From positions 1,665,452-1,729,451 of the forward strand of contig RPFO01000017.1 of NCBI GenBank assembly GCA_009746045.1: 64,000 nt of DNA, given 5' to 3'. The translations under genes were made by a program, and so were the position numbers. Positions 1-64,000 of the stretch are shown here, piece by piece (position 1 is the stretch's first letter; each line of letters starts with the position of its first letter). The notes under the pieces are model-generated. The model had not been told where the DNA came from. It saw only the letters and a list, made by a program, of their open reading frames with translations, and did not search any database. The stretch is from Mesostigma viride (Eukaryota; Streptophyta; Mesostigmatophyceae; Mesostigmatales; Mesostigmataceae).

Positions 1-3000
1 CTGACAGGCTGCACACACACGTACACACACCATGCACGCAATTAAGGGCCGGCATGCACACACACGTACATCCACCGCGCAAGCAAGGGGCGAGTGCACA
101 CACACGTACATCCACCGCGCAACCACGGGGCGGCTGCACTCACATGTACACACACCATGCACGCAAGGGGCGGCTGCACTCACATGTACATCCACCGCGC
201 ACGCAAGGGGCGGCTGCACACACACGTACACACACCATGCACGCAAGGGCCGGCATGCACACACACGTACACACACCATGCACGCAAGGAGCGACTGCAC
301 GCATACTTACACACACCGCGCACGCAAGGGGCGGCTGCACACACACGTACACACACCATGCACGCAAGGGCCGGCTGCACACACACGTACATCCACCGCG
401 CACGCAAGGGGCGGCATGCACACACACGTACATACACTGCGCACGCACGGGGCGACTGCACACACATGTACATCCACCGCGCACGCAAGGGGCGAGTACA
501 AACACATGTACATACACCGCGCACGCAAGGGGCGACTGCACACAAACGTACATCCACCGCGCACGCAAGGGCCGGCTGCACACACATGTACATACACCAT
601 GCACGCAAGGGGCGGCTGCACACACACGTACATACACCATGCACGCAAGGGGCGGCTGCACACACACGTACATCCACCGCGCACGCACGGGGCAACTGCA
701 CACACACGTACACACACCATGCACGAAAGGGACGGCTGCACACAAATGTACATCCACCGCGCACGCAAGGGGCGGCTGCACACACACGTACATCCACCGC
801 GCACGCAAGGGGCGGCTGCACTCACATGTACACACACCATGCACGCAAGGGGCGGCTGCACACACACGTACATACACCATGCACGCAAGGGGCGGCTGCA
901 CACACACGTACACACACCATGCACGCTTGGGGCGACGGCACATGTACATCCACCGCGCACGCAAGGGGCGAGTGCACACACACGTACATCCACCGCGCAC
1001 GCAAGGGGCGGCTGCACACACATGTACACACACCATGCACGCAAGGGGCGGCTGCACACACACGTACATACACCGCGCACGCAAGGGGCGGCTGCACACA
1101 CACGTACATACACCATGCACGCAAGGGGCGGCTGCACACACACGTACATACACCGCGCACGCACGGGGCAACTGCACACACACGTACACACACCATGCAC
1201 GAAAGGGACGGCTGCACACAAATGTACATCCACCGCGCACGCAAGGGGCGGCTGCACACACACGTACACACACCATGCACGCAAGGGCCGGCATGCACAC
1301 ACACGTACATCCACCGCGCACGCAAGGGGCAACTGCACACACACGTACACACACCATGCACGGAAGGGACGGCTGCACACAAACGTACATACACCGCGCA
1401 CGCAAGGGCCGGCTGCACTCACATGTACATACACCATGCACGCAAGGGGCGGCTGCACACACATGTACATACACCATGCACGCAAGAGGCGAGTGCACAC
1501 ACACGTACATACACCGCGCACGCAAGGGACGGCTGCACACACACGTACACACACCATGCACGCAAGGGCCGGCATGCACACACACGTACATCCACCGCGC
1601 ACGCAAGGGGCAACTGCACACACACGTACACACACCATGCACGGAAGGGACGGCTGCACACAAACGTACATACACCGCGCACGCAAGGGCCGGCGGCACT
1701 CACATGTACATACACCATGCACGCAAGGGGCGGCTGCACACACATGTACATACACCATGCACGCAAGGGGCGAGTGCACACACACGTACATACACCGCGC
1801 ACGCAAGGGACGGCTGCACACACACGTACACACACCATGCACGCTTGGGGCGACGGCACTCACATGTACATACACCGTGCACGCAAGGGGCGGCTGCACA
1901 CACACGTACATACACCGCGCATGCAAGGGGCGGCTGCACACACACGTACACACACCATGCACGCAAGGGCCGGCATGCACACACACGTACATCCACCGCG
2001 CACGCAAGGGGCGGCTGCACACACACGTACACACACCATGCACGGAAGGGGCGACTGCACACACACGTACATACACCGCGCACGCAAGGGGCGACTCCAC
2101 ACACACTGGAATACACCGCGCACGCAAGGGGCGAGTTCACACACACGTCAACACACCGCGCACGCAAGGGGCGGCTGCACACACATGTCCATCCACCGCG
2201 CACGCAAGGGGCGAGTGCACACACACGTACATACATCGCGCACGCAAGGGGCGGCAGCACACACATGTACACACACCATGCACGCAAGGGGCGGCTGCAC
2301 ACACACGTACATCCACCGCGCACGCAAGGGGCGGCTGCACACACATGTACATCCACCGCGCACGCAAGGGGCGAGTGCAAACACATGTACATACACCGCG
2401 CACGCAAGGGGCAACTGCCCACACATGTACATCCACCGCGCACGCAAGGGCTTGCTGCACTCACATGTACATACACCGCGCATGCAAGGGGCGGCTGCAC
2501 ACACAAGTAGACACACCATCCACGCAAGGGCCGGCATGCACACACACGTACATCCACCGCGCACGCAAGGGGCGGCTGCACACAAACGTCCATCCACCGC
2601 GCACGCAAGGGGCGGCTGCACACACACGTACATAAACCGCGCACGCAAGGGGCGAGTGGAAAAACATGTACATCCACCGCGCACGCAAGGGGCAACTGCA
2701 CACACACGTACATACACCGCGCACGCAAGGGGCGGCTGCACACACACGTACACACACCATGCACGCAAAGGCCGGCATGCACACACACGTACATACACCG
2801 CGCACGCAAGGGGCGGCTGCACTCACATGTACACACACCATGCACGCAAGGGGCGGCTGCACACACACGTCCATCCACCGCGCACGCAAGGGGCGGCTGC
2901 ACACACACGTACACACACCATGCACGCAAGGGCCGGCATGCACACACACGTACATCCACCGCGCACGCAAGGGGCAACTGCACACACACGTACACACACC

Positions 3001-3070
3001 ATGCACGGAAGGGGCGGCTGCACACACATGTACATCCACCGCGCACGCAAGGGGCGGCTGCACACACACG
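1..3070. repeat. 40-bp satellite array, left block
   Basis: The tandem unit is about 40 bp, with a core like GGGGCGGCTGCACACACACG followed by TACATCCACCGCGCACGCAA. Units vary at a few positions: CACCATGC or CACCGCGC, ACGTAC or ATGTAC, and a 41-bp form with GCCGGCATGCAC. Longer blocks recur, for example near 1285 and 1566 and again in the right block near 13466, which suggests unequal exchange. Because 40 is not a multiple of 3 and the unit has no stop codon, several frames on both strands stay open for hundreds of codons. I call no gene here. Confidence 0.97.
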
Positions 3071-3075
3071 TACAT
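3071..3075. other. Target-site duplication TACAT, left copy
   Basis: The last five satellite bases before the 5' LTR are TACAT. The same five bases follow the 3' LTR at 13330-13334. Removing the element and one copy restores a continuous satellite unit, which fixes the insertion site to the base. Confidence 0.93.
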
Positions 3076-3722
3076 AGTTAGCATTTTGGGCAACCAATAT
3101 GCTAAGTGGATGCAGTTTGGAAAGACCTTTCCAACGCCGTGCTGACCGCCTGAAACAGACAAGGGACGAGAAAGATATGAGGTCCCGAAGTCCTAGCCGT
3201 CCGTGGCCGACTAGGGTACAGTCCTCTGGTATAGTGGACAGGACACGTGGCAGGCCGTGCCTGCACAGGCTTAGCCTGACTATCACGTGACTGTGGTCCA
3301 CGTAGACCAGAGGAGCAGCAGCCTGTGGCTGGTGGAAAACAGGACTGGCACAGGTCTGCAAGGATACTAGGCCTTGCAGGCTTGTGACAGGTCCTGTACT
3401 TCCTAGGTTGCAGCGTCTAGGCAAATCCAGTTCGTCCTGGCTCTGCACTGATGCCAGTGGACGTTGAGGATTTGCTTGCCTGCCTGCACGTGCCTCGTCA
3501 TGCCGATGGGAACGAGGAACAACGCAAAGGATATAGCTTGGTCATGGGGGATGACCAGCGATCTTGGCAAGCACGAACCGAGGCTCCCACATTGGACGTG
3601 GAACCGCTCACCGTGGTCGTGGCTTGGTGCACGGGTTAAAGGTTGCTGCCTTTGCAACTTTGGCTTATCCCGTTGTGTGGCGTGAGAGACCAGGAACTCA
3701 CAGTTCTGGCTGCTCGCTAACT
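3076..3722 (+). repeat. 5' LTR of copia-1
   Basis: This 647-bp segment is repeated at 12683-13329. It begins AGTTAGC and ends GCTAACT, a perfect 7-bp terminal inverted repeat. Short ORFs inside it occur identically in both copies and are not genes. I could not recognise a tRNA primer-binding site just downstream (3723 onward); an internal or half-tRNA primer, as in some copia elements, is possible. Confidence 0.95.
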
Positions 3723-3754
3723 CGTACTATTGCATTTCTGTTTGCAAGGTTTTC

Positions 3755-4903
3755 ATGTCGGCCGAGGCTCGGGTCGAGACACCTGAGTCATCCCCCAGGC
3801 GCGAAGCAGCTCCCGAGTTGCCAGCGCGCGAAAACGCATTCTACCCCTATACTCACCCATCCAACGCTTCTACATTTGTGCTGGCAGCCTACGTTGGGAG
3901 GGGCCTTGCGGAAGGAGGTTGGGTAGCTGTGTTCGGTAACGCAGCGGGGCCGTCGGCAAACGACCCTGTGGTAATGAGGATAAGGGCGACGACGTCGCCA
4001 GGGGAAACAGGGCGGGTCTGCACGGAGCGCCTCGTCGCTATTCGCGACGAAATTGCTTCGTTGATCTACAGTTTAGAGGTTGCGTGCCAGGGCGGGCACG
4101 TCACCATTCAGGCGCTGGACTTAGCGCGTGAAACGCTGGGCCAACTGGTGGCCATCTGTTTAGGTGGAACCAGACTGTATAATCACTGGGTGGCGACAAG
4201 CTCGCTGGGGGAGGGGACCGACGCGTCACACATCATACGAGACGCGCAGACGCGCGAGGCCGATAGCCCGTGGGATTCGGCTGAAGTGGTGGCTCAAACG
4301 TGTGAGCACCTGGTCAACATTCTGATCCAAGAGGCGCGTGGTCACGCTGATCACTGGGTGATCACTACACGTCCACCAGGCATTTGGTCGACCTTGGACA
4401 CACCGAGGTTGCAGAGCAGGCCGGGGGCGTGTGGGCCAACGGTGACGGTCATCACCGGTCGGGAGGTCACCGACGAGGATTTTCACAACCAGTTCGTGGA
4501 CCGACCAACGGGCATCATAGCTCGGTCGTCACAGCAGATTGACGAAGGTGACGGCACAAACGAAAGCTACTCAGCTCGGCGTAGGGCGGAGTTGCATATA
4601 CCGTTTGAGCCGGAACACGATTTCGCTGAGATTGGTCGGGGGACACGGAACGACAGGCGGGGTGGTGGCAGCCGGTGGGTCAGGAATCTTCAGTGGTATC
4701 GCCGTGGCAGTGCGCCTAGACTGCCGGTAGAGCAGACAGCAGCCGGGAGGCCGGTGAGCCGTGTGCTAGGTCCTTACAACGCGGAGGAGGTCCGCTCAGT
4801 TCCACGCGTGGGGACACCGGTGGCACGCACAGCGCAGGAGCGTGAGGAGGAGGCAGCAGCTGGAGAGCAGCCAGCGGCTTCTTCAGGCAGCACCAGCGCT
4901 TGA
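3755..4903 (+). CDS. ORF-A: extra ORF between the 5' LTR and gag, unknown function
   Basis: This intact 382-codon ORF begins with ATG 33 bp after the LTR and ends with TGA about 50 bp before the gag ATG. It is GC-rich, acidic in its last 30 residues, and has a basic Arg/Gly-rich stretch around residues 290-330. I see no transmembrane segment, signal peptide or known catalytic motif. A smaller ORF in the same position (52056-52976) precedes gag in copia-2, so the layout LTR, ORF-A, gag is shared and the frame has probably been kept by selection. A structural or nucleic-acid-binding role would fit the basic patch, but this is inference. Envelope-like genes normally lie 3' of pol, so position argues against that. 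Confidence 0.75.
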   Translation: MSAEARVETPESSPRREAAPELPARENAFYPYTHPSNASTFVLAAYVGRGLAEGGWVAVFGNAAGPSANDPVVMRIRATTSPGETGRVCTERLVAIRDEIASLIYSLEVACQGGHVTIQALDLARETLGQLVAICLGGTRLYNHWVATSSLGEGTDASHIIRDAQTREADSPWDSAEVVAQTCEHLVNILIQEARGHADHWVITTRPPGIWSTLDTPRLQSRPGACGPTVTVITGREVTDEDFHNQFVDRPTGIIARSSQQIDEGDGTNESYSARRRAELHIPFEPEHDFAEIGRGTRNDRRGGGSRWVRNLQWYRRGSAPRLPVEQTAAGRPVSRVLGPYNAEEVRSVPRVGTPVARTAQEREEEAAAGEQPAASSGSTSA

Positions 4904-4956
4904 GCCTGTTCTTCCTTGTCTATCGCCTGTTTTGTTTTGCCATCCCACTGTATATA

Positions 4957-6009
4957 ATGCCTCGTGGCAAACCGGGAGACGGCGACAAGGGCGAGATGGA
5001 GGCACCGGCTGGAGCAAGCCAGGAGCCTCGGCAAGACAAGGAGCAGCTGGTGGGAGAGGCGATCCCAGCCAGCGACGGCGATGGGGGAAAAAGACCAGGC
5101 GGCAAGAGACGGCATGAAGACGCGGTGGAGGAGGCGCGCAAGGTGCGGGCAATAGGGCCAACGGATGCAATAACGGTGGCAAACGGGCAACCAGCCGTGG
5201 AGAAGCGTAAGAGGGACCCCTCCGCTGACGGCAATGGTAAGAGGCCTCATGTGGATGTGCTCTCCCCTGTGCCTGCTGGGCCAAGTGGTGCTGTTGTTGA
5301 GACACCCGCTGTGGTGGAGCCAGTGAGGGCGCTGCCAGGGTCGAGACCTCACATGAGTGCTGTCACTGTTATGAATGGACAAAAGCCTCTTAACCCACCA
5401 CTAGCACAGGAAGCTTTGGACAAGTGGCTTGAGGACATGGAGCTTGTTGTGTGCTCCGTGGACCCCACTGTCAATCTAGTGCAAGTGTTTCACTCGTCCA
5501 CGTGCAACAGGGACTCGTCAGAGCGTGTCAGGGAGAAGGCTAGGACTGCTGTCAAGGATAAGTTAACCTGGGCACAGTTCCTGGAAGGGTTGAGGGAGGA
5601 GTTCTCTGACAAGGTTCTCAACCTCACCAACTATTACAAGCATCAGTATGACACCTTTGAGATAGTGGGCCCTGTGGCAGAGGAATGGGCTAGGCTCAAC
5701 CGTATCAGGGACAAGGGGGCCAAGTATGGCTTCATGGTCACAGATAGGGCCTTGGCAGACTATTTCCTGGACCGTATGGGTTTGAGTGTGGATGGGAGGA
5801 ACGGTGCCGGCATGTTTCTTAACCAGACTGATGGCTCCTTGCGTGCTCTGGAGCTTGTAATCCTCAGCATAAGGAAGCCAGATCCTGCCTGCAAAGCTAT
5901 CCAGTCCCATGGCAGCAATGCCACCTCCGCTGTGCAGGGCCAAGGTGATGTCCCCGGGTACCCAGCCCGTGATGGGGCAAGGCCCAACAAGCGTAAGCAG
6001 TTACGTTAA
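4957..6009 (+). CDS. Gag, N-terminal and capsid part (interrupted)
   Basis: ATG at 4957 is the first methionine in this frame. The N-terminal 120 residues are charged and low in complexity. A helical capsid-like region follows from about residue 150, with the pattern LEDM, then TWAQFLEGLREEF, then FMVTDRALADYF. The copia-2 gag shows the same pattern at 60508-61302, supporting homology. The frame runs into the palindromic element at 5999 and stops at once (TAA near 6007). Its downstream half, including the zinc knuckle, is at 6889-7202. The frames on either side of the insert agree exactly once the insert and one TSD copy are discounted, giving a Gag of about 451 residues. Confidence 0.85.
   Translation: MPRGKPGDGDKGEMEAPAGASQEPRQDKEQLVGEAIPASDGDGGKRPGGKRRHEDAVEEARKVRAIGPTDAITVANGQPAVEKRKRDPSADGNGKRPHVDVLSPVPAGPSGAVVETPAVVEPVRALPGSRPHMSAVTVMNGQKPLNPPLAQEALDKWLEDMELVVCSVDPTVNLVQVFHSSTCNRDSSERVREKARTAVKDKLTWAQFLEGLREEFSDKVLNLTNYYKHQYDTFEIVGPVAEEWARLNRIRDKGAKYGFMVTDRALADYFLDRMGLSVDGRNGAGMFLNQTDGSLRALELVILSIRKPDPACKAIQSHGSNATSAVQGQGDVPGYPARDGARPNKRKQLR
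5994..5998. other. Target-site duplication TAAGC, left copy
   Basis: TAAGC directly precedes the palindromic element and is repeated right after it at 6884-6888. This shows that the element moved as a discrete unit into gag. Confidence 0.92.
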
Positions 6010-6883
6010 ATAGTGCCGGAACCTTTTGCCGCCTGAGGCAAATCGGTCCGTCACACTATTTTGCCCGGAATAACCACTTCCGAGCACCCAAGTTAATTCG
6101 GCCGAATTAACTTGGGTGCTCGGAAGTGGTTATTCCGGGCAAAATAGTGTGACGGACCGATTTGCCTCAGGCGGCAAAAGGTTCCGGCACTATTTAACGT
6201 AACTAAAACCTGGCCTCGTGGAGGGGGGACGAAGAGCCCGAGACATCCGCCTAGGCCGCTGAGCACGCACCACTAAATGCGCCGGAGCTGCCTCAGTGAG
6301 GATTCGAACCCCTGACCTCCAAGGTGCACAGGTTTTAGTTACGTTAAATAGTGCCGGAACCTTTTTGCCGCCTGAGGCAAATCGGGCCGGAACACTATTT
6401 TGCCCGGAATAACCACTTCCGAGCACCCAAGTTAATTCGGCCGAATTAACTTGGGTGCTCGGAAGTGGTTATTCCGGGCAAAATAGTGTGACGGACCGAT
6501 TTGCCTCAGGCGGCAAAAGGTTCCGGCACTATTTAACGTAACTAAAACCTGTGCACCTTGGAGGTCAGGGGTTCGAATCCTCACTGAGGCAGCTCCGGCG
6601 CATTTAGTGGTGCGTGCTCAGCGGCCTAGGCGGATGTCTCGGGCTCTTCGTCCCCCCTCCACGAGGCCAGGTTTTAGTTACGTTAAATAGTGCCGGAACC
6701 TTTTTGCCGCCTGAGGCAAATCGGGCCGGAACACTATTTTGCCCGGAATAACCACTTCCGAGCACCCAAGTTAATTCGGCCGAATTAACTTGGGTGCTCG
6801 GAAGTGGTTATTCCGGGCAAAATAGTGTTCCGGCCCGATTTGCCTCAGGCGGCAAAAAGGTTCCGGCACTATTTAACGTAACT
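5999..6883. mobile_element. Palindromic element 1 (P-S-P-S'-P) inserted in gag
   Basis: This 885-bp element contains three palindromes, each starting AGTTACG and ending CGTAACT: 5999-6204 (206 bp, perfect), 6337-6543 (207 bp, near-perfect) and 6676-6883 (208 bp, perfect). All centre on AATTCGGCCGAATT. They are separated by a 132-bp spacer (6205-6336) and its reverse complement (6544-6675). The arms exist as two sequence types: the first palindrome is A/A', the third B/B', and the middle one has a B left arm and an A right arm. The spacer carries GGTTCGAATCC, a match to the tRNA T-loop/pol III B box. It encodes no protein and matches no standard class I know. The 5-bp TSD and AGTTA...TAACT ends resemble the LTR ends of the host retrotransposon. 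Confidence 0.9.
6205..6336 (-). other. Spacer S of palindromic element 1 with tRNA-like T-arm
   Basis: Read on the minus strand, the spacer contains CACCTTGGAGGTCAGGGG followed by TTCGAAT and a partly complementary CCTCA. This looks like the 3' half of a tRNA with a weakened T-stem. An inverted copy lies at 6544-6675 on the plus strand. The spacer begins AAAACCTGG and ends CAGGTTTT, so it also has short inverted ends. I found no convincing A box or acceptor stem, so it is unlikely to be a working tRNA. A pol III promoter relic or a primer-related module is possible. Confidence 0.55.
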
Positions 6884-6888
6884 TAAGC

Positions 6889-7202
6889 GCTTCAGGCGCC
6901 AGAGGCAAGGGGCTCAGGGTGGCAAGGGTGCAGGTTCCCAAGGAGGGGTTGGGAGCCAGCAAGCTGGTGGTCAGCAGGGTAAGGGTGGCCAAGGGCAAGG
7001 CAAGGGCCAAGCTCAAGGCAACCAGGGCAAGCAGGGTGGGCAGTCTCAGGGAGGCCAGGGGAAGCCTGGCAAGGGTGGGGCTGGGTCTGGGAAGAAGGGT
7101 GGGCCATGCTTTGTGTGTGGCAAGGAAGGTCACTGGCGTCGTGAGTGTCCTGACAGGAAGGCCAAGCCTGCTGGGGCAGGGGGCCAGTCTGGGCAGCAGT
7201 GA
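6889..7202 (+). CDS. Gag, C-terminal nucleocapsid part with CCHC knuckle
   Basis: This is the continuation of the gag frame after the inserted element. It encodes a Gly/Gln/Lys-rich basic tract of about 70 residues and then a retroviral zinc knuckle CFVCGKEGHWRREC (C-X2-C-X4-H-X4-C), which binds RNA during packaging in this family. The frame ends at TGA 7200-7202, and pol continues in the same frame. The start given is only the end of the target-site duplication, not an initiation site. Confidence 0.9.
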
Positions 7203-7206
7203 CTAG
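7200..7206 (+). promoter_or_regulatory. Candidate stop-codon readthrough site TGA CTAG between gag and pol
   Basis: The gag stop is TGA followed directly by CTAG. UGA-CUA(G) is an established leaky stop context, known from alphaviruses, some plant viruses and some animal genes. The next codons stay open in the same frame for over 1 kb through integrase. A readthrough Gag-Pol is therefore the simplest reading of the layout, though translation was not observed. Confidence 0.6.
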
Positions 7207-8258
7207 CATCATCCCCTGTAAATAGTCAATCACCCCTTGGGGAAGGTGTGCTGGATGTACATAAGGATGGGGGTGTGCCCCTTGTGCAGCACCAAGGGTG
7301 TAAAGATGTTGTTCTTCCACTGGATTGCAATAACAATGCTGCAGCTGAATTCCCTATGCCTCATGCAGGTGGTGGGTCTCCAGCAGGTGCTGGCCTGGAG
7401 GGCCAAGGGACCTTGCTGGAAGGGCCTGGAGCGGTCCAGGGTGCAGGACCTGACTTGGGGCGTCAGGACGGCCTGCAGGGAAGCCCTGGAACCTCAGGAG
7501 TGGATCATGTGTCCCCACACACGGTTCAGACGTCTCGCCAGGTCAGTACTGACAGAGTGCTGAGCTATGCTGAGGCTGGCCATAGGTTGCATCACATGTT
7601 TGGGCATTCTGGGCAGGCAGCAATGTTTGCTTGGAAGCTAGGTAGGGAGCCTTTGTGGGAGGCTTGCCAGGCTGCTGCTGAGAACTGTGGTTGCCAGGAG
7701 AATGCTGTTCACCCACCTCAGTCCCATGCTAGGGAGCCTGCTAGGGAGCGTGGCGACATCCAGATGGATATCCAGCATATCAGGGGCTTGTATATATTGG
7801 TGGGGGTGGACAGGTTCAGCAGATACAGGCTGATAGACGTTCTGCCTGGTATGCAGGAGCACCACTTGTTGTTGGGTATGAAGGCCCTGATCCCAGGCTT
7901 TGGGGTGTGCAAGAGTGTGCAGGCAGACTTGCAGTTTGACTGTTTGCTCAAGCATCAGGACCAGCTGCCTTGTAAGCTGGTAGTAGTCCCCAGGGAGAGT
8001 CATGGGCAGCAAGGGGCTGTAGAGAGATCCATACGTGAAGTGAAGACAGTGGTGCTAGCAGCAGAGTCAGTGCCACTTGTGGCATCTGCCTTAGAGAGGG
8101 CAGCCTGGTGTAAGGGGATAGAAGAGCAGCTGAACCACAGGGTTAACTATTACTTTGATGGTGTGGCTGTCTCTCCCCTGGCCCTGCAGTATAGCTTGTT
8201 GCCTGAGAACGTGGTGCAGGCCAGTCTTAGGAAGGCAGATAGGTTTTTGCCCAGCTGA
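7203..8258 (+). CDS. Pol part 1: copia-type integrase
   Basis: The frame is continuous with gag across the TGA. The first 110 residues are Gly-rich and carry no recognisable protease motif. A zinc-binding N-terminus follows (HHMFGHSGQ, later NCGCQEN), then the catalytic core: first Asp in IQMDIQHIRGLYILVGVDRF, second Asp in VQADLQFD, and Glu in HGQQGAVERSIREVK. This is the D, D, E set that joins cDNA ends to the target. The frame ends with TGA at 8256-8258. The integrase C-terminal region is encoded in the next frame from 8243, so a single frame break lies between 8243 and 8255. Confidence 0.88.
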   Translation, partial: LASSPVNSQSPLGEGVLDVHKDGGVPLVQHQGCKDVVLPLDCNNNAAAEFPMPHAGGGSPAGAGLEGQGTLLEGPGAVQGAGPDLGRQDGLQGSPGTSGVDHVSPHTVQTSRQVSTDRVLSYAEAGHRLHHMFGHSGQAAMFAWKLGREPLWEACQAAAENCGCQENAVHPPQSHAREPARERGDIQMDIQHIRGLYILVGVDRFSRYRLIDVLPGMQEHHLLLGMKALIPGFGVCKSVQADLQFDCLLKHQDQLPCKLVVVPRESHGQQGAVERSIREVKTVVLAAESVPLVASALERAAWCKGIEEQLNHRVNYYFDGVAVSPLALQYSLLPENVVQASLRKADRFLPS

Positions 8259-10768
8259 GACGTAAGGACAAGAACTGGAATGTGCTGAGGCCTCAGGTGG
8301 GGCTGAAGGTCAGGATGTGGAAGGAACCATCTATTCCAGGCAAGCGGGGGAAGTGGCAGGATGGGGTTGTCACTCGTGTGGAGGAAGCTAACAGATCTTG
8401 CCTGGTGGCTTTGGAAAAGGATCCAAGGCACGTGTACAGGTTGTCCTGGGCTCATGTCAAGGAAAGAAGGCCACATGCAATCTGGCCTGCAGACGGGCCA
8501 GGCCCTCCCAGCTGGGTTGAGGAGCCAGGCCAGAGCCAGGCAGCAGCAGCTAACAATCCTCTGGTGGTGGATGATGGTCTGTCCCTGCTGGAAGATGACG
8601 AGCAGGAGGCTGCTGAAGCAACTGTCACAAGGCCAGAGGGGACGGGGCAGCCACCTAAGGCCCGGGGGCCTCTCATGGCGGACGTCATCCGAGCACTCAT
8701 GCGCAGCAAACATGATCCCAAGGTATCCAAGCTCACGGGGTGGGGGTCGTGCTGGGCAGCTACAATGGAGGTAGATACCAACTCACAGGTGTCTGTCATC
8801 AGGGAAGAGGATGCTGTAGGCTTACAGATGTCCCATCCCAGTTGCCTTGCTGTGTCTGATTTCTCAGGAAAGGTGTCCATGAAGATCCTTGGGGAAGTGA
8901 GTGTGCCTATCTTAGGGGTGCCCACCACGTTCTGTGTGGTAGAGGGCTATCAGGGGCCTGCCATTCTGGGTCAGAACTTCTTGTGCATGCCAGGGGTTAC
9001 TTTGACCTCTGATGAGTTGGCACTAGAAGGCAGGGGCAGCCTCCCCCTTGAAAGATATCACTATTCCCAGGGTCTTGCAGTGGCGGTGAAGGCTGTTAGG
9101 AGTCAGCCAGCTGAGGGTCCTCAAGGTCAGGAGCCCATAGCTGAGGACTTGTTGATAATCCCAACCACCTTTGATCCAAGGCAGTTAGGGGTAAACAGGT
9201 ACCAGATAGCTGCTCACAGTCCTATTCCCTGGCGCCAGCTAGTCGAGATGATGCAAAGCCCCAAGATGGCTAAGGCATGGACTCTTGGCTTTGTTGCTTC
9301 TGGGCATGAGTGGATAGTTTCCAACTGTGCAGAACCTGTGGATGAGCTGCCAGAAGTTCACCAGCTGCTCAGATTGATGTTTGTCCTCAAGCTCAAGGAG
9401 GTAGATGGTGTCCAGGTGCCACATGTCAGACCAGTTGTAACCGAGTATCATGGCACTGGCCAGTTGTTAGATGAGGAGCTCTATACTCCAGGGATGCTGC
9501 ATGACACGTGGAGGATTCTGCTGTGTATATTTCTGTCTTTTCTGGTTAAGGGTGTGCCCTATAGCTCTGTGCTGATTGATTTCAAGAGGGCTTTTCTCAA
9601 GGGTGACCAAGATCAGGCTAGGCAGACTTGGAGAGATATCCCTCCTTTCTTTGTGACTGTACCTGCTGTATGGAGAGCAGAGATAAAGGCCAGGTACCTG
9701 AGAATTCTGAAAGGGTTGGAAGGTCTCAGGTCCAGTCCCATTATCTGGAGAAAGAGCCTAGAGAAATTCTTGAAGAATACTTGTGGGTTTTCTGTGTCTC
9801 CAGTGGATCCCTGTTTGTTCCAAGGGTCCCACAATGGCCTTCCTGTCTTTGCCTCACTGCATGGTGATGACCTGCATCTCATAGGTCCACCAGACTGGGT
9901 TGAGGCTGTCTTGGCTAAGATCCAGAAGCGGTTTGAGCTGGGTAAGATACAGCACATGGTGGAGAATGAGCCTATGGTCTTCTGTGGCATGCAGGCTACG
10001 TTGTTCCAAGCCAAGGGCTCGTGGTTCATCAGGATGGAGGGTGGTAAGGACTACCCACAGCAGATTGTAGATGCATTGCAGGAGCCCATCACGCAGGCTA
10101 GGTGTGCTACCATCAGGGGCATGCTGGCATGGCTTGCAAGTATATGTGCCCCTGACTTGCTGGTTCTGAGTCGACTTACTGATTCCCAGCTGGTTGAGGT
10201 GGGTGCTGAGAGTGTGGTGCAGGCTGTCATGATGTCTCCCCCTCTCATACTGGGTCCTGTGGATTTGTACAAGCCCCTTGACATGGTTCTCTATGTGGAC
10301 AGTTCTATGGATAATAGGAAGGTCACAGAGGTCAGGGGCAGGGCAGCAGCATTAGTTACCCTGGAGCAAGATCACACCTCACTTGTTACCTGGTACAGTC
10401 GGTTGCAGAACAGGGTTACACCCAGCAGTGATATTGCTGAGTGCAGGGCAATCTGTGAAGGGCTGCATACTGCTCTTTACTTGAGGGAGCTCTTCTACCA
10501 GCTATGTCAAGTGGCTTCCTGTAGGTTGCAGCTGCACACACTGGTGAGGACTGATAGCATGGGCATGGTGCAATTTGTGCACAGGCAGCTGGCCAGAAGC
10601 AGGGACCTTGACTACTTGTTGCTCAAGGAGATGTCCTACCTAGCTCACATTGAACATGTGCCTGGTGTGGACAACCCTGCAGATGCCCTCACCAAGCTGG
10701 AGGAGAAGGCGGAGAGGCAGTACCCCCTGCTCCGTGGGCTCATGGACCCCTTACACGGGCGGCCATAG
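8243..10768 (+). CDS. Pol part 2: integrase C-terminus, retropepsin-like domain, RT and RNase H
   Basis: The frame opens right after TAG at 8240-8242. Domains in order are: a basic integrase tail (VGLKVRMWKEP); a retropepsin-like segment around residues 175-265 with MEVDTNSQVSVI in place of DTG and the usual hydrophobic AILGQNFL end; a reverse transcriptase with LIDFKRAFLKGD and LHGDDLHLIG (HGDD instead of YVDD); and a copia RNase H with YVDSSMDNRK, TWYSRLQNRVTPSSDIAECR and VPGVDNPADALTK. It ends with TAG at 10766-10768. The DTN catalytic triplet would be expected to impair a classical protease. The protease-like segment lies after integrase, unlike standard copia order. Confidence 0.88.
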   Translation, partial: VFAQLRRKDKNWNVLRPQVGLKVRMWKEPSIPGKRGKWQDGVVTRVEEANRSCLVALEKDPRHVYRLSWAHVKERRPHAIWPADGPGPPSWVEEPGQSQAAAANNPLVVDDGLSLLEDDEQEAAEATVTRPEGTGQPPKARGPLMADVIRALMRSKHDPKVSKLTGWGSCWAATMEVDTNSQVSVIREEDAVGLQMSHPSCLAVSDFSGKVSMKILGEVSVPILGVPTTFCVVEGYQGPAILGQNFLCMPGVTLTSDELALEGRGSLPLERYHYSQGLAVAVKAVRSQPAEGPQGQEPIAEDLLIIPTTFDPRQLGVNRYQIAAHSPIPWRQLVEMMQSPKMAKAWTLGFVASGHEWIVSNCAEPVDELPEVHQLLRLMFVLKLKEVDGVQVPHVRPVVTEYHGTGQLLDEELYTPGMLHDTWRILLCIFLSFLVKGVPYSSVLIDFKRAFLKGDQDQARQTWRDIPPFFVTVPAVWRAEIKARYLRILKGLEGLRSSPIIWRKSLEKFLKNTCGFSVSPVDPCLFQGSHNGLPVFASLHGDDLHLIGPPDWVEAVLAKIQKRFELGKIQHMVENEPMVFCGMQATLFQAKGSWFIRMEGGKDYPQQIVDALQEPITQARCATIRGMLAWLASICAPDLLVLSRLTDSQLVEVGAESVVQAVMMSPPLILGPVDLYKPLDMVLYVDSSMDNRKVTEVRGRAAALVTLEQDHTSLVTWYSRLQNRVTPSSDIAECRAICEGLHTALYLRELFYQLCQVASCRLQLHTLVRTDSMGMVQFVHRQLARSRDLDYLLLKEMSYLAHIEHVPGVDNPADALTKLEEKAERQYPLLRGLMDPLHGRP

Positions 10769-10878
10769 AGACCAGGCCTTGCTTCAGCTTGGGTGTCCCC
10801 AGTGGGCTGCTTGACCAAAGTACCAAGTGGTGACTGGTGCTTACTGGTTGACAGCCGGTCCTTCAGGGTTAGGTACAC

Positions 10879-10883
10879 CCTCC
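10879..10883. other. Target-site duplication CCTCC, left copy
   Basis: CCTCC precedes the second palindromic element and is repeated immediately after it at 11778-11782. Confidence 0.92.
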
Positions 10884-11777
10884 AGTTAGGTGAAATAGTG
10901 CCGGAACCTTTTTTGCCGTTGGGGCAAATCGGTCCGGAACACTATTTTGCCCGGAATCACCACTTCCGAGCACCCAAGTTAATTCGGCCGAATTAACTTG
11001 GGTGCTCGGAAGTGGTGATTCCGGGCAAAATAGTGTTCCGGACCGATTTGCCCCAACGGCAAAAAAGGTTCCGGCACTATTTCACCTAACTAAAACCTGG
11101 CCCCGTGGAGGGGGAGTCGAATAGACCTGGAGACAACCGCCTGGGCTAGTGCACGCAAATGATATTGCGTCGGAACTGTCTCTGGCAGGTTTCGAACCCC
11201 TGACCTCCAAGGTGCACAGGTCTTAGTTAGGTGAAATAGTGCCGGAACCTTTTTGCCGTTGGGGCAAATCGGTCCGGAACACTATTTTGCCCGGAATCAC
11301 CACTTCCGAGCACCCAAGTTAATTCGGCCGAATTAACTTGGGTGCTCGGAAGTGGTGATTCCGGGCAAAATAGTGTTCCGGACCGATTTGCCCCAACGGC
11401 AAAAAGGTTCCGGCACTATTTCACCTAACTAAGACCTGTGCACCTTGGAGGTCAGGGGTTCGAAACCTGCCAGAGACAGTTCCGACGCAATATCATTTGC
11501 GTGCACTAGCCCAGGCGGTTATCTCCAGGTCTATTCGACTCCCCCTCCACGGGGCCAGGTTTTAGTTAGGTGAAATAGTGCCGGAACCTTTTTTTTTGCC
11601 GTTGGGGCAAATCGGTCCGGAACACTATTTTGCCCGGAATCACCACTTCCGAGCACCCAAGTTAATTCGGCCGAATTAACTTGGGTGCTCGGAAGTGGTG
11701 ATTCCGGGCAAAATAGTGTTCCGGACCGATTTGCCCCAACGGCAAAAAAAAAGGTTCCGGCACTATTTCACCTAACT
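10884..11777. mobile_element. Palindromic element 2 (P-S-P-S'-P) in the 3' untranslated region of copia-1
   Basis: The plan is that of the element at 5999: palindromes at 10884-11091 (208 bp), 11225-11430 (206 bp) and 11564-11777 (214 bp), each starting AGTTAGG and ending CCTAACT, with spacers 11092-11224 and 11431-11563 as inverted copies. The three palindromes differ mainly in a T run of 6, 5 or 9 bases, and each T run is matched by an A run of the same length in its own other arm. The spacer has GGTTCGAAACC in the tRNA-like position. It shares AATTCGGCCGAATT and the adjoining GAGCACCCAAGTT with element 1 but differs in its outer arms, so this is a related subfamily and not a copy. Confidence 0.9.
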
Positions 11778-11782
11778 CCTCC

Positions 11783-12662
11783 TGGACAGGAGTTGGTGTG
11801 GAATGTCACTCCTACCAGCTGAGAATCATGCCTGGCCCTCCCCATGGGGTTCAGAAGAGTCGCCAGGACTTAAGTCGACGCCTTTGGCCTCAAACAGTTA
11901 GGCCATGCAAGGGCAACCCGAATGTTGGTTCTTACAGGTTGCTGTACATATGTTTTCTAGTGCTTGTTTCCAACCTGTTGCTAATAAAGAACCTGGTTGA
12001 GTGACCATGTGGAACATGGTTGCCAGGGGGCCACATTCTGGGTTATATAATGCTTGAATAAAACATAATCATGTCATGTCATTCTCATGTTGTTCCCATG
12101 GTTGCATGTAATGTTTCTCTTGTGTAAAGTTCCAGGTCACCTATAAACCTGGAGGTTGGGGTGGGGTTCAATTCCCCAGCAGAGCCACAGCCTGGCATGA
12201 GTGATTCCTGGGCTTAACACCCAGTGAAGACATGGGCTCCCCAATAAGGCAGTATTTGTACAGGTGCTACCTGAGTCTCTTTGAGCATAAAAGGGAAAGG
12301 CTGGCCAAGGCGGGCGCCATAAGAACGGGCGCCTGTGATAACTGTGAAAGATCAGGAACTCACAATAGTACGTTCTTGGCATCCTGTAATCCCAGCCATT
12401 GGACTAGGTAATGTGCCTTGACTTTAATCTAGCACCAAGTTCCCAAGGAAAGGTTGGGAGCTGACCAAGGGGTCAGGGGATAACCTGGGGTGACCTCTGA
12501 TTCACTGGCCAGTACACCTAGCCTGGTCCAAGGGCAGATATGTTGTTACCCAAAGGAGGCAGGAACCTGGGCCCTCAAAGGTCTGATCAACCTCAAGGGA
12601 CCAAGCGGTCTGTGGCTGAGTGGGCACAAGCAAGGTTAGGCTTGTTTCAAGCTGGTCCAGCT
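11783..12662 (+). other. Noncoding 3' region of copia-1
   Basis: No ORF shows motifs. The region contains AATAAAG-type and TGTAA motifs around 11980-12130 that could serve in 3'-end formation. Near 12150 there is a perfect T-arm-like hairpin, TGGGG-TTCAATT-CCCCA, preceded by CCTGGAGGTTGGGG, which resembles the tRNA-like part of the palindromic-element spacers. Confidence 0.6.
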
Positions 12663-12682
12663 CCAAAAGAAGAAAGGGTTGG
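12663..12682 (+). promoter_or_regulatory. Polypurine tract of copia-1
   Basis: The purine-rich run CCAAAAGAAGAAAGGGTTGG directly abuts the 3' LTR, the normal place for the plus-strand primer of LTR retrotransposons. Confidence 0.75.
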
Positions 12683-13329
12683 AGTTAGCATTTTGGGCAA
12701 CCAATATGCTAAGTGGATGCAGTTTGGAAAGACCTTTCCAACGCCGTGCTGACCGCCTGAAACAGACAAGGGACGAGAAAGATATGAGGTCCCGAAGTCC
12801 TAGCCGTCCGTGGCCGACTAGGGTACAGTCCTCTGGTATAGTGGACAGGACACGTGGCAGGCCGTGCCTGCACAGGCTTAGCCTGACTATCACGTGACTG
12901 TGGTCCACGTAGACCAGAGGAGCAGCAGCCTGTGGCTGGTGGAAAACAGGACTGGCACAGGTCTGCAAGGATACTAGGCCTTGCAGGCTTGTGACAGGTC
13001 CTGTACTTCCTAGGTTGCAGAGTCTAGGCAAATCCAGTTCGTCCTGGCTCTGCACTGATGCCAGTGGACGTTGAGGATTTGCTTGCCTGCCTGCACGTGC
13101 CTCGTCACGCCGATGGGAACGAGGAACAACGCAAAGGATATAGCTTGGTCATGGGGGATGACCAGCGATCTTGGCAATCACGAACCGAGGCTCCCACATT
13201 GGACGTGGAACCGCTCACCGTGGTCGTGGCTTGGTGCACGGGTTAAAGGTTGCTGCCTTTGCAACTTTGGCTTATCCCGTTGTGTGGCGTGAGAGACCAG
13301 GAACTCACAGTTCTGGCTGCTCGCTAACT
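12683..13329 (+). repeat. 3' LTR of copia-1
   Basis: This 647-bp copy of 3076-3722 differs by three substitutions that I can see. It ends GCTAACT and is followed by the TSD TACAT (13330-13334), after which the satellite resumes in register. Confidence 0.95.
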
Positions 13330-16300
13330 TACATCCACCGCGCAACCACGGGGCGGCTGCACTCACATGTACACACACCATGCACGCAAGGGGCGGCTGC
13401 ACACACACGTACATACACCGCGCACGCAAGGGGCGGCTGCACACACACGTACACACACCATGCACGCAAGGGCCGGCATGCACACACACGTACATCCACC
13501 GCGCACGCAAGGGGCAACTGCACACACACGTACACACACCATGCACGGAAGGGACGGCTGCACACAAACGTACATACACCGCGCACGCAAGGGCGGCTGC
13601 ACTCACATGTACATACACCATGCACGCAAGGGGCGGCTGCACACACATGTACATACACCATGCACGCAAGGGGCGAGTGCACACACACGTACATACACCG
13701 CGCCTGCAAGGGACGCCTGCACACACACGTACACACACCATGCACGCTTGGGGCGACGGCACATGTACATCCACCGCGCACGCAAGGGGCGATCGTGCAC
13801 ACACACGTACATCCACCGCGCACGCAAGGGGCGGCTGCACACACATGTACACACACCATGCACGCAAGGGGCGGCTGCACACACACGTACATACACCGCG
13901 CACGCAAGGGGCGGCTGCACACACACGTACACACACCATGCACGCAAGGGCCGGCATGCACACACACGTACATCCACAGCGCACGCAAGGGGCAACTGCA
14001 CACACACGTACACACACCATGCACGGAAGGGGCGGCTGCACACACATGTACATCCACCGCGCACGCAAGGGGCGGCTGCACACACACGTACATCCACCGC
14101 GCACGCAAGGGCCGGCTGCACTCACATGTACATACACCGCGCATGCAAGGGGCGGCTGCACACACACGTACACACACCATGCACGCAAGGGCCGGCATGC
14201 ACACACACGTACATACACTGCGCACGCACGGGGCGACTGCACACACATGTACATACACCATGCACGCAAGGGGCGGCTGCACACACATGTACATACACCG
14301 CGCACGCAAGGGGCGAGTGCAAACACATGTATGTACATACACCGCGCACGCAAGGGGCAACTGCACACACATGTACATCCACCGCGCACGCAAGGGGCGG
14401 CTGCACACACATGTACATACACCATGCAGGCAAGGACAAGGATGCACACACATGTACACACACCATGCACGAAAGGGGCGGCTGCACACACACGTACATA
14501 CACCGCGCACGCAAGGGGCGGCTGCACACACATGTACATACACCATGCACGCAAGGACAAGGATGCACACACATGTACACACACCATGCACGCAAGGGGC
14601 GGCTGCACACACACGTACATACACAATGCACGCTTGGGGCGACGGCACTCACATGTACATACAGTACACCATGCACGCAAGGACAAGGATGCACACACAT
14701 GTACATACACCGCGCACGCAAGGGGCGGCTGCACACACATGTACATACACCGCGCACGCAAGGGGCGAGTGCGCACACACGTACATACACCGCGCACGCA
14801 AGGGGCGAGTGCACACACACGTACATACACCGCGCACGCTGTTGGGCCGGCTGCACTCACATGTACATACACCATGCACGCAAGGGGCGGCTGCACACAC
14901 ATGTACACAAACCATGCACGGAAGGGACGGCTGCACACAAACGTACATCCACCGCGCACGCAAGGGCCGGCTGCACACACACGTAAACTACACACACCAT
15001 GCACGCAAGGGCCGGCTGCACACACATGCACGTACACACACCATGCACGCAAGGGGCGGCTGCACACACATCAGTACACACACCATGCACGCAAGGGGCG
15101 GCTGCACACACACGTACACACACCGCGCACGTAGATCCACCGCGCACGCAAGGGACGGCTACCCACACACGTACATCCACTGCGCACGCACGGGGCGACT
15201 GCACACACATGTACATACACCATGCACGCAAGGGGCGGCTGCACACACACGTACATACACCGCGCACGCAAGGGGCGAGTGCAAACACATGTACATACAC
15301 CATGCACGCAAGGGACGGCATGCACAGAAACGTACATACACCGCGCACGCAAGGGGCAACTGCACACACACGTACACACACCATGCACGGAAGGGACGGC
15401 TGCACTCACATGTATTTACACTGCGCACGCAAGGGGCGGCTGCACACACACGTACATACACCGCGCACGCAAGGGGCGAGTGCAAACACATGTACATACA
15501 CCGCGCACGCAAGGGGCAACTGCCCACACATGTACATACACTGCGCACGCAAGGGGCGGCTGCACAGAAACGTACACACACCGCGCACGCAAGGCCCGGC
15601 TGCACTCACATGTACACACACCATGCACGCAAGGGGCGGCTGCACACACATGTACATACACCGCGCACGTAGATCCACCGCGCACGCAAGGGACGGCTAC
15701 CCACACACGTACATCCACTGCGCACGCACGGGGCGACTGCACACACATGTACATACACCATGCACGCAAGGGGCGGCTGCACACACATGTACATACACCG
15801 CGCACGCAAGGGGCGAGTGCAAACACATGTACATACACCATGCACGCAAGGGACGGCATGCACAGAAACGTACATACACCGCGCACGCAAGGGGCAACTG
15901 CACACACACGTACACACACCATGCACGGAAGGGACGGCTGCACTCACATGTATTTACACTGCGCACGCAAGGGGCGGCTGCACACACACGTACATACACC
16001 GCGCACGCACGGGGCGACTGCACACACATGTACATACACCATGCACGCAAGGGGCGGCTGCACACACATGTACATCCACCGCGCACGCAAGGGGCGAGTG
16101 CAAACACATGTACATACACCGCGCACGCAAGGGGCAACTGCCCACACATGTACATCCACCGCGCACGCAAGGGCCGGCTGCACTCACATGTACATACACC
16201 GCGCACGCAACTTAGGGGCGGCTGCACACACACGTACACACACCATGCACGCAAGGGCCGGCATGCACACACACGTACATACACCGCGCACGCAAGGGGC

Positions 16301-16538
16301 GGCTGCACAGAAACGTACACACACCGCGCACGCAAGGGCCGGCTGCACTCACATGTACATACACCGCGCACGCAAGGGGCGGCTGCACACACACGTACAC
16401 ACACCATGCACGCAAGGGCCGGCATGCACACACACGTACATACACCGCGCACGCAAGGGGCGGCTGCACAGAAACGTACACACACCGCGCACGCTGTTGG
16501 GCCGGCTGCACACACATGTACATACACCTTGCACGTAC
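13330..16538. repeat. 40-bp satellite array, right block
   Basis: This is the continuation of the left block on the other side of the retrotransposon. Local variants include ACAAGGATGCACACACATG units near 14430-14690, and a roughly 360-bp internal duplication offset by 538 bp (near 15121 and 15659, both with GTAGATCCACCGCGCACGC). The array decays into CA-rich sequence after 16530. The long HTHVHTPCTQG-type and CVCSRPLRA-type frames are repeat artefacts on the two strands. Confidence 0.97.
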
Positions 16539-16690
16539 AACACACAACACACACACACACAACAAAAAATTATATACACACACACACGCACACGCACACG
16601 CACACGCACACGCACACGGACACGCACACGCATAACACACACAACACACACAACACACACACGCACATGTGAACAACACACACACACAAC
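16539..16690. repeat. CA/CACG microsatellite at the satellite edge
   Basis: Mixed (AC)n, (CACG)n and ACACACA interruptions form a low-complexity border between the satellite and single-copy sequence. Confidence 0.9.
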
Positions 16691-16788
16691 AATTATAATA
16701 TTAGTAACAAAATAGTAATAAAGTATTTGCAAGCGTACTTCGTGTGAATTATGTGTAGACGAGAATAGAAGCTAAACAAAACTCTAAT

Positions 16789-16856
16789 GGAGAAAGAGGG
16801 ATTCGAACCCTTGGGAAAGTTACCCCATACATAGCATTCCACTCGGACATTTCTCC
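16789..16856 (-). pseudogene. tRNA-Ser-like gene with internal deletion
   Basis: On the minus strand the 68-nt segment starts GGAGAAA and ends TTTCTCC, a perfect 7-bp acceptor stem. It has AGGGTTCGAATCCCT as T-arm and a long variable arm ATGGGGTAACTTTCCCA, typical of type II tRNAs. The D-loop and 5' anticodon stem are missing: TCCGAGTGG runs straight into AATGCTATGTA. From memory this resembles plastid tRNA-Ser(GGA), with a deletion between two TGG triplets. It is too short to fold as a normal tRNA-Ser, so it is called a pseudogene. A plastid insertion or a degraded nuclear copy are both possible. Confidence 0.55.
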
Positions 16857-16875
16857 GAAAAAAAGGTCACGTAAG

Positions 16876-16946
16876 CTAAGGGTGGAGAGTTAAGGGTGTA
16901 GGTTGTAGGATGTATGGTGTAGGGTGTAGGGTGTAGGGTGTAGGGT
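16876..16946 (+). repeat. Degenerate TTTAGGG-like 7-mer array
   Basis: About ten successive heptamers in register read CTAAGGG, TGGAGAG, TTAAGGG, TGTAGGT, TGTAGGA, TGTATGG and then four TGTAGGG. The period and the AGGG ending match plant-type telomeric TTTAGGG with a T-to-G change. It lies about 340 bp from the edge of the satellite. Confidence 0.65.
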
Positions 16947-17254
16947 GTCTTGAGCTTTCTATTTTGAGATCAATAGATAGTCCCCTTCCATGATCATGTG
17001 CGTGAGCTGGTTATGATTTTCATCTATGGCGTGTGTGGCCACATCGTGTATTTACAACAACTTTCTAGCCATGGATAACTAGTACAAGGTAAAAACGTGT
17101 TGGTTCCAGAATACATGTGATCGCTGCATTGTCATCTACAATGTACAAATCAATTACTTAAAAGCTACGGATTTCGGGGCTAAGTTTTTGTGGGTAGAGA
17201 TTGGCAAGGGTGTTTTTATCTTGCCACTTGGTCACTTGGTGTGCATTACGTCTG

Positions 17255-17575
17255 TTCGTGCGTTGGACTCAAAAAACTGTCCGTGTGTGGTGGTGGACTT
17301 TTCCTCACGGGCAGTCGCCATACGTCATACAAGCACTTGTTCGGCGTACCACTAGCTCATGGATGTCACCATTTTAATTTTGCGTTGTAACAGCATTTCT
17401 CGGAGCCAACGGCCGTTGGACTCAAAAAACTGACCGTGTGTGGTGGTGGACTTTTCCTCACGGGCAGTCGCCATATGTCATACAAGCACTTGTTCGGCGT
17501 ACCACTAGCTCGTGGATGTCACCATTGTAATTTTGCGTTGTAACAGCATTTCTCGGAGCCAACGGCCGTTGGACT
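17255..17575. repeat. Tandem duplication of about 160 bp with CCAACGGCCGTTGG boundaries
   Basis: The segment from GTTGGACTCAAAAAACTG through CATTTCTCGGAGCCAACGGCC occurs twice (about 17253-17411 and 17412-17571). Copies are joined at the 14-bp palindrome CCAACGGCCGTTGG. Diverged third and fourth partial copies follow to about 18100. A short ORF inside is not conserved between copies. Confidence 0.85.
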
Positions 17576-20500
17576 CCGAAAAACTGATAACCTTGTCTAA
17601 ACGTGTGTGCGTGAGATGGCACATGTGCATCGTCGGGGGGAGTTTTCTCAAGAGCCACATGTGGTAGTGTAATGTGGGCATGCTTAGTGCGTACGGGTGG
17701 GAGGGACAAGAGGTGCAGAAGTTGACGGCTTTTGACCTTGGGAAATGACAAGGCACACACATAAGACAACAAATTGATAATTTTAATGTCTTCACGGGTG
17801 TACTGTCAATTTCTCCGAGCCAACGGCCGTTGGACTCTCGAAACTCTCATAACCCTGTCTACAATGTGTGTGCGTGCGATGGCACTTGTGCCATGTGCCG
17901 GGGGGGGGGTGAGAAATCTGTCGTTCATTAATTTGTGCCTCGTCGGGGTGGGCATGCATGAATTTGTGCCTCGTCGGGGTGGACATGCATGAAAGCATTT
18001 TCATTGGTACTCGGGGTTCAATATTTTTGTCTTGCTGTTGAAACGTCGACGTGCTCTTCTCCTGCTCTTTTTTTTTCCTACTCAACGGCCGTTGGTGCTT
18101 TCAAACTTGCCCAGCGTTATGACTAGGATGCCCTTCTTTACTGCTAGCCACCGCCCCTTGTGTACAATGCTAGAATTAGGCCGGGTTAATGGTACACGTC
18201 CACCGCGTCCCCAGTGCAAGGTTCGTGAATGCGCTGGTTCGTAAAAAATTCGGCACTTGGAGGGTTCGAACCACTGACCCCACTTTTGTTATTTCAACAT
18301 GCCCTGAACGAAAAAGCTGCGTAAAGGATACGTTAACCGTCCCCTGTTATTCTTGATTATATTATTTAGATATCATGGACGTACACACGCGGTTGGTGGT
18401 CCGTTTAACGGTGTGTTTCCGTACTTGCCAACTGAACTTGCAAACTGACTGACTGACTGCCTCCGTTACGACTAACAAGTGAACGACGAGTGAGCTACTA
18501 TAGTTTTGTTCAGTTCATTGTGTCTATATGTACATAGCCGTTTATTCAAAACCGTTGCGTGGATACCTTGATTCTGGGTTCGCTGATACTTGTTTCCCAT
18601 TTTAAATCTCCCGTCCATAATTGGATACATGTAATGTAGGAGGATACCCACTTGCCCGAAATCCGCGTAACGGGTGATTAATACTGCTGTAAGCGGAACC
18701 ACAGACAAATCTGCGTAACGGGCTAACATTATTGTCCTCGTTTTTCATGTACTGGTTTTTGCACGCAGGACGCCATTCGCAACACCGCCTGACGGAGTCG
18801 GATGGACCGGACGTGCGTGAGGCTGCTGTTCACAGTCGTGAAGTTGGCAGACATTAATATCAACACGGTCACGAGAATTCGTCCAGAGAATAATTGATGC
18901 TTGTGACGTGCTCGACGGCTGCGATGACCGAGATGATGCGTGTAGTGCACAGCGTCCGAGACGTCGCGACACCCGTGGCTGTCCTGTTGATGCGAACGCA
19001 CGGTGACGAGACGGAGCCCATTATATAGGTGGATTACAAGTTAGAACGGCCCGCGCGGTTGCACTGTTTAATCGCGAACGTGGATTTTGCGGAGCCGACG
19101 GCCGTTGGGGATTGGAAATCTGATGATATCGGGGCTGCGCACGACATCGAGGAACTGGGGATCGACGTAGGTCTACAGGCTCACTTGTCCGTCAACATGT
19201 ATGGCCTCGCTTGACTGTCATCATCTTGACATACATGTACATAACTAGTTCATCAGATCAAATAACTAGTTCATATACCATGCATTTGACACTGCCTGCA
19301 CGTGGATTTTCCAGACATATATTGAGGGTAATTATAACTCGAAAGCACTACGTACGATTGAGACGTCCGGTCGTAGAGCAGATGCACTGGAGCTTTCTGA
19401 TCTTCCAATTGATGGGTCTGTAATTATGTAAGATATTCAGATATCGCGATGACTCGAGCGTCGATGCATGGAATGTAATAATGTATTTCATTCAATTATA
19501 CATCCAATTTAACTCCGCAATTGAGGGGCGCACATGTCCTTCAGCCCGAGACAACATTTCCCAAGTAATTTTCGATTAGTGATTTAGTGTGGGCCTTCCC
19601 CCTTGTGTTCGAAACCAGTTTGACGCACGAACACTTCGCGAACGTCAAAATGTTGACGATTTGGCATTTTTTGGGCGTCAAAGTGTTGATGTTTTACCCT
19701 AAAATGTTGACGTCTCATGGCGAAATTTGTGTTTTGCGTCAACATTTGACAAAAACGTCACGTTACTAGAAACACTGGGTGACTACTCCGTGACTCCCCA
19801 ACAGGAGCACGTGCTTAATTGATTACTTAATTAGTTAATAGACAGCAGTAGAAAGCATTTGTTTGCATGCCACCTAGAGCGTGCACAACTGCACATGCAT
19901 GTGAATGGCCAGCATCCCTGCTGATTGCATGATGATAGAGAGGCCGCAGAGAGCATGCGATCTGATTGATTTGTTCGGACCAGGACCCGATTTGGAATCG
20001 GAGTTGCATTTCAACACGTCTCAGCTGTGCTTTAGAACTTACATGTCAAGCTGGCGTGAATGATGGGACGTCATGCATGCTAATGTTGGCATGCCAAGTC
20101 AAATGTGCGGTATAATCCAGAATTTGCAGAAGAGGAAACCATGAAAATGTGGCTGTTGGAAATTCTGCTGTGGTCATGCGGTGGTTGAAGGAACGCCGTG
20201 ATCCATTCCATCATCATGCATGGCCATGTCGCATACCTCCTCCCTTGAAATCACCGCACCTTCACATGTGCAGGATTACATGTGCGAGCCTCGAGCAGTT
20301 CCTGAAAAGCTATCACAAAAAAGTCACTGGACGCGCACAAGCATCTTCTTCTTCTTGCCTGCAGCAATGAGCAGCAACTGCCCCTCTACGAGATCCTCTT
20401 CCTTCACCACGTACAGCTCCTCCCCCTGCGCCATAATACACGGTGAGCGTGGTGAAGCTGTGAGCATATTCACAATCACCAAAACCTTCACTTCAAGTTC

Positions 20501-21383
20501 ATATTTTTCAAAAAAACACACAATCACAGAGGCAAGCAGACATTCGTGGTATTCCCTTTTGCCTCTAGCCAGCCACCGTTCATGGTCTGATGGCTCCGAC
20601 CCCAGACCTGGAAGATGCAAGGTAGCCAGCACAACACTTGGCAACCAAAGAGTGCCTGTACCCTCCTGAGCACCACACCACTATTTACACCCCCTACTAC
20701 CGTTTCCCATCCCAGATCCACTTTTCCCAGGGACATGTTACTAGGGAATAACATACCGACGGATCCGTGGGCAAGGGGTCATGGTCAGGCAGCCAGACAT
20801 CCATGCTAGTTGTCATACAGTGAAGGCAACAAGCAGGTCCTGGCTGTGCTTCTGAACCAGCTTGGGTACACACAAGGCACCGTCAACGCTGTCAATCACG
20901 CGACGACTCCCATGCCCTTCTACGGCCCCACCCAAGGCCTTGCGAGTTAAGCCAACGATGCCCCCACTGCCCTACTAAGTACTTGCCTTGAACACGTGCC
21001 CTGGCGGTATGAGTAAACTATGCTACCGTGCGGATGGGTTTCCACCCTGCTGGGATTCTGACCTGAGAGCAAGGAGCCCTCCTCCCAAGCCCAAGTGAGC
21101 AAGGTGGGTGGCCCCAGGTATGCCACCTGCCCCACGGGCCTCAAGGGTAGCATCCCGTACATGACCAAAACTGGACTGCTCCTAAACAACGATGCATCTA
21201 TTCCAAAAGGCGAAACCTCCCCCCGATCTGAGCTGCTTGCACGCGATTGCAAGGAGGGGAATGCTATGCGATGAAACGAAGCAAAGGTACGCGAGTGCTA
21301 CTGGGTTGAAACATGTATGTAGACTGGTTGTCTCATTGATAATGTCCACGATTCAAAAGTGAAACGAGGGGTTGCGATTGGTA
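17576..21383. other. Gene-poor region 3' of the TyrRS gene
   Basis: I see no supportable gene. The region holds diverged copies of the duplicated block around CCAACGGCCGTTGG near 17820, a tRNA T-arm-like GGTTCGAACC near 18262, a dispersed CTCCGTGACTCCCCAAC/GGAGCACG hairpin near 19790 that recurs near 38780, and repeated TGTTGACG/GACGTCAA motifs at 19640-19750. Short ORFs have no motifs and no splice-site support. Confidence 0.6.
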
Positions 21384-28192
<6,809 letters not shown>

Positions 28193-31100
28193 CTGAGTCA
28201 GCCCCCGCCTGGGCCGTGCCAGCGACCGGTATACCACACAGGCAACAAGTGGTAGCAACAAGGACGGAGACAGGAGGGAGAAGTAGAGAATGCGCGGTCT
28301 TGAGTGTAGATCTCTAGAGTGCGTAGTCCAGAACACACAGTCAAGGTTCCGTGACACAACAGTGTAGACGGTACATGGCTGTCGCGACCAGGTATTTATC
28401 ATGGACAGCATGCGTGGAAAACCTAAACTTCACAAACAGCCGTGTTGTGCTGAAGTCATGTGGAACAATAACCATATTTGCACAAGCCCGCTGGGGAAGA
28501 AAGTTGTGGAAGGATCCATGACAGACATGGTCCCTGACAGGCAAGAGCCATGGGCCTTGGGGGGCAGTGTGTGTGTGGGGGGGGCAAGGATGGCGGGCAA
28601 CCAGAGTGGCAGGTGGCAGTGCAACCTGCGCATGGGAGCACTAATCGCCCACTGCCACGTGGGCACCAACTCCTACTGCCAAGGCAAAAGGGCTCACGAC
28701 ACGAGCCGCGCAGCACTCGAGCATACGCGCGCACCGTCCTTCGACAGTTCCACCAACTTGAACACGCGCAGACGTTGCCGCCGCAGGTTGGTCTCCGAGG
28801 GGGGTGCATGCTGCCACTAGGAGCATCCGACGCTCCACTGGGGTCGCCCCCCTAGTAGTAGTAGAGGAGAACCCCCCCTAGCTGTGTACTCACCGACGTA
28901 CACGGCATGGCTAGCCATTGGCCCATAACATGATGTGAAGGGTCGATGGTGACGACGACACGTGCCATGCAGCTGGGCGTGATACTCACACCCATGCACG
29001 TCAGAGCTGTACCATATGGGTGCCATGGCTCCTCCTGACTGGACGTTAACTACACCCTTCCCACTCATGTGAGCATTCCGTCGCACGCATGCACCCATAG
29101 CCGCATGCCCACCCCCACTCACACTCACAACAACACTCATACTCACAACCCTACTCACATGCTCACCCCCACTCACACGCACGTGCCCACCACACGCACC
29201 TGTGCCCCCGCGTCCACGCTGCTAGTCGGTGCCAGTGAGGAGGCGCATTGACCAGCGAGCGTGAAGGGGCGGAGCGAGTCCCGCACAGCATGGAACATGT
29301 CAGAATGCTGACGGCCGTACGGCGCCGCTAACGCTCCATGGCCGACTCGGTGCTTCAATATACCTGGTGACATGAGCCACGTCGTCGGGGGGCCGAATCC
29401 CCAATGGCAGTGCAACTTATTGTTATCAGAGACAGTCATATAAACTTGTTCACATCAAGTAAGGCTTCACCACGTTCATCCAGCCATTAATTCAACAGAT
29501 GAAACGGCCAAGTCATTACGCACAAAGGCCATGCAAATTATTGTCGCATCACCTTTCTGCAAAGACGCTGCAATCCTCTTGTGAAAATGGTGCCTTACTA
29601 CTGGCAATAACCCCCCCGCGCCGATTCACGAGGCGTTAAGCGTGCCCGTACCTGTACCAGAGGCTTCAATTGTCCGAATGCCACGGCCACAAATTCGACG
29701 CACATGCCGGACTTGCCCATCAGGCCGTTGGGACACCTTCAAGAGTCCGCTAGACGCTCTTCCGCTTGTGACGAATTCCGCACAACATGTAAGCATGCGT
29801 GCGGCCATCTAATAAGCAGTAAGCAAGCAACGCAGTTCCTACAACCGATAGGATAACGCACTCGCTAGACAGCTGATAGCACCGTCAACCAGGGGGTAGG
29901 CAATGTGCGGAATACAACGCTGCAGTATTTACTTTTCCCTGTGTATTGCATGCGGGACGGCAGCTTCCCGGAAGGTTTGATCGGCAACGCAGAAATTGAA
30001 CTCGTGCGGGGAAAGAAAGACTCGTTCAAGGATCAAAAGCCCCAACACTTTGCCTTATTACCATAAGTGAAACATGTTAAGGTAAATCTTAACGTGGTCA
30101 GGATAACTTCTCGCACTGCCGTCTGCCCAAATGCCAAGTCTGCTGCTGTATTCTAATGGCTAATACCAACTTATGCATTCCATACGGACGCTGTCTACAG
30201 GCAAGGGGTCGACAGGACACGTAGCGGAGCTTGCAGGAGGAGGGGTGGCATGCCCGGGCAAAATTTCCTGGAACCGCGGTACCAGAGAGGGTTGTCCCAG
30301 GGGCTGACGGTGGTGGATTTTCGCGGGGCCCATGGTTAACCGCGGGGTTTGAGGGTCAAAAACTTGCCGGTGGCGGTTCGTGGGCCCTGGGTGATCAGAA
30401 CCGTCTTTTACTACATGCCAGTAGAAATCTGCCACGTGTAATATGTTAGACTAGGGCTGTACGTGTGGGCGGTTCCGCTTACGGCACTGTAGATAGCAGC
30501 TGATGGGAACATGCAGAAAACTTAGGACCGCTAGCCCTACTAGGGCTGTACGTCACGCCGGGTTGGCTCAGGACCGTGGTAGCCTATGGACCAGTAGAAG
30601 TATGCCACGTGGATAATGTTGTAGGTACTGTACCTGTGCCTGCCACGTGGCTTTTCCTGGCCGCCACGTGCGAAGTCACTTGAACCATCAGGCGCATGCC
30701 ACGTCATCATGTGCATCATGTGTGCGTCAGGTGTGTGCATCATGTGGGTTTGTTTTGAGGGCTGTTGCCACGTGGCAGAATAATGGAGTACGGAGAGAGA
30801 AGAATAGTAGTAGAATGTTCAGTTTAGTGGGTAGTGGGGATAGTTACCGCAAATAGGAGTCCGAGGGGGTAACCATGGTACCGGCTCTCGGGCTTGCCGG
30901 CGGCGGCCGGCGGGTACCATGGTCCTGGACGCTACCGTGGTACCAGTAGCGTTGAGTGCCGGTTGCGGTCCACGCGTCATGGTTGGACCGCGGGCCCGGC
31001 CTTTTTTGTCCGGCGGTGGTGGTTTTTGTGACCGCGGACCCTTGGCTGGATGCCACCCCTCCTCTTGCAGGACCTTGCCGAGTTGCCGGCTGCCGACTGC

Positions 31101-31901
31101 CCGAGAGAACTGGAGACTGATGACAGAATATTGCCCGAGTTGCACTGGCAACTGGCAAGCTCAGGTACTGTACATTGTACATACATACATGGCATGGCGC
31201 TGCCGCCTGGCACGGCCCCGGCTTTCCGGCGTGAAGTCTACGGCACCGTCGGCACGGCGGTCTCCTGCCTAATGCGGCAGAGTTGACTGCGCGTGGACCC
31301 CAGATCTTGCCGCGGTGCGAACGCGTGCGAATGTTCTACTGTACACCCCTACTGTAGCTCCACGTTTAAGATTGGGGTCCGGCCGACCCAGGGCTGCGAT
31401 TTTAAACCTAAAATCAAATCCAGGGCTGACGATCTTAAAGTTGAGAGGGGTAGGATCTTAAACCTGATGCGGTATACATGACTACATGAGTATATTTATC
31501 GCACGTGGTATCGCATACACTGTCCGCATTGGAAGTTTTAAATAAATAATTAGCTTCTGGAAAATGTTCTGGCCGGAAAACCATAAAAAAAACAAAAGAA
31601 AATTAATTAATTAACTCCGGGGGCTGAGGACTGGACTCAACAAACAAACAAACAAAATTAATTAATTAACTCATGTGGGCACGGGGTCGTCGCCCTGTGA
31701 GAAAACAAACAAACACTTTATATTATATAATATAAAGTACATAATACGAGCCACGAGCCACGAGCCACGAGGTAGCCATGGCTGTCGGAGCTCATAACTT
31801 TCACGTTTGAGCGCCGAATTCAGCTGTGAATATCACAATCGCTTCGTCTTTCTAAGACGCACATGCTGATATAATTTTCCGACGCTATTACGCAATATAC
31901 G
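28193..31901. other. Noncoding region 5' of TyrRS, with diverged repeats
   Basis: No gene is supportable, though a first TyrRS exon may hide in 28200-29000. At 29095-29195 there are CTCACAC/CTCATAC tandem motifs. At 30160-30800 GCCACGTGG-type (G-box-like) palindromes occur at least five times within partly duplicated blocks, each with CTAGGGCTGTACGT. GGAGGAGGGGTGGCAT near 30237 is inverted near 31048 within loosely similar flanks, suggesting a degraded inverted-repeat element at about 30180-31140. Near 31620-31780 there are AACA/AATT microsatellites and three GAGCCAC units just upstream of the LINE. Confidence 0.5.
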
Positions 31902-33133
31902 ATGAGCAAACGCCTCTCGACGCAACGCAGCCTGGCGGCTGCGCTTAGCAATGAAAATACGTCTGCAGCCCCGGCTGCAGCTTCGCCAACCGGCCCAGAA
32001 GGCAGCGGCGCCACTAGCCAAGCTCTAGTGCTCGCCCAGCCTCCCGGGCTTGCCTCGCCACCTGCCTCGCCTGAACCCAAGCGCAGTCGCTCTTCTGAGC
32101 CGCCCTGGGAAGAGACCTCCTTTGACGTCAACAGCTCCGGCTTCTGGCAACGCCGCCCCACTTGGTTCATGGAAGACGTGTTTTACGGCAATCACGCCTC
32201 GCTTCTAGCCCTGTGCGTGTACCTCACGTCCCACAACCGTGGCCGCTGGCCTGGTGACGGCAAGCTTGTCGACCCCGCCGAGGCTCTCCCCATCATTCAC
32301 CGCATGCCTCGCCCCAAGCTTCAACGCTTCGCCCTCTGCTCCCTTGTTGGACGCTCCGAATCCGAGATCTGGGCTCCCAAACCGCCCCCCTTCCCCTCCG
32401 AAGCCTCCATCCGCACCCTCCTCAAGGAAGCTTTCGAGCAGCACGTGACCCCTCTTGCCGCAGATGTGGCGGCACTTGGCGGCACGCTGGCTGCTGAGCT
32501 CCCCACCATCCCCACCGCCACCGCCACCCTCCTCGCCTCCACCCCCCCCCCCCTCCGCCTCCACCGACTCCATCACCGCCCAGCTCCGCGACATCGACCA
32601 GCGCCTCAAGGATAATGCAATCGCTATCGAGGTCTTGCAGAACACCGCAGGCCTCACCGCCCAGGCAGTGAAGGACATTGCCGCCAAGCCAGCCCCGGCT
32701 GGCCTGGCCGGCGATGCTCCTCCCATCACGACCTGGGCGGACATGCTTAAGCAACATACCACCTCCACCACCTCCGCCGTCGCCGCCCAGCTCCAGCGGC
32801 AGACGCTTGACCTCCGCGAGGAGGCCGAGCTCGCCAAGCGCAGCCTCAACGTCATTGTCAAGAATCTCAAGATGGAGGAAGGTGAGAATTCCGAGAAGCT
32901 TGCGCGTGCTTTTGAGAGAGAAATCCTTGATCGCATGGGCCTTACTGGTGAGATCGAGCTGGCCGCCCACCGCCTTCCCCGCGCGCGGGATAAGGCAGGG
33001 GCGCCCCCGCTCCTTCTCACCTTTAAGACCCCGGCGGACAAGATTTCTTTTCTCAGACGCCGCAAACGGCTCGAGAAGACTCTCTTCACCCTTGACGACG
33101 ACTTGACCCTGGCACAGCAACAACGGCGACGGG
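31902..33133 (+). CDS. LINE (non-LTR retrotransposon) ORF1 protein, truncated
   Basis: ATG at 31902 opens a protein with a Pro/Ser-rich N-terminus and then FWQRRPTWFMEDVFYG. After a 12-C run (32542-32553) the frame changes by one. The new frame continues with a helical, probably coiled-coil stretch (about 32570-32830) and an L1-ORF1-like C-terminus: RSLNVIVKNLKMEEGEN, ELAAHRLPRARDKAG, LLLTFKTPADKISFLRRRKR and LFTLDDDLTLAQQQRRRE. These match the RRM-like and C-terminal RNA-binding domains of L1-type ORF1p. The C-run shift may be a sequencing or slippage error. The frame is cut at 33134 by the copia-2 LTR; ORF2 (RT) is not in the window. Confidence 0.75.
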
Positions 33134-33779
33134 AGTTAACGCCAAGCGCATTGGCGTGATCCTGATTCGGCATATCTCTGCGATTCCAGCGGCACCGGAA
33201 CGAGTTCATTCCGACAAGTATCAAGAAAGTTATGGCGTTCCGACTTCCCGGTCGCGCGCGAGCGCGAGCCGGCTGTTCTTCTAAGTCGGACGTGAATATT
33301 TGCCGACGACATATGGGGTCGACAGTAATTCCTGGGCTGACAGGAATTAGGTGCTGTACCTACGACGGTATTGGATTAATACGTCGTACGCAGGAAATAG
33401 GAACCTTAACCTATGGTCTGTTGGTACCGCAGTTTAGTCCTGGACTTCTAGGTGCAGATGCAATAATCACTGTGGTGACTGTACTCTGTGGTCACTGTGC
33501 CTGTATGGCAGACCTACTGTATAGGAACTGGGCGCTGTACAGGTAGTGAATACTGTACCGGGGGTGTTATTACTGAGCAGGCCTCCTAGGCTGCTCAGGA
33601 CTAGCAAGCACAGTGCACAAGTATATAAACAATAGGCCAGTGCCATTTGGGAAGATCTCTTGCGAGCCCGCCTCACGTGTTGTGCCTTGACTTGGCAAGC
33701 GCGTGTACAAGCCTCAAATGTGTGAGCGCTGTAACATTATCCAATTTTAACAAAGCTCCGTTTCCAACCATATTCACAC
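33134..33779 (+). repeat. 5' LTR of copia-2, left part
   Basis: It begins AGTTAACG inside the LINE ORF1. Its right end, CGTTAACT, lies at 51955-51962, displaced by the gypsy insertion. Joining the two parts gives a roughly 700-bp LTR with an 8-bp terminal inverted repeat, the same plan as copia-1 (AGTTAGC...GCTAACT, 647 bp). The 3' LTR is not in the window, so the assignment rests on the inverted ends, the placement of ORF-A and gag after it, and the clean break of the LINE frame. Confidence 0.65.
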
Positions 33780-34362
33780 GGTTACGCCCTGGCTCCTCTC
33801 TATTCCCAAACGCCTAGCCTGACTTCACCTAAACTAGTGAGGGTACCTAGTGATGAGGAGCTATGTTGTGGAAAGACCTGGGACGTCGACTCTGTTCTCA
33901 ATGCATTCTATTATAATACGCCATACACCGAATAAAACCAGGGTACTACGAAGGAAACAATACTACACTGCCATGACCCTAGCTAATATGTGTTAATTCA
34001 TAACACACGCCGGGTGCCATTCACGAAGGACAACTGCTGCATAAATGATCGCCGACAGGCGTGTATGCTCGGGCCGACATCGACCCTCGCCTACAGGACC
34101 AACGCACGTCCACAAGGTTCACACGCACGATAAAAGGACCACTACTAAAGTACGCAGCGCGGCGCGCCTGCACCGAACCACCATACTCTGATTCGAACCA
34201 CCATACTGTACAATTGCCACGTCACAAGGCCCGGTACCGACCGGCCAAAAGGTCCTAACTACACGTAAGCCTAGGAAAGTCAGCGAACTGTTCCGGAATG
34301 GCTGAGGCAACAAAGGACCTAATTTACGTCCGTAACAACAACAAAAGTTACGCGACGTAACA
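33780..34362 (-). repeat. 3' LTR of the gypsy element (left copy)
   Basis: The sequence is identical by eye to 51322-51904 apart from its first base. It contains AATAAAACC near 33930 and a T-arm-like GATTCGAACC near 34190. The 65-codon ORF present in both copies is not a gene. Confidence 0.95.
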
Positions 34363-34380
34363 CCTCCCCCCCCACAAAGG
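34363..34380 (-). promoter_or_regulatory. Polypurine tract of the gypsy element
   Basis: The complement of CCTCCCCCCCCCACAAAG gives CTTTGTGGGGGGGGGAGG directly before the 3' LTR, the expected plus-strand primer. Confidence 0.8.
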
Positions 34381-34802
34381 TAGGGAGCCCTCTCCCTACG
34401 TACAGGGAGGAAACCAAAGGGGTAGGAATTTAACCTAACGCACCCAACAAAAGCCTAACACAATCGACTAACCATCCAAGGCCCAAAGCAAAAACATGTT
34501 AACCTCGGGTCCACCCCAAACGGTGTAGGGATCACCAGCACCACGCCGGGTGTGAGGCTCCCCTAACTGCCTTGCACGGAGGCTTGCCGGGAGGGACGGC
34601 ACTAGGCAGGACACGCGTAGGAAACAATGTTCACACCGAGGACAGAGAACGGCCAACCAACTGGCCAAGCCCAGAGGGCGACTCTATATATCGGAGGGAC
34701 AACACCCTCAGGTCGGGCCTAGAGCCCTCTGTCTACACACCAGTAGCCTGACAAGTACCACGGGTGGTCAAAAGCACCGCCATGTACGCCCGGTGATGAG
34801 CA
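34381..34802 (-). other. Gypsy internal region between the nested TIR element and the 3' LTR
   Basis: About 420 bp show no ORF with motifs. This is noncoding 3' sequence of the gypsy element, contiguous with 44802 before the nested insertion. Confidence 0.6.
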
Positions 34803-35309
34803 CACTATACTTTTCGTCCGAGGGTAGTAAAAATGATCCGAGGCGTAAATTACGAGGTCTTATCTTACTACCTAGATACGAGGCGTGAGATCCAACGCCG
34901 TAATCATTACTACCTATCATCCTACGTAGTAATTTTACTAGCCGTAAGTAAGAGTAACGTTACGACTGCACATCTTTGGTAGTACATTACCGACAGAGTA
35001 AATTACCGCGACGGGTCTTGGTTGGTAATCTACCACCTGTAGATTAGGTGCCAGTGATCCGATGCTGTAAGATACGTTTCAGTAAGTTACTTCGGGGATC
35101 TTTGCCTGTACACGGCCAGATGGATAATTATATTGTAATGGAGAAGTGGGAGAACGTGCGTGTCTATTAGCAAATGCAGCGAAATATAAAAATGTAGTTA
35201 TCAGCCTTTTTCGCCTATTCAGCAGTTGTCGTTGTCGGCCGTTGTCAGTAAGCGGCTATAGATTATGTGTGCTGGGGCCGGTGAAAAGACGCTAGCAAAG
35301 TTCGTCTGA

Positions 35310-36420
35310 ATGGCGTCCAATAGAGGGGATTTTATTGTTAGTGGATTGTTGGACGAGGAGAAGGCGAGGTTGCTGGCGGAGAATGCGAAAGAGCAGAGGG
35401 AAGCAGCGGAAGCCGTGCGTGGAAGATGAGGTAACGGGATGGAGTGTGGGCCCTGGCTTCTGGTTATGAAATGATGGCGGTTGCAGGCCAGCCGTGCTCG
35501 CTGGTAATGGGTGCGTGGTGTTGAAATCCAAGTTCTGCGCGTATTCTGTTTTTTGGTCAATGATTGAAGGGATGTCGCCTTGTTTTATTTTTGTGCATCT
35601 GCGTCCCGTCGTGACTGCCTCGTCATGGACGCCCAGGGGTAGAAGTTCGAACGAGGGAATGATTTTTCAAACGCCTGGATATGTTATGATAGTACGAATA
35701 AATGGTAATGGGTAGAGGCGGCCAAAATTTTGTTGGAAGTGTGCCAACGCCGCACATACGACTTGAACAACCCTAGGTATCTTAGGAAAAGGAAACACGG
35801 ATACGTCGGAGTGGAGGAAGAGGAAGACGATGACGATGGTGAAGACGGAGAGGTTTACAATGGAGGCCTTGAGAATGGGGAGACATTGAAGCAGGAGAGC
35901 AGGGTAGCGGTGAGTGGCCCGTCATGAATTACATTGTGGTTGCAGTTGTTAGCGAGGCGTGTTGATTGCTTCTTGCCGCGGGTAATCGCTAGCGTGCATA
36001 ACCTTCTTTTTTCAACAGGTGTTCTGGTGCATTGACTGCCGCAAAGCAATTCATGGGACTGATTATGTGCCTATCATGCCGTTTGGGAATCATACATTGC
36101 CAACATTTCGTGTTTAGAAGGCGCGCCTTCAGAAGCATATTCAGCACCGCACGAGCCAGGTGCTGAAGGCGTGCTTGGAGAGGAAGGGGTATAAAGTGCG
36201 CATGACCGCATCGAAGAAGAAGAAGCAGCAGGAATCGGGCAAGACCATGATAACCGAGCCAGGATTGGCTTTCGTGCATGCAGTACATGGTGCGGCGCAG
36301 GCAGTGAATGCTGCATCGATTGCAGCGGTGCAGCCTGTGGCCATGGCGGTGCAGGGCGCGGGTCCTGAAGTGTGGGCGTTGGCGAAGCAGATTCACGATG
36401 CTGTCATGGCCACGTTGTGA
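35310..36420 (+). CDS. Exon-like segments of an unrecognised plus-strand gene in the 10-kb element
   Basis: The segments are MASNRGDFIVSGLLDEEK... (35310-35414, donor GTGCGT), an acidic segment with EEEEDDDDGEDGEVYNGG (about 35730-35911, donor GTGAGT), and after acceptor TTTTTCAACAG a segment with FWCIDCRKAIHGTDYVPIMP (36020-36115, ending in TAG) followed in frame by LQKHIQHRTSQVLKACLERK to a TGA at 36418-36420. CXXC followed by HXXXH spacing could be a diverged zinc finger. One stop interrupts the last segment, so the gene may be dead or spliced differently. Exon joins are inferred. Confidence 0.35.
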
Positions 36421-37203
36421 AGCCAAGGAATGGGTGTTGGTTCCAGTCAGGTGCCTCGCCCGGAGGAAGCTTTTCTGCTGTAAGCAGAGGTGCGGCATCA
36501 AGCATTTGCAATCGCCATGAGAGCAGTGGAGATGTCAGCGGCATGAAGCATTTGCAATCGCCATGAGAGCAGTGGAGATGTCTGCGGCATTGGGAGATCT
36601 GCAGACAATTGCAGGAGGACATTGTGCGGTACGCTTGTAGGGTGTAAGCTGTGTTGTTCCGCTCGCTAATGGACATGTGCCCCTGTAACCTCTTCCAGGC
36701 TAGTATCTGCTATCCACCTCTTCAGGCTTGAAAAGTAAATTGCTGTACGGTTCACAATTGGCATGGCTTGACATGCACGCGTCCTTGACTGTGGTCTGCA
36801 TGGGTTTGGGGTTTAGCGGTTTACATCAGACTCTGCTGTGTATCTGCTTAATCAGCCGACGTGTCACATGGGGACAGCAACGGCGCTGGGATGCAGCCCG
36901 GTGTGAATGCGAGTAAGGTACGCGCTGGCATGCATGGCGGATGGGGCGTGGAAGCCACGACCCACGTTTTTGTGTGTGCACGGGGGGCTAGGGGGCAAGT
37001 CGTTGTGTTGCTGCCATCCATATGGCCATGGATATGCGGGAAGCTTTCCCTGTACCCATACTTAATGATGCATGGACTGGTTGTGACAGCCAAGGGTTTA
37101 GCTGTCGTGGGTTTGCTGAGTGATCATGGCAGTCTGCTAGGCTGGTGCTAGAACAGCCATAGCGCGGTTACTGCTATGTCTTGCCCGTGCTAACTGATGC
37201 TGC

Positions 37204-37735
37204 AGCCATGCGTGGAGCGCGAATCGTCCCGTGAGGAGAAGGAGGAGGCGGGGCCGGTGCACCCATGGGCAGGGCCGGAGAAGAAGGACGCGGAGCACCC
37301 AGTGTGGGAGAAGGAGAAGGCGGGGAAGCACTGAAGCTCCACCCCATGTCAGGCCTCTAGTATAGGTGCCAGTTAACTAAACCCATGCACGTGCAGGTTG
37401 TAGCTCAGAATGTATTTAAAATCATATGCCCCTTTTCAGGTATATGTGTAACAGTGACTCCCAACGGATATATGTTCCTAATTTATTAAATTCTTACTGA
37501 ATAATTGTTGTCTTTATGAACCCATGAAGAGCAAAGCCCGGTGGGGAGTACATGTAACGCATTACCACGAGAAGGGGTCCCCACACCGCATTTCTTCGCT
37601 CTCTGTTCCTATGCAGAACAAGAAGAGGTGGAAGACCAATGTCCCGGCTCACACGCCAGCCCATGTGGGTAAGCCCCCTCCCCCAAAGCGGAAGGGGCGC
37701 TTTGGGGAGAAGTGTAGTGAGGATTTTGTAGACTA
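37204..37735 (+). CDS. Two exon-like Lys/Glu-rich segments
   Basis: After acceptor TGCTGCAG, the segment PCVERESSREEKEEAGP... runs to a TGA near 37332. After acceptor CTATGCAG, the segment NKKRWKTNVPAHTPAHVGKP ... FGEKCSEDFVD runs to TAG at 37733-37735. The acceptors are good and the composition is nuclear-protein-like, with a PPPPKRKGR patch resembling a nuclear localisation signal. They may be 3' exons of the gene starting near 35310. No family is recognised. Confidence 0.3.
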
Positions 37736-38195
37736 GATAGCTTAGAGTTAGCTTATTTCGATGTTGCGGCTTGACCCACCTCTACCCATTCAGCAAGGAA
37801 TATGCATGTGCTGCATGATCTCCCAACGGAGGCATGTTATAATTTTATTTGATTCTTTAATGTAGTGTCTTGGGGCATGATGCAGATGAGATTTGTAACT
37901 TCCGTGTAATTATGTTTCTAAAGAGATTAGCATAGTACTCTAAACATGCCCATGCGCATGACACGCAAGTACTAACTTACTTACACCAGACCTGGCAATA
38001 AACAAGCATTGATGGGATGGACCCAGCGATACATAATGGGCGTGCATGCGTAAAAAATATACACTATGCATGGCCCAATGGGCATGCATTCAAATAATTA
38101 CAAATGAAGGCCGCCATGAGAGCACTGAAGCTAAACCAGACCGGGCCACAATTAACCCTCCAGCACCAAAGTTCCACTGCATCATGTAAGACAAG

Positions 38196-38536
38196 CCATC
38201 CATCCATCCATCCATCCATCCATCCATCCATCCATCCATCCATCCATCCATCCATCCATCCATCCATCCATCCATCCATCCATCCATCCATCCATCCATC
38301 CATCCATCCATCCATCCATCCATCCATCCATCCATCCATCCATCCATCCATCCATCCATCCATCCATCCATCCATCCATCCATCCATCCATCCATCCATC
38401 CATCCATCCATCCATCCATCCATCCATCCATCCATCCATCCATCCATCCATCCATCCATCCATCCATCCATCCATCCATCCATCCATCCATCCATCCATC
38501 CATCCATCCATCCATCCATCCATCCATCCATCCATC
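38196..38536. repeat. (CCAT)n microsatellite, about 85 copies
   Basis: A pure 4-bp repeat of 341 bp without a visible interruption, which implies recent expansion. The HPSI and MDGW open frames are artefacts. Confidence 0.98.
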
Positions 38537-40010
38537 GGGGTATAGTCCTAGTACAGCCATGCTACGTCCTGGCTATGATGAGATTACTTGCCCACGCTCC
38601 TAGTGTTATGCCATGCTCACATGAGTCTTATTGCACCCACAGATTGCCGGATCGTTAGCGTGTCCGTTTAGCTAGCGTTCCCGAATGCAGCTGTGGCATG
38701 CCTTAGGCATGAAGGAGAGTGGGGGTCTCTGCCCTTTCTCCTGTTGTGCACACACAGGCATTAAAAGCACTTCGGTGCTCCGTGACTCCCCAACGGGAGC
38801 ACGTGTTTAAATAATTAATTAATGAATGAATCGGGGTTAACTAATGCTCCTTGACTCCCTAATGGGGGCATGAGTTTAATAAATGAATTAAGTAGTTAGT
38901 TAATAAATCAGGTTGATTCAGATGAGGTCCCTGCTGGTTCCTTGTGGACTGGCCAGCCAGGGAGATATCTTCTTACATGGTCAGGCCCTTGCCGACCATG
39001 TAACAACCTGTTAGGCGACGCAGTGGCCAACATTGGACATACCGCCATATGTTTGTCTCCGCGATATGATTTTAGCTGACATGCAGAGCACAGACACTGT
39101 TGGCGTCATCCGCTCAACCCCTCTTATTCATACATGGGACCTCGGATATGTAGGATTAGTAGCGTTGCCCAGGCGGACATTGTCAAAGACTACGACCCCC
39201 CAGTTGTGGGTCCTAGGAAATTTAACAAGCATGATTGTCTCCTTGTTGATAGGCATTAATTCATCCTTGATGATAGGCATTGCTTGCGTGCAAGATTAGC
39301 TCGAGGCCCATATTTTAGACTACTAGCTGAGCTGTGGACATACATGTAGTTATTGACGTCTTGACGGATATTGACGTCTTGGGGGACTTCCACTATATCT
39401 TCTTTGGGGAATTCAGAGATCCCGGTCCCCCAACATGGACATGAGACTAATTAAAATCAATTAATCAATGTCATGAATAGAGCGCGTTCATGACGTTCAG
39501 TCATGAACAGAGCCCTAACCTTAAACACATAAGAAAACAATTATGGCGGGCCATGTGACCAATGTAAGAAGCTTAGCCCCCAAACATATTGTTGTCTCAC
39601 GTAATGAATCACTTGCTGATCAACAAATCGATGGTTATCTCATAGGCACAATGTACCTCTGACCATCATTGCTGGCCCATGCATGCATGCACCAATGGCA
39701 GCCTACATGACACATACATCGCTTATTTGCCATGTAAAAAATGCGACAAAGTGTCCATATAGGTACTCATAGATTAGCACAAATTCCTTAGCACGATGTG
39801 GACAACTTTACTTAACGGTGAAAGCCTGTCTCGCCCTTATTGCCTTGAGGGTTCCCGGCGATAGGTCCTGTCTGTTGGTCGACATTTTTCTTTTGCAGCT
39901 GGCCATCGTCGGTAGGTATGAATGATCTCGATGCTAGCAATTACGATGATGATACCCGAGGTAGTCTATACCTAGGATCGAGAGCTTCTTCTTGTATGGC
40001 AATGCCGGCA
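38537..40010. other. Noncoding interior of the 10-kb element
   Basis: No motif-bearing ORF. Contains the CTCCGTGACTCCCCAACGGGAGCACG hairpin near 38775 (also near 19790) with a diverged second copy near 38850, and paired TTGACGTCTTG motifs at 39353-39382. Confidence 0.5.
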
Positions 40011-40011
40011 G

Positions 40012-40735
40012 TTAACTATTACTCCGAATAAAGAGTTAAGAGGTTGGCCCTCGGCAGTCGGCATGGCGATCACGGAGCGATGACGGGGCGATGACGGGGC
40101 GATGACGGGGCGTTGACGCGCGTGATGAATAGGATCTGTTTGACAGGCGGCGGCTATTGGTAATATAGATTGTTGATTAAGAGAAGAGTTTAGATGTTGG
40201 CCCGTGGGCGATGACGGTGACGGCGTCACCGTCATCGCCCTCGACGGGCGTCATGAATACGACCTTTTTGGTATGCGGCGGCTATTGGTAATATAGGTCG
40301 TTGACTACTACTCCGAATACAAATGTAACGAGTTAAGAGGTTGGCCCTCGGCTGGCTCGGCATGGCGATCACGGGGCGATGACGGGGCGATGACGGGGCG
40401 TTGACGCGCGTGATGAATAGGATCTGTTTGATAGGCGGCGGCTATTGGTAAATGGTAATATAGATTGTTGATTAAGAGAAGAGTTTAGATGTTGGCCCGT
40501 CGAGGGCGATGACGGTGACGACCGTCACCGTCATCGCCCTCGACGGGCGTGATGATAAGCCCATGTTTGATATGCGGCAGCTATTGGTAGTATAGGTCGT
40601 TGACTATCACTCCGAATAAAGAGTTAACAGGTTAAGGCCCTCGGCCGGGCGATGACGGGGCGATGACGGGGCGTTGACGCTCGTGATGAATAGGACCTGT
40701 TTGATAGGCGGCGGCTATTGCTAATATATAGGTCG
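40012..40735. repeat. Roughly 290-bp tandem repeat with inverted-repeat cores
   Basis: About 2.4 copies start at ACTCCGAATA (near 40021, 40310 and 40608). Each holds short GATGACGGGGC tandems. An inverted repeat around GAGGGCGATGACGGTGACG is perfect with 23-bp arms at 40499-40546. Confidence 0.85.
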
Positions 40736-40739
40736 GATA

Positions 40740-41090
40740 TTTGTGTACCACCCCCCTCCTTCCCGCGGCAGGTACGCAGCGACCCGCTGTTGTCCTGGCT
40801 GCAATTGTGTATCACTTGTACGGTATTTGTGTATCACTTGTACGGTATTTGTGTATCACTTGTCCTCCTTCCCACGGCAGGTACGCAGCGACCCGCTGTT
40901 GTCCTGCCTGCAATTGTGTATCACTTGTACGGTATTTGTGTATCACTTGTAGCGTATTTGTGTATCACTTGTCCTCCTTCCCACGGCAGGTACGCAGCGA
41001 CCCGCTGTTATACTGGCGGTATTTGTGTATCACTTGTAGCGTATTTGTGTATCACTTGTACGGTATTTGTGTACCACCACCCTCCATGGC
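40740..41090. repeat. Two-level tandem repeat (21 bp and about 109 bp)
   Basis: The 21-bp unit GTATTTGTGTATCACTTGTAC is embedded in a longer unit with GGTACGCAGCGACCCGCTGTT, near 40770, 40879 and 40988. Open frames rich in YLCITC are artefacts. Confidence 0.88.
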
Positions 41091-42081
41091 CCATGCAGCC
41101 CGGCCCGGCATCGTGCCGTCGCCGACCCGACAACGTTTTCTCGAACAACACGAATTTGAATTTTAGGGACTGGAGCGGCTGGCACGCTAGCGGCACGACC
41201 AACGGAACAAGAGAACCGAGAAACTGTGGCCGCCAGGAGGATAAAGGTTTCAAGGCGCATGCGTTTGAGGCTAGCCAGAACCGAATGCGAGGTTTTACTT
41301 TATCAAACCGATGTATATCAATGTGGCCAGAATTCTTTTCCAGTTGCGGGGTCGTGTGTCGCCAATTTGTTGTTGGGCCGGGCACTTTAATCGTGATTGC
41401 AAGAAGTCAGTTCACGACGCCGTTAGCGTGGCATTTATGTACAGCAATTCATCGTTCGGCTTCTTTATCCTATCGGCAACTCCTCACGACGTGTGAGCGT
41501 GAGTCGGTTGTCGTGTGAATGGACACTTTCTGGGAAAGTAAGTCACTAGAGGGCCAATTTCACCGATCGCAAAACATTTACCCAGTTTGGGCAGATAGAC
41601 CTGGCTAAATACGAGGGCGAGCGGAAGTAATTGTTGATGCATAGCCATCTGCTTCCTGCGCTTTGTAATTGTAATGAGTTGTTCGCAAATTGGCGTCTCT
41701 ACCGGTTACTCCTCTGTGCACAGCTGGCGACCAAGAAGACTTCATTGGCAGCCGGACTGCGGATGCGCGTCGTTGGAATATTAGCAACGTTAACATGTTT
41801 GCTGCGTTTTTTGTGAAGCTTGTCTAGCCGACTGCATTTGGGAGACTTGGCAAGGTTGCCTCCAATCGTTGAAGTCACAACCTGGGTGTCAATTCACGTT
41901 TACTAGCCACGGTCATAGTAACATTCTAATGGCATTTGTCCCAGTTTCAACATTGGTTTTCACTCTGATCTGATGGAGTGAAGGGCCTAGCTCCGTGGTT
42001 TTGTGTCATTGTAGCAGTTTAGTCGCCTGCTAACGTAGTGAATCTTCCATCCCACCTCTCCCACCCCCACCCGCACTTCTC

Positions 42082-42084
<3 letters not shown>

Positions 42085-42167
<83 letters not shown>
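42085..42167. repeat. (CT)n microsatellite, about 41 copies
   Basis: A pure dinucleotide run of about 83 bp. Confidence 0.97.
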
Positions 42168-42170
<3 letters not shown>

Positions 42171-42889
42171 CCACCACCCGCTCTCTTGTCCCTCCCCACC
42201 CCTCCTCTCTCTTTCCCTTTTCCTTGGCTGTTGAGAAGGACTGGGGTGAAAACTCCAGACCGTTGGTGGCTGCCTTCAAGCAGGAAGTTTCAAGGATCAA
42301 CAAGTTTTTGTGAGCTGTCTGATATGGTCACTGCTGCGACAAAGGTGAGTTATCTTGTTTTTCATGCAATTTTTTTGCTGTAGCTAGGTAAGCCGGCCAT
42401 TTTGTACTCCCCTTTCTTTTGCTCTCACGATTTATTCTTGTTGTGGTTTATATGGTCCCGTTAAGTGGCATGCATTATCATTATCCACATTAGTGTGAGA
42501 AACCATCCGCAGTGTTGTAGCTTGCATCTATAACAACAGTTTTTGCTGCCGCCGCCACTGCTATTACCAACATTAAGTCATTCTTGCTTTCTAAGCACTC
42601 TTTTTCCTCTTAGGCTGTTGGTTGGGATACCAGCCACCCTTGCACGCATAAATTCAAGCACCGGGTGCATGTGAAAACACAACCAAGGCAAGAATGTCCC
42701 CCTCTCGCAATATCCCACCCACGCAACGCACCCAATGCAGCAAGAATGGGACCACCTTGTTGCCATGAGCTCTAGCACCGTTGCCACCCCTAGCTTTCTA
42801 CTGTTCCCGTCCATCCTTATTTACACTGGCTGCTTTGCTTGCATTTCTGGCTCAGTGCCAGTTTGCACTTGCTAGCTTGCTAAGACAAT

Positions 42890-43300
42890 AATGCAGCTTG
42901 CAAACGGCAAGGGCAAGCACCCGGGTAAGAGCAAAGGCAACCGCACGAGCAAAGGAAAGGGAAACTGGAAGAGCAAGCACAAGGCCAAGGAAAGGACAAA
43001 GGCACTTGTGCTTGCCAAAAGGGCAGGCTCAAGGGAAATGACAAGGGCAAGGGCAGGGGCAGGCACAAGGGAAGCGGATAAGGGCAAGGGCAGGCGCAAG
43101 GGAAAGAGATTAGGACAAGTCAAGCACGAGGGAACGGACAAGGGCAAGGGCAGGCACAAGGGAAAAGATGAAGACAAGGGCAGGCACTAGGGAAAGGATG
43201 AGGGCAACGGCAAACACTGGGGATCAAAGGATAGGGGCAAGGGCAGATGCTAGGGTAACAGTTAGGGCAAAGGCAGGCACAAGAGAAGAATAAGGGGCCG
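42890..43300. repeat. AAGGGCAAGGGCAGGCAC-type degenerate tandem
   Basis: The short purine-rich repeat yields GKGKGRHKGK-type open frames. I do not credit it as a gene because no splice-site, motif or codon-position support is visible. Confidence 0.7.
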
Positions 43301-43519
43301 TGAAGTATAAGTGGAAATGCGGGTGGCGACATGGGGTTCGATCGGGCCTGCTGATGCAAATGCAGATTTCAACTGCAGTGACAAACACAAGCGTAGTCAT
43401 AGGCAACGACAAATTCCTTGCATGCGTGCCTTGCTCTTCACCGGCTGGCTCGTTTGCTAGTTGTCTAACAGTTTCTACCGATAAACATCACTTGCCATTG
43501 TTAGGTCTGCCTTGCTGCC

Positions 43520-43780
43520 GTGCTAGTGGGTAGCTGGGTGATCGTGCTTGTTCCTTGTCAAGGGAGGGATGCATGTGGAGTAGGTGGGTGGGTGTGCTTG
43601 TTCCTTGCCAAGGAAGGGATGCACAAAGGTTAGATAGGTGCACGTGCTTGTTTCTTGTCAAGGGAGGGACGCACAAAGGGTAGGTGGGGGCACATGGTTG
43701 TGCCTCGTCAAGGGCGGGATGCACGAAGGGTAGGTGGGGGCATGTGGTTGGTCCTTGTCTTTTCACCGCCCAAGCGATGG
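43520..43780. repeat. Minisatellite with CTTGTTCCTTGTCAAGGGAGGGATGC units
   Basis: About five units of roughly 43 bp. The reverse complement is the unit of the large array at 62560-63860, so the same family occurs on both sides of the nested insertions in opposite orientation. Confidence 0.85.
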
Positions 43781-43910
43781 CGATGTAGCATGCATTATAC
43801 ATTTATTCGTGCATTAAAAATCACTTTCCTTACAAGCGGCCTTAGCCGACTCCATCTGCCGTTGCCATTTCTCCGTATTGCATTGTCCGGACACGGTTTT
43901 TGTGTCGCAG

Positions 43911-44148
43911 GTCTTCCCCCGTAAAGGCACAAGCTGCCTGCGCGCGGAATTATGTGCAGACACCTCGGTTTCCAACACGACGGCTTCCCGCACATATCGA
44001 GCTCTGGATGTACAACATCTTCCCCCGGCGCACTTGCTCCCGGATGGAGCTTCTGTGCGGTGCCGACATCCCCGGAGCTGTCCTGCGCACCGCATGGAAA
44101 CAGTATTTCAAGCCACGAAGAGAAGCCACGAATTTGATATTGACTTGA
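43911..44148 (+). CDS. Exon-like terminal segment, unrecognised, in the 10-kb element
   Basis: After acceptor TTTTTGTGTCGCAG the frame runs SSPVKAQAACARNYVQ ... PTRRLPAHIELWMYNIFPRR ... LCGADIPGAVLRTAWKQYFK to TGA at 44146-44148. Mixed hydrophobic and charged composition and the good acceptor favour real coding. It could be the last exon of a transposase or captured gene on the plus strand. No family recognised; its link to the exons near 35-37 kb is inference. Confidence 0.35.
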
Positions 44149-44489
44149 TATTGTCGTCAGAAGACTTGATATGCTATTTTCTGTGAAGGCGTTGGATTTT
44201 TGTGCATGACATGTAATCCTGCATTTAATAATGAAATTTTTTATGAAATAGGAACTCGTCTTGCATGAGCCTTGCTGCAAATGCCATTCATTTTTTTTCC
44301 CCCGGGTAAATGGGTGTTAGAGGTTAGGTTGACCGAAATGATAAGTGAAATCAAAGTGAAATTCTGATAAGTGACATGCGTACTGCAATTCAGAACGACA
44401 TAGCGACATGATTGTAGTACCGGTAGTGTACGCGAGAAGCATACGACGTCGTAACCTACGGGACCGAGTACCGGGATCGTAAATTACCA

Positions 44490-44801
44490 ACTCGTAGATT
44501 ACTACGTCGCAAATTACTACCTCGTACCTTACTACCTCGTAAATTACTACCTCGTACATTACTACCTCGTACCTTACTACCTCGTACATTACTACCTCGT
44601 AAATTACTACCTCGTAAATTACTACCTCGTAAATTACTACCTCGTAGTTTACGACGTCGGATCTTACCTCGGATCTAATTCGTAACTTACGAGAAAGATC
44701 CGACCTCGTATGTAAACCGTAAGAGTAAAAGCGGAGTAAATTACCACCTCGTAATTTACGCCTCGGATGCTTTTTACCACCCTCGGACGAAAAGTATAGT
44801 G
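44490..44801. repeat. Subterminal repeats and right TIR of the 10-kb element
   Basis: About eight tandem CTCGTAAATTACTAC / CTCGTACATTACTAC / CTCGTACCTTACTAC units of about 20 bp are followed by the 56-bp TIR ending TATAGTG. Confidence 0.85.
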
Positions 44802-44999
44802 CAACAACAGTAGGGTTGTCTGGGTTGTCTACATGGAGGAACACATCCTCCCATACGCCATCAAGATACATGCCGAGGAAAGCCCAGTAGTATCGTAGCT
44901 ATGAAAGGACCAGGTCTGTCCACGGGCCCAGTCAAGGAACCCACACTGAAACTATCGCAAGAAGGGCTCTGCCGACAGCAGAAGGAGGGCGCGCAGGAG

Positions 45000-45500
45000 G
45001 AACTGATAGAAGACCAGCTCACCACGAGCAACGAAGGTGAAAAACAAGTCCAGGAAACGCTCCACGTTGTCGGGCCACAGACGCACGTGCCGGATCTCAC
45101 GACTCTCGCTAACACGCGTAACCGAAGCTGAGGACTTCCCAACAGGAGCAACGCGCGGTTGGTGGATGACGGCGGAGGCGGGCGCGACGGAAGAAGCGGT
45201 GGCGGCAGGAGCGGCGACAGGGGAAGACGTCCTGGCCGGTCGGGCAGCTAGAGGTCCAATCACCCATGGCCGAATCATACGTATCCTCGGTAGTGTCAAA
45301 CACCCACTTGCCCGTCGACGCCTTGCCCAAATCTGGATGACGCTGAGGCTCGGCCGGCTGAACAGGCGCGACGGAGGGAGCCACAGACGGAGCGACAGCG
45401 GCTGGCTGATCAGGCGTCGTCTGACATGATGGCTGCGGAGGGCGGGGGACAACCAACCGACCCACAGCCCGAGGAAATAACATAAGGCAAGGAAGAAAAA
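45000..45500 (-). pseudogene. Gypsy pol C-terminal region (decayed)
   Basis: The Ala/Pro-rich frame with KWVFDT, EDTYDSAMGDW and repeated VAPSV lies after integrase. A following frame (down to about 44950) contains VERFLDLFFTFVARGELVFYQ. It occupies the place of the integrase tail, but no chromodomain is certain. Frames are broken. Confidence 0.5.
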
Positions 45501-45583
45501 CAACTAGAGGTTGTGCAGGTTTTCACTCAACCAAACATAGGTAATCTTCCCAGTCACTACCAGACGGGTCCATTTACATAATG

Positions 45584-46226
45584 TCATAGGGCTTCTTCTA
45601 CCACTCTATTTAATCGCTCTACTAGGTGTGAGGAGGAGGAATTGTACGCAGTGCCAAACGTCACTTTAGTACCAATAGCAGCAAAGAACTCTGTCCAAAA
45701 GTCCGAGGTAAACAGCTTGTTCTTATCAGAAATAAAATGCCTGCTCAACCCATGGTAACGATAAACGTTTTTAAGGTACGGTTGAGCACAGTCACGAGCA
45801 GTAGTAAGCTCCAAGGGACAAGGGACAAGGTGACAACGTCTCGTACGGCGGTCTACAAACCCGAGGATCTGCGCATTGCCTTTGGTATAAAGGGGTCCAC
45901 AAAATCCATCATAATGGATTCCCAAAGCATTATAATAGGATCAGGGAGGGTACGAGGCTCGATCTGCTATCTGACCCACATTACTAGGTTTCATCTCCTG
46001 GCATGATTGGCATGTCCTACCAACATATTCATCCACATCAAGTGCTGAGGAGGGAGGGCCAGAAGTATGACGGGTTACCAAATCCCGCACACGCTTCCCG
46101 CCCTAGCTGGTGAGCAGCTAAATCATGTAACTCAAACAACAAGGACGAGCGGCAAATAAGGGGAAAACACAAACGCCATTGCAGAGGATGATCATCCTTT
46201 AACATCACATACAAGAAGCCACCCAC
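45584..46226 (-). pseudogene. Gypsy integrase (decayed)
   Basis: The N-terminal piece (46038-46226) has LLFELHDLAAHQLG, and beyond it a shifted frame follows. The core (45584-45925) has the first catalytic Asp in GIHYDGFCGPL, the second in HFISDKNKLFTSDFWTEFF and Glu in SHLVERLNRVVEEAL. These are the D, D and E positions of gypsy integrase. Stops lie between the pieces, so no complete protein is made. Confidence 0.8.
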
Positions 46227-46363
46227 AAACTTGCACGGGTACTTCCCAAATTTCCGAGGGTGTGAGGATACTGCGACTAAAGCTTCCAGCTCAAAGCCGT
46301 AAACACTGATACGACGCTCTAAATCTGACGTAGGATTGGCTACCTAGGTATCTACATAAGGTT

Positions 46364-47045
46364 TTAACAAGACACCCACAACTTTACCAAAAAGAGGGGT
46401 GGACTAGAAGGAACAACATTACCATACGACTTCCCAGCCCTAGTGGACACATGACGGTCGAGGGGAAAAGAAATAATTTTATTAGTATCCTCCCCCCCCA
46501 CCGAGATGACAGGTGTGCCCTCACACCGAAGAGAAAGGCCCACATGAGAGAGGAGATCAGGAAAACGAACACAGGTATGGAAAACGTAGTCCTGTATACT
46601 GCCCGTCATGATCTGGAAGTCACCATAGGGGAAAACACCAAGAAGAGGAGTAGGAACGAGGGTGGTAGTGAGGACATCTAGATCCTCGAAAAAGGAATAG
46701 TCAGGACGTCGGGATAAAGCGTCAGGGACAATATTATCTACACCCTTGACGTATTGCAATTTAAAAGGGGGCAAATTGCGCACGGAATTCCATCCACCGC
46801 GCTTGCCGAGGAGTGAGGTTAGGTTGTGACAGGAGGTGAATCAGAGGACGATGGTCGGTTTGAATAACCAACCGGGAAGGGTCAACATCACAAGGCTCAC
46901 TGATACAGACATCAAACAGGGCACCTTTAAGGAAATGTTGCCATGCATGACAGCAGTATACAACAGCCAATAACTCTTGTTGGTGAAGAGGGTAGTTGCG
47001 ATCAGCAGGTAACATAGTCCTAGAGATGTATTCGATGTGTTGCAA
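46364..47045 (-). pseudogene. Gypsy RNase H region (decayed)
   Basis: The frames contain IEYISRTMLPADRNYPLHQQ followed by ELLAVVYCCHAWQHFLKG, TDHRPLIHLLSQPNLTPRQA and KGVDNIVPDALSRRPDY. This is the conserved RNase H and tether signature of Ty3/gypsy. A frame change occurs near 46770. Confidence 0.85.
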
Positions 47046-47412
47046 ACCATGACCTTGGTCTTGGAGGAGAACACCCCCAAGGGCTACCTTACTAGTCAGT
47101 AGCTAATACAAACAGTTTCGAGGTATCTGGCAAGACGAGGATCGCAGGCCGGAGTCTGCTGACAACAAAAACTTCAACCACGCAGAAAGGAAAGGACATT
47201 TTAGCTCACTCCTTCCTAGTCACCGTGATTGATAAGGAACCGAATTCCACAGTAAGAGGGGTCTGAATAGAGGAGGAAGAAAACCCCGTTCGCGGGTTGG
47301 AGAAGGTAAAGGAGTAAGAAATCTGTCAGGGATATGAAATGGAGAAGGAACAGCTTCTGTACGAATTGCAGGAGGACCCGCAGGACGAGGATGTATTCCT
47401 ATGTCGGTTTGA

Positions 47413-47760
47413 CTATACCAAAGACATGCACTGCTGATGAATGCCTCTTTGATACCAAAGACAGAACTGCTGTGCTTCTTCAAAGAGGTGAAACTTCTTA
47501 TACCTAATCACGTAAACGGAGGGGTTATTAATCACAGTATGTGCATCAGCCCAAGAAAGGAAAATACTATACCATGAGGAAGTGATGTCTGCGTAGTATT
47601 TTGCACGGCGATTATCATAATCAACTTTACAATAGTCTGTAACTAGGCTAAATTTGCCATTGGGCAGAGGGACTAGCAAAACACTGGTAGAATATGGGGA
47701 ATTACTAGGATCCCTTAAATCTGCTTCTAATAACGACACAAGTATTTGTTATAACTCTTA
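47413..47760 (-). pseudogene. Gypsy reverse transcriptase fragment (decayed)
   Basis: The segment NSPYSTSVLLVPLPNGKFSL followed by VTDYCKVDYDNRRAKYY corresponds to RT motifs 1-2 (SPYASPVV...DYRALN). The catalytic YLDD region expected at about 47050-47400 is not readable in one frame. Confidence 0.7.
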
Positions 47761-48189
47761 TAATTCGGAGGGGCCCATACGAATGATACGATACATCGGA
47801 GAAAACCACCCGAGGAGGAGGGTATGAGGGAGTCTTTTCTTCCAAGACCCGACAGGAATCTATAATAGACATGTAACGGAATTTATTGGTAAGACACGGA
47901 GGAACATACGCAATAAAACATATATTGTCATTGTTGGTCATTAATGACCAGCCATAGGTCATACTGGAGGATCACCGGGTAACTCAATAGGGGTTACATC
48001 TACTAAGGATAAATTCTCTACCTTACATTGTCGTTCCGGCAACTATGCTATCAGGGAACCAGGTAACAGGTAGCCTCCGGCCCGAGGCTTATTATTCTGA
48101 TTTGGCACGCCGCAAAGGTGAAAACCATTTGCGTTCATCTTACTATAACCATGGTGTCATGTTCTCGTCAGAAGGCAACAAATGTGAAA

Positions 48190-48290
48190 ACGCTAGTTGC
48201 CCAAATCTGAGATTCCGCGGAACACTGAAAGTAAGAAAGCCTAGAAGCTACCAGCAAGGAATCGAACCTAGGACCATAGTGTTATAATTA
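48190..48290 (-). other. tRNA T-arm-like sequence in the gypsy interior
   Basis: The minus strand has CCTAGGTTCGATTCCTTG, a B-box match with a partial stem, and no visible acceptor or anticodon arms. Confidence 0.3.
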
Positions 48291-48366
48291 ATAGTGATTT
48301 TATGGCCTTGATGCCAATCTAAGCCCTACAAAATATCAACAATCGTTATAGGGCCTATGGTCGCCA

Positions 48367-48705
48367 CTAATTTAATCTGGCGACCCTGAAGAATGAGGAG
48401 TGGTAAGGATACAGTCCCCTGAGAGTGACTAGTGCGACCATCAGCATATATAGTGCACAGTCACATGAGAGGCATGAGGGATAGCTCTTATGTAATCCTA
48501 GTCTCCTAACAAGGGCCTCGCTCACAAAGGAGCTGGCAGCCCCACTATCTACGAGGACAGAAACATTGAGGATATCATGAGGATGCAGAAAAGGGTCTAC
48601 CACGGTAGTAGGAAGGGTAAGGCCACCATTTAGAAACATCAAAGGACGAACACGCAGGGGTGCAGAGGATGCAGCATCCACAGTAGTGACAAAACAGGTA
48701 AACAA
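48367..48705 (-). pseudogene. Gypsy aspartic protease region
   Basis: ILNVSVLVDSGAASSFVSEA carries the retropepsin DSGA active site and is followed by LVRRLGL. The segment lies between Gag and RT as in Ty3/gypsy. The flanking frame is broken downstream. Confidence 0.8.
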
Positions 48706-48926
48706 AAATTTTCTGAGCTTGGGGTACTAGCTGAGGACCTTACCAGGCTACCCCCTGCTGACAGGTCTACTGTTTTCCCTCCCCCCCCACATCATCCAAG
48801 GGAACGAACCCTGGAGGAAACCCCGGTGAGAAAGCCATTGTTGGAGAATCACGAGGGTATTGAGAGGGGACGGCATCCTGATCAGAATGGGGATTCACTA
48901 AGGAGCCTGTCTGTACAGCATTTAAC

Positions 48927-49577
48927 CTAGAGGAGCAGAAGAGGAACGACCAGAGGGTGGGCGAAGGGGAGAGGCCCACTGAGAAGTACGCGGAGGGCGG
49001 GCATTGGGATGAGGGGGGGGGGGGCCAAAAGGAAACTTGGGGCACTCCCCCCTAAGATGGCCCACCTCCTGATGTAGTGATAACACGTGACGTGAGACAC
49101 ATCCAATGCAGATATATCTGTAACACAAATATCTAATTCTTCTACATATGCCTCTTCTTCTTCAGGAGTGAGGATATGGACCCTAGTACACCCAGGAGCA
49201 TGAGCATACATAAAATCAGCAACACGGAGGAGATGGGTAGGAACAGCAGCCAGAGGAAGGTCACGAAAACTATACGCAAAAAACTGTTTCTTAACTTCAC
49301 GCAGGAGGTTTTTATTAAGACCTTGCAAGAAGCGAGCACGGACTTCCGCACCCGAGAGGTCTCGAATGCGTACCATCTGGGCATCAAATTCGCGTTGATA
49401 TTCCCTATAAGTTTTATTGCCTTGCTCAAGGGATCCAAAGCTAAGGCATTCTTGCCAATCACCGTCTGGAGGCACTACATGATTTTCCAATCTCCTAAAC
49501 AATTCTGCTACTGAGTTAGGGTATGCATGTGACGCGAGGGACTCACAGTGAACAAGGGTGGCAAGGGCAGGAGCCAC
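48927..49577 (-). pseudogene. Gypsy Gag, capsid and zinc knuckle (decayed)
   Basis: The core reads FRRLENHVVPPDGDWQECLS, GNKTYREYQREFDAQMVRIR, LRARFLQGL-type GAEVRARFLQGLNKNLLREV and a C-terminal Cys/His region. The zinc-knuckle remnant EVGHLRGECPKFPF is in a neighbouring frame (48922-49128). A 12-G run near 49012-49023 marks one frame shift. Confidence 0.75.
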
Positions 49578-49793
49578 ACACGTGGTAAGGTAATGAGGGA
49601 CAAGAACAGCATCAGGGAGTTTCCACCTATAATATTGTTCCCAAGAGGCCGTCTACTGAGAGAGGAGCATAAGAAAGGTGAAAAACTAGCTGCTGAGGGG
49701 TAGACTAATATCTAACTTAGGCACACTAGCAAAGGTGGGAAGGAGAGGGGGCTTAGATGCACGAGAAGGATCAGTTTTATCCATAGGCCCACT

Positions 49794-50462
49794 CTACTCC
49801 ATAGGCACATACTCAGGCAGTAACAAATTATGAGGAGCATGATAGGTCTTAGGAAGAGGACGTGAGGGCACCACAGAGTCAGGGTGGTGACCAGAGGTGT
49901 GAGGAACAGTATATGCTTCTCTGATTGTGGAATAGGAAAAATGATCATAGTTTTTATCATGGAGAGGCATGGTGCTAAAATCCTGATTAATCTCTAACTC
50001 TACTACACGTGAGGGGATTTGGGCTGCCTCATAGGCCGTATCAAGGTATGCCAAGGAAGCAGGAGGATGTGTAGGAACGGCAGTAGGATACCCAGTAGGG
50101 CCCACAGGAGCCAGACTACGAACACTACGAGGGGCTGACACCTGAGGAGCCTGAGAGGGGATAGACACAGAGGGATTCCCAGAATTAACAGGAGGAATAG
50201 CAGAGGGTGGGGCAATAGCCCTAGTACGCGCCTCAAACGTAGGAGGAGGAATAATAGGTGAACGGTGAAAGGACGGAGTAGAGGGAGTACTGTCAGAACG
50301 TACACTCTGAGACGGAGGAGTCAAGTGATGGACAGTGTCCCAGGAATCACGTCTATTACCCATAGCCAATTGAGGAGTACCAGAATTAACACCAGGAGTA
50401 ACACCTGAGGAACGTTGGTTAATGGGAGACATACCCCCACCAAGAGACGTTTGAGAGGACAT
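49794..50462 (-). pseudogene. Gypsy Gag N-terminal region
   Basis: The ATG at 50460-50462 opens a Pro/Ser-rich frame (MSSQTSLGGGMSPINQRSS) of 222 residues ending in a stop at 49794-49796. Several further stops separate it from the capsid part at 49577, where the original Gag would have continued. Confidence 0.6.
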
Positions 50463-51305
50463 GTTAGATGTGCAAATGAAAGAAATACACTGGACGAGGA
50501 AAGGTTAAAAAGCTGAACAAGGATAAGATAAAAATCTGGTCAAGGATAAAATAAAAATCTGACCAAGGCTAAAATAAAATCAGATCAAGGATAAAAGAAA
50601 ATCAGGTCAAAGAGAAAATAAGTTCAGGTCAAAGGGACATGACCAAAAAGACAAAGGGGAGTGGCTACCACTTTAGCGAGGAAAAGGAAGGAATGAGGAG
50701 AAAGGAAGGAGGAGGAGAAAATCTGATCAAGGAGGAAATAAAAAGGAAACAAAGGAAAACACTTAAGCATTATTGTAGCTTATTGTTACCGAAATGCCGA
50801 GGACGCCTGAAACCAGCGCCCGTTGGTAAATAAACATCCGGCTCAAGATTCTGCACGAGGAAGGATATAAGAAAACACAGCAGCATGCACGGAAAAGAGG
50901 TGAAGTCTAAAGAGACGCTAATCGTCCCACTATCCATCCCTATTGAACCGACAATCCTAGCTAACGTAATCAAACAACATTCCAAGGAAACGCGTGCATA
51001 CAAAGGAAGAAAAGGAGCTAACCCACTGAACCGGCTAACCCACTAGCTAACGTCAAACAGCACCCAGCAAGGAAAAGCACACACAGAAGGAAAAGGAAAA
51101 GAAACTAGCTACGTGAGGAGTTCATCCGCTTTGAGCAGGTCTAACTTCTAGGCAGGGCGTGTCCCGAATCGGGCAGCACTACCCCCCTAGCTTGCAGGCG
51201 ACCCGCCCATTACCTGTCAAGAGGTTGTCTTCTTCTGTGCCCTGGCCGCGGAAGGTCTCTGGCGTATAAGGTGAGTGCAAGGGATTATCGTCGCGTCCAC
51301 CTAAA
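50463..51305 (-). other. Gypsy 5' leader
   Basis: Noncoding. A degenerate tandem of about 28-30 bp with the core TCAAGGATAAAATAAAAATC lies at 50515-50640. No other structure is credited. Confidence 0.55.
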
Positions 51306-51320
51306 CTATCTCCGCTACCA
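51306..51320 (-). promoter_or_regulatory. Gypsy primer-binding site, probably tRNA-iMet
   Basis: The minus strand reads TGGTAGCGGAGATAG, one base after the 5' LTR ends in ACA. TGGTAGC-GAG matches the complement of a eukaryotic initiator tRNA-Met 3' end (TGGTAGCAGAG in several species) at 10 of 11 positions. Confidence 0.75.
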
Positions 51321-51321
51321 T

Positions 51322-51904
51322 TGTTACGCCCTGGCTCCTCTCTATTCCCAAACGCCTAGCCTGACTTCACCTAAACTAGTGAGGGTACCTAGTGATGAGG
51401 AGCTATGTTGTGGAAAGACCTGGGACGTCGACTCTGTTCTCAATGCATTCTATTATAATACGCCATACACCGAATAAAACCAGGGTACTACGAAGGAAAC
51501 AATACTACACTGCCATGACCCTAGCTAATATGTGTTAATTCATAACACACGCCGGGTGCCATTCACGAAGGACAACTGCTGCATAAATGATCGCCGACAG
51601 GCGTGTATGCTCGGGCCGACATCGACCCTCGCCTACAGGACCAACGCACGTCCACAAGGTTCACACGCACGATAAAAGGACCACTACTAAAGTACGCAGC
51701 GCGGCGCGCCTGCACCGAACCACCATACTCTGATTCGAACCACCATACTGTACAATTGCCACGTCACAAGGCCCGGTACCGACCGGCCAAAAGGTCCTAA
51801 CTACACGTAAGCCTAGGAAAGTCAGCGAACTGTTCCGGAATGGCTGAGGCAACAAAGGACCTAATTTACGTCCGTAACAACAACAAAAGTTACGCGACGT
51901 AACA
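51322..51904 (-). repeat. 5' LTR of the gypsy element (right copy)
   Basis: A 583-bp LTR with TGTTACG...CGTAACA ends, followed by the TSD CACAC (51905-51909). It matches the left copy at every position compared, apart from the left copy's first base. Confidence 0.95.
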
Positions 51905-51962
51905 CACACATTGCTGCATTGCAACCATATCCTTCACATTGCGTGTGCTAAGAACGTTAACT
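51905..51962 (+). repeat. 5' LTR of copia-2, right end
   Basis: This short remainder of the copia-2 LTR, after the gypsy element, ends CGTTAACT, the inverted match of AGTTAACG at 33134. Confidence 0.6.
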
Positions 51963-52055
51963 CAAATTACAACCAGTCTCAGCGGAACGGCCAGGAGGGT
52001 CGTTGCCGGTTGCGGTGTGCAGCGTTGACGACGCGAGGAGTTCGTCCGGTGGTGA

Positions 52056-52976
52056 ATGGTGCAGGAAGAACAACGGCAGCAGGATTTCCGGTTTCGGCAG
52101 TCTGCTGGGGGTTCGATTTCGCCTGAATTGCGTCGTGTCGTTCGGGATCTATCTTTATTGCTTGCAGATCGTCCGCCTGTTAATCGCAGCTTCGTGCAAT
52201 TCATCGACGACCAGGTCGAAGATTGGGAGCGAATTCTGCGGCACGTCCAAACCATCGTCATTCCGGAGCACCGGAGCATCGACGACCTCGAGCAGGAGCT
52301 TCACGGTTTGGTCGGCATCCAGACGGTGATTACAGCAGTAGCTGAGCGGGTGCGGACGGAGTTGGCGGCGAGGCGAGGAGAGGCTGCGGAGGCAGCTGGT
52401 GCAGTGCGACACGAGTTTGTACCGACAGTAGCGGGTGCGGGAGTACCACGTACTTTCGCAGGTGTCATCGGCGACGAGGGTGTTGCAGCGGGGCCAGTTA
52501 GGCGTGAACGACGCGGAGCGGAGCACTACAGGCGGCTTGCAGAGGTCGGGGCGACAGCGGAAGCCATCACCGGAGGACAGCGCGCGGCAAGAGTCGGCAG
52601 GTTTCCGGAGCGAGCAAGAGTTCCTTTTCAGGAACTGCCCCAGCCCCTTCGCGTTCGTGTGACGCGTTGGGAAGAGTTTGCCCCTCTTGGGTACGATAGT
52701 GACCTTGAGGTGGAAGCAGGGGGCGTCGCTGGGCTAGGCAACGAGACACTTGGCGACCACGAGGTGCCCAGATACAATCCGCGGGGTGCCAACGACGGGT
52801 TGTCACCTGTCTACTATACCAACGGTGACGATTCAGTCATCGCGGGCCGACAGCGGGTCGACGACGGCGCAGCGGGTAGCAGGGTGCCAGAGCTGATTGT
52901 GGTGAGCGACAGCGACAGCGACAGCGACAAGGAGAACCAGGACGCGCCTGGGGCCAACCGTGGTGGTCTTGCCTGA
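52056..52976 (+). CDS. ORF-A of copia-2: ORF upstream of gag, unknown function
   Basis: This intact 306-codon ORF starts with ATG 94 bp after the presumed LTR end. Residues 15-115 are strongly helical and charged (DLSLLLADRPPVNRSFVQF, then repeated heptad-like Leu/Val spacing). The centre is Arg-rich, and the end is acidic with alternating Asp/Ser (SDSDSDSDKENQ). It occupies the same place as ORF-A of copia-1 (3755-4903) and, like it, ends about 100 bp before gag. Sequence similarity between the two is weak by eye. No known domain was seen. Confidence 0.7.
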   Translation: MVQEEQRQQDFRFRQSAGGSISPELRRVVRDLSLLLADRPPVNRSFVQFIDDQVEDWERILRHVQTIVIPEHRSIDDLEQELHGLVGIQTVITAVAERVRTELAARRGEAAEAAGAVRHEFVPTVAGAGVPRTFAGVIGDEGVAAGPVRRERRGAEHYRRLAEVGATAEAITGGQRAARVGRFPERARVPFQELPQPLRVRVTRWEEFAPLGYDSDLEVEAGGVAGLGNETLGDHEVPRYNPRGANDGLSPVYYTNGDDSVIAGRQRVDDGAAGSRVPELIVVSDSDSDSDKENQDAPGANRGGLA

Positions 52977-53078
52977 GTGGTAACACTTGGCACTTTCCTT
53001 TCTTGTTCAGTAGCTTATATTGCTTTAATTACTGCTTGGCCACTTGGCTGGCTGTAGCAGATCTGAACAGAGGCCATC

Positions 53079-53393
53079 ATGAGTGAGGGTGCTATTGACC
53101 AACAAGCGCGCCTTATGGGCTTTGGGGGGCGCGGCGCTGGGATGGATGGACGAGATGGACGCGATGGACGCGGTAGACGCGATGGACGCGGGGACGGCCA
53201 GGCGCAGGGAGACCAGGCTGCGGTGCCAGATGATCAGAGCCAAGGATCGCAGCGCGGTCAGAACGCGCCAGCCGCAGATCAAGCGGCGCCTAAGCGGCCG
53301 ACCGTGGCTGAGGGGTACGCGGTGCTAGGCCAGTTTCAGTCCATCAAGGACAATTGGCAGCCCCGGGACGCTGAGAGGATGTTAGAGGACATG
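53079..53393 (+). CDS. Gag of copia-2, N-terminal part (interrupted)
   Basis: ATG at 53079. A Gly/Asp/Arg/Gln-rich N-terminus (GMDGRDGRDGRGRRDGRG) is followed by KRPTVAEGYAVLGQFQ and RMLEDM, where the copia-1 Gag has WLEDM. The frame is cut at the ATG that forms the TSD of the 7.1-kb element, and the rest of Gag is at 60508-61302. Confidence 0.78.
53391..53393. other. Target-site duplication ATG, left copy
   Basis: ATG precedes the left TIR and is repeated after the right TIR at 60505-60507. The gag frame is continuous across the insertion if one copy is kept. Confidence 0.8.
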
Positions 53394-53509
53394 CCCTAAG
53401 CTCGTCTGGATTTGTACTAGAACACTACTACAAATTGAGATTTTTCAAACTTTGTTATTTAGGGCCTCTCGTAAGTCCAAAGCATGTAGGTTATTGTCCC
53501 AACATGTTG

Positions 53510-54275
53510 TGACACCGTGACACCGTGACACCGTGACACCGTGACACCGTGACACCATAACGCTAGTATTTTACGATTTTGTATGGTGTCACAAGGTAAT
53601 GTGGCGCCCATGGGGTTGCAACAATGATATTACATTGCCCAGAAGCACTGATTAACATGAGGTGACATTGTGACACCGTGACACCGTGACACCGTGACAC
53701 GATGGCACCATAACGCTAGTATTTTACGATTTTGTATGGTGTCACAAGGTAATGTGGCGCCCATGGGGTTGCAACAATGATATTACATTGCCCAGAAGCA
53801 CTGATTAACATGAGGTGACATTGTGACACCGTGACACCGTGACACCGTGACACCGTGACACCGTGACACCGTGAATGTACACCGTGACACGATGGCACCA
53901 TAACGCTAGTATTTTACGATTTTGTATGGTGTCACAAGGTAATGTGGCGCCCATGGGGTTGCAACAATGATATTACATTGCCCAGAAGCACTGATTAACA
54001 TGAGGTGACATTGTGACACCGTGACACCGTGACACCGTGACACCGTGACACCGTGACACCGTGACACCGTGACACCGTGACACCGTGACACGATGGCACC
54101 ATAACGCTAGTATTTTACGATTTTGTATGGTGTCACAAGGTAATGTGGCGCCCATGGGGTTGCAACAATGATATTACATTGCCCAGAAGCACTGATTAAC
54201 ATGAGGTGACATTGTGACACCGTGACATCGTGACATTGTGACACCGTGACAGCATGATAGTGACAATATGACACG
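53510..54275. repeat. GTGACACC arrays interleaved with a roughly 145-bp unit
   Basis: Runs of 4 to 9 GTGACACC copies separate four copies of a longer unit (from GATGGCACCATAACGCTAG through CAAGGTAATGTGGCGCCCATG to GATTAACATGAGGTGACATT). Unit spacing varies (about 150, 190 and 200 bp) only through the 8-mer copy number. Confidence 0.92.
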
Positions 54276-54500
54276 ATAGCACTAGCATTTCATGATTTTG
54301 TTGTTTAGTGCCACAAAGTATTAACGCAACATTAATGTATTATGCAACCATGTATAAATAAAAGAAAATTTATGAATATGATGGATGACCAATAATCCCT
54401 ATTACATGGCCTAGCAAACTTGCATCTGCCAACTGTGTCTCTCTGCCTCTTTAATATCAAATGCAAGATAAAATAATGTATAAATTAGCTTAAACTTACC

Positions 54501-54790
54501 TGACAATGATTTGCATACAGCTTTCTTTAATGCAGAATCTGGTGCCAAGCAAATGCCGTATCAAAACCATACATGCCCAATCTAATATGAACCATAATAA
54601 TCGTGTTGCCCCGACTCGTCTACATCTTGCGAGTAGGGTGGCCTTTTCCGCGGTGGAGCCTGGGCATGTGCCTGGTTGTGGGGCCGGCCGGACGTGGGCG
54701 TTGTAGGCCCACGTCCCTTGCTCATCAAAATGACTATGACCCATGAAATGAGAATCCCTGGCTGCATAACCTCCTCCCTCATCACTCATC
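54501..54790 (-). CDS. Exon-like segment, unrecognised, minus strand
   Basis: The donor CAG|GTAAGTTTAAG at 54500 is excellent. One open frame reads YAARDSHFMGHSHFDEQGTW ... VRPAPQPGTCPGSTAEKATL and ends CIKESCMQIIVR at the donor. Probably an exon of a minus-strand gene in the 7.1-kb element; the acceptor is not fixed. Confidence 0.35.
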
Positions 54791-54964
54791 ACCATGTTGC
54801 CAGTCTTGCTCCCCGGCGGCCTTGGGGATTTGGGGCCTCGGCTTTGTCTTCCTTGGAGATCTCCTTAGAGGGGGGGCTGCGGCATAACGGTAAGTGCCGT
54901 CATTGTAATGCTGCACGGGCTCAGGGTTCTCAACGTAGGTGGTTTGTTGCAATGTGCCGCGACC

Positions 54965-55522
54965 TCAAGGCTGATGTGTATCAGCTGCCGACCCTTCGCC
55001 AGGCTGTGGATCGTACATGCCGGCATGGTATACATAAGCATTGGCCGCTTGCCTGCCAGCGGCAGTAGGCTGGGCATGCATTCCTTGGTCGTACGGCGCG
55101 TACACACCGTGCTCGCCGTACGGTTCCCCCTCCCGATCCAGCTGCCTCGGCCCATCCATTGCGACTGCGCGCGCGCGTGGCTCTTGTTGACGGTGTGCTG
55201 GTTGCAGTCCTGTCACTTGGCCATGGGCCGCGCTGAAGCTTTCGCGTTGCCCCAACGCGGCAGGCGCAGCGGGCCGGCGAAGCTCCGTGCCAACGCCAGT
55301 GCTGGAGCTGGGTGCAGCACTTGCTGGGGTGGATGGCATTCTTCGTTGGTTCTCCAAAGCATTGACCCTCTCGGTCAGGGCCTTAACCTTGACGTACACG
55401 TGCGATTTCTTATTCCCCCGCCCTTCATCACCTACGGGTGTCCCCGCATCAACTGCGCTCTCAGTCTCCTCCCCCGTTGGCCGTGCTACGCCCGTTCCAT
55501 CGTCATGCTCCGCACACAACGG
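54965..55522 (-). CDS. Exon-like segment with short coiled coil, minus strand
   Basis: The strong acceptor CTGTTTTTTGGCACTTTCAG precedes a frame with PLCAEHDDGTGVARPTGEET, a short coiled-coil-like VKVKALTERVNALENQRR, and a Gly/Tyr/Pro-rich tail (EPYGEHGVYAPYDQGMHAQP). It ends in a stop near 54965 or at an unresolved donor. No family is recognised. Confidence 0.45.
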   Translation of the reverse strand, partial: PLCAEHDDGTGVARPTGEETESAVDAGTPVGDEGRGNKKSHVYVKVKALTERVNALENQRRMPSTPASAAPSSSTGVGTELRRPAAPAALGQRESFSAAHGQVTGLQPAHRQQEPRARAVAMDGPRQLDREGEPYGEHGVYAPYDQGMHAQPTAAGRQAANAYVYHAGMYDPQPGEGSAADTHQP

Positions 55523-55824
55523 TCTGAAAGTGCCAAAAAACAGCCTTATAACTCCTGTACGATGCAAATATTGTCGAAACATGCTAGATCTTGGTAGGTA
55601 GCATGTTCAGGACACCAGTAGAAGGATTGCAACTTTCCGGACTTACCGGACCTCAGCTGACCTATTTTTGGCATTTCTATTTTTAGCAGTTTTCCAGATT
55701 TTAATATAAACAAATACATTCTAATATGCAAATAAAGAGTTCTTGACCTGGCTGTTTGCAAGTAAGTTGATACTCATGACTAATGACTGTACACAAGATC
55801 TGATGGTCATCCAACCGCATTTGG

Positions 55825-56320
55825 TAACAAAATGCCACCAAATGCTAGCAAAAATGTGCGTTTTTTGTATTTTTCATCACATTTCATTGCAGTTTCCATA
55901 CAAGCTGTGCTCGGTTGAGGCTGGAAACTTGTAGGCATCTTAAACATCATTATTCTAGACATCCCACAAAAATTCAGGTCCATCATAGGGTATTTGATGT
56001 CAGTTTGCTCACAAATGTTACCAAAAATGCACGTTTTTCGTATTTTTCATCACATTCCATGGCAGTTTCCATACAAGATGTGCTCAGTTCAGGCTGGAAA
56101 CTTGCATGCATCTTTGCCATCATTATTTTAGACATTCCACAAAAATTCAGAACCATCAGAGGGTATTTGATGTCAGTTTGCTCACAAATGTTACCAAAAA
56201 TGCACGTTTTTCGTATTTTTCATCACATTTCAGTGCAGTTTCCGTACAAGATGTGCTCTGTTGAGGCTGGAAACTTGCATGCATCTTAGCCATCATGATT
56301 TTAGACATTCCACAAAAATT
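55825..56320. repeat. Roughly 173-bp tandem repeat, three copies
   Basis: Each copy includes TTGCTCACAAATGTTACC, GTATTTTTCATCACATTYCA and GCTGGAAACTTG. CAGTTTGCTC at 56001 and 56174 gives the period; the first copy is more diverged. Confidence 0.88.
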
Positions 56321-56749
56321 CAGGCCGATCATGTTCTATTTGGTAGAGCTATCAATGCCATACCTGCCAGTTTCCATTACAAATTCTTACCCATGGATGC
56401 GAAACTGCCAGTGTGGAATATCAAGGAGACAATCTGGTCAACTCAAATAAGATGACTCACTAAAACATGGAAACCATTCACGAGTGATGTAAGACAACCC
56501 GTCCAGGAGACATACATAAAAGTTCATTGATATAGACACAGCTGACAATATGCACATGTGGCCATGTGGATGCTCACGCAATTTCTATTATAGGGAGGAG
56601 CTTGCTGAACATAATATTGGCAGCTGTCGCATGCATGGCTAGAAAGGTCATTTTACACGTGCACCCACAGCATGCCAAGTAATGTAGTTGCAAATTACTC
56701 AACACGCGGCATGGCGCTGATGCGTTTGCGCGCCCTCATCTCGGTATCG

Positions 56750-56927
56750 CTAGCTAGGAGGTAGTGGCACCTCCCTGCACAATCTCTGCCTGACCTTGTC
56801 AGCCTTCATGCACTGTGTCAACATGGACACCCCCACACCCTTGCCCTTGGCATCACAGCCAAGCTTTCGACGGTGGTTGGTGAAGCTCTTGGTGTCCTCC
56901 TTGCGCATGTGGTGCATGTGCAAGTTA
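56750..56927 (-). CDS. Terminal exon of an unrecognised minus-strand gene
   Basis: After acceptor CTCACTTAG the frame reads NLHMHHMRKEDTKSFTNHRR, KLGCDAKGKGVGVSMLTQCM and KADKVRQRLCREVPLPPS, then TAG at 56750-56752. It is basic, with ordinary protein composition. Entry in phase 2 agrees with the donor at 58065. No family is recognised. It may belong to the 7.1-kb transposon or to a captured host gene. Confidence 0.55.
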
Positions 56928-57032
56928 CTAAGTGAGTGAGTGAGTGAGTGAGTGAGTGAGTGAGTGAGTGAGTGAGTGAGTGAGTGAGTGAGTGAGTGAG
57001 TGAGTGAGTGAGTGAGTGCGTGCGTGCGTGAG

Positions 57033-57076
<44 letters not shown>

Positions 57077-58050
57077 TGAGTGGGTGGGTGGGTGGGTGGG
57101 TGGTGGTGGTGGGTGGGTGGGTGGGTGGTGGGTGGGTGGGTGGGTGGGTGGGTGGGTGGGTGGGTGGGTGGGTGGGTGGGTGGGTGGGTGGGTGGGTGGG
57201 TGGGTGGGTGGGTGGGTGGTGGGTGGGTGGGTGGGTGGGTGGGTGGGTGGGTGGGTGGGTGGGTGGGTGGGTGGGTGGGTGGGTGGGTGGGTGGGTGGGT
57301 GGGTGGGTGGGTGGGAGGGAGGGTGGGTGGGTGGGTGGGTGGGTGGGTGGGTGGGTGGTGGGTGGGTGGGTGGGTGGGTGGTTGGGTGGGTGGGTGGGTG
57401 GGTGGGTGGGTGGGTGGGTGGGTGGGTGGGTGGTGGGTGGTGGGTGGGTGGGTGGGTGGGTGGGTGGTGGGTGGGTGGGTGGTGGGTGGGTGGGTGGGTG
57501 GGTGGGTGGGTGGGTGGGTGGGTGGGTGGGTGAGGGAGTGAGTCCACGAGTGAGTGAGTCCACGAGTGAGTTCACGAGGGAGGAAGGGAGGGAGGGAGGG
57601 AGGGAGGGAGGGAGGGAGGGAGGGAGGGAGGGAGGGAGGGAGGGAGGGAGGGAGGGAGGGAGGGAGGGAGGGAGGGAGGGAGGGAGGGAGGGAGGGAGGG
57701 AGGAGGGAGGGAGGGAGGGAGGGAGGGAGGGAGGAGGGAGGGAGGGAGGGAGGGAGGGAGGGAGGGAGGGAGGGAGGGAGGGAGGGAGGGAGGGAGGGAG
57801 GGAGGGAGGGAGGGAGGGAGGGAGGGAGGGAGGGAGGGAGGGAGGGAGGGAGGGAGGGAGGGAGGAGGAGGGAGGGAGGGAGGGAGGGAGGGAGGGAGGG
57901 AGGGAGGGAGGAGGGAGGGAGGGAGGGAGGAGGAGGGAGGGAGGGAGGGAGGGAGGGAGGGAGGGAGGGAGGGAGGGAGGAGGGAGGGAGGAGGGAGGGA
58001 GGGAGGGAGGGAGGGAGGGAGGGAGGGAGGGAGGGAGGGAGGAAGGGAGT
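56928..58050. repeat. 1.1-kb compound tetranucleotide array: (GTGA)n, (GTGC)n, (GGGT)n, (GGGA)n
   Basis: Successive blocks are (GTGA) at about 56935-57018, (GTGC) at 57019-57076, (GGGT) with occasional GGT units at 57077-57535, a short GTGA/GTCCACGA link, then (GGGA) with occasional GGA units at 57576-58045. The plus strand is extremely G-rich, with hundreds of GGG runs able to form quadruplexes. The THPP/SLPPSLPP and GGWVGG/GREGGREG frames are artefacts. The array lies within an intron of the minus-strand gene. Confidence 0.97.
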
Positions 58051-58065
58051 GGATCGGTCACTCAC

Positions 58066-58200
58066 AGCAGTTTATTCCCACCCCAGCAGGGCCCCTCCCT
58101 CACATCCGGCTGCAAAATCTGCTTGATGTCGCTTCTCTCTAGAATAAGCCGCACAGCCCTGATGCGAGCAAACGGCTCGCCATCATACTGTCGCTCACTG
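58066..58200 (-). CDS. Internal exon of an unrecognised minus-strand gene
   Basis: The frame QYDGEPFARIRAVRLILERS, then DIKQILQPDVREGPCWGGNK and LL, ends at a consensus donor GTGAGT (58065-58060) in phase 2. That phase matches the exon at 56750-56927. The composition looks like a real folded protein. The 5' boundary is uncertain (CGACAG or CATCAG acceptors). Confidence 0.55.
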
Positions 58201-58530
58201 ATGCTTTATACGCGCTTTCCGTAAGATGAAAACATGACGGAAAAGAGAGACTCGGGGAAAGGGGATACGGTGAAATACTTGTCTGCTACCGGCCGGGGTT
58301 TCAACAGCGAAGAAATTCGCACCTGAATGTGCACATACCACTCCGTCACGTCGACAACGGTCTTGCATCGCAATCGTTTCACAGACGCGGCAGCAAAAAT
58401 TGCTGGCGGCATTGACATGCTCGCCGCAGTTAACGAACGTGCGGAGGTCCGTTTTAGCCCCTGACGCCACGGCGTCTTTGATGCCAAGAACGCCTGCAAA
58501 AGACACGATATCGGGCACAAAAGCACTTAA
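58201..58530 (-). CDS. Possible upstream exon with Cys-rich segment, minus strand
   Basis: The frame from 58518 reads MPDIVSFAGVLGIKDAVASG, AKTDLRTFVNCGEHVNAASN and FCCRVCETIAMQDRC before drifting into less protein-like sequence. Likely an exon of the same gene with the donor somewhere near 58350; not resolved. Confidence 0.3.
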
Positions 58531-59005
58531 AAACGGATTACGGGTCTGCGACGCCTGGCCCAGCCTAGAAATTGGATTAAAAATCGCGCCAGCTCGGTTA
58601 AAGCAAACTGAGCCGGTAATGAAAAAAGTGCTTCGGTCAAGGCCTTAAAAACTAAAAACTGCGTCGGTTAGTGTCAAAAACCAGATGTTAGGGCGACTTT
58701 CATCGGGAAAATTTTTTGCTGCAGGTAGGTGGGGTCGAGAGAAAATCGGCGACAAAACAGGCACCCACCTGTGAATGACGCCAAAATGGAAGGACTCCGC
58801 AGAATTTGTGGCGAAAAAAAATAACGGCAAGTAATATATGACCCTAGGAGCATACACTAAAATTTCCAGCCTCGATACTGCCTTTTTATTCGCTAGCCAT
58901 TCTTAGCTATCCTGACCAGAATGGCCGATGAATGGTTGATAATTTCCTCGGGGATTGAAAGGAAATACCTGCTGCACACCTTGTGACATCGGTTGTGACA
59001 CCCAT

Positions 59006-59288
59006 GTCTCAACATGTTTGTAGTTGGTTTGTAGTTGGTGTCTCGGTGTCTCAGAAACTCGTGGTCCGCATTGAGTGGGTGTCACGGTGTCACGACATCT
59101 GATTGGCCCGGTTCAGATTCGCCCCAAATTAAAAAAAAAAAAAAACGAATTAAAAAAAAATTAAAAAAAAAACGAATCTGAACCGGGCCAATCAGATGTC
59201 GTGACACCGTGACACCCACTCAATGCGGACCACGAGTTTCTGAGACACCGAGACACCAACTACAAACCAACTACAAACATGTTGAGAC
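59006..59288. repeat. Long inverted repeat with A/T-rich loop
   Basis: Arms of 116 bp (59006-59121 and 59173-59288) are inverted copies around a roughly 51-bp loop of A runs. Arms contain GTGACACC motifs and CGAATCTGAACCGGGCCAAT. It can fold into a long hairpin and may be a foldback element or part of the transposon's own architecture. Confidence 0.9.
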
Positions 59289-59529
59289 ACCGTGACACCG
59301 TGCGCTTTCACCCCGAATTCACGAGAGCGGCAGCGATGGTGATCGCTGCCAAATGAGGTAACATGGGCTAAACAACTCGGGCAGACCGGGCTGGCGTGAC
59401 ATCCCGGTCTGCCATGTTTTATTCCCCCCCACACATGGCGTGGGGATCTACGTTTGCCATCTGCCAACGTAGAAATAGATGGGGAGGGGGGGGGACAAAT
59501 GATGTTTGCAACATTGCCCAGTTGACATA

Positions 59530-59910
59530 GCCATGGCGAGACCCGGCGTTTTCATGGAGCCCAGTGCGGGGGCGCTGGGTTGGCAGGTTTTGGGAATGTT
59601 CTTCTTGCTATTACTCCTGGGCGTCGTCGTGTTCAATATGATGGCGAGGCGCGGGGTCCGGTTATCTGCAGCCGCCGTGTTGGCGAAATGCACCCAGGAT
59701 TCGTCCTTGGCTGCGGCACTTTGCAGGGACTGGGACTGTGGTTGTGGCCGCCATTGTTTGAGAAGCGTGCATTTCGAGGAGCTCAGGACGATGAGGACCG
59801 ACATGTGGTCTAAGAAGCCTGCGGATCGGAAAGAGTTTATAAAGAACCAGCTTTTTCAGGCCGGCCAGGGAGAAACTGAAATCCCGGCAAGTGATTTCAT
59901 GACAAAGTGA
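59530..59910 (+). CDS. ORF with one membrane-like segment and Cys-rich motif, unknown
   Basis: ATG at 59530 follows CATAGCC (an alternative ATG is at 59506). About 126 residues contain a hydrophobic stretch VLGMFFLLLLLGVVVFNMMA near residue 20, then CTQDSSLAAALCRDWDCGCG and HCLRSVHFEELRTMRTDMW followed by KKPADRKEFIKNQLF. The closely spaced Cys residues followed by an aromatic/basic helix are reminiscent of Cys-rich modules in some transposon-encoded proteins, but this is a loose resemblance. It lies in the 7.1-kb element. Confidence 0.45.
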   Translation, partial: AMARPGVFMEPSAGALGWQVLGMFFLLLLLGVVVFNMMARRGVRLSAAAVLAKCTQDSSLAAALCRDWDCGCGRHCLRSVHFEELRTMRTDMWSKKPADRKEFIKNQLFQAGQGETEIPASDFMTK

Positions 59911-60194
59911 TTTTGATGGTTGCTTGCATGCATATTAAGTGAGACAGCTATTCCTGGACGCATGGCGTGCCAACATATATAAGTTGTTACCAGATATTAA
60001 TCACATGCCCTATTGAAGCGACGTTGGACCGCATAAACGAGGAATGGCTGAACTTGTCATGACCCGGCAAGGTACCTACACGCACAACAAGAATACATCA
60101 ACATGAGACGATATATGGTGAGATGACCGAGATGTATGGAGAAATGAATGTCTCTACTAGGATTATTATGAAGGTGTATACGTGGTATTTGCGG

Positions 60195-60385
60195 TGTCAC
60201 GGTGTCACGGTGTCACGGTGTCACGGTGTCACGGTGTCACGGTGTCAGAAGCATAGGTAAAACTTGCAATGACCCATTGAATACATCATCCCCATTAATA
60301 ATCACTGCATACCTGCAAAGATGTGTGTTTATATGCATTTTGAGGTGTCACGGTGTCACGGTGTCACGATGTCACGGTGTCACGG
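60195..60385. repeat. GGTGTCAC arrays near the right end of the 7.1-kb element
   Basis: Two runs of the 8-mer (60195-60245 and 60343-60385), inverted relative to the left-end arrays, are consistent with inverted subterminal repeats of a DNA transposon. Confidence 0.9.
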
Positions 60386-60507
60386 GTCCTATGAACTTCC
60401 CCTTCCTCAGAGACTTAAGTGGAAACTTTAAATTCAATAAAATACAACTTTTCAAAATGAACTACAAATTGCGTGTTCTAGTACAAATCCAGACGAGCTT
60501 AGGGATG

Positions 60508-61302
60508 AACTTGTACACGGAGATATACACCGGTGACAAGCTTCGCATCCTGGCGTCTAGTGCCTACATAAGGCAGTCGGCGAGGCGGCTGTTCAAGTTT
60601 GTTCGGGAGCGACACGCGGCGGGGGACACCTGGGCGGCGTTTATGACGCGACTCAGGGTGTTCCTGAGTGACAAGAGGACCATAGATGGGTCCCACCTGA
60701 AGCAAGAATACCTGGACTACAAGCCCATCAAGGGGCAGCTAGTGGTCCACGCCTTTGAAGACTTCGTCAAGCTGAGGGAGGACGCCATGGCCAAGGGATT
60801 CTTCGTCGCAGATCGGATGGCCATGGGCGACTTTCTCAAGTCGCTGCAGTTGGATCCGGTCACCATGGATAATGTGACCATCCACATGCGACAGGTCCAT
60901 GGCTGGGCAGCCATGACGGACCAGTTGTATGAGTGTTTCAGCGGCAAGTACGTGGGTGGTAAGCGCCCTCGTCAGGGTGACGAGGAGGCCACTGAACCCA
61001 CGGTTAAGTCCATGAGGGGATCGGGCCACGGGGGCCCAGCGCCCTCGAGAGGGCCTGAGACCTCTTCAAGGGGTCGAGGAAGGTCCAGGAGGGGGCGTGA
61101 CAGAAGGGCTGGACGGGGGACCCCGCCGAAGTCGGGACATCCACAGTCCCAGTTTGACTTCAAGAGGGTGGGTGGTCCTCCCAAGGCTGGGCCCAGCAGT
61201 GGGACCTCACGGGACATCAGTCAGGTGGAATGTTATTTCTGCCAGGGGAAGGGTCACTTCAGGAATGAGTGTCCCTCGTACCTGAGGCAGGAAGGTCACT
61301 AG
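60508..61302 (+). CDS. Gag of copia-2, capsid and CCHC nucleocapsid part
   Basis: The frame continues from 53393 after the inserted element. The helical capsid-like part includes DTWAAFMTRLRVFLSDKRT and KGFFVADRMAMGDFLKSLQL, paralleling the copia-1 Gag. A basic Gly/Arg-rich tract (GRGRSRRGRDRRAGRG) precedes a zinc knuckle CYFCQGKGHFRNEC (C-X2-C-X4-H-X4-C). It ends at TAG 61300-61302, followed by GAGTTAA; the TGACTAG context of copia-1 is absent. No integrase, RT or RNase H follows in the remaining 2.7 kb, so the element is truncated, interrupted again or continues outside the window. Confidence 0.85.
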   Translation, partial: NLYTEIYTGDKLRILASSAYIRQSARRLFKFVRERHAAGDTWAAFMTRLRVFLSDKRTIDGSHLKQEYLDYKPIKGQLVVHAFEDFVKLREDAMAKGFFVADRMAMGDFLKSLQLDPVTMDNVTIHMRQVHGWAAMTDQLYECFSGKYVGGKRPRQGDEEATEPTVKSMRGSGHGGPAPSRGPETSSRGRGRSRRGRDRRAGRGTPPKSGHPQSQFDFKRVGGPPKAGPSSGTSRDISQVECYFCQGKGHFRNECPSYLRQEGH

Positions 61303-61305
61303 GAG

Positions 61306-61815
61306 TTAATTTTACGGGGCGTAAACGCCCCGGTTGGGGTTACCGGGGCGGTTACTGGCCAGTAACCATGTACGTTTAAGGTTACCGGCCAGGTTACCGG
61401 CCGGTAACCCGGAATGCAACAGACTAAATACCGGCCGGTAATGGTTACCGGGCGGTAATAGTTACCGGAACGTTTACTGGGCGGTAACTTTTACCGGAGC
61501 CGTAACCATGCCCGTAACCTATCTGGGTTACGGTCATGGTTACGGCCCAAGTAGAAGTTACCGGGCGGTAAACTGGTATGGTTACGGGACCAGTTCTGAG
61601 AACCGGGATGGGTTACCGGCATGGTTACGGGACCAGTTCTGATAACCGGGCCTGGCTACTGGCCTGGTTACGGGTCCGTCAACCGTCCCGTAACCTGCAG
61701 TAGTTACGGCCCAGTAGTTAACCCTGGCTACTGCGGTGGTTACGGGGCCGGTTATGCCCCAGTAATAATAGTAACCCATGCCTACAACGCAGCCTGTCCG
61801 GGTTATGGCCCCGAA
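61306..61815. repeat. GTTACC/GGTAAC-rich palindromic patch
   Basis: Short variants of GGTTACCGG, GGTAACC, GTTACGG and GGCCGGTAAC occur every 10-25 bp on both strands for 500 bp, including short palindromes such as GGTTACCGGCCGGTAACC. There is no fixed period and no open frame of interest. Confidence 0.85.
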
Positions 61816-62555
61816 TTCTAAAATGCATTGACCCCGGCTATGGTGAGTGGCTTGCATGATATGGTGCTTTTGAAGATGCATTTTTGAATTAGGCATTTCA
61901 TTAAAATGTTTAAGAAGTCATTAATAATCAATTGCACGAATCACTTCCATCCGATGTTGTCAACGTGGGCTTCATGATGAAATCGTGGAGATGACGCACA
62001 TGAAGTTCACGGAACATCTTAGGTAATAAATCAAGCCGTTACGGCAGTAGAACCTTGGCCGATGAGGGTGGCGTCTTGAAGCTGTTGTCACCCTCAAGTC
62101 CGCTCGGCCAGGGGTAATCGCCCATGTTGATTTGAAAGGTACCGCCGTCCATATGGCGGCTCCGCTTTTGGTGCGAGTTGACCAACTTCCCATCTTAATC
62201 ATTCCGGATTGCCTGCAGTTCATTCCGCCTTTGTCCAAGTAAGACAGCAACTGTCACGCACTCATAGAAAACGCAAAATGCCCCGAATGCAGTTACGGCC
62301 ATACGGTAGCGAGGAATAGCAGTTGAAATTTCTAGTACACAGGCAACTAGTAAGAAAAGGGACGATGCGTGCACCACCACCAATACGTACGTGCATCCCT
62401 CTCTTGAAAATGACAGCATCTTCCATGCCGTCCAAGAAAAACGCAACGTATTTAACATGAACCCGAATGCAGTTACGGTCGTAGAGTAGTGAGGACTGGC
62501 AGCTGAAAGTTCTAGTTGATGGGCTGAGAATAAGGAAAAAAATGATGCGTGCACT
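61816..62555. other. Unassigned sequence with a diverged tandem duplication
   Basis: A block with CGAATGCAGTTACGGYCRTA and GATGCGTGCAC occurs twice (about 62272-62372 and 62442-62552). The minus-strand ORFs over it are duplicated with it and lack motifs. Nothing else is seen. Confidence 0.5.
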
Positions 62556-62559
62556 CACC

Positions 62560-63860
62560 TACCCTATTACGTCCCTCCCATGGCGAGGAACCAGCAAAAC
62601 CACCCACATACCCTGTTGTGTCCCTCCCTTGACAAGGAACAAGCACGTGCACATGCCCCACCCCACATGCATGCCTCCCTTGACAAGAATCGAACGGGCA
62701 CGTGCACCCACCTACCCTATGTGCACCCCCTCCTTTGACAAGGAACAAGCACGTGCACGTGCCTACCCCACATGCATGCCTCCCTTGACAAGAATCGAAC
62801 GAGCACGTGCACCCACCCACCCTGTGTGCACCCCTCCTTTGACAAGGAACAAGCACGTGAACTCACCTACACTACGCGCGTCCCTCCCTTGACAAGGAAT
62901 AGGCACGTGCACATGCCTACCCCACATCCATGCCTCCCCTGACCAGTAACAAGCACGTGCACCCACCTACCCTACGTGCATCCCTCCTGTGACATGGAAC
63001 AAGCACGTGCACCCACCAACCCTATGTACGTGCCTCTTGACAAGCAACAAGCACGTGCACCCACCTACCCTAAGTGCCCCCCTCCTTCGACAAGGAACAA
63101 GCATGTGCACTCACCTACCGTACGTGAATCCCTCCCTTGGCAAGGACCAAGCACGTGCACCCACCTACCCGATGTCCGCCCCTCCCTTGATAAGGTACAA
63201 GCATGCCCACCCACCTACCCTACCTGCATCCCTCCCTTGACATGGAACAACCATGTGCACATGCCTACCCCACATGCATGCCTCCCTTGACAAGGAACGA
63301 GCACGTGCACCCACCCACCCTGTGTGCACCCCTCCTTTGACAAGGAACAAGCACGTGCACTCATCTACCGCACGTGCATCCCTCCCTTGACAAGGAACAA
63401 GCAAGCCCACCCACCTACCCTACCTGCATCCCTCCCTTGACATGAAACAAGCACGTGCACATGCCTACCCCACATGCATGCCTCCCTTGACAAGGAACGA
63501 GCACGTGCACCCACCCACCCTGTGTGCACCCCTCCTTTGACAAGGAACAAGCACATGAACTCACCTACACTACGTGCGTCCCTCCCTTGACAAGGAATAA
63601 GCACGTGCACATGCCTACCCCACATCCATGCCTCCCCTGACCAGTAACAAGCACGTGCACTCACCTACCCTACGTATGTGCCTCTTGACAAGGACCAAGC
63701 TCGTGCACCCACCTACCATACGTGAATCCCTCCCTTGACAAGGTACACGCATGCCCACCCACCTACCCTACGTGGGCCCCTCCCTTGATAAGGTACAAGC
63801 ATGACCAGCCACCTACCCCGCGAGCCTCCCTACTTTGACAAGGAACAAGCACGTGGGCCC
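62560..63860. repeat. Minisatellite of about 43-46 bp, roughly 29 units
   Basis: Units follow CCCTTGACAAGGAACAAGCACGTGCACCCACCTACCCTACGTGCAT with many variants (CACGTGAACTC, TGACCAGTAACAAGC, CTTTGACAAGG). Longer blocks recur, for example 62690-62960 against 63240-63660. It is related in reverse complement to 43520-43780. Confidence 0.93.
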
Positions 63861-64000
63861 GCTAGCATGGCAGCAAGGAAGACATTACCCTAACATGGCA
63901 TGGCCAAAGCAAAAGAGACAGAGAAGTCAATGGAGAGAGAGCTCCTAAGAACTCCTAGTACAATTGGAAACCATGGAGGGCAAAAAACGTTCAACAACTT
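63861..64000. other. Window end, unassigned
   Basis: The last 140 bases follow the minisatellite. No feature is seen. Confidence 0.5.

Follow-up and report, generated by a model that had tools for sequence, protein, structure and literature searches.

The window, which is the whole 64,000-nucleotide stretch of Mesostigma viride DNA analysed here, contains a single Ty1/copia element (3076-13329) that carries two repetitive insertions, E1 and E2 (Table 1). E1 spans 885 bp and reads P-S-P-S'-P, wherein three palindromes of 206, 207 and 208 bp are separated by two spacers. An earlier reading of this DNA, made from the sequence alone, had described palindromes of 206 to 208 bp that alternate with a spacer and its inverted copy, a clean 5-bp target-site duplication (TSD) of TAAGC around the unit, and the arm types A/A', B/A' and B/B'. 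Measurement bears out this description: S' is an exact reverse complement of S, the TSD is present on both sides, and arm type B is real, differing from A by three substitutions and by a T-run that is longer by one T. E1 as a whole also constitutes one palindrome, and the B-box-like ends of both spacers face the middle palindrome.

The predicted fold of E1 as single-stranded DNA has an energy of -604.5 kcal/mol, compared with a mean of -142 kcal/mol (s.d. 4.8) for 20 dinucleotide shuffles. A 20-mer from the palindrome core occurs 12 times in the window and is absent from 100 shuffles. The second insertion, E2, has T/A runs of 6/6, 5/5 and 9/9 in its palindromes of 208, 206 and 214 bp, respectively. 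Its 133-bp spacer is diverged from that of E1, and the two copies of this spacer differ at one base.

Table 1. Positions of the insertions, of the resident copia element and of neighbouring repeats, numbered from the first nucleotide of the window.
Feature	Position	Strand	Length	Remarks
E1	5999..6883	.	885 bp	three-palindrome form
E1 left TSD	5994..5998	.		TAAGC
E1 right TSD	6884..6888	.		TAAGC
E1 P1	5999..6204	.	206 bp	perfect palindrome, arms A/A'
E1 spacer S	6205..6336	+	132 bp	B-box-like motif near 3' end, adjoining middle palindrome
E1 P2	6337..6543	.	207 bp	middle palindrome, hybrid arms B/A'
E1 spacer S'	6544..6675	-		exact reverse complement of S
E1 P3	6676..6883	.	208 bp	arms B/B'
B-box-like motif in S'	6570..6580	+		GGTTCGAATCC
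B-box-like motif in S	6300-6310	-		mirror copy of GGTTCGAATCC
E2	10884..11777	.		family F2; P 208 / T 133 / P 206 / T' 133 / P 214; TSD CCTCC
copia 5' LTR	3076..3722	+	647 bp	AGTTAGC...GCTAACT; element TSD TACAT
copia reverse-transcriptase region	8282..10768	+		RVT_2 match below Pfam cut-off
copia polypurine-tract-like stretch	12665..12682	+		before 3' LTR
copia 3' LTR	12683..13329	+		3/647 differences from 5' LTR
Tandem array	1-3075, 13330-16535			40- and 81-base spacing
Gypsy-like element	33780-51905	-		called by eye from ORF

The copia element appears to have inserted into a long tandem array, open in several frames, that is present on both of its sides. Its LTR tips, AG...CT, are non-canonical. 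When 55 of 8,803 candidates were scored, its reverse-transcriptase region gave at least 55 matches at 98-100% identity, with that of the window included. This result, together with the few differences between the two LTRs, points to a copia that is both abundant and recent. Of three hits from a protein search with the pol of this element, one is labelled Mesvir1 and shares 70% identity across 18% of the query. The tips AGTTAGC...GCTAACT or TCTAACT with a 5-bp TSD are carried by the window copy and by three of ten further copies examined, and the 5' tip was located in six of these ten. Probably the missed tips lie beyond the fetched 801-bp stretches or have diverged. A copia relative about 59% identical in part of pol (C557) has a 3' LTR that starts with AGTTAACG behind a purine tract. 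This LTR start is all that was found in a search for paired LTRs around C557 and a second relative, C1.

There are 1,629 places that match the 30-bp palindrome core with at most three mismatches in the 439.9 Mb of genome searched (2243 contigs), and the reversed control yields none. Our sample of the families F1 and F2 comprises the places listed by the first search and 22 clusters among the first 50 listed pattern matches. A related family, F3, was discovered adjoining two of the fetched F1/F2 places, and 20 of the places listed for it were added. After deduplication by flank, there are 47 F1/F2 and 20 F3 elements or pieces, 67 in total, and all three families are built on one common plan. 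An exact 5-bp TSD flanks 57 of the 67, with 53 different TSD sequences. The base beyond the TSD matches in only 14 of these 57, which is the level expected by chance, and thus the TSD length is 5. Listing the flanking 5-mers, a check that the sequence-only reading had proposed, therefore shows that copies do not generally lack TSDs; the ten exceptions include fragments, pieces truncated where the fetched stretch ends and copies that lack a duplication. The element is real and abundant, and its near-identical copies and the young copia that contains some of them suggest recent activity.

Elements with one to five and with seven palindromes were found, including both the one- and the two-palindrome forms that the same reading had proposed to look for. 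Among the 22 first-listed rows, in which forms were counted, nine are P-S-P-S'-P, three have four palindromes, one has five and one is a solo P. Four more have two palindromes (three with and one without a TSD), and the remaining four are broken or odd. The two spacers converge in 35 of 35 three-palindrome copies (18 F1, one F2 and 16 F3), and they still do so in L057, an F3 three-palindrome copy whose first palindrome is truncated and which lacks a TSD. All six four-palindrome copies of F1 read S S S' or the mirror of this order, and the five- and seven-palindrome arrays alternate. This is what would be expected if the unit of three palindromes is the basic one and exchange between palindromes gives rise to larger forms.

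The palindromes begin with AGTTA and end with TAACT in the sampled elements, with one copy that has GCAACT. These terminal pentamers and the 5-bp TSD are the same as those of the resident Ty1/copia, although the latter is coding and has directional LTRs. The shared termini, the TSD length, the many recent copia copies and the LTR start of C557 make the copia integrase the likeliest inserter. For this assignment it is mainly the first and the last base that count, because the gypsy-like element in the window has the similar tips TGTTACG...CGTAACA and a 5-bp TSD, CACAC. The LTRs of this element are identical and 583 bp long, and the first base of the tip differs in one LTR. The copia LTR has no blastn match (E up to 1e-5) to the fetched P-bearing loci except for the window's own copy. 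Three P elements (L025, L019 and L037) are located within or beside pol of other copia relatives.

A partner of the Polinton/virophage type was also considered, as such elements have AG...CT tips and TSDs of 5-6 bp. Neither a palindrome core of 24 bases nor an arm pattern of 24 bases is matched exactly in IMG/VR, and this idea became unnecessary in view of the copia match. The palindrome core likewise has no exact match in prokaryotic species genomes.

Near the spacer end that adjoins the middle palindrome, members of F1, F2 and F3 carry GGTTCGAATCC or GGTTCGAAACC, reading outward, the former of which we take to be a T-arm/B-box-like motif. A weak A-box-like stretch, recognised by eye, lies some 65-70 bases upstream inside the palindrome arm, and a T-run is present in the next palindrome. 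This arrangement would suit outward transcription by Pol III, starting in the middle palindrome. The putative 218-nt transcript is predicted to form a long terminal stem (-116.3 kcal/mol, a value with no shuffle baseline). Ending at the T-run, such a transcript would miss the palindrome centres, and thus would not be a full template by itself. The spacer had been called tRNA-like, which is apt for its B-box/T-arm-like stretch and goes no further, as ARAGORN detects no tRNA in the whole window and Rfam gives no match there at gathering thresholds. A tRNA gene or SINE is unsupported by the same searches. Moreover, insertions of a tRNA-derived SINE would have the variable-length TSD and the simple-repeat or poly-A tail of the LINE type, in place of which the element has a fixed 5-bp TSD and mirror-image ends.

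The ancestry of the two halves was assessed with 15 intact F1 three-palindrome copies. Most differences between P1 and P3 (20 of 25) are variants common to other elements, and the same is true for 38 of 45 differences between S and S', which derive mostly from a small number of copies that have two spacer subtypes. Because these differences are mostly shared polymorphisms, the data do not support snap-back within a single molecule as the only origin. Nor do they support simple homogenisation of the two ends in the manner of LTRs, given that P1 and P3 often differ and that the outermost arms (1L-3R) are identical in only 4 of 18 cases. In one chimeric element (L010, 331-1209), an F3 half and an F1 half are joined within the middle palindrome and share one TSD, ACGCT. 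This two-family element and the shared P1/P3 variants mean that mixed arms are better explained by the joining of two molecules. The proposal that the element formed from copies with different ends, perhaps via a hairpin or template switch, thus survives in that different-ended copies took part, whereas a single hairpin explains the data less well.

In F1, the outer palindrome at either end has identical arms in 12 of 15 copies, compared with 5 of 15 for the middle palindrome. When all F1/F2 forms with a TSD are pooled, 52 of 71 outer and 21 of 43 inner palindromes are symmetric (Fisher p 0.015). Halves are closer within than between elements, both in F1 (S-S' p=0.01, outer palindromes p=0.001) and in F3 (U-U' spacer and outer palindromes p=0.0002). 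This suggests that dimers keep re-forming or get homogenised, and gene conversion, which palindrome arms undergo, could also explain the likeness of halves. For the F1 outer palindromes, the likeness counts against the joining of random molecules alone. The F3 palindrome centre is asymmetric and is kept so in most copies, and the F3 copies compared exhibit no contrast in symmetry between outer and middle palindromes. These features argue against routine hairpin regeneration through the centre. There is one F3 copy (L073) whose middle palindrome has turned fully symmetric. In another element (L011, 728-1503), the middle palindrome is shortened and includes, as judged by eye, 25 bp copied in reverse from the host flank on the left, which indicates that in-place template switching also happens.

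The F1 palindromes are too symmetric for the orientation of the outer repeats to be read. Of the 16 intact F3 three-palindrome copies with a TSD, 15 have outer palindromes in inverted and not in direct orientation (the exception is L060), and both two-palindrome F3 copies read P+ U P-. This is evidence against classic LTR synthesis, which should give direct repeats. On inspection of F1, F2 and F3 elements, no primer-binding site (PBS) is evident next to P, where the sequence is AAAACCTGG in F1 and F2 and AAAACGTCG in F3, and a TGG located 6 nt in occurs in F1/F2 only. Inspection also reveals no polypurine tract before the 3' P, which is preceded by ...AGGTTTT or ...AGGTCTT; in contrast, two copias have purine tracts before AGTTA. 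Standard LTR synthesis leaves the inverted F3 repeats and the lack of an evident PBS or polypurine tract (PPT) unexplained, and we therefore do not class the element among the TRIMs.

Self-complementary AAV and parvovirus dimer replicative forms have the order palindrome-genome-palindrome-inverted genome-palindrome. The likeness to our element is one of topology; no replication gene is seen in the element, and its TSD is of the integrase type. A more extensive comparison can be made with TRIMp3 (Cassandra, Helenus and Ajax). The available text on this group describes short, non-coding elements that depend on LTR retrotransposons, with terminal repeats in excess of internal parts, some arrays, a Pol III-type motif and, in fungal and plant Helenus, a 5-bp TSD (Kojima 2024; PMC10886601). 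The LTRs described there are direct, have a PBS and PPT, and include the tRNA-like part (PMC10886601). The terms 'palindrom', 'inverted' and 'dimer' do not occur in the main text of that paper (PMC10886601).

Relative to TRIMp3 as portrayed in that text, the likeness extends to the short, non-coding body, the terminal-repeat excess, the arrays, the TSD, the Pol III-type motif and the proposed dependence on an LTR retrotransposon. The TSD falls within the 4-5 bp of TRIM and TRIMp3 elements, being exactly 5 bp in the 57 sampled cases, and the AGTTA...TAACT termini of P are common with a resident autonomous LTR element. Direct terminal repeats are what is missing in F3, where orientation can be read. 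The other differences from TRIMp3, so described, are that the repeats are palindromic, that no PBS or PPT is evident, that the spacer is what contains the B-box-like part, and that insertion is usually as an inverted dimer. The sequence-only reading had held that the element fits no standard class. Its link to known classes is nearer than that, because its termini and TSD length match those of the resident Ty1/copia. The element may work like a TRIM in the last step only, and is best called a non-autonomous LTR-type element, possibly in a separate class. As far as the literature searched shows, it is undescribed, with no account found of palindromic-LTR or inverted-dimer elements of this kind.

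The reading that we prefer, with about as much confidence as doubt, is that this non-autonomous, non-coding element is inserted by a copia integrase after being joined as a dimer through its palindromic repeats. The terminal repeats, as near-perfect palindromes with AGTTA...TAACT ends, would form the ends of a linear DNA that is inserted by an AGTTA-type Ty1/copia integrase with a 5-bp TSD. Their self-complementarity would let two single-stranded copies pair at their promoter-side ends and prime each other. Most simply, an RNA intermediate would be involved and the paired strands would be minus-strand cDNAs from two RNAs in one copia particle, since copackaging seems the simplest setting by analogy with known retroelements. 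The product would be P-S-P-S'-P, in which the spacers converge, the middle palindrome is a hybrid and the outer ones possibly derive from different parents. Forms with one, two, four, five or seven palindromes might then result from recombination between palindromes or from further switching. Mutual priming of two same-sense strands predicts a fixed polarity, mixed halves, a hybrid middle palindrome and a cross-family chimera, each of which is observed. The integrase assignment is better supported than the route of dimerisation. We suggest only tentatively that palindromic repeats replace directional LTRs altogether, and that an inverted heterodimer, formed when two different RNAs or cDNAs anneal at their palindromic ends and inserted by the copia integrase, is a normal stage of the life cycle.

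Foldback/Galileo-type DNA transposons and MITEs are non-coding and have long inverted repeats and strong secondary structure, all of which our element shares, as it does the combination of terminal inverted repeats with a TSD of fixed length. Perhaps each P-S-P-S'-P copy is a single inverted repeat, its arms about 441 bp long, that is moved by a DDE transposase with 5-bp TSDs, wherein the nested palindromes at the ends come from hairpin or gap-repair copying. The inverted F3 outer repeats, the near-perfect symmetry, the arm-symmetric F1 outer palindromes and the fact that no coding capacity was noted agree with such an origin. We nevertheless consider it unlikely, because the tips match a retrotransposon, with tips and TSD length equal to those of copia LTRs, and because an F3/F1 chimera within one TSD better suits template switching. 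Nor did the analysis come across an autonomous DNA element with such ends.

We are equally doubtful that a P-S-P monomer, or an inherited ancestral dimer, was inserted and that dimers were then built and homogenised in the chromosome through replication template switching, unequal exchange and gene conversion. The reverse flank copy seen by eye in L011 is the kind of trace that in-place switching leaves, the junctions of broken copies coincide with the palindrome centre or adjoin it, the four-, five- and seven-palindrome arrays resemble exchange between palindromes, and gene conversion would give the likeness of halves. However, random switching would not yield one polarity in every three-palindrome copy across three families, and shared polymorphisms at separate sites with intact TSDs, along with the chimera, favour a join that precedes insertion. 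A well-known fault of long-read libraries is the formation of inverted dimers, and palindromic sequence might have been misassembled in this way. An assembly artefact of this type, which the sequence-only reading had named as a possible refutation, is very unlikely given that the architecture recurs with an exact TSD at 57 flank-distinct sites. Furthermore, the report on the published assembly (442 Mb in 2363 scaffolds) gives 113x PacBio coverage and a read N50 of 11.2 kb, far above the 0.9-kb unit (PMC6947507).

If dimerisation before insertion by the copia integrase is correct, then an LTR-retrotransposon integrase can mobilise DNA with palindromic rather than ordinary LTR ends, and the many insertions are a natural record of strand-switch joining of two retroelement copies. 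If the heterodimer is moreover a regular stage, dimerisation belongs to the life cycle and is no accident. The alga in which these families reside stands at the streptophyte base, and their numerous large, dispersed, near-perfect palindromes would be well suited to testing how unstable palindromes are in an algal chromosome. There are four independent broken copies (L006, L013, L041 and L030) whose junction is located at or adjoining the palindrome centre GGCC, in the manner of palindrome-mediated breakage.
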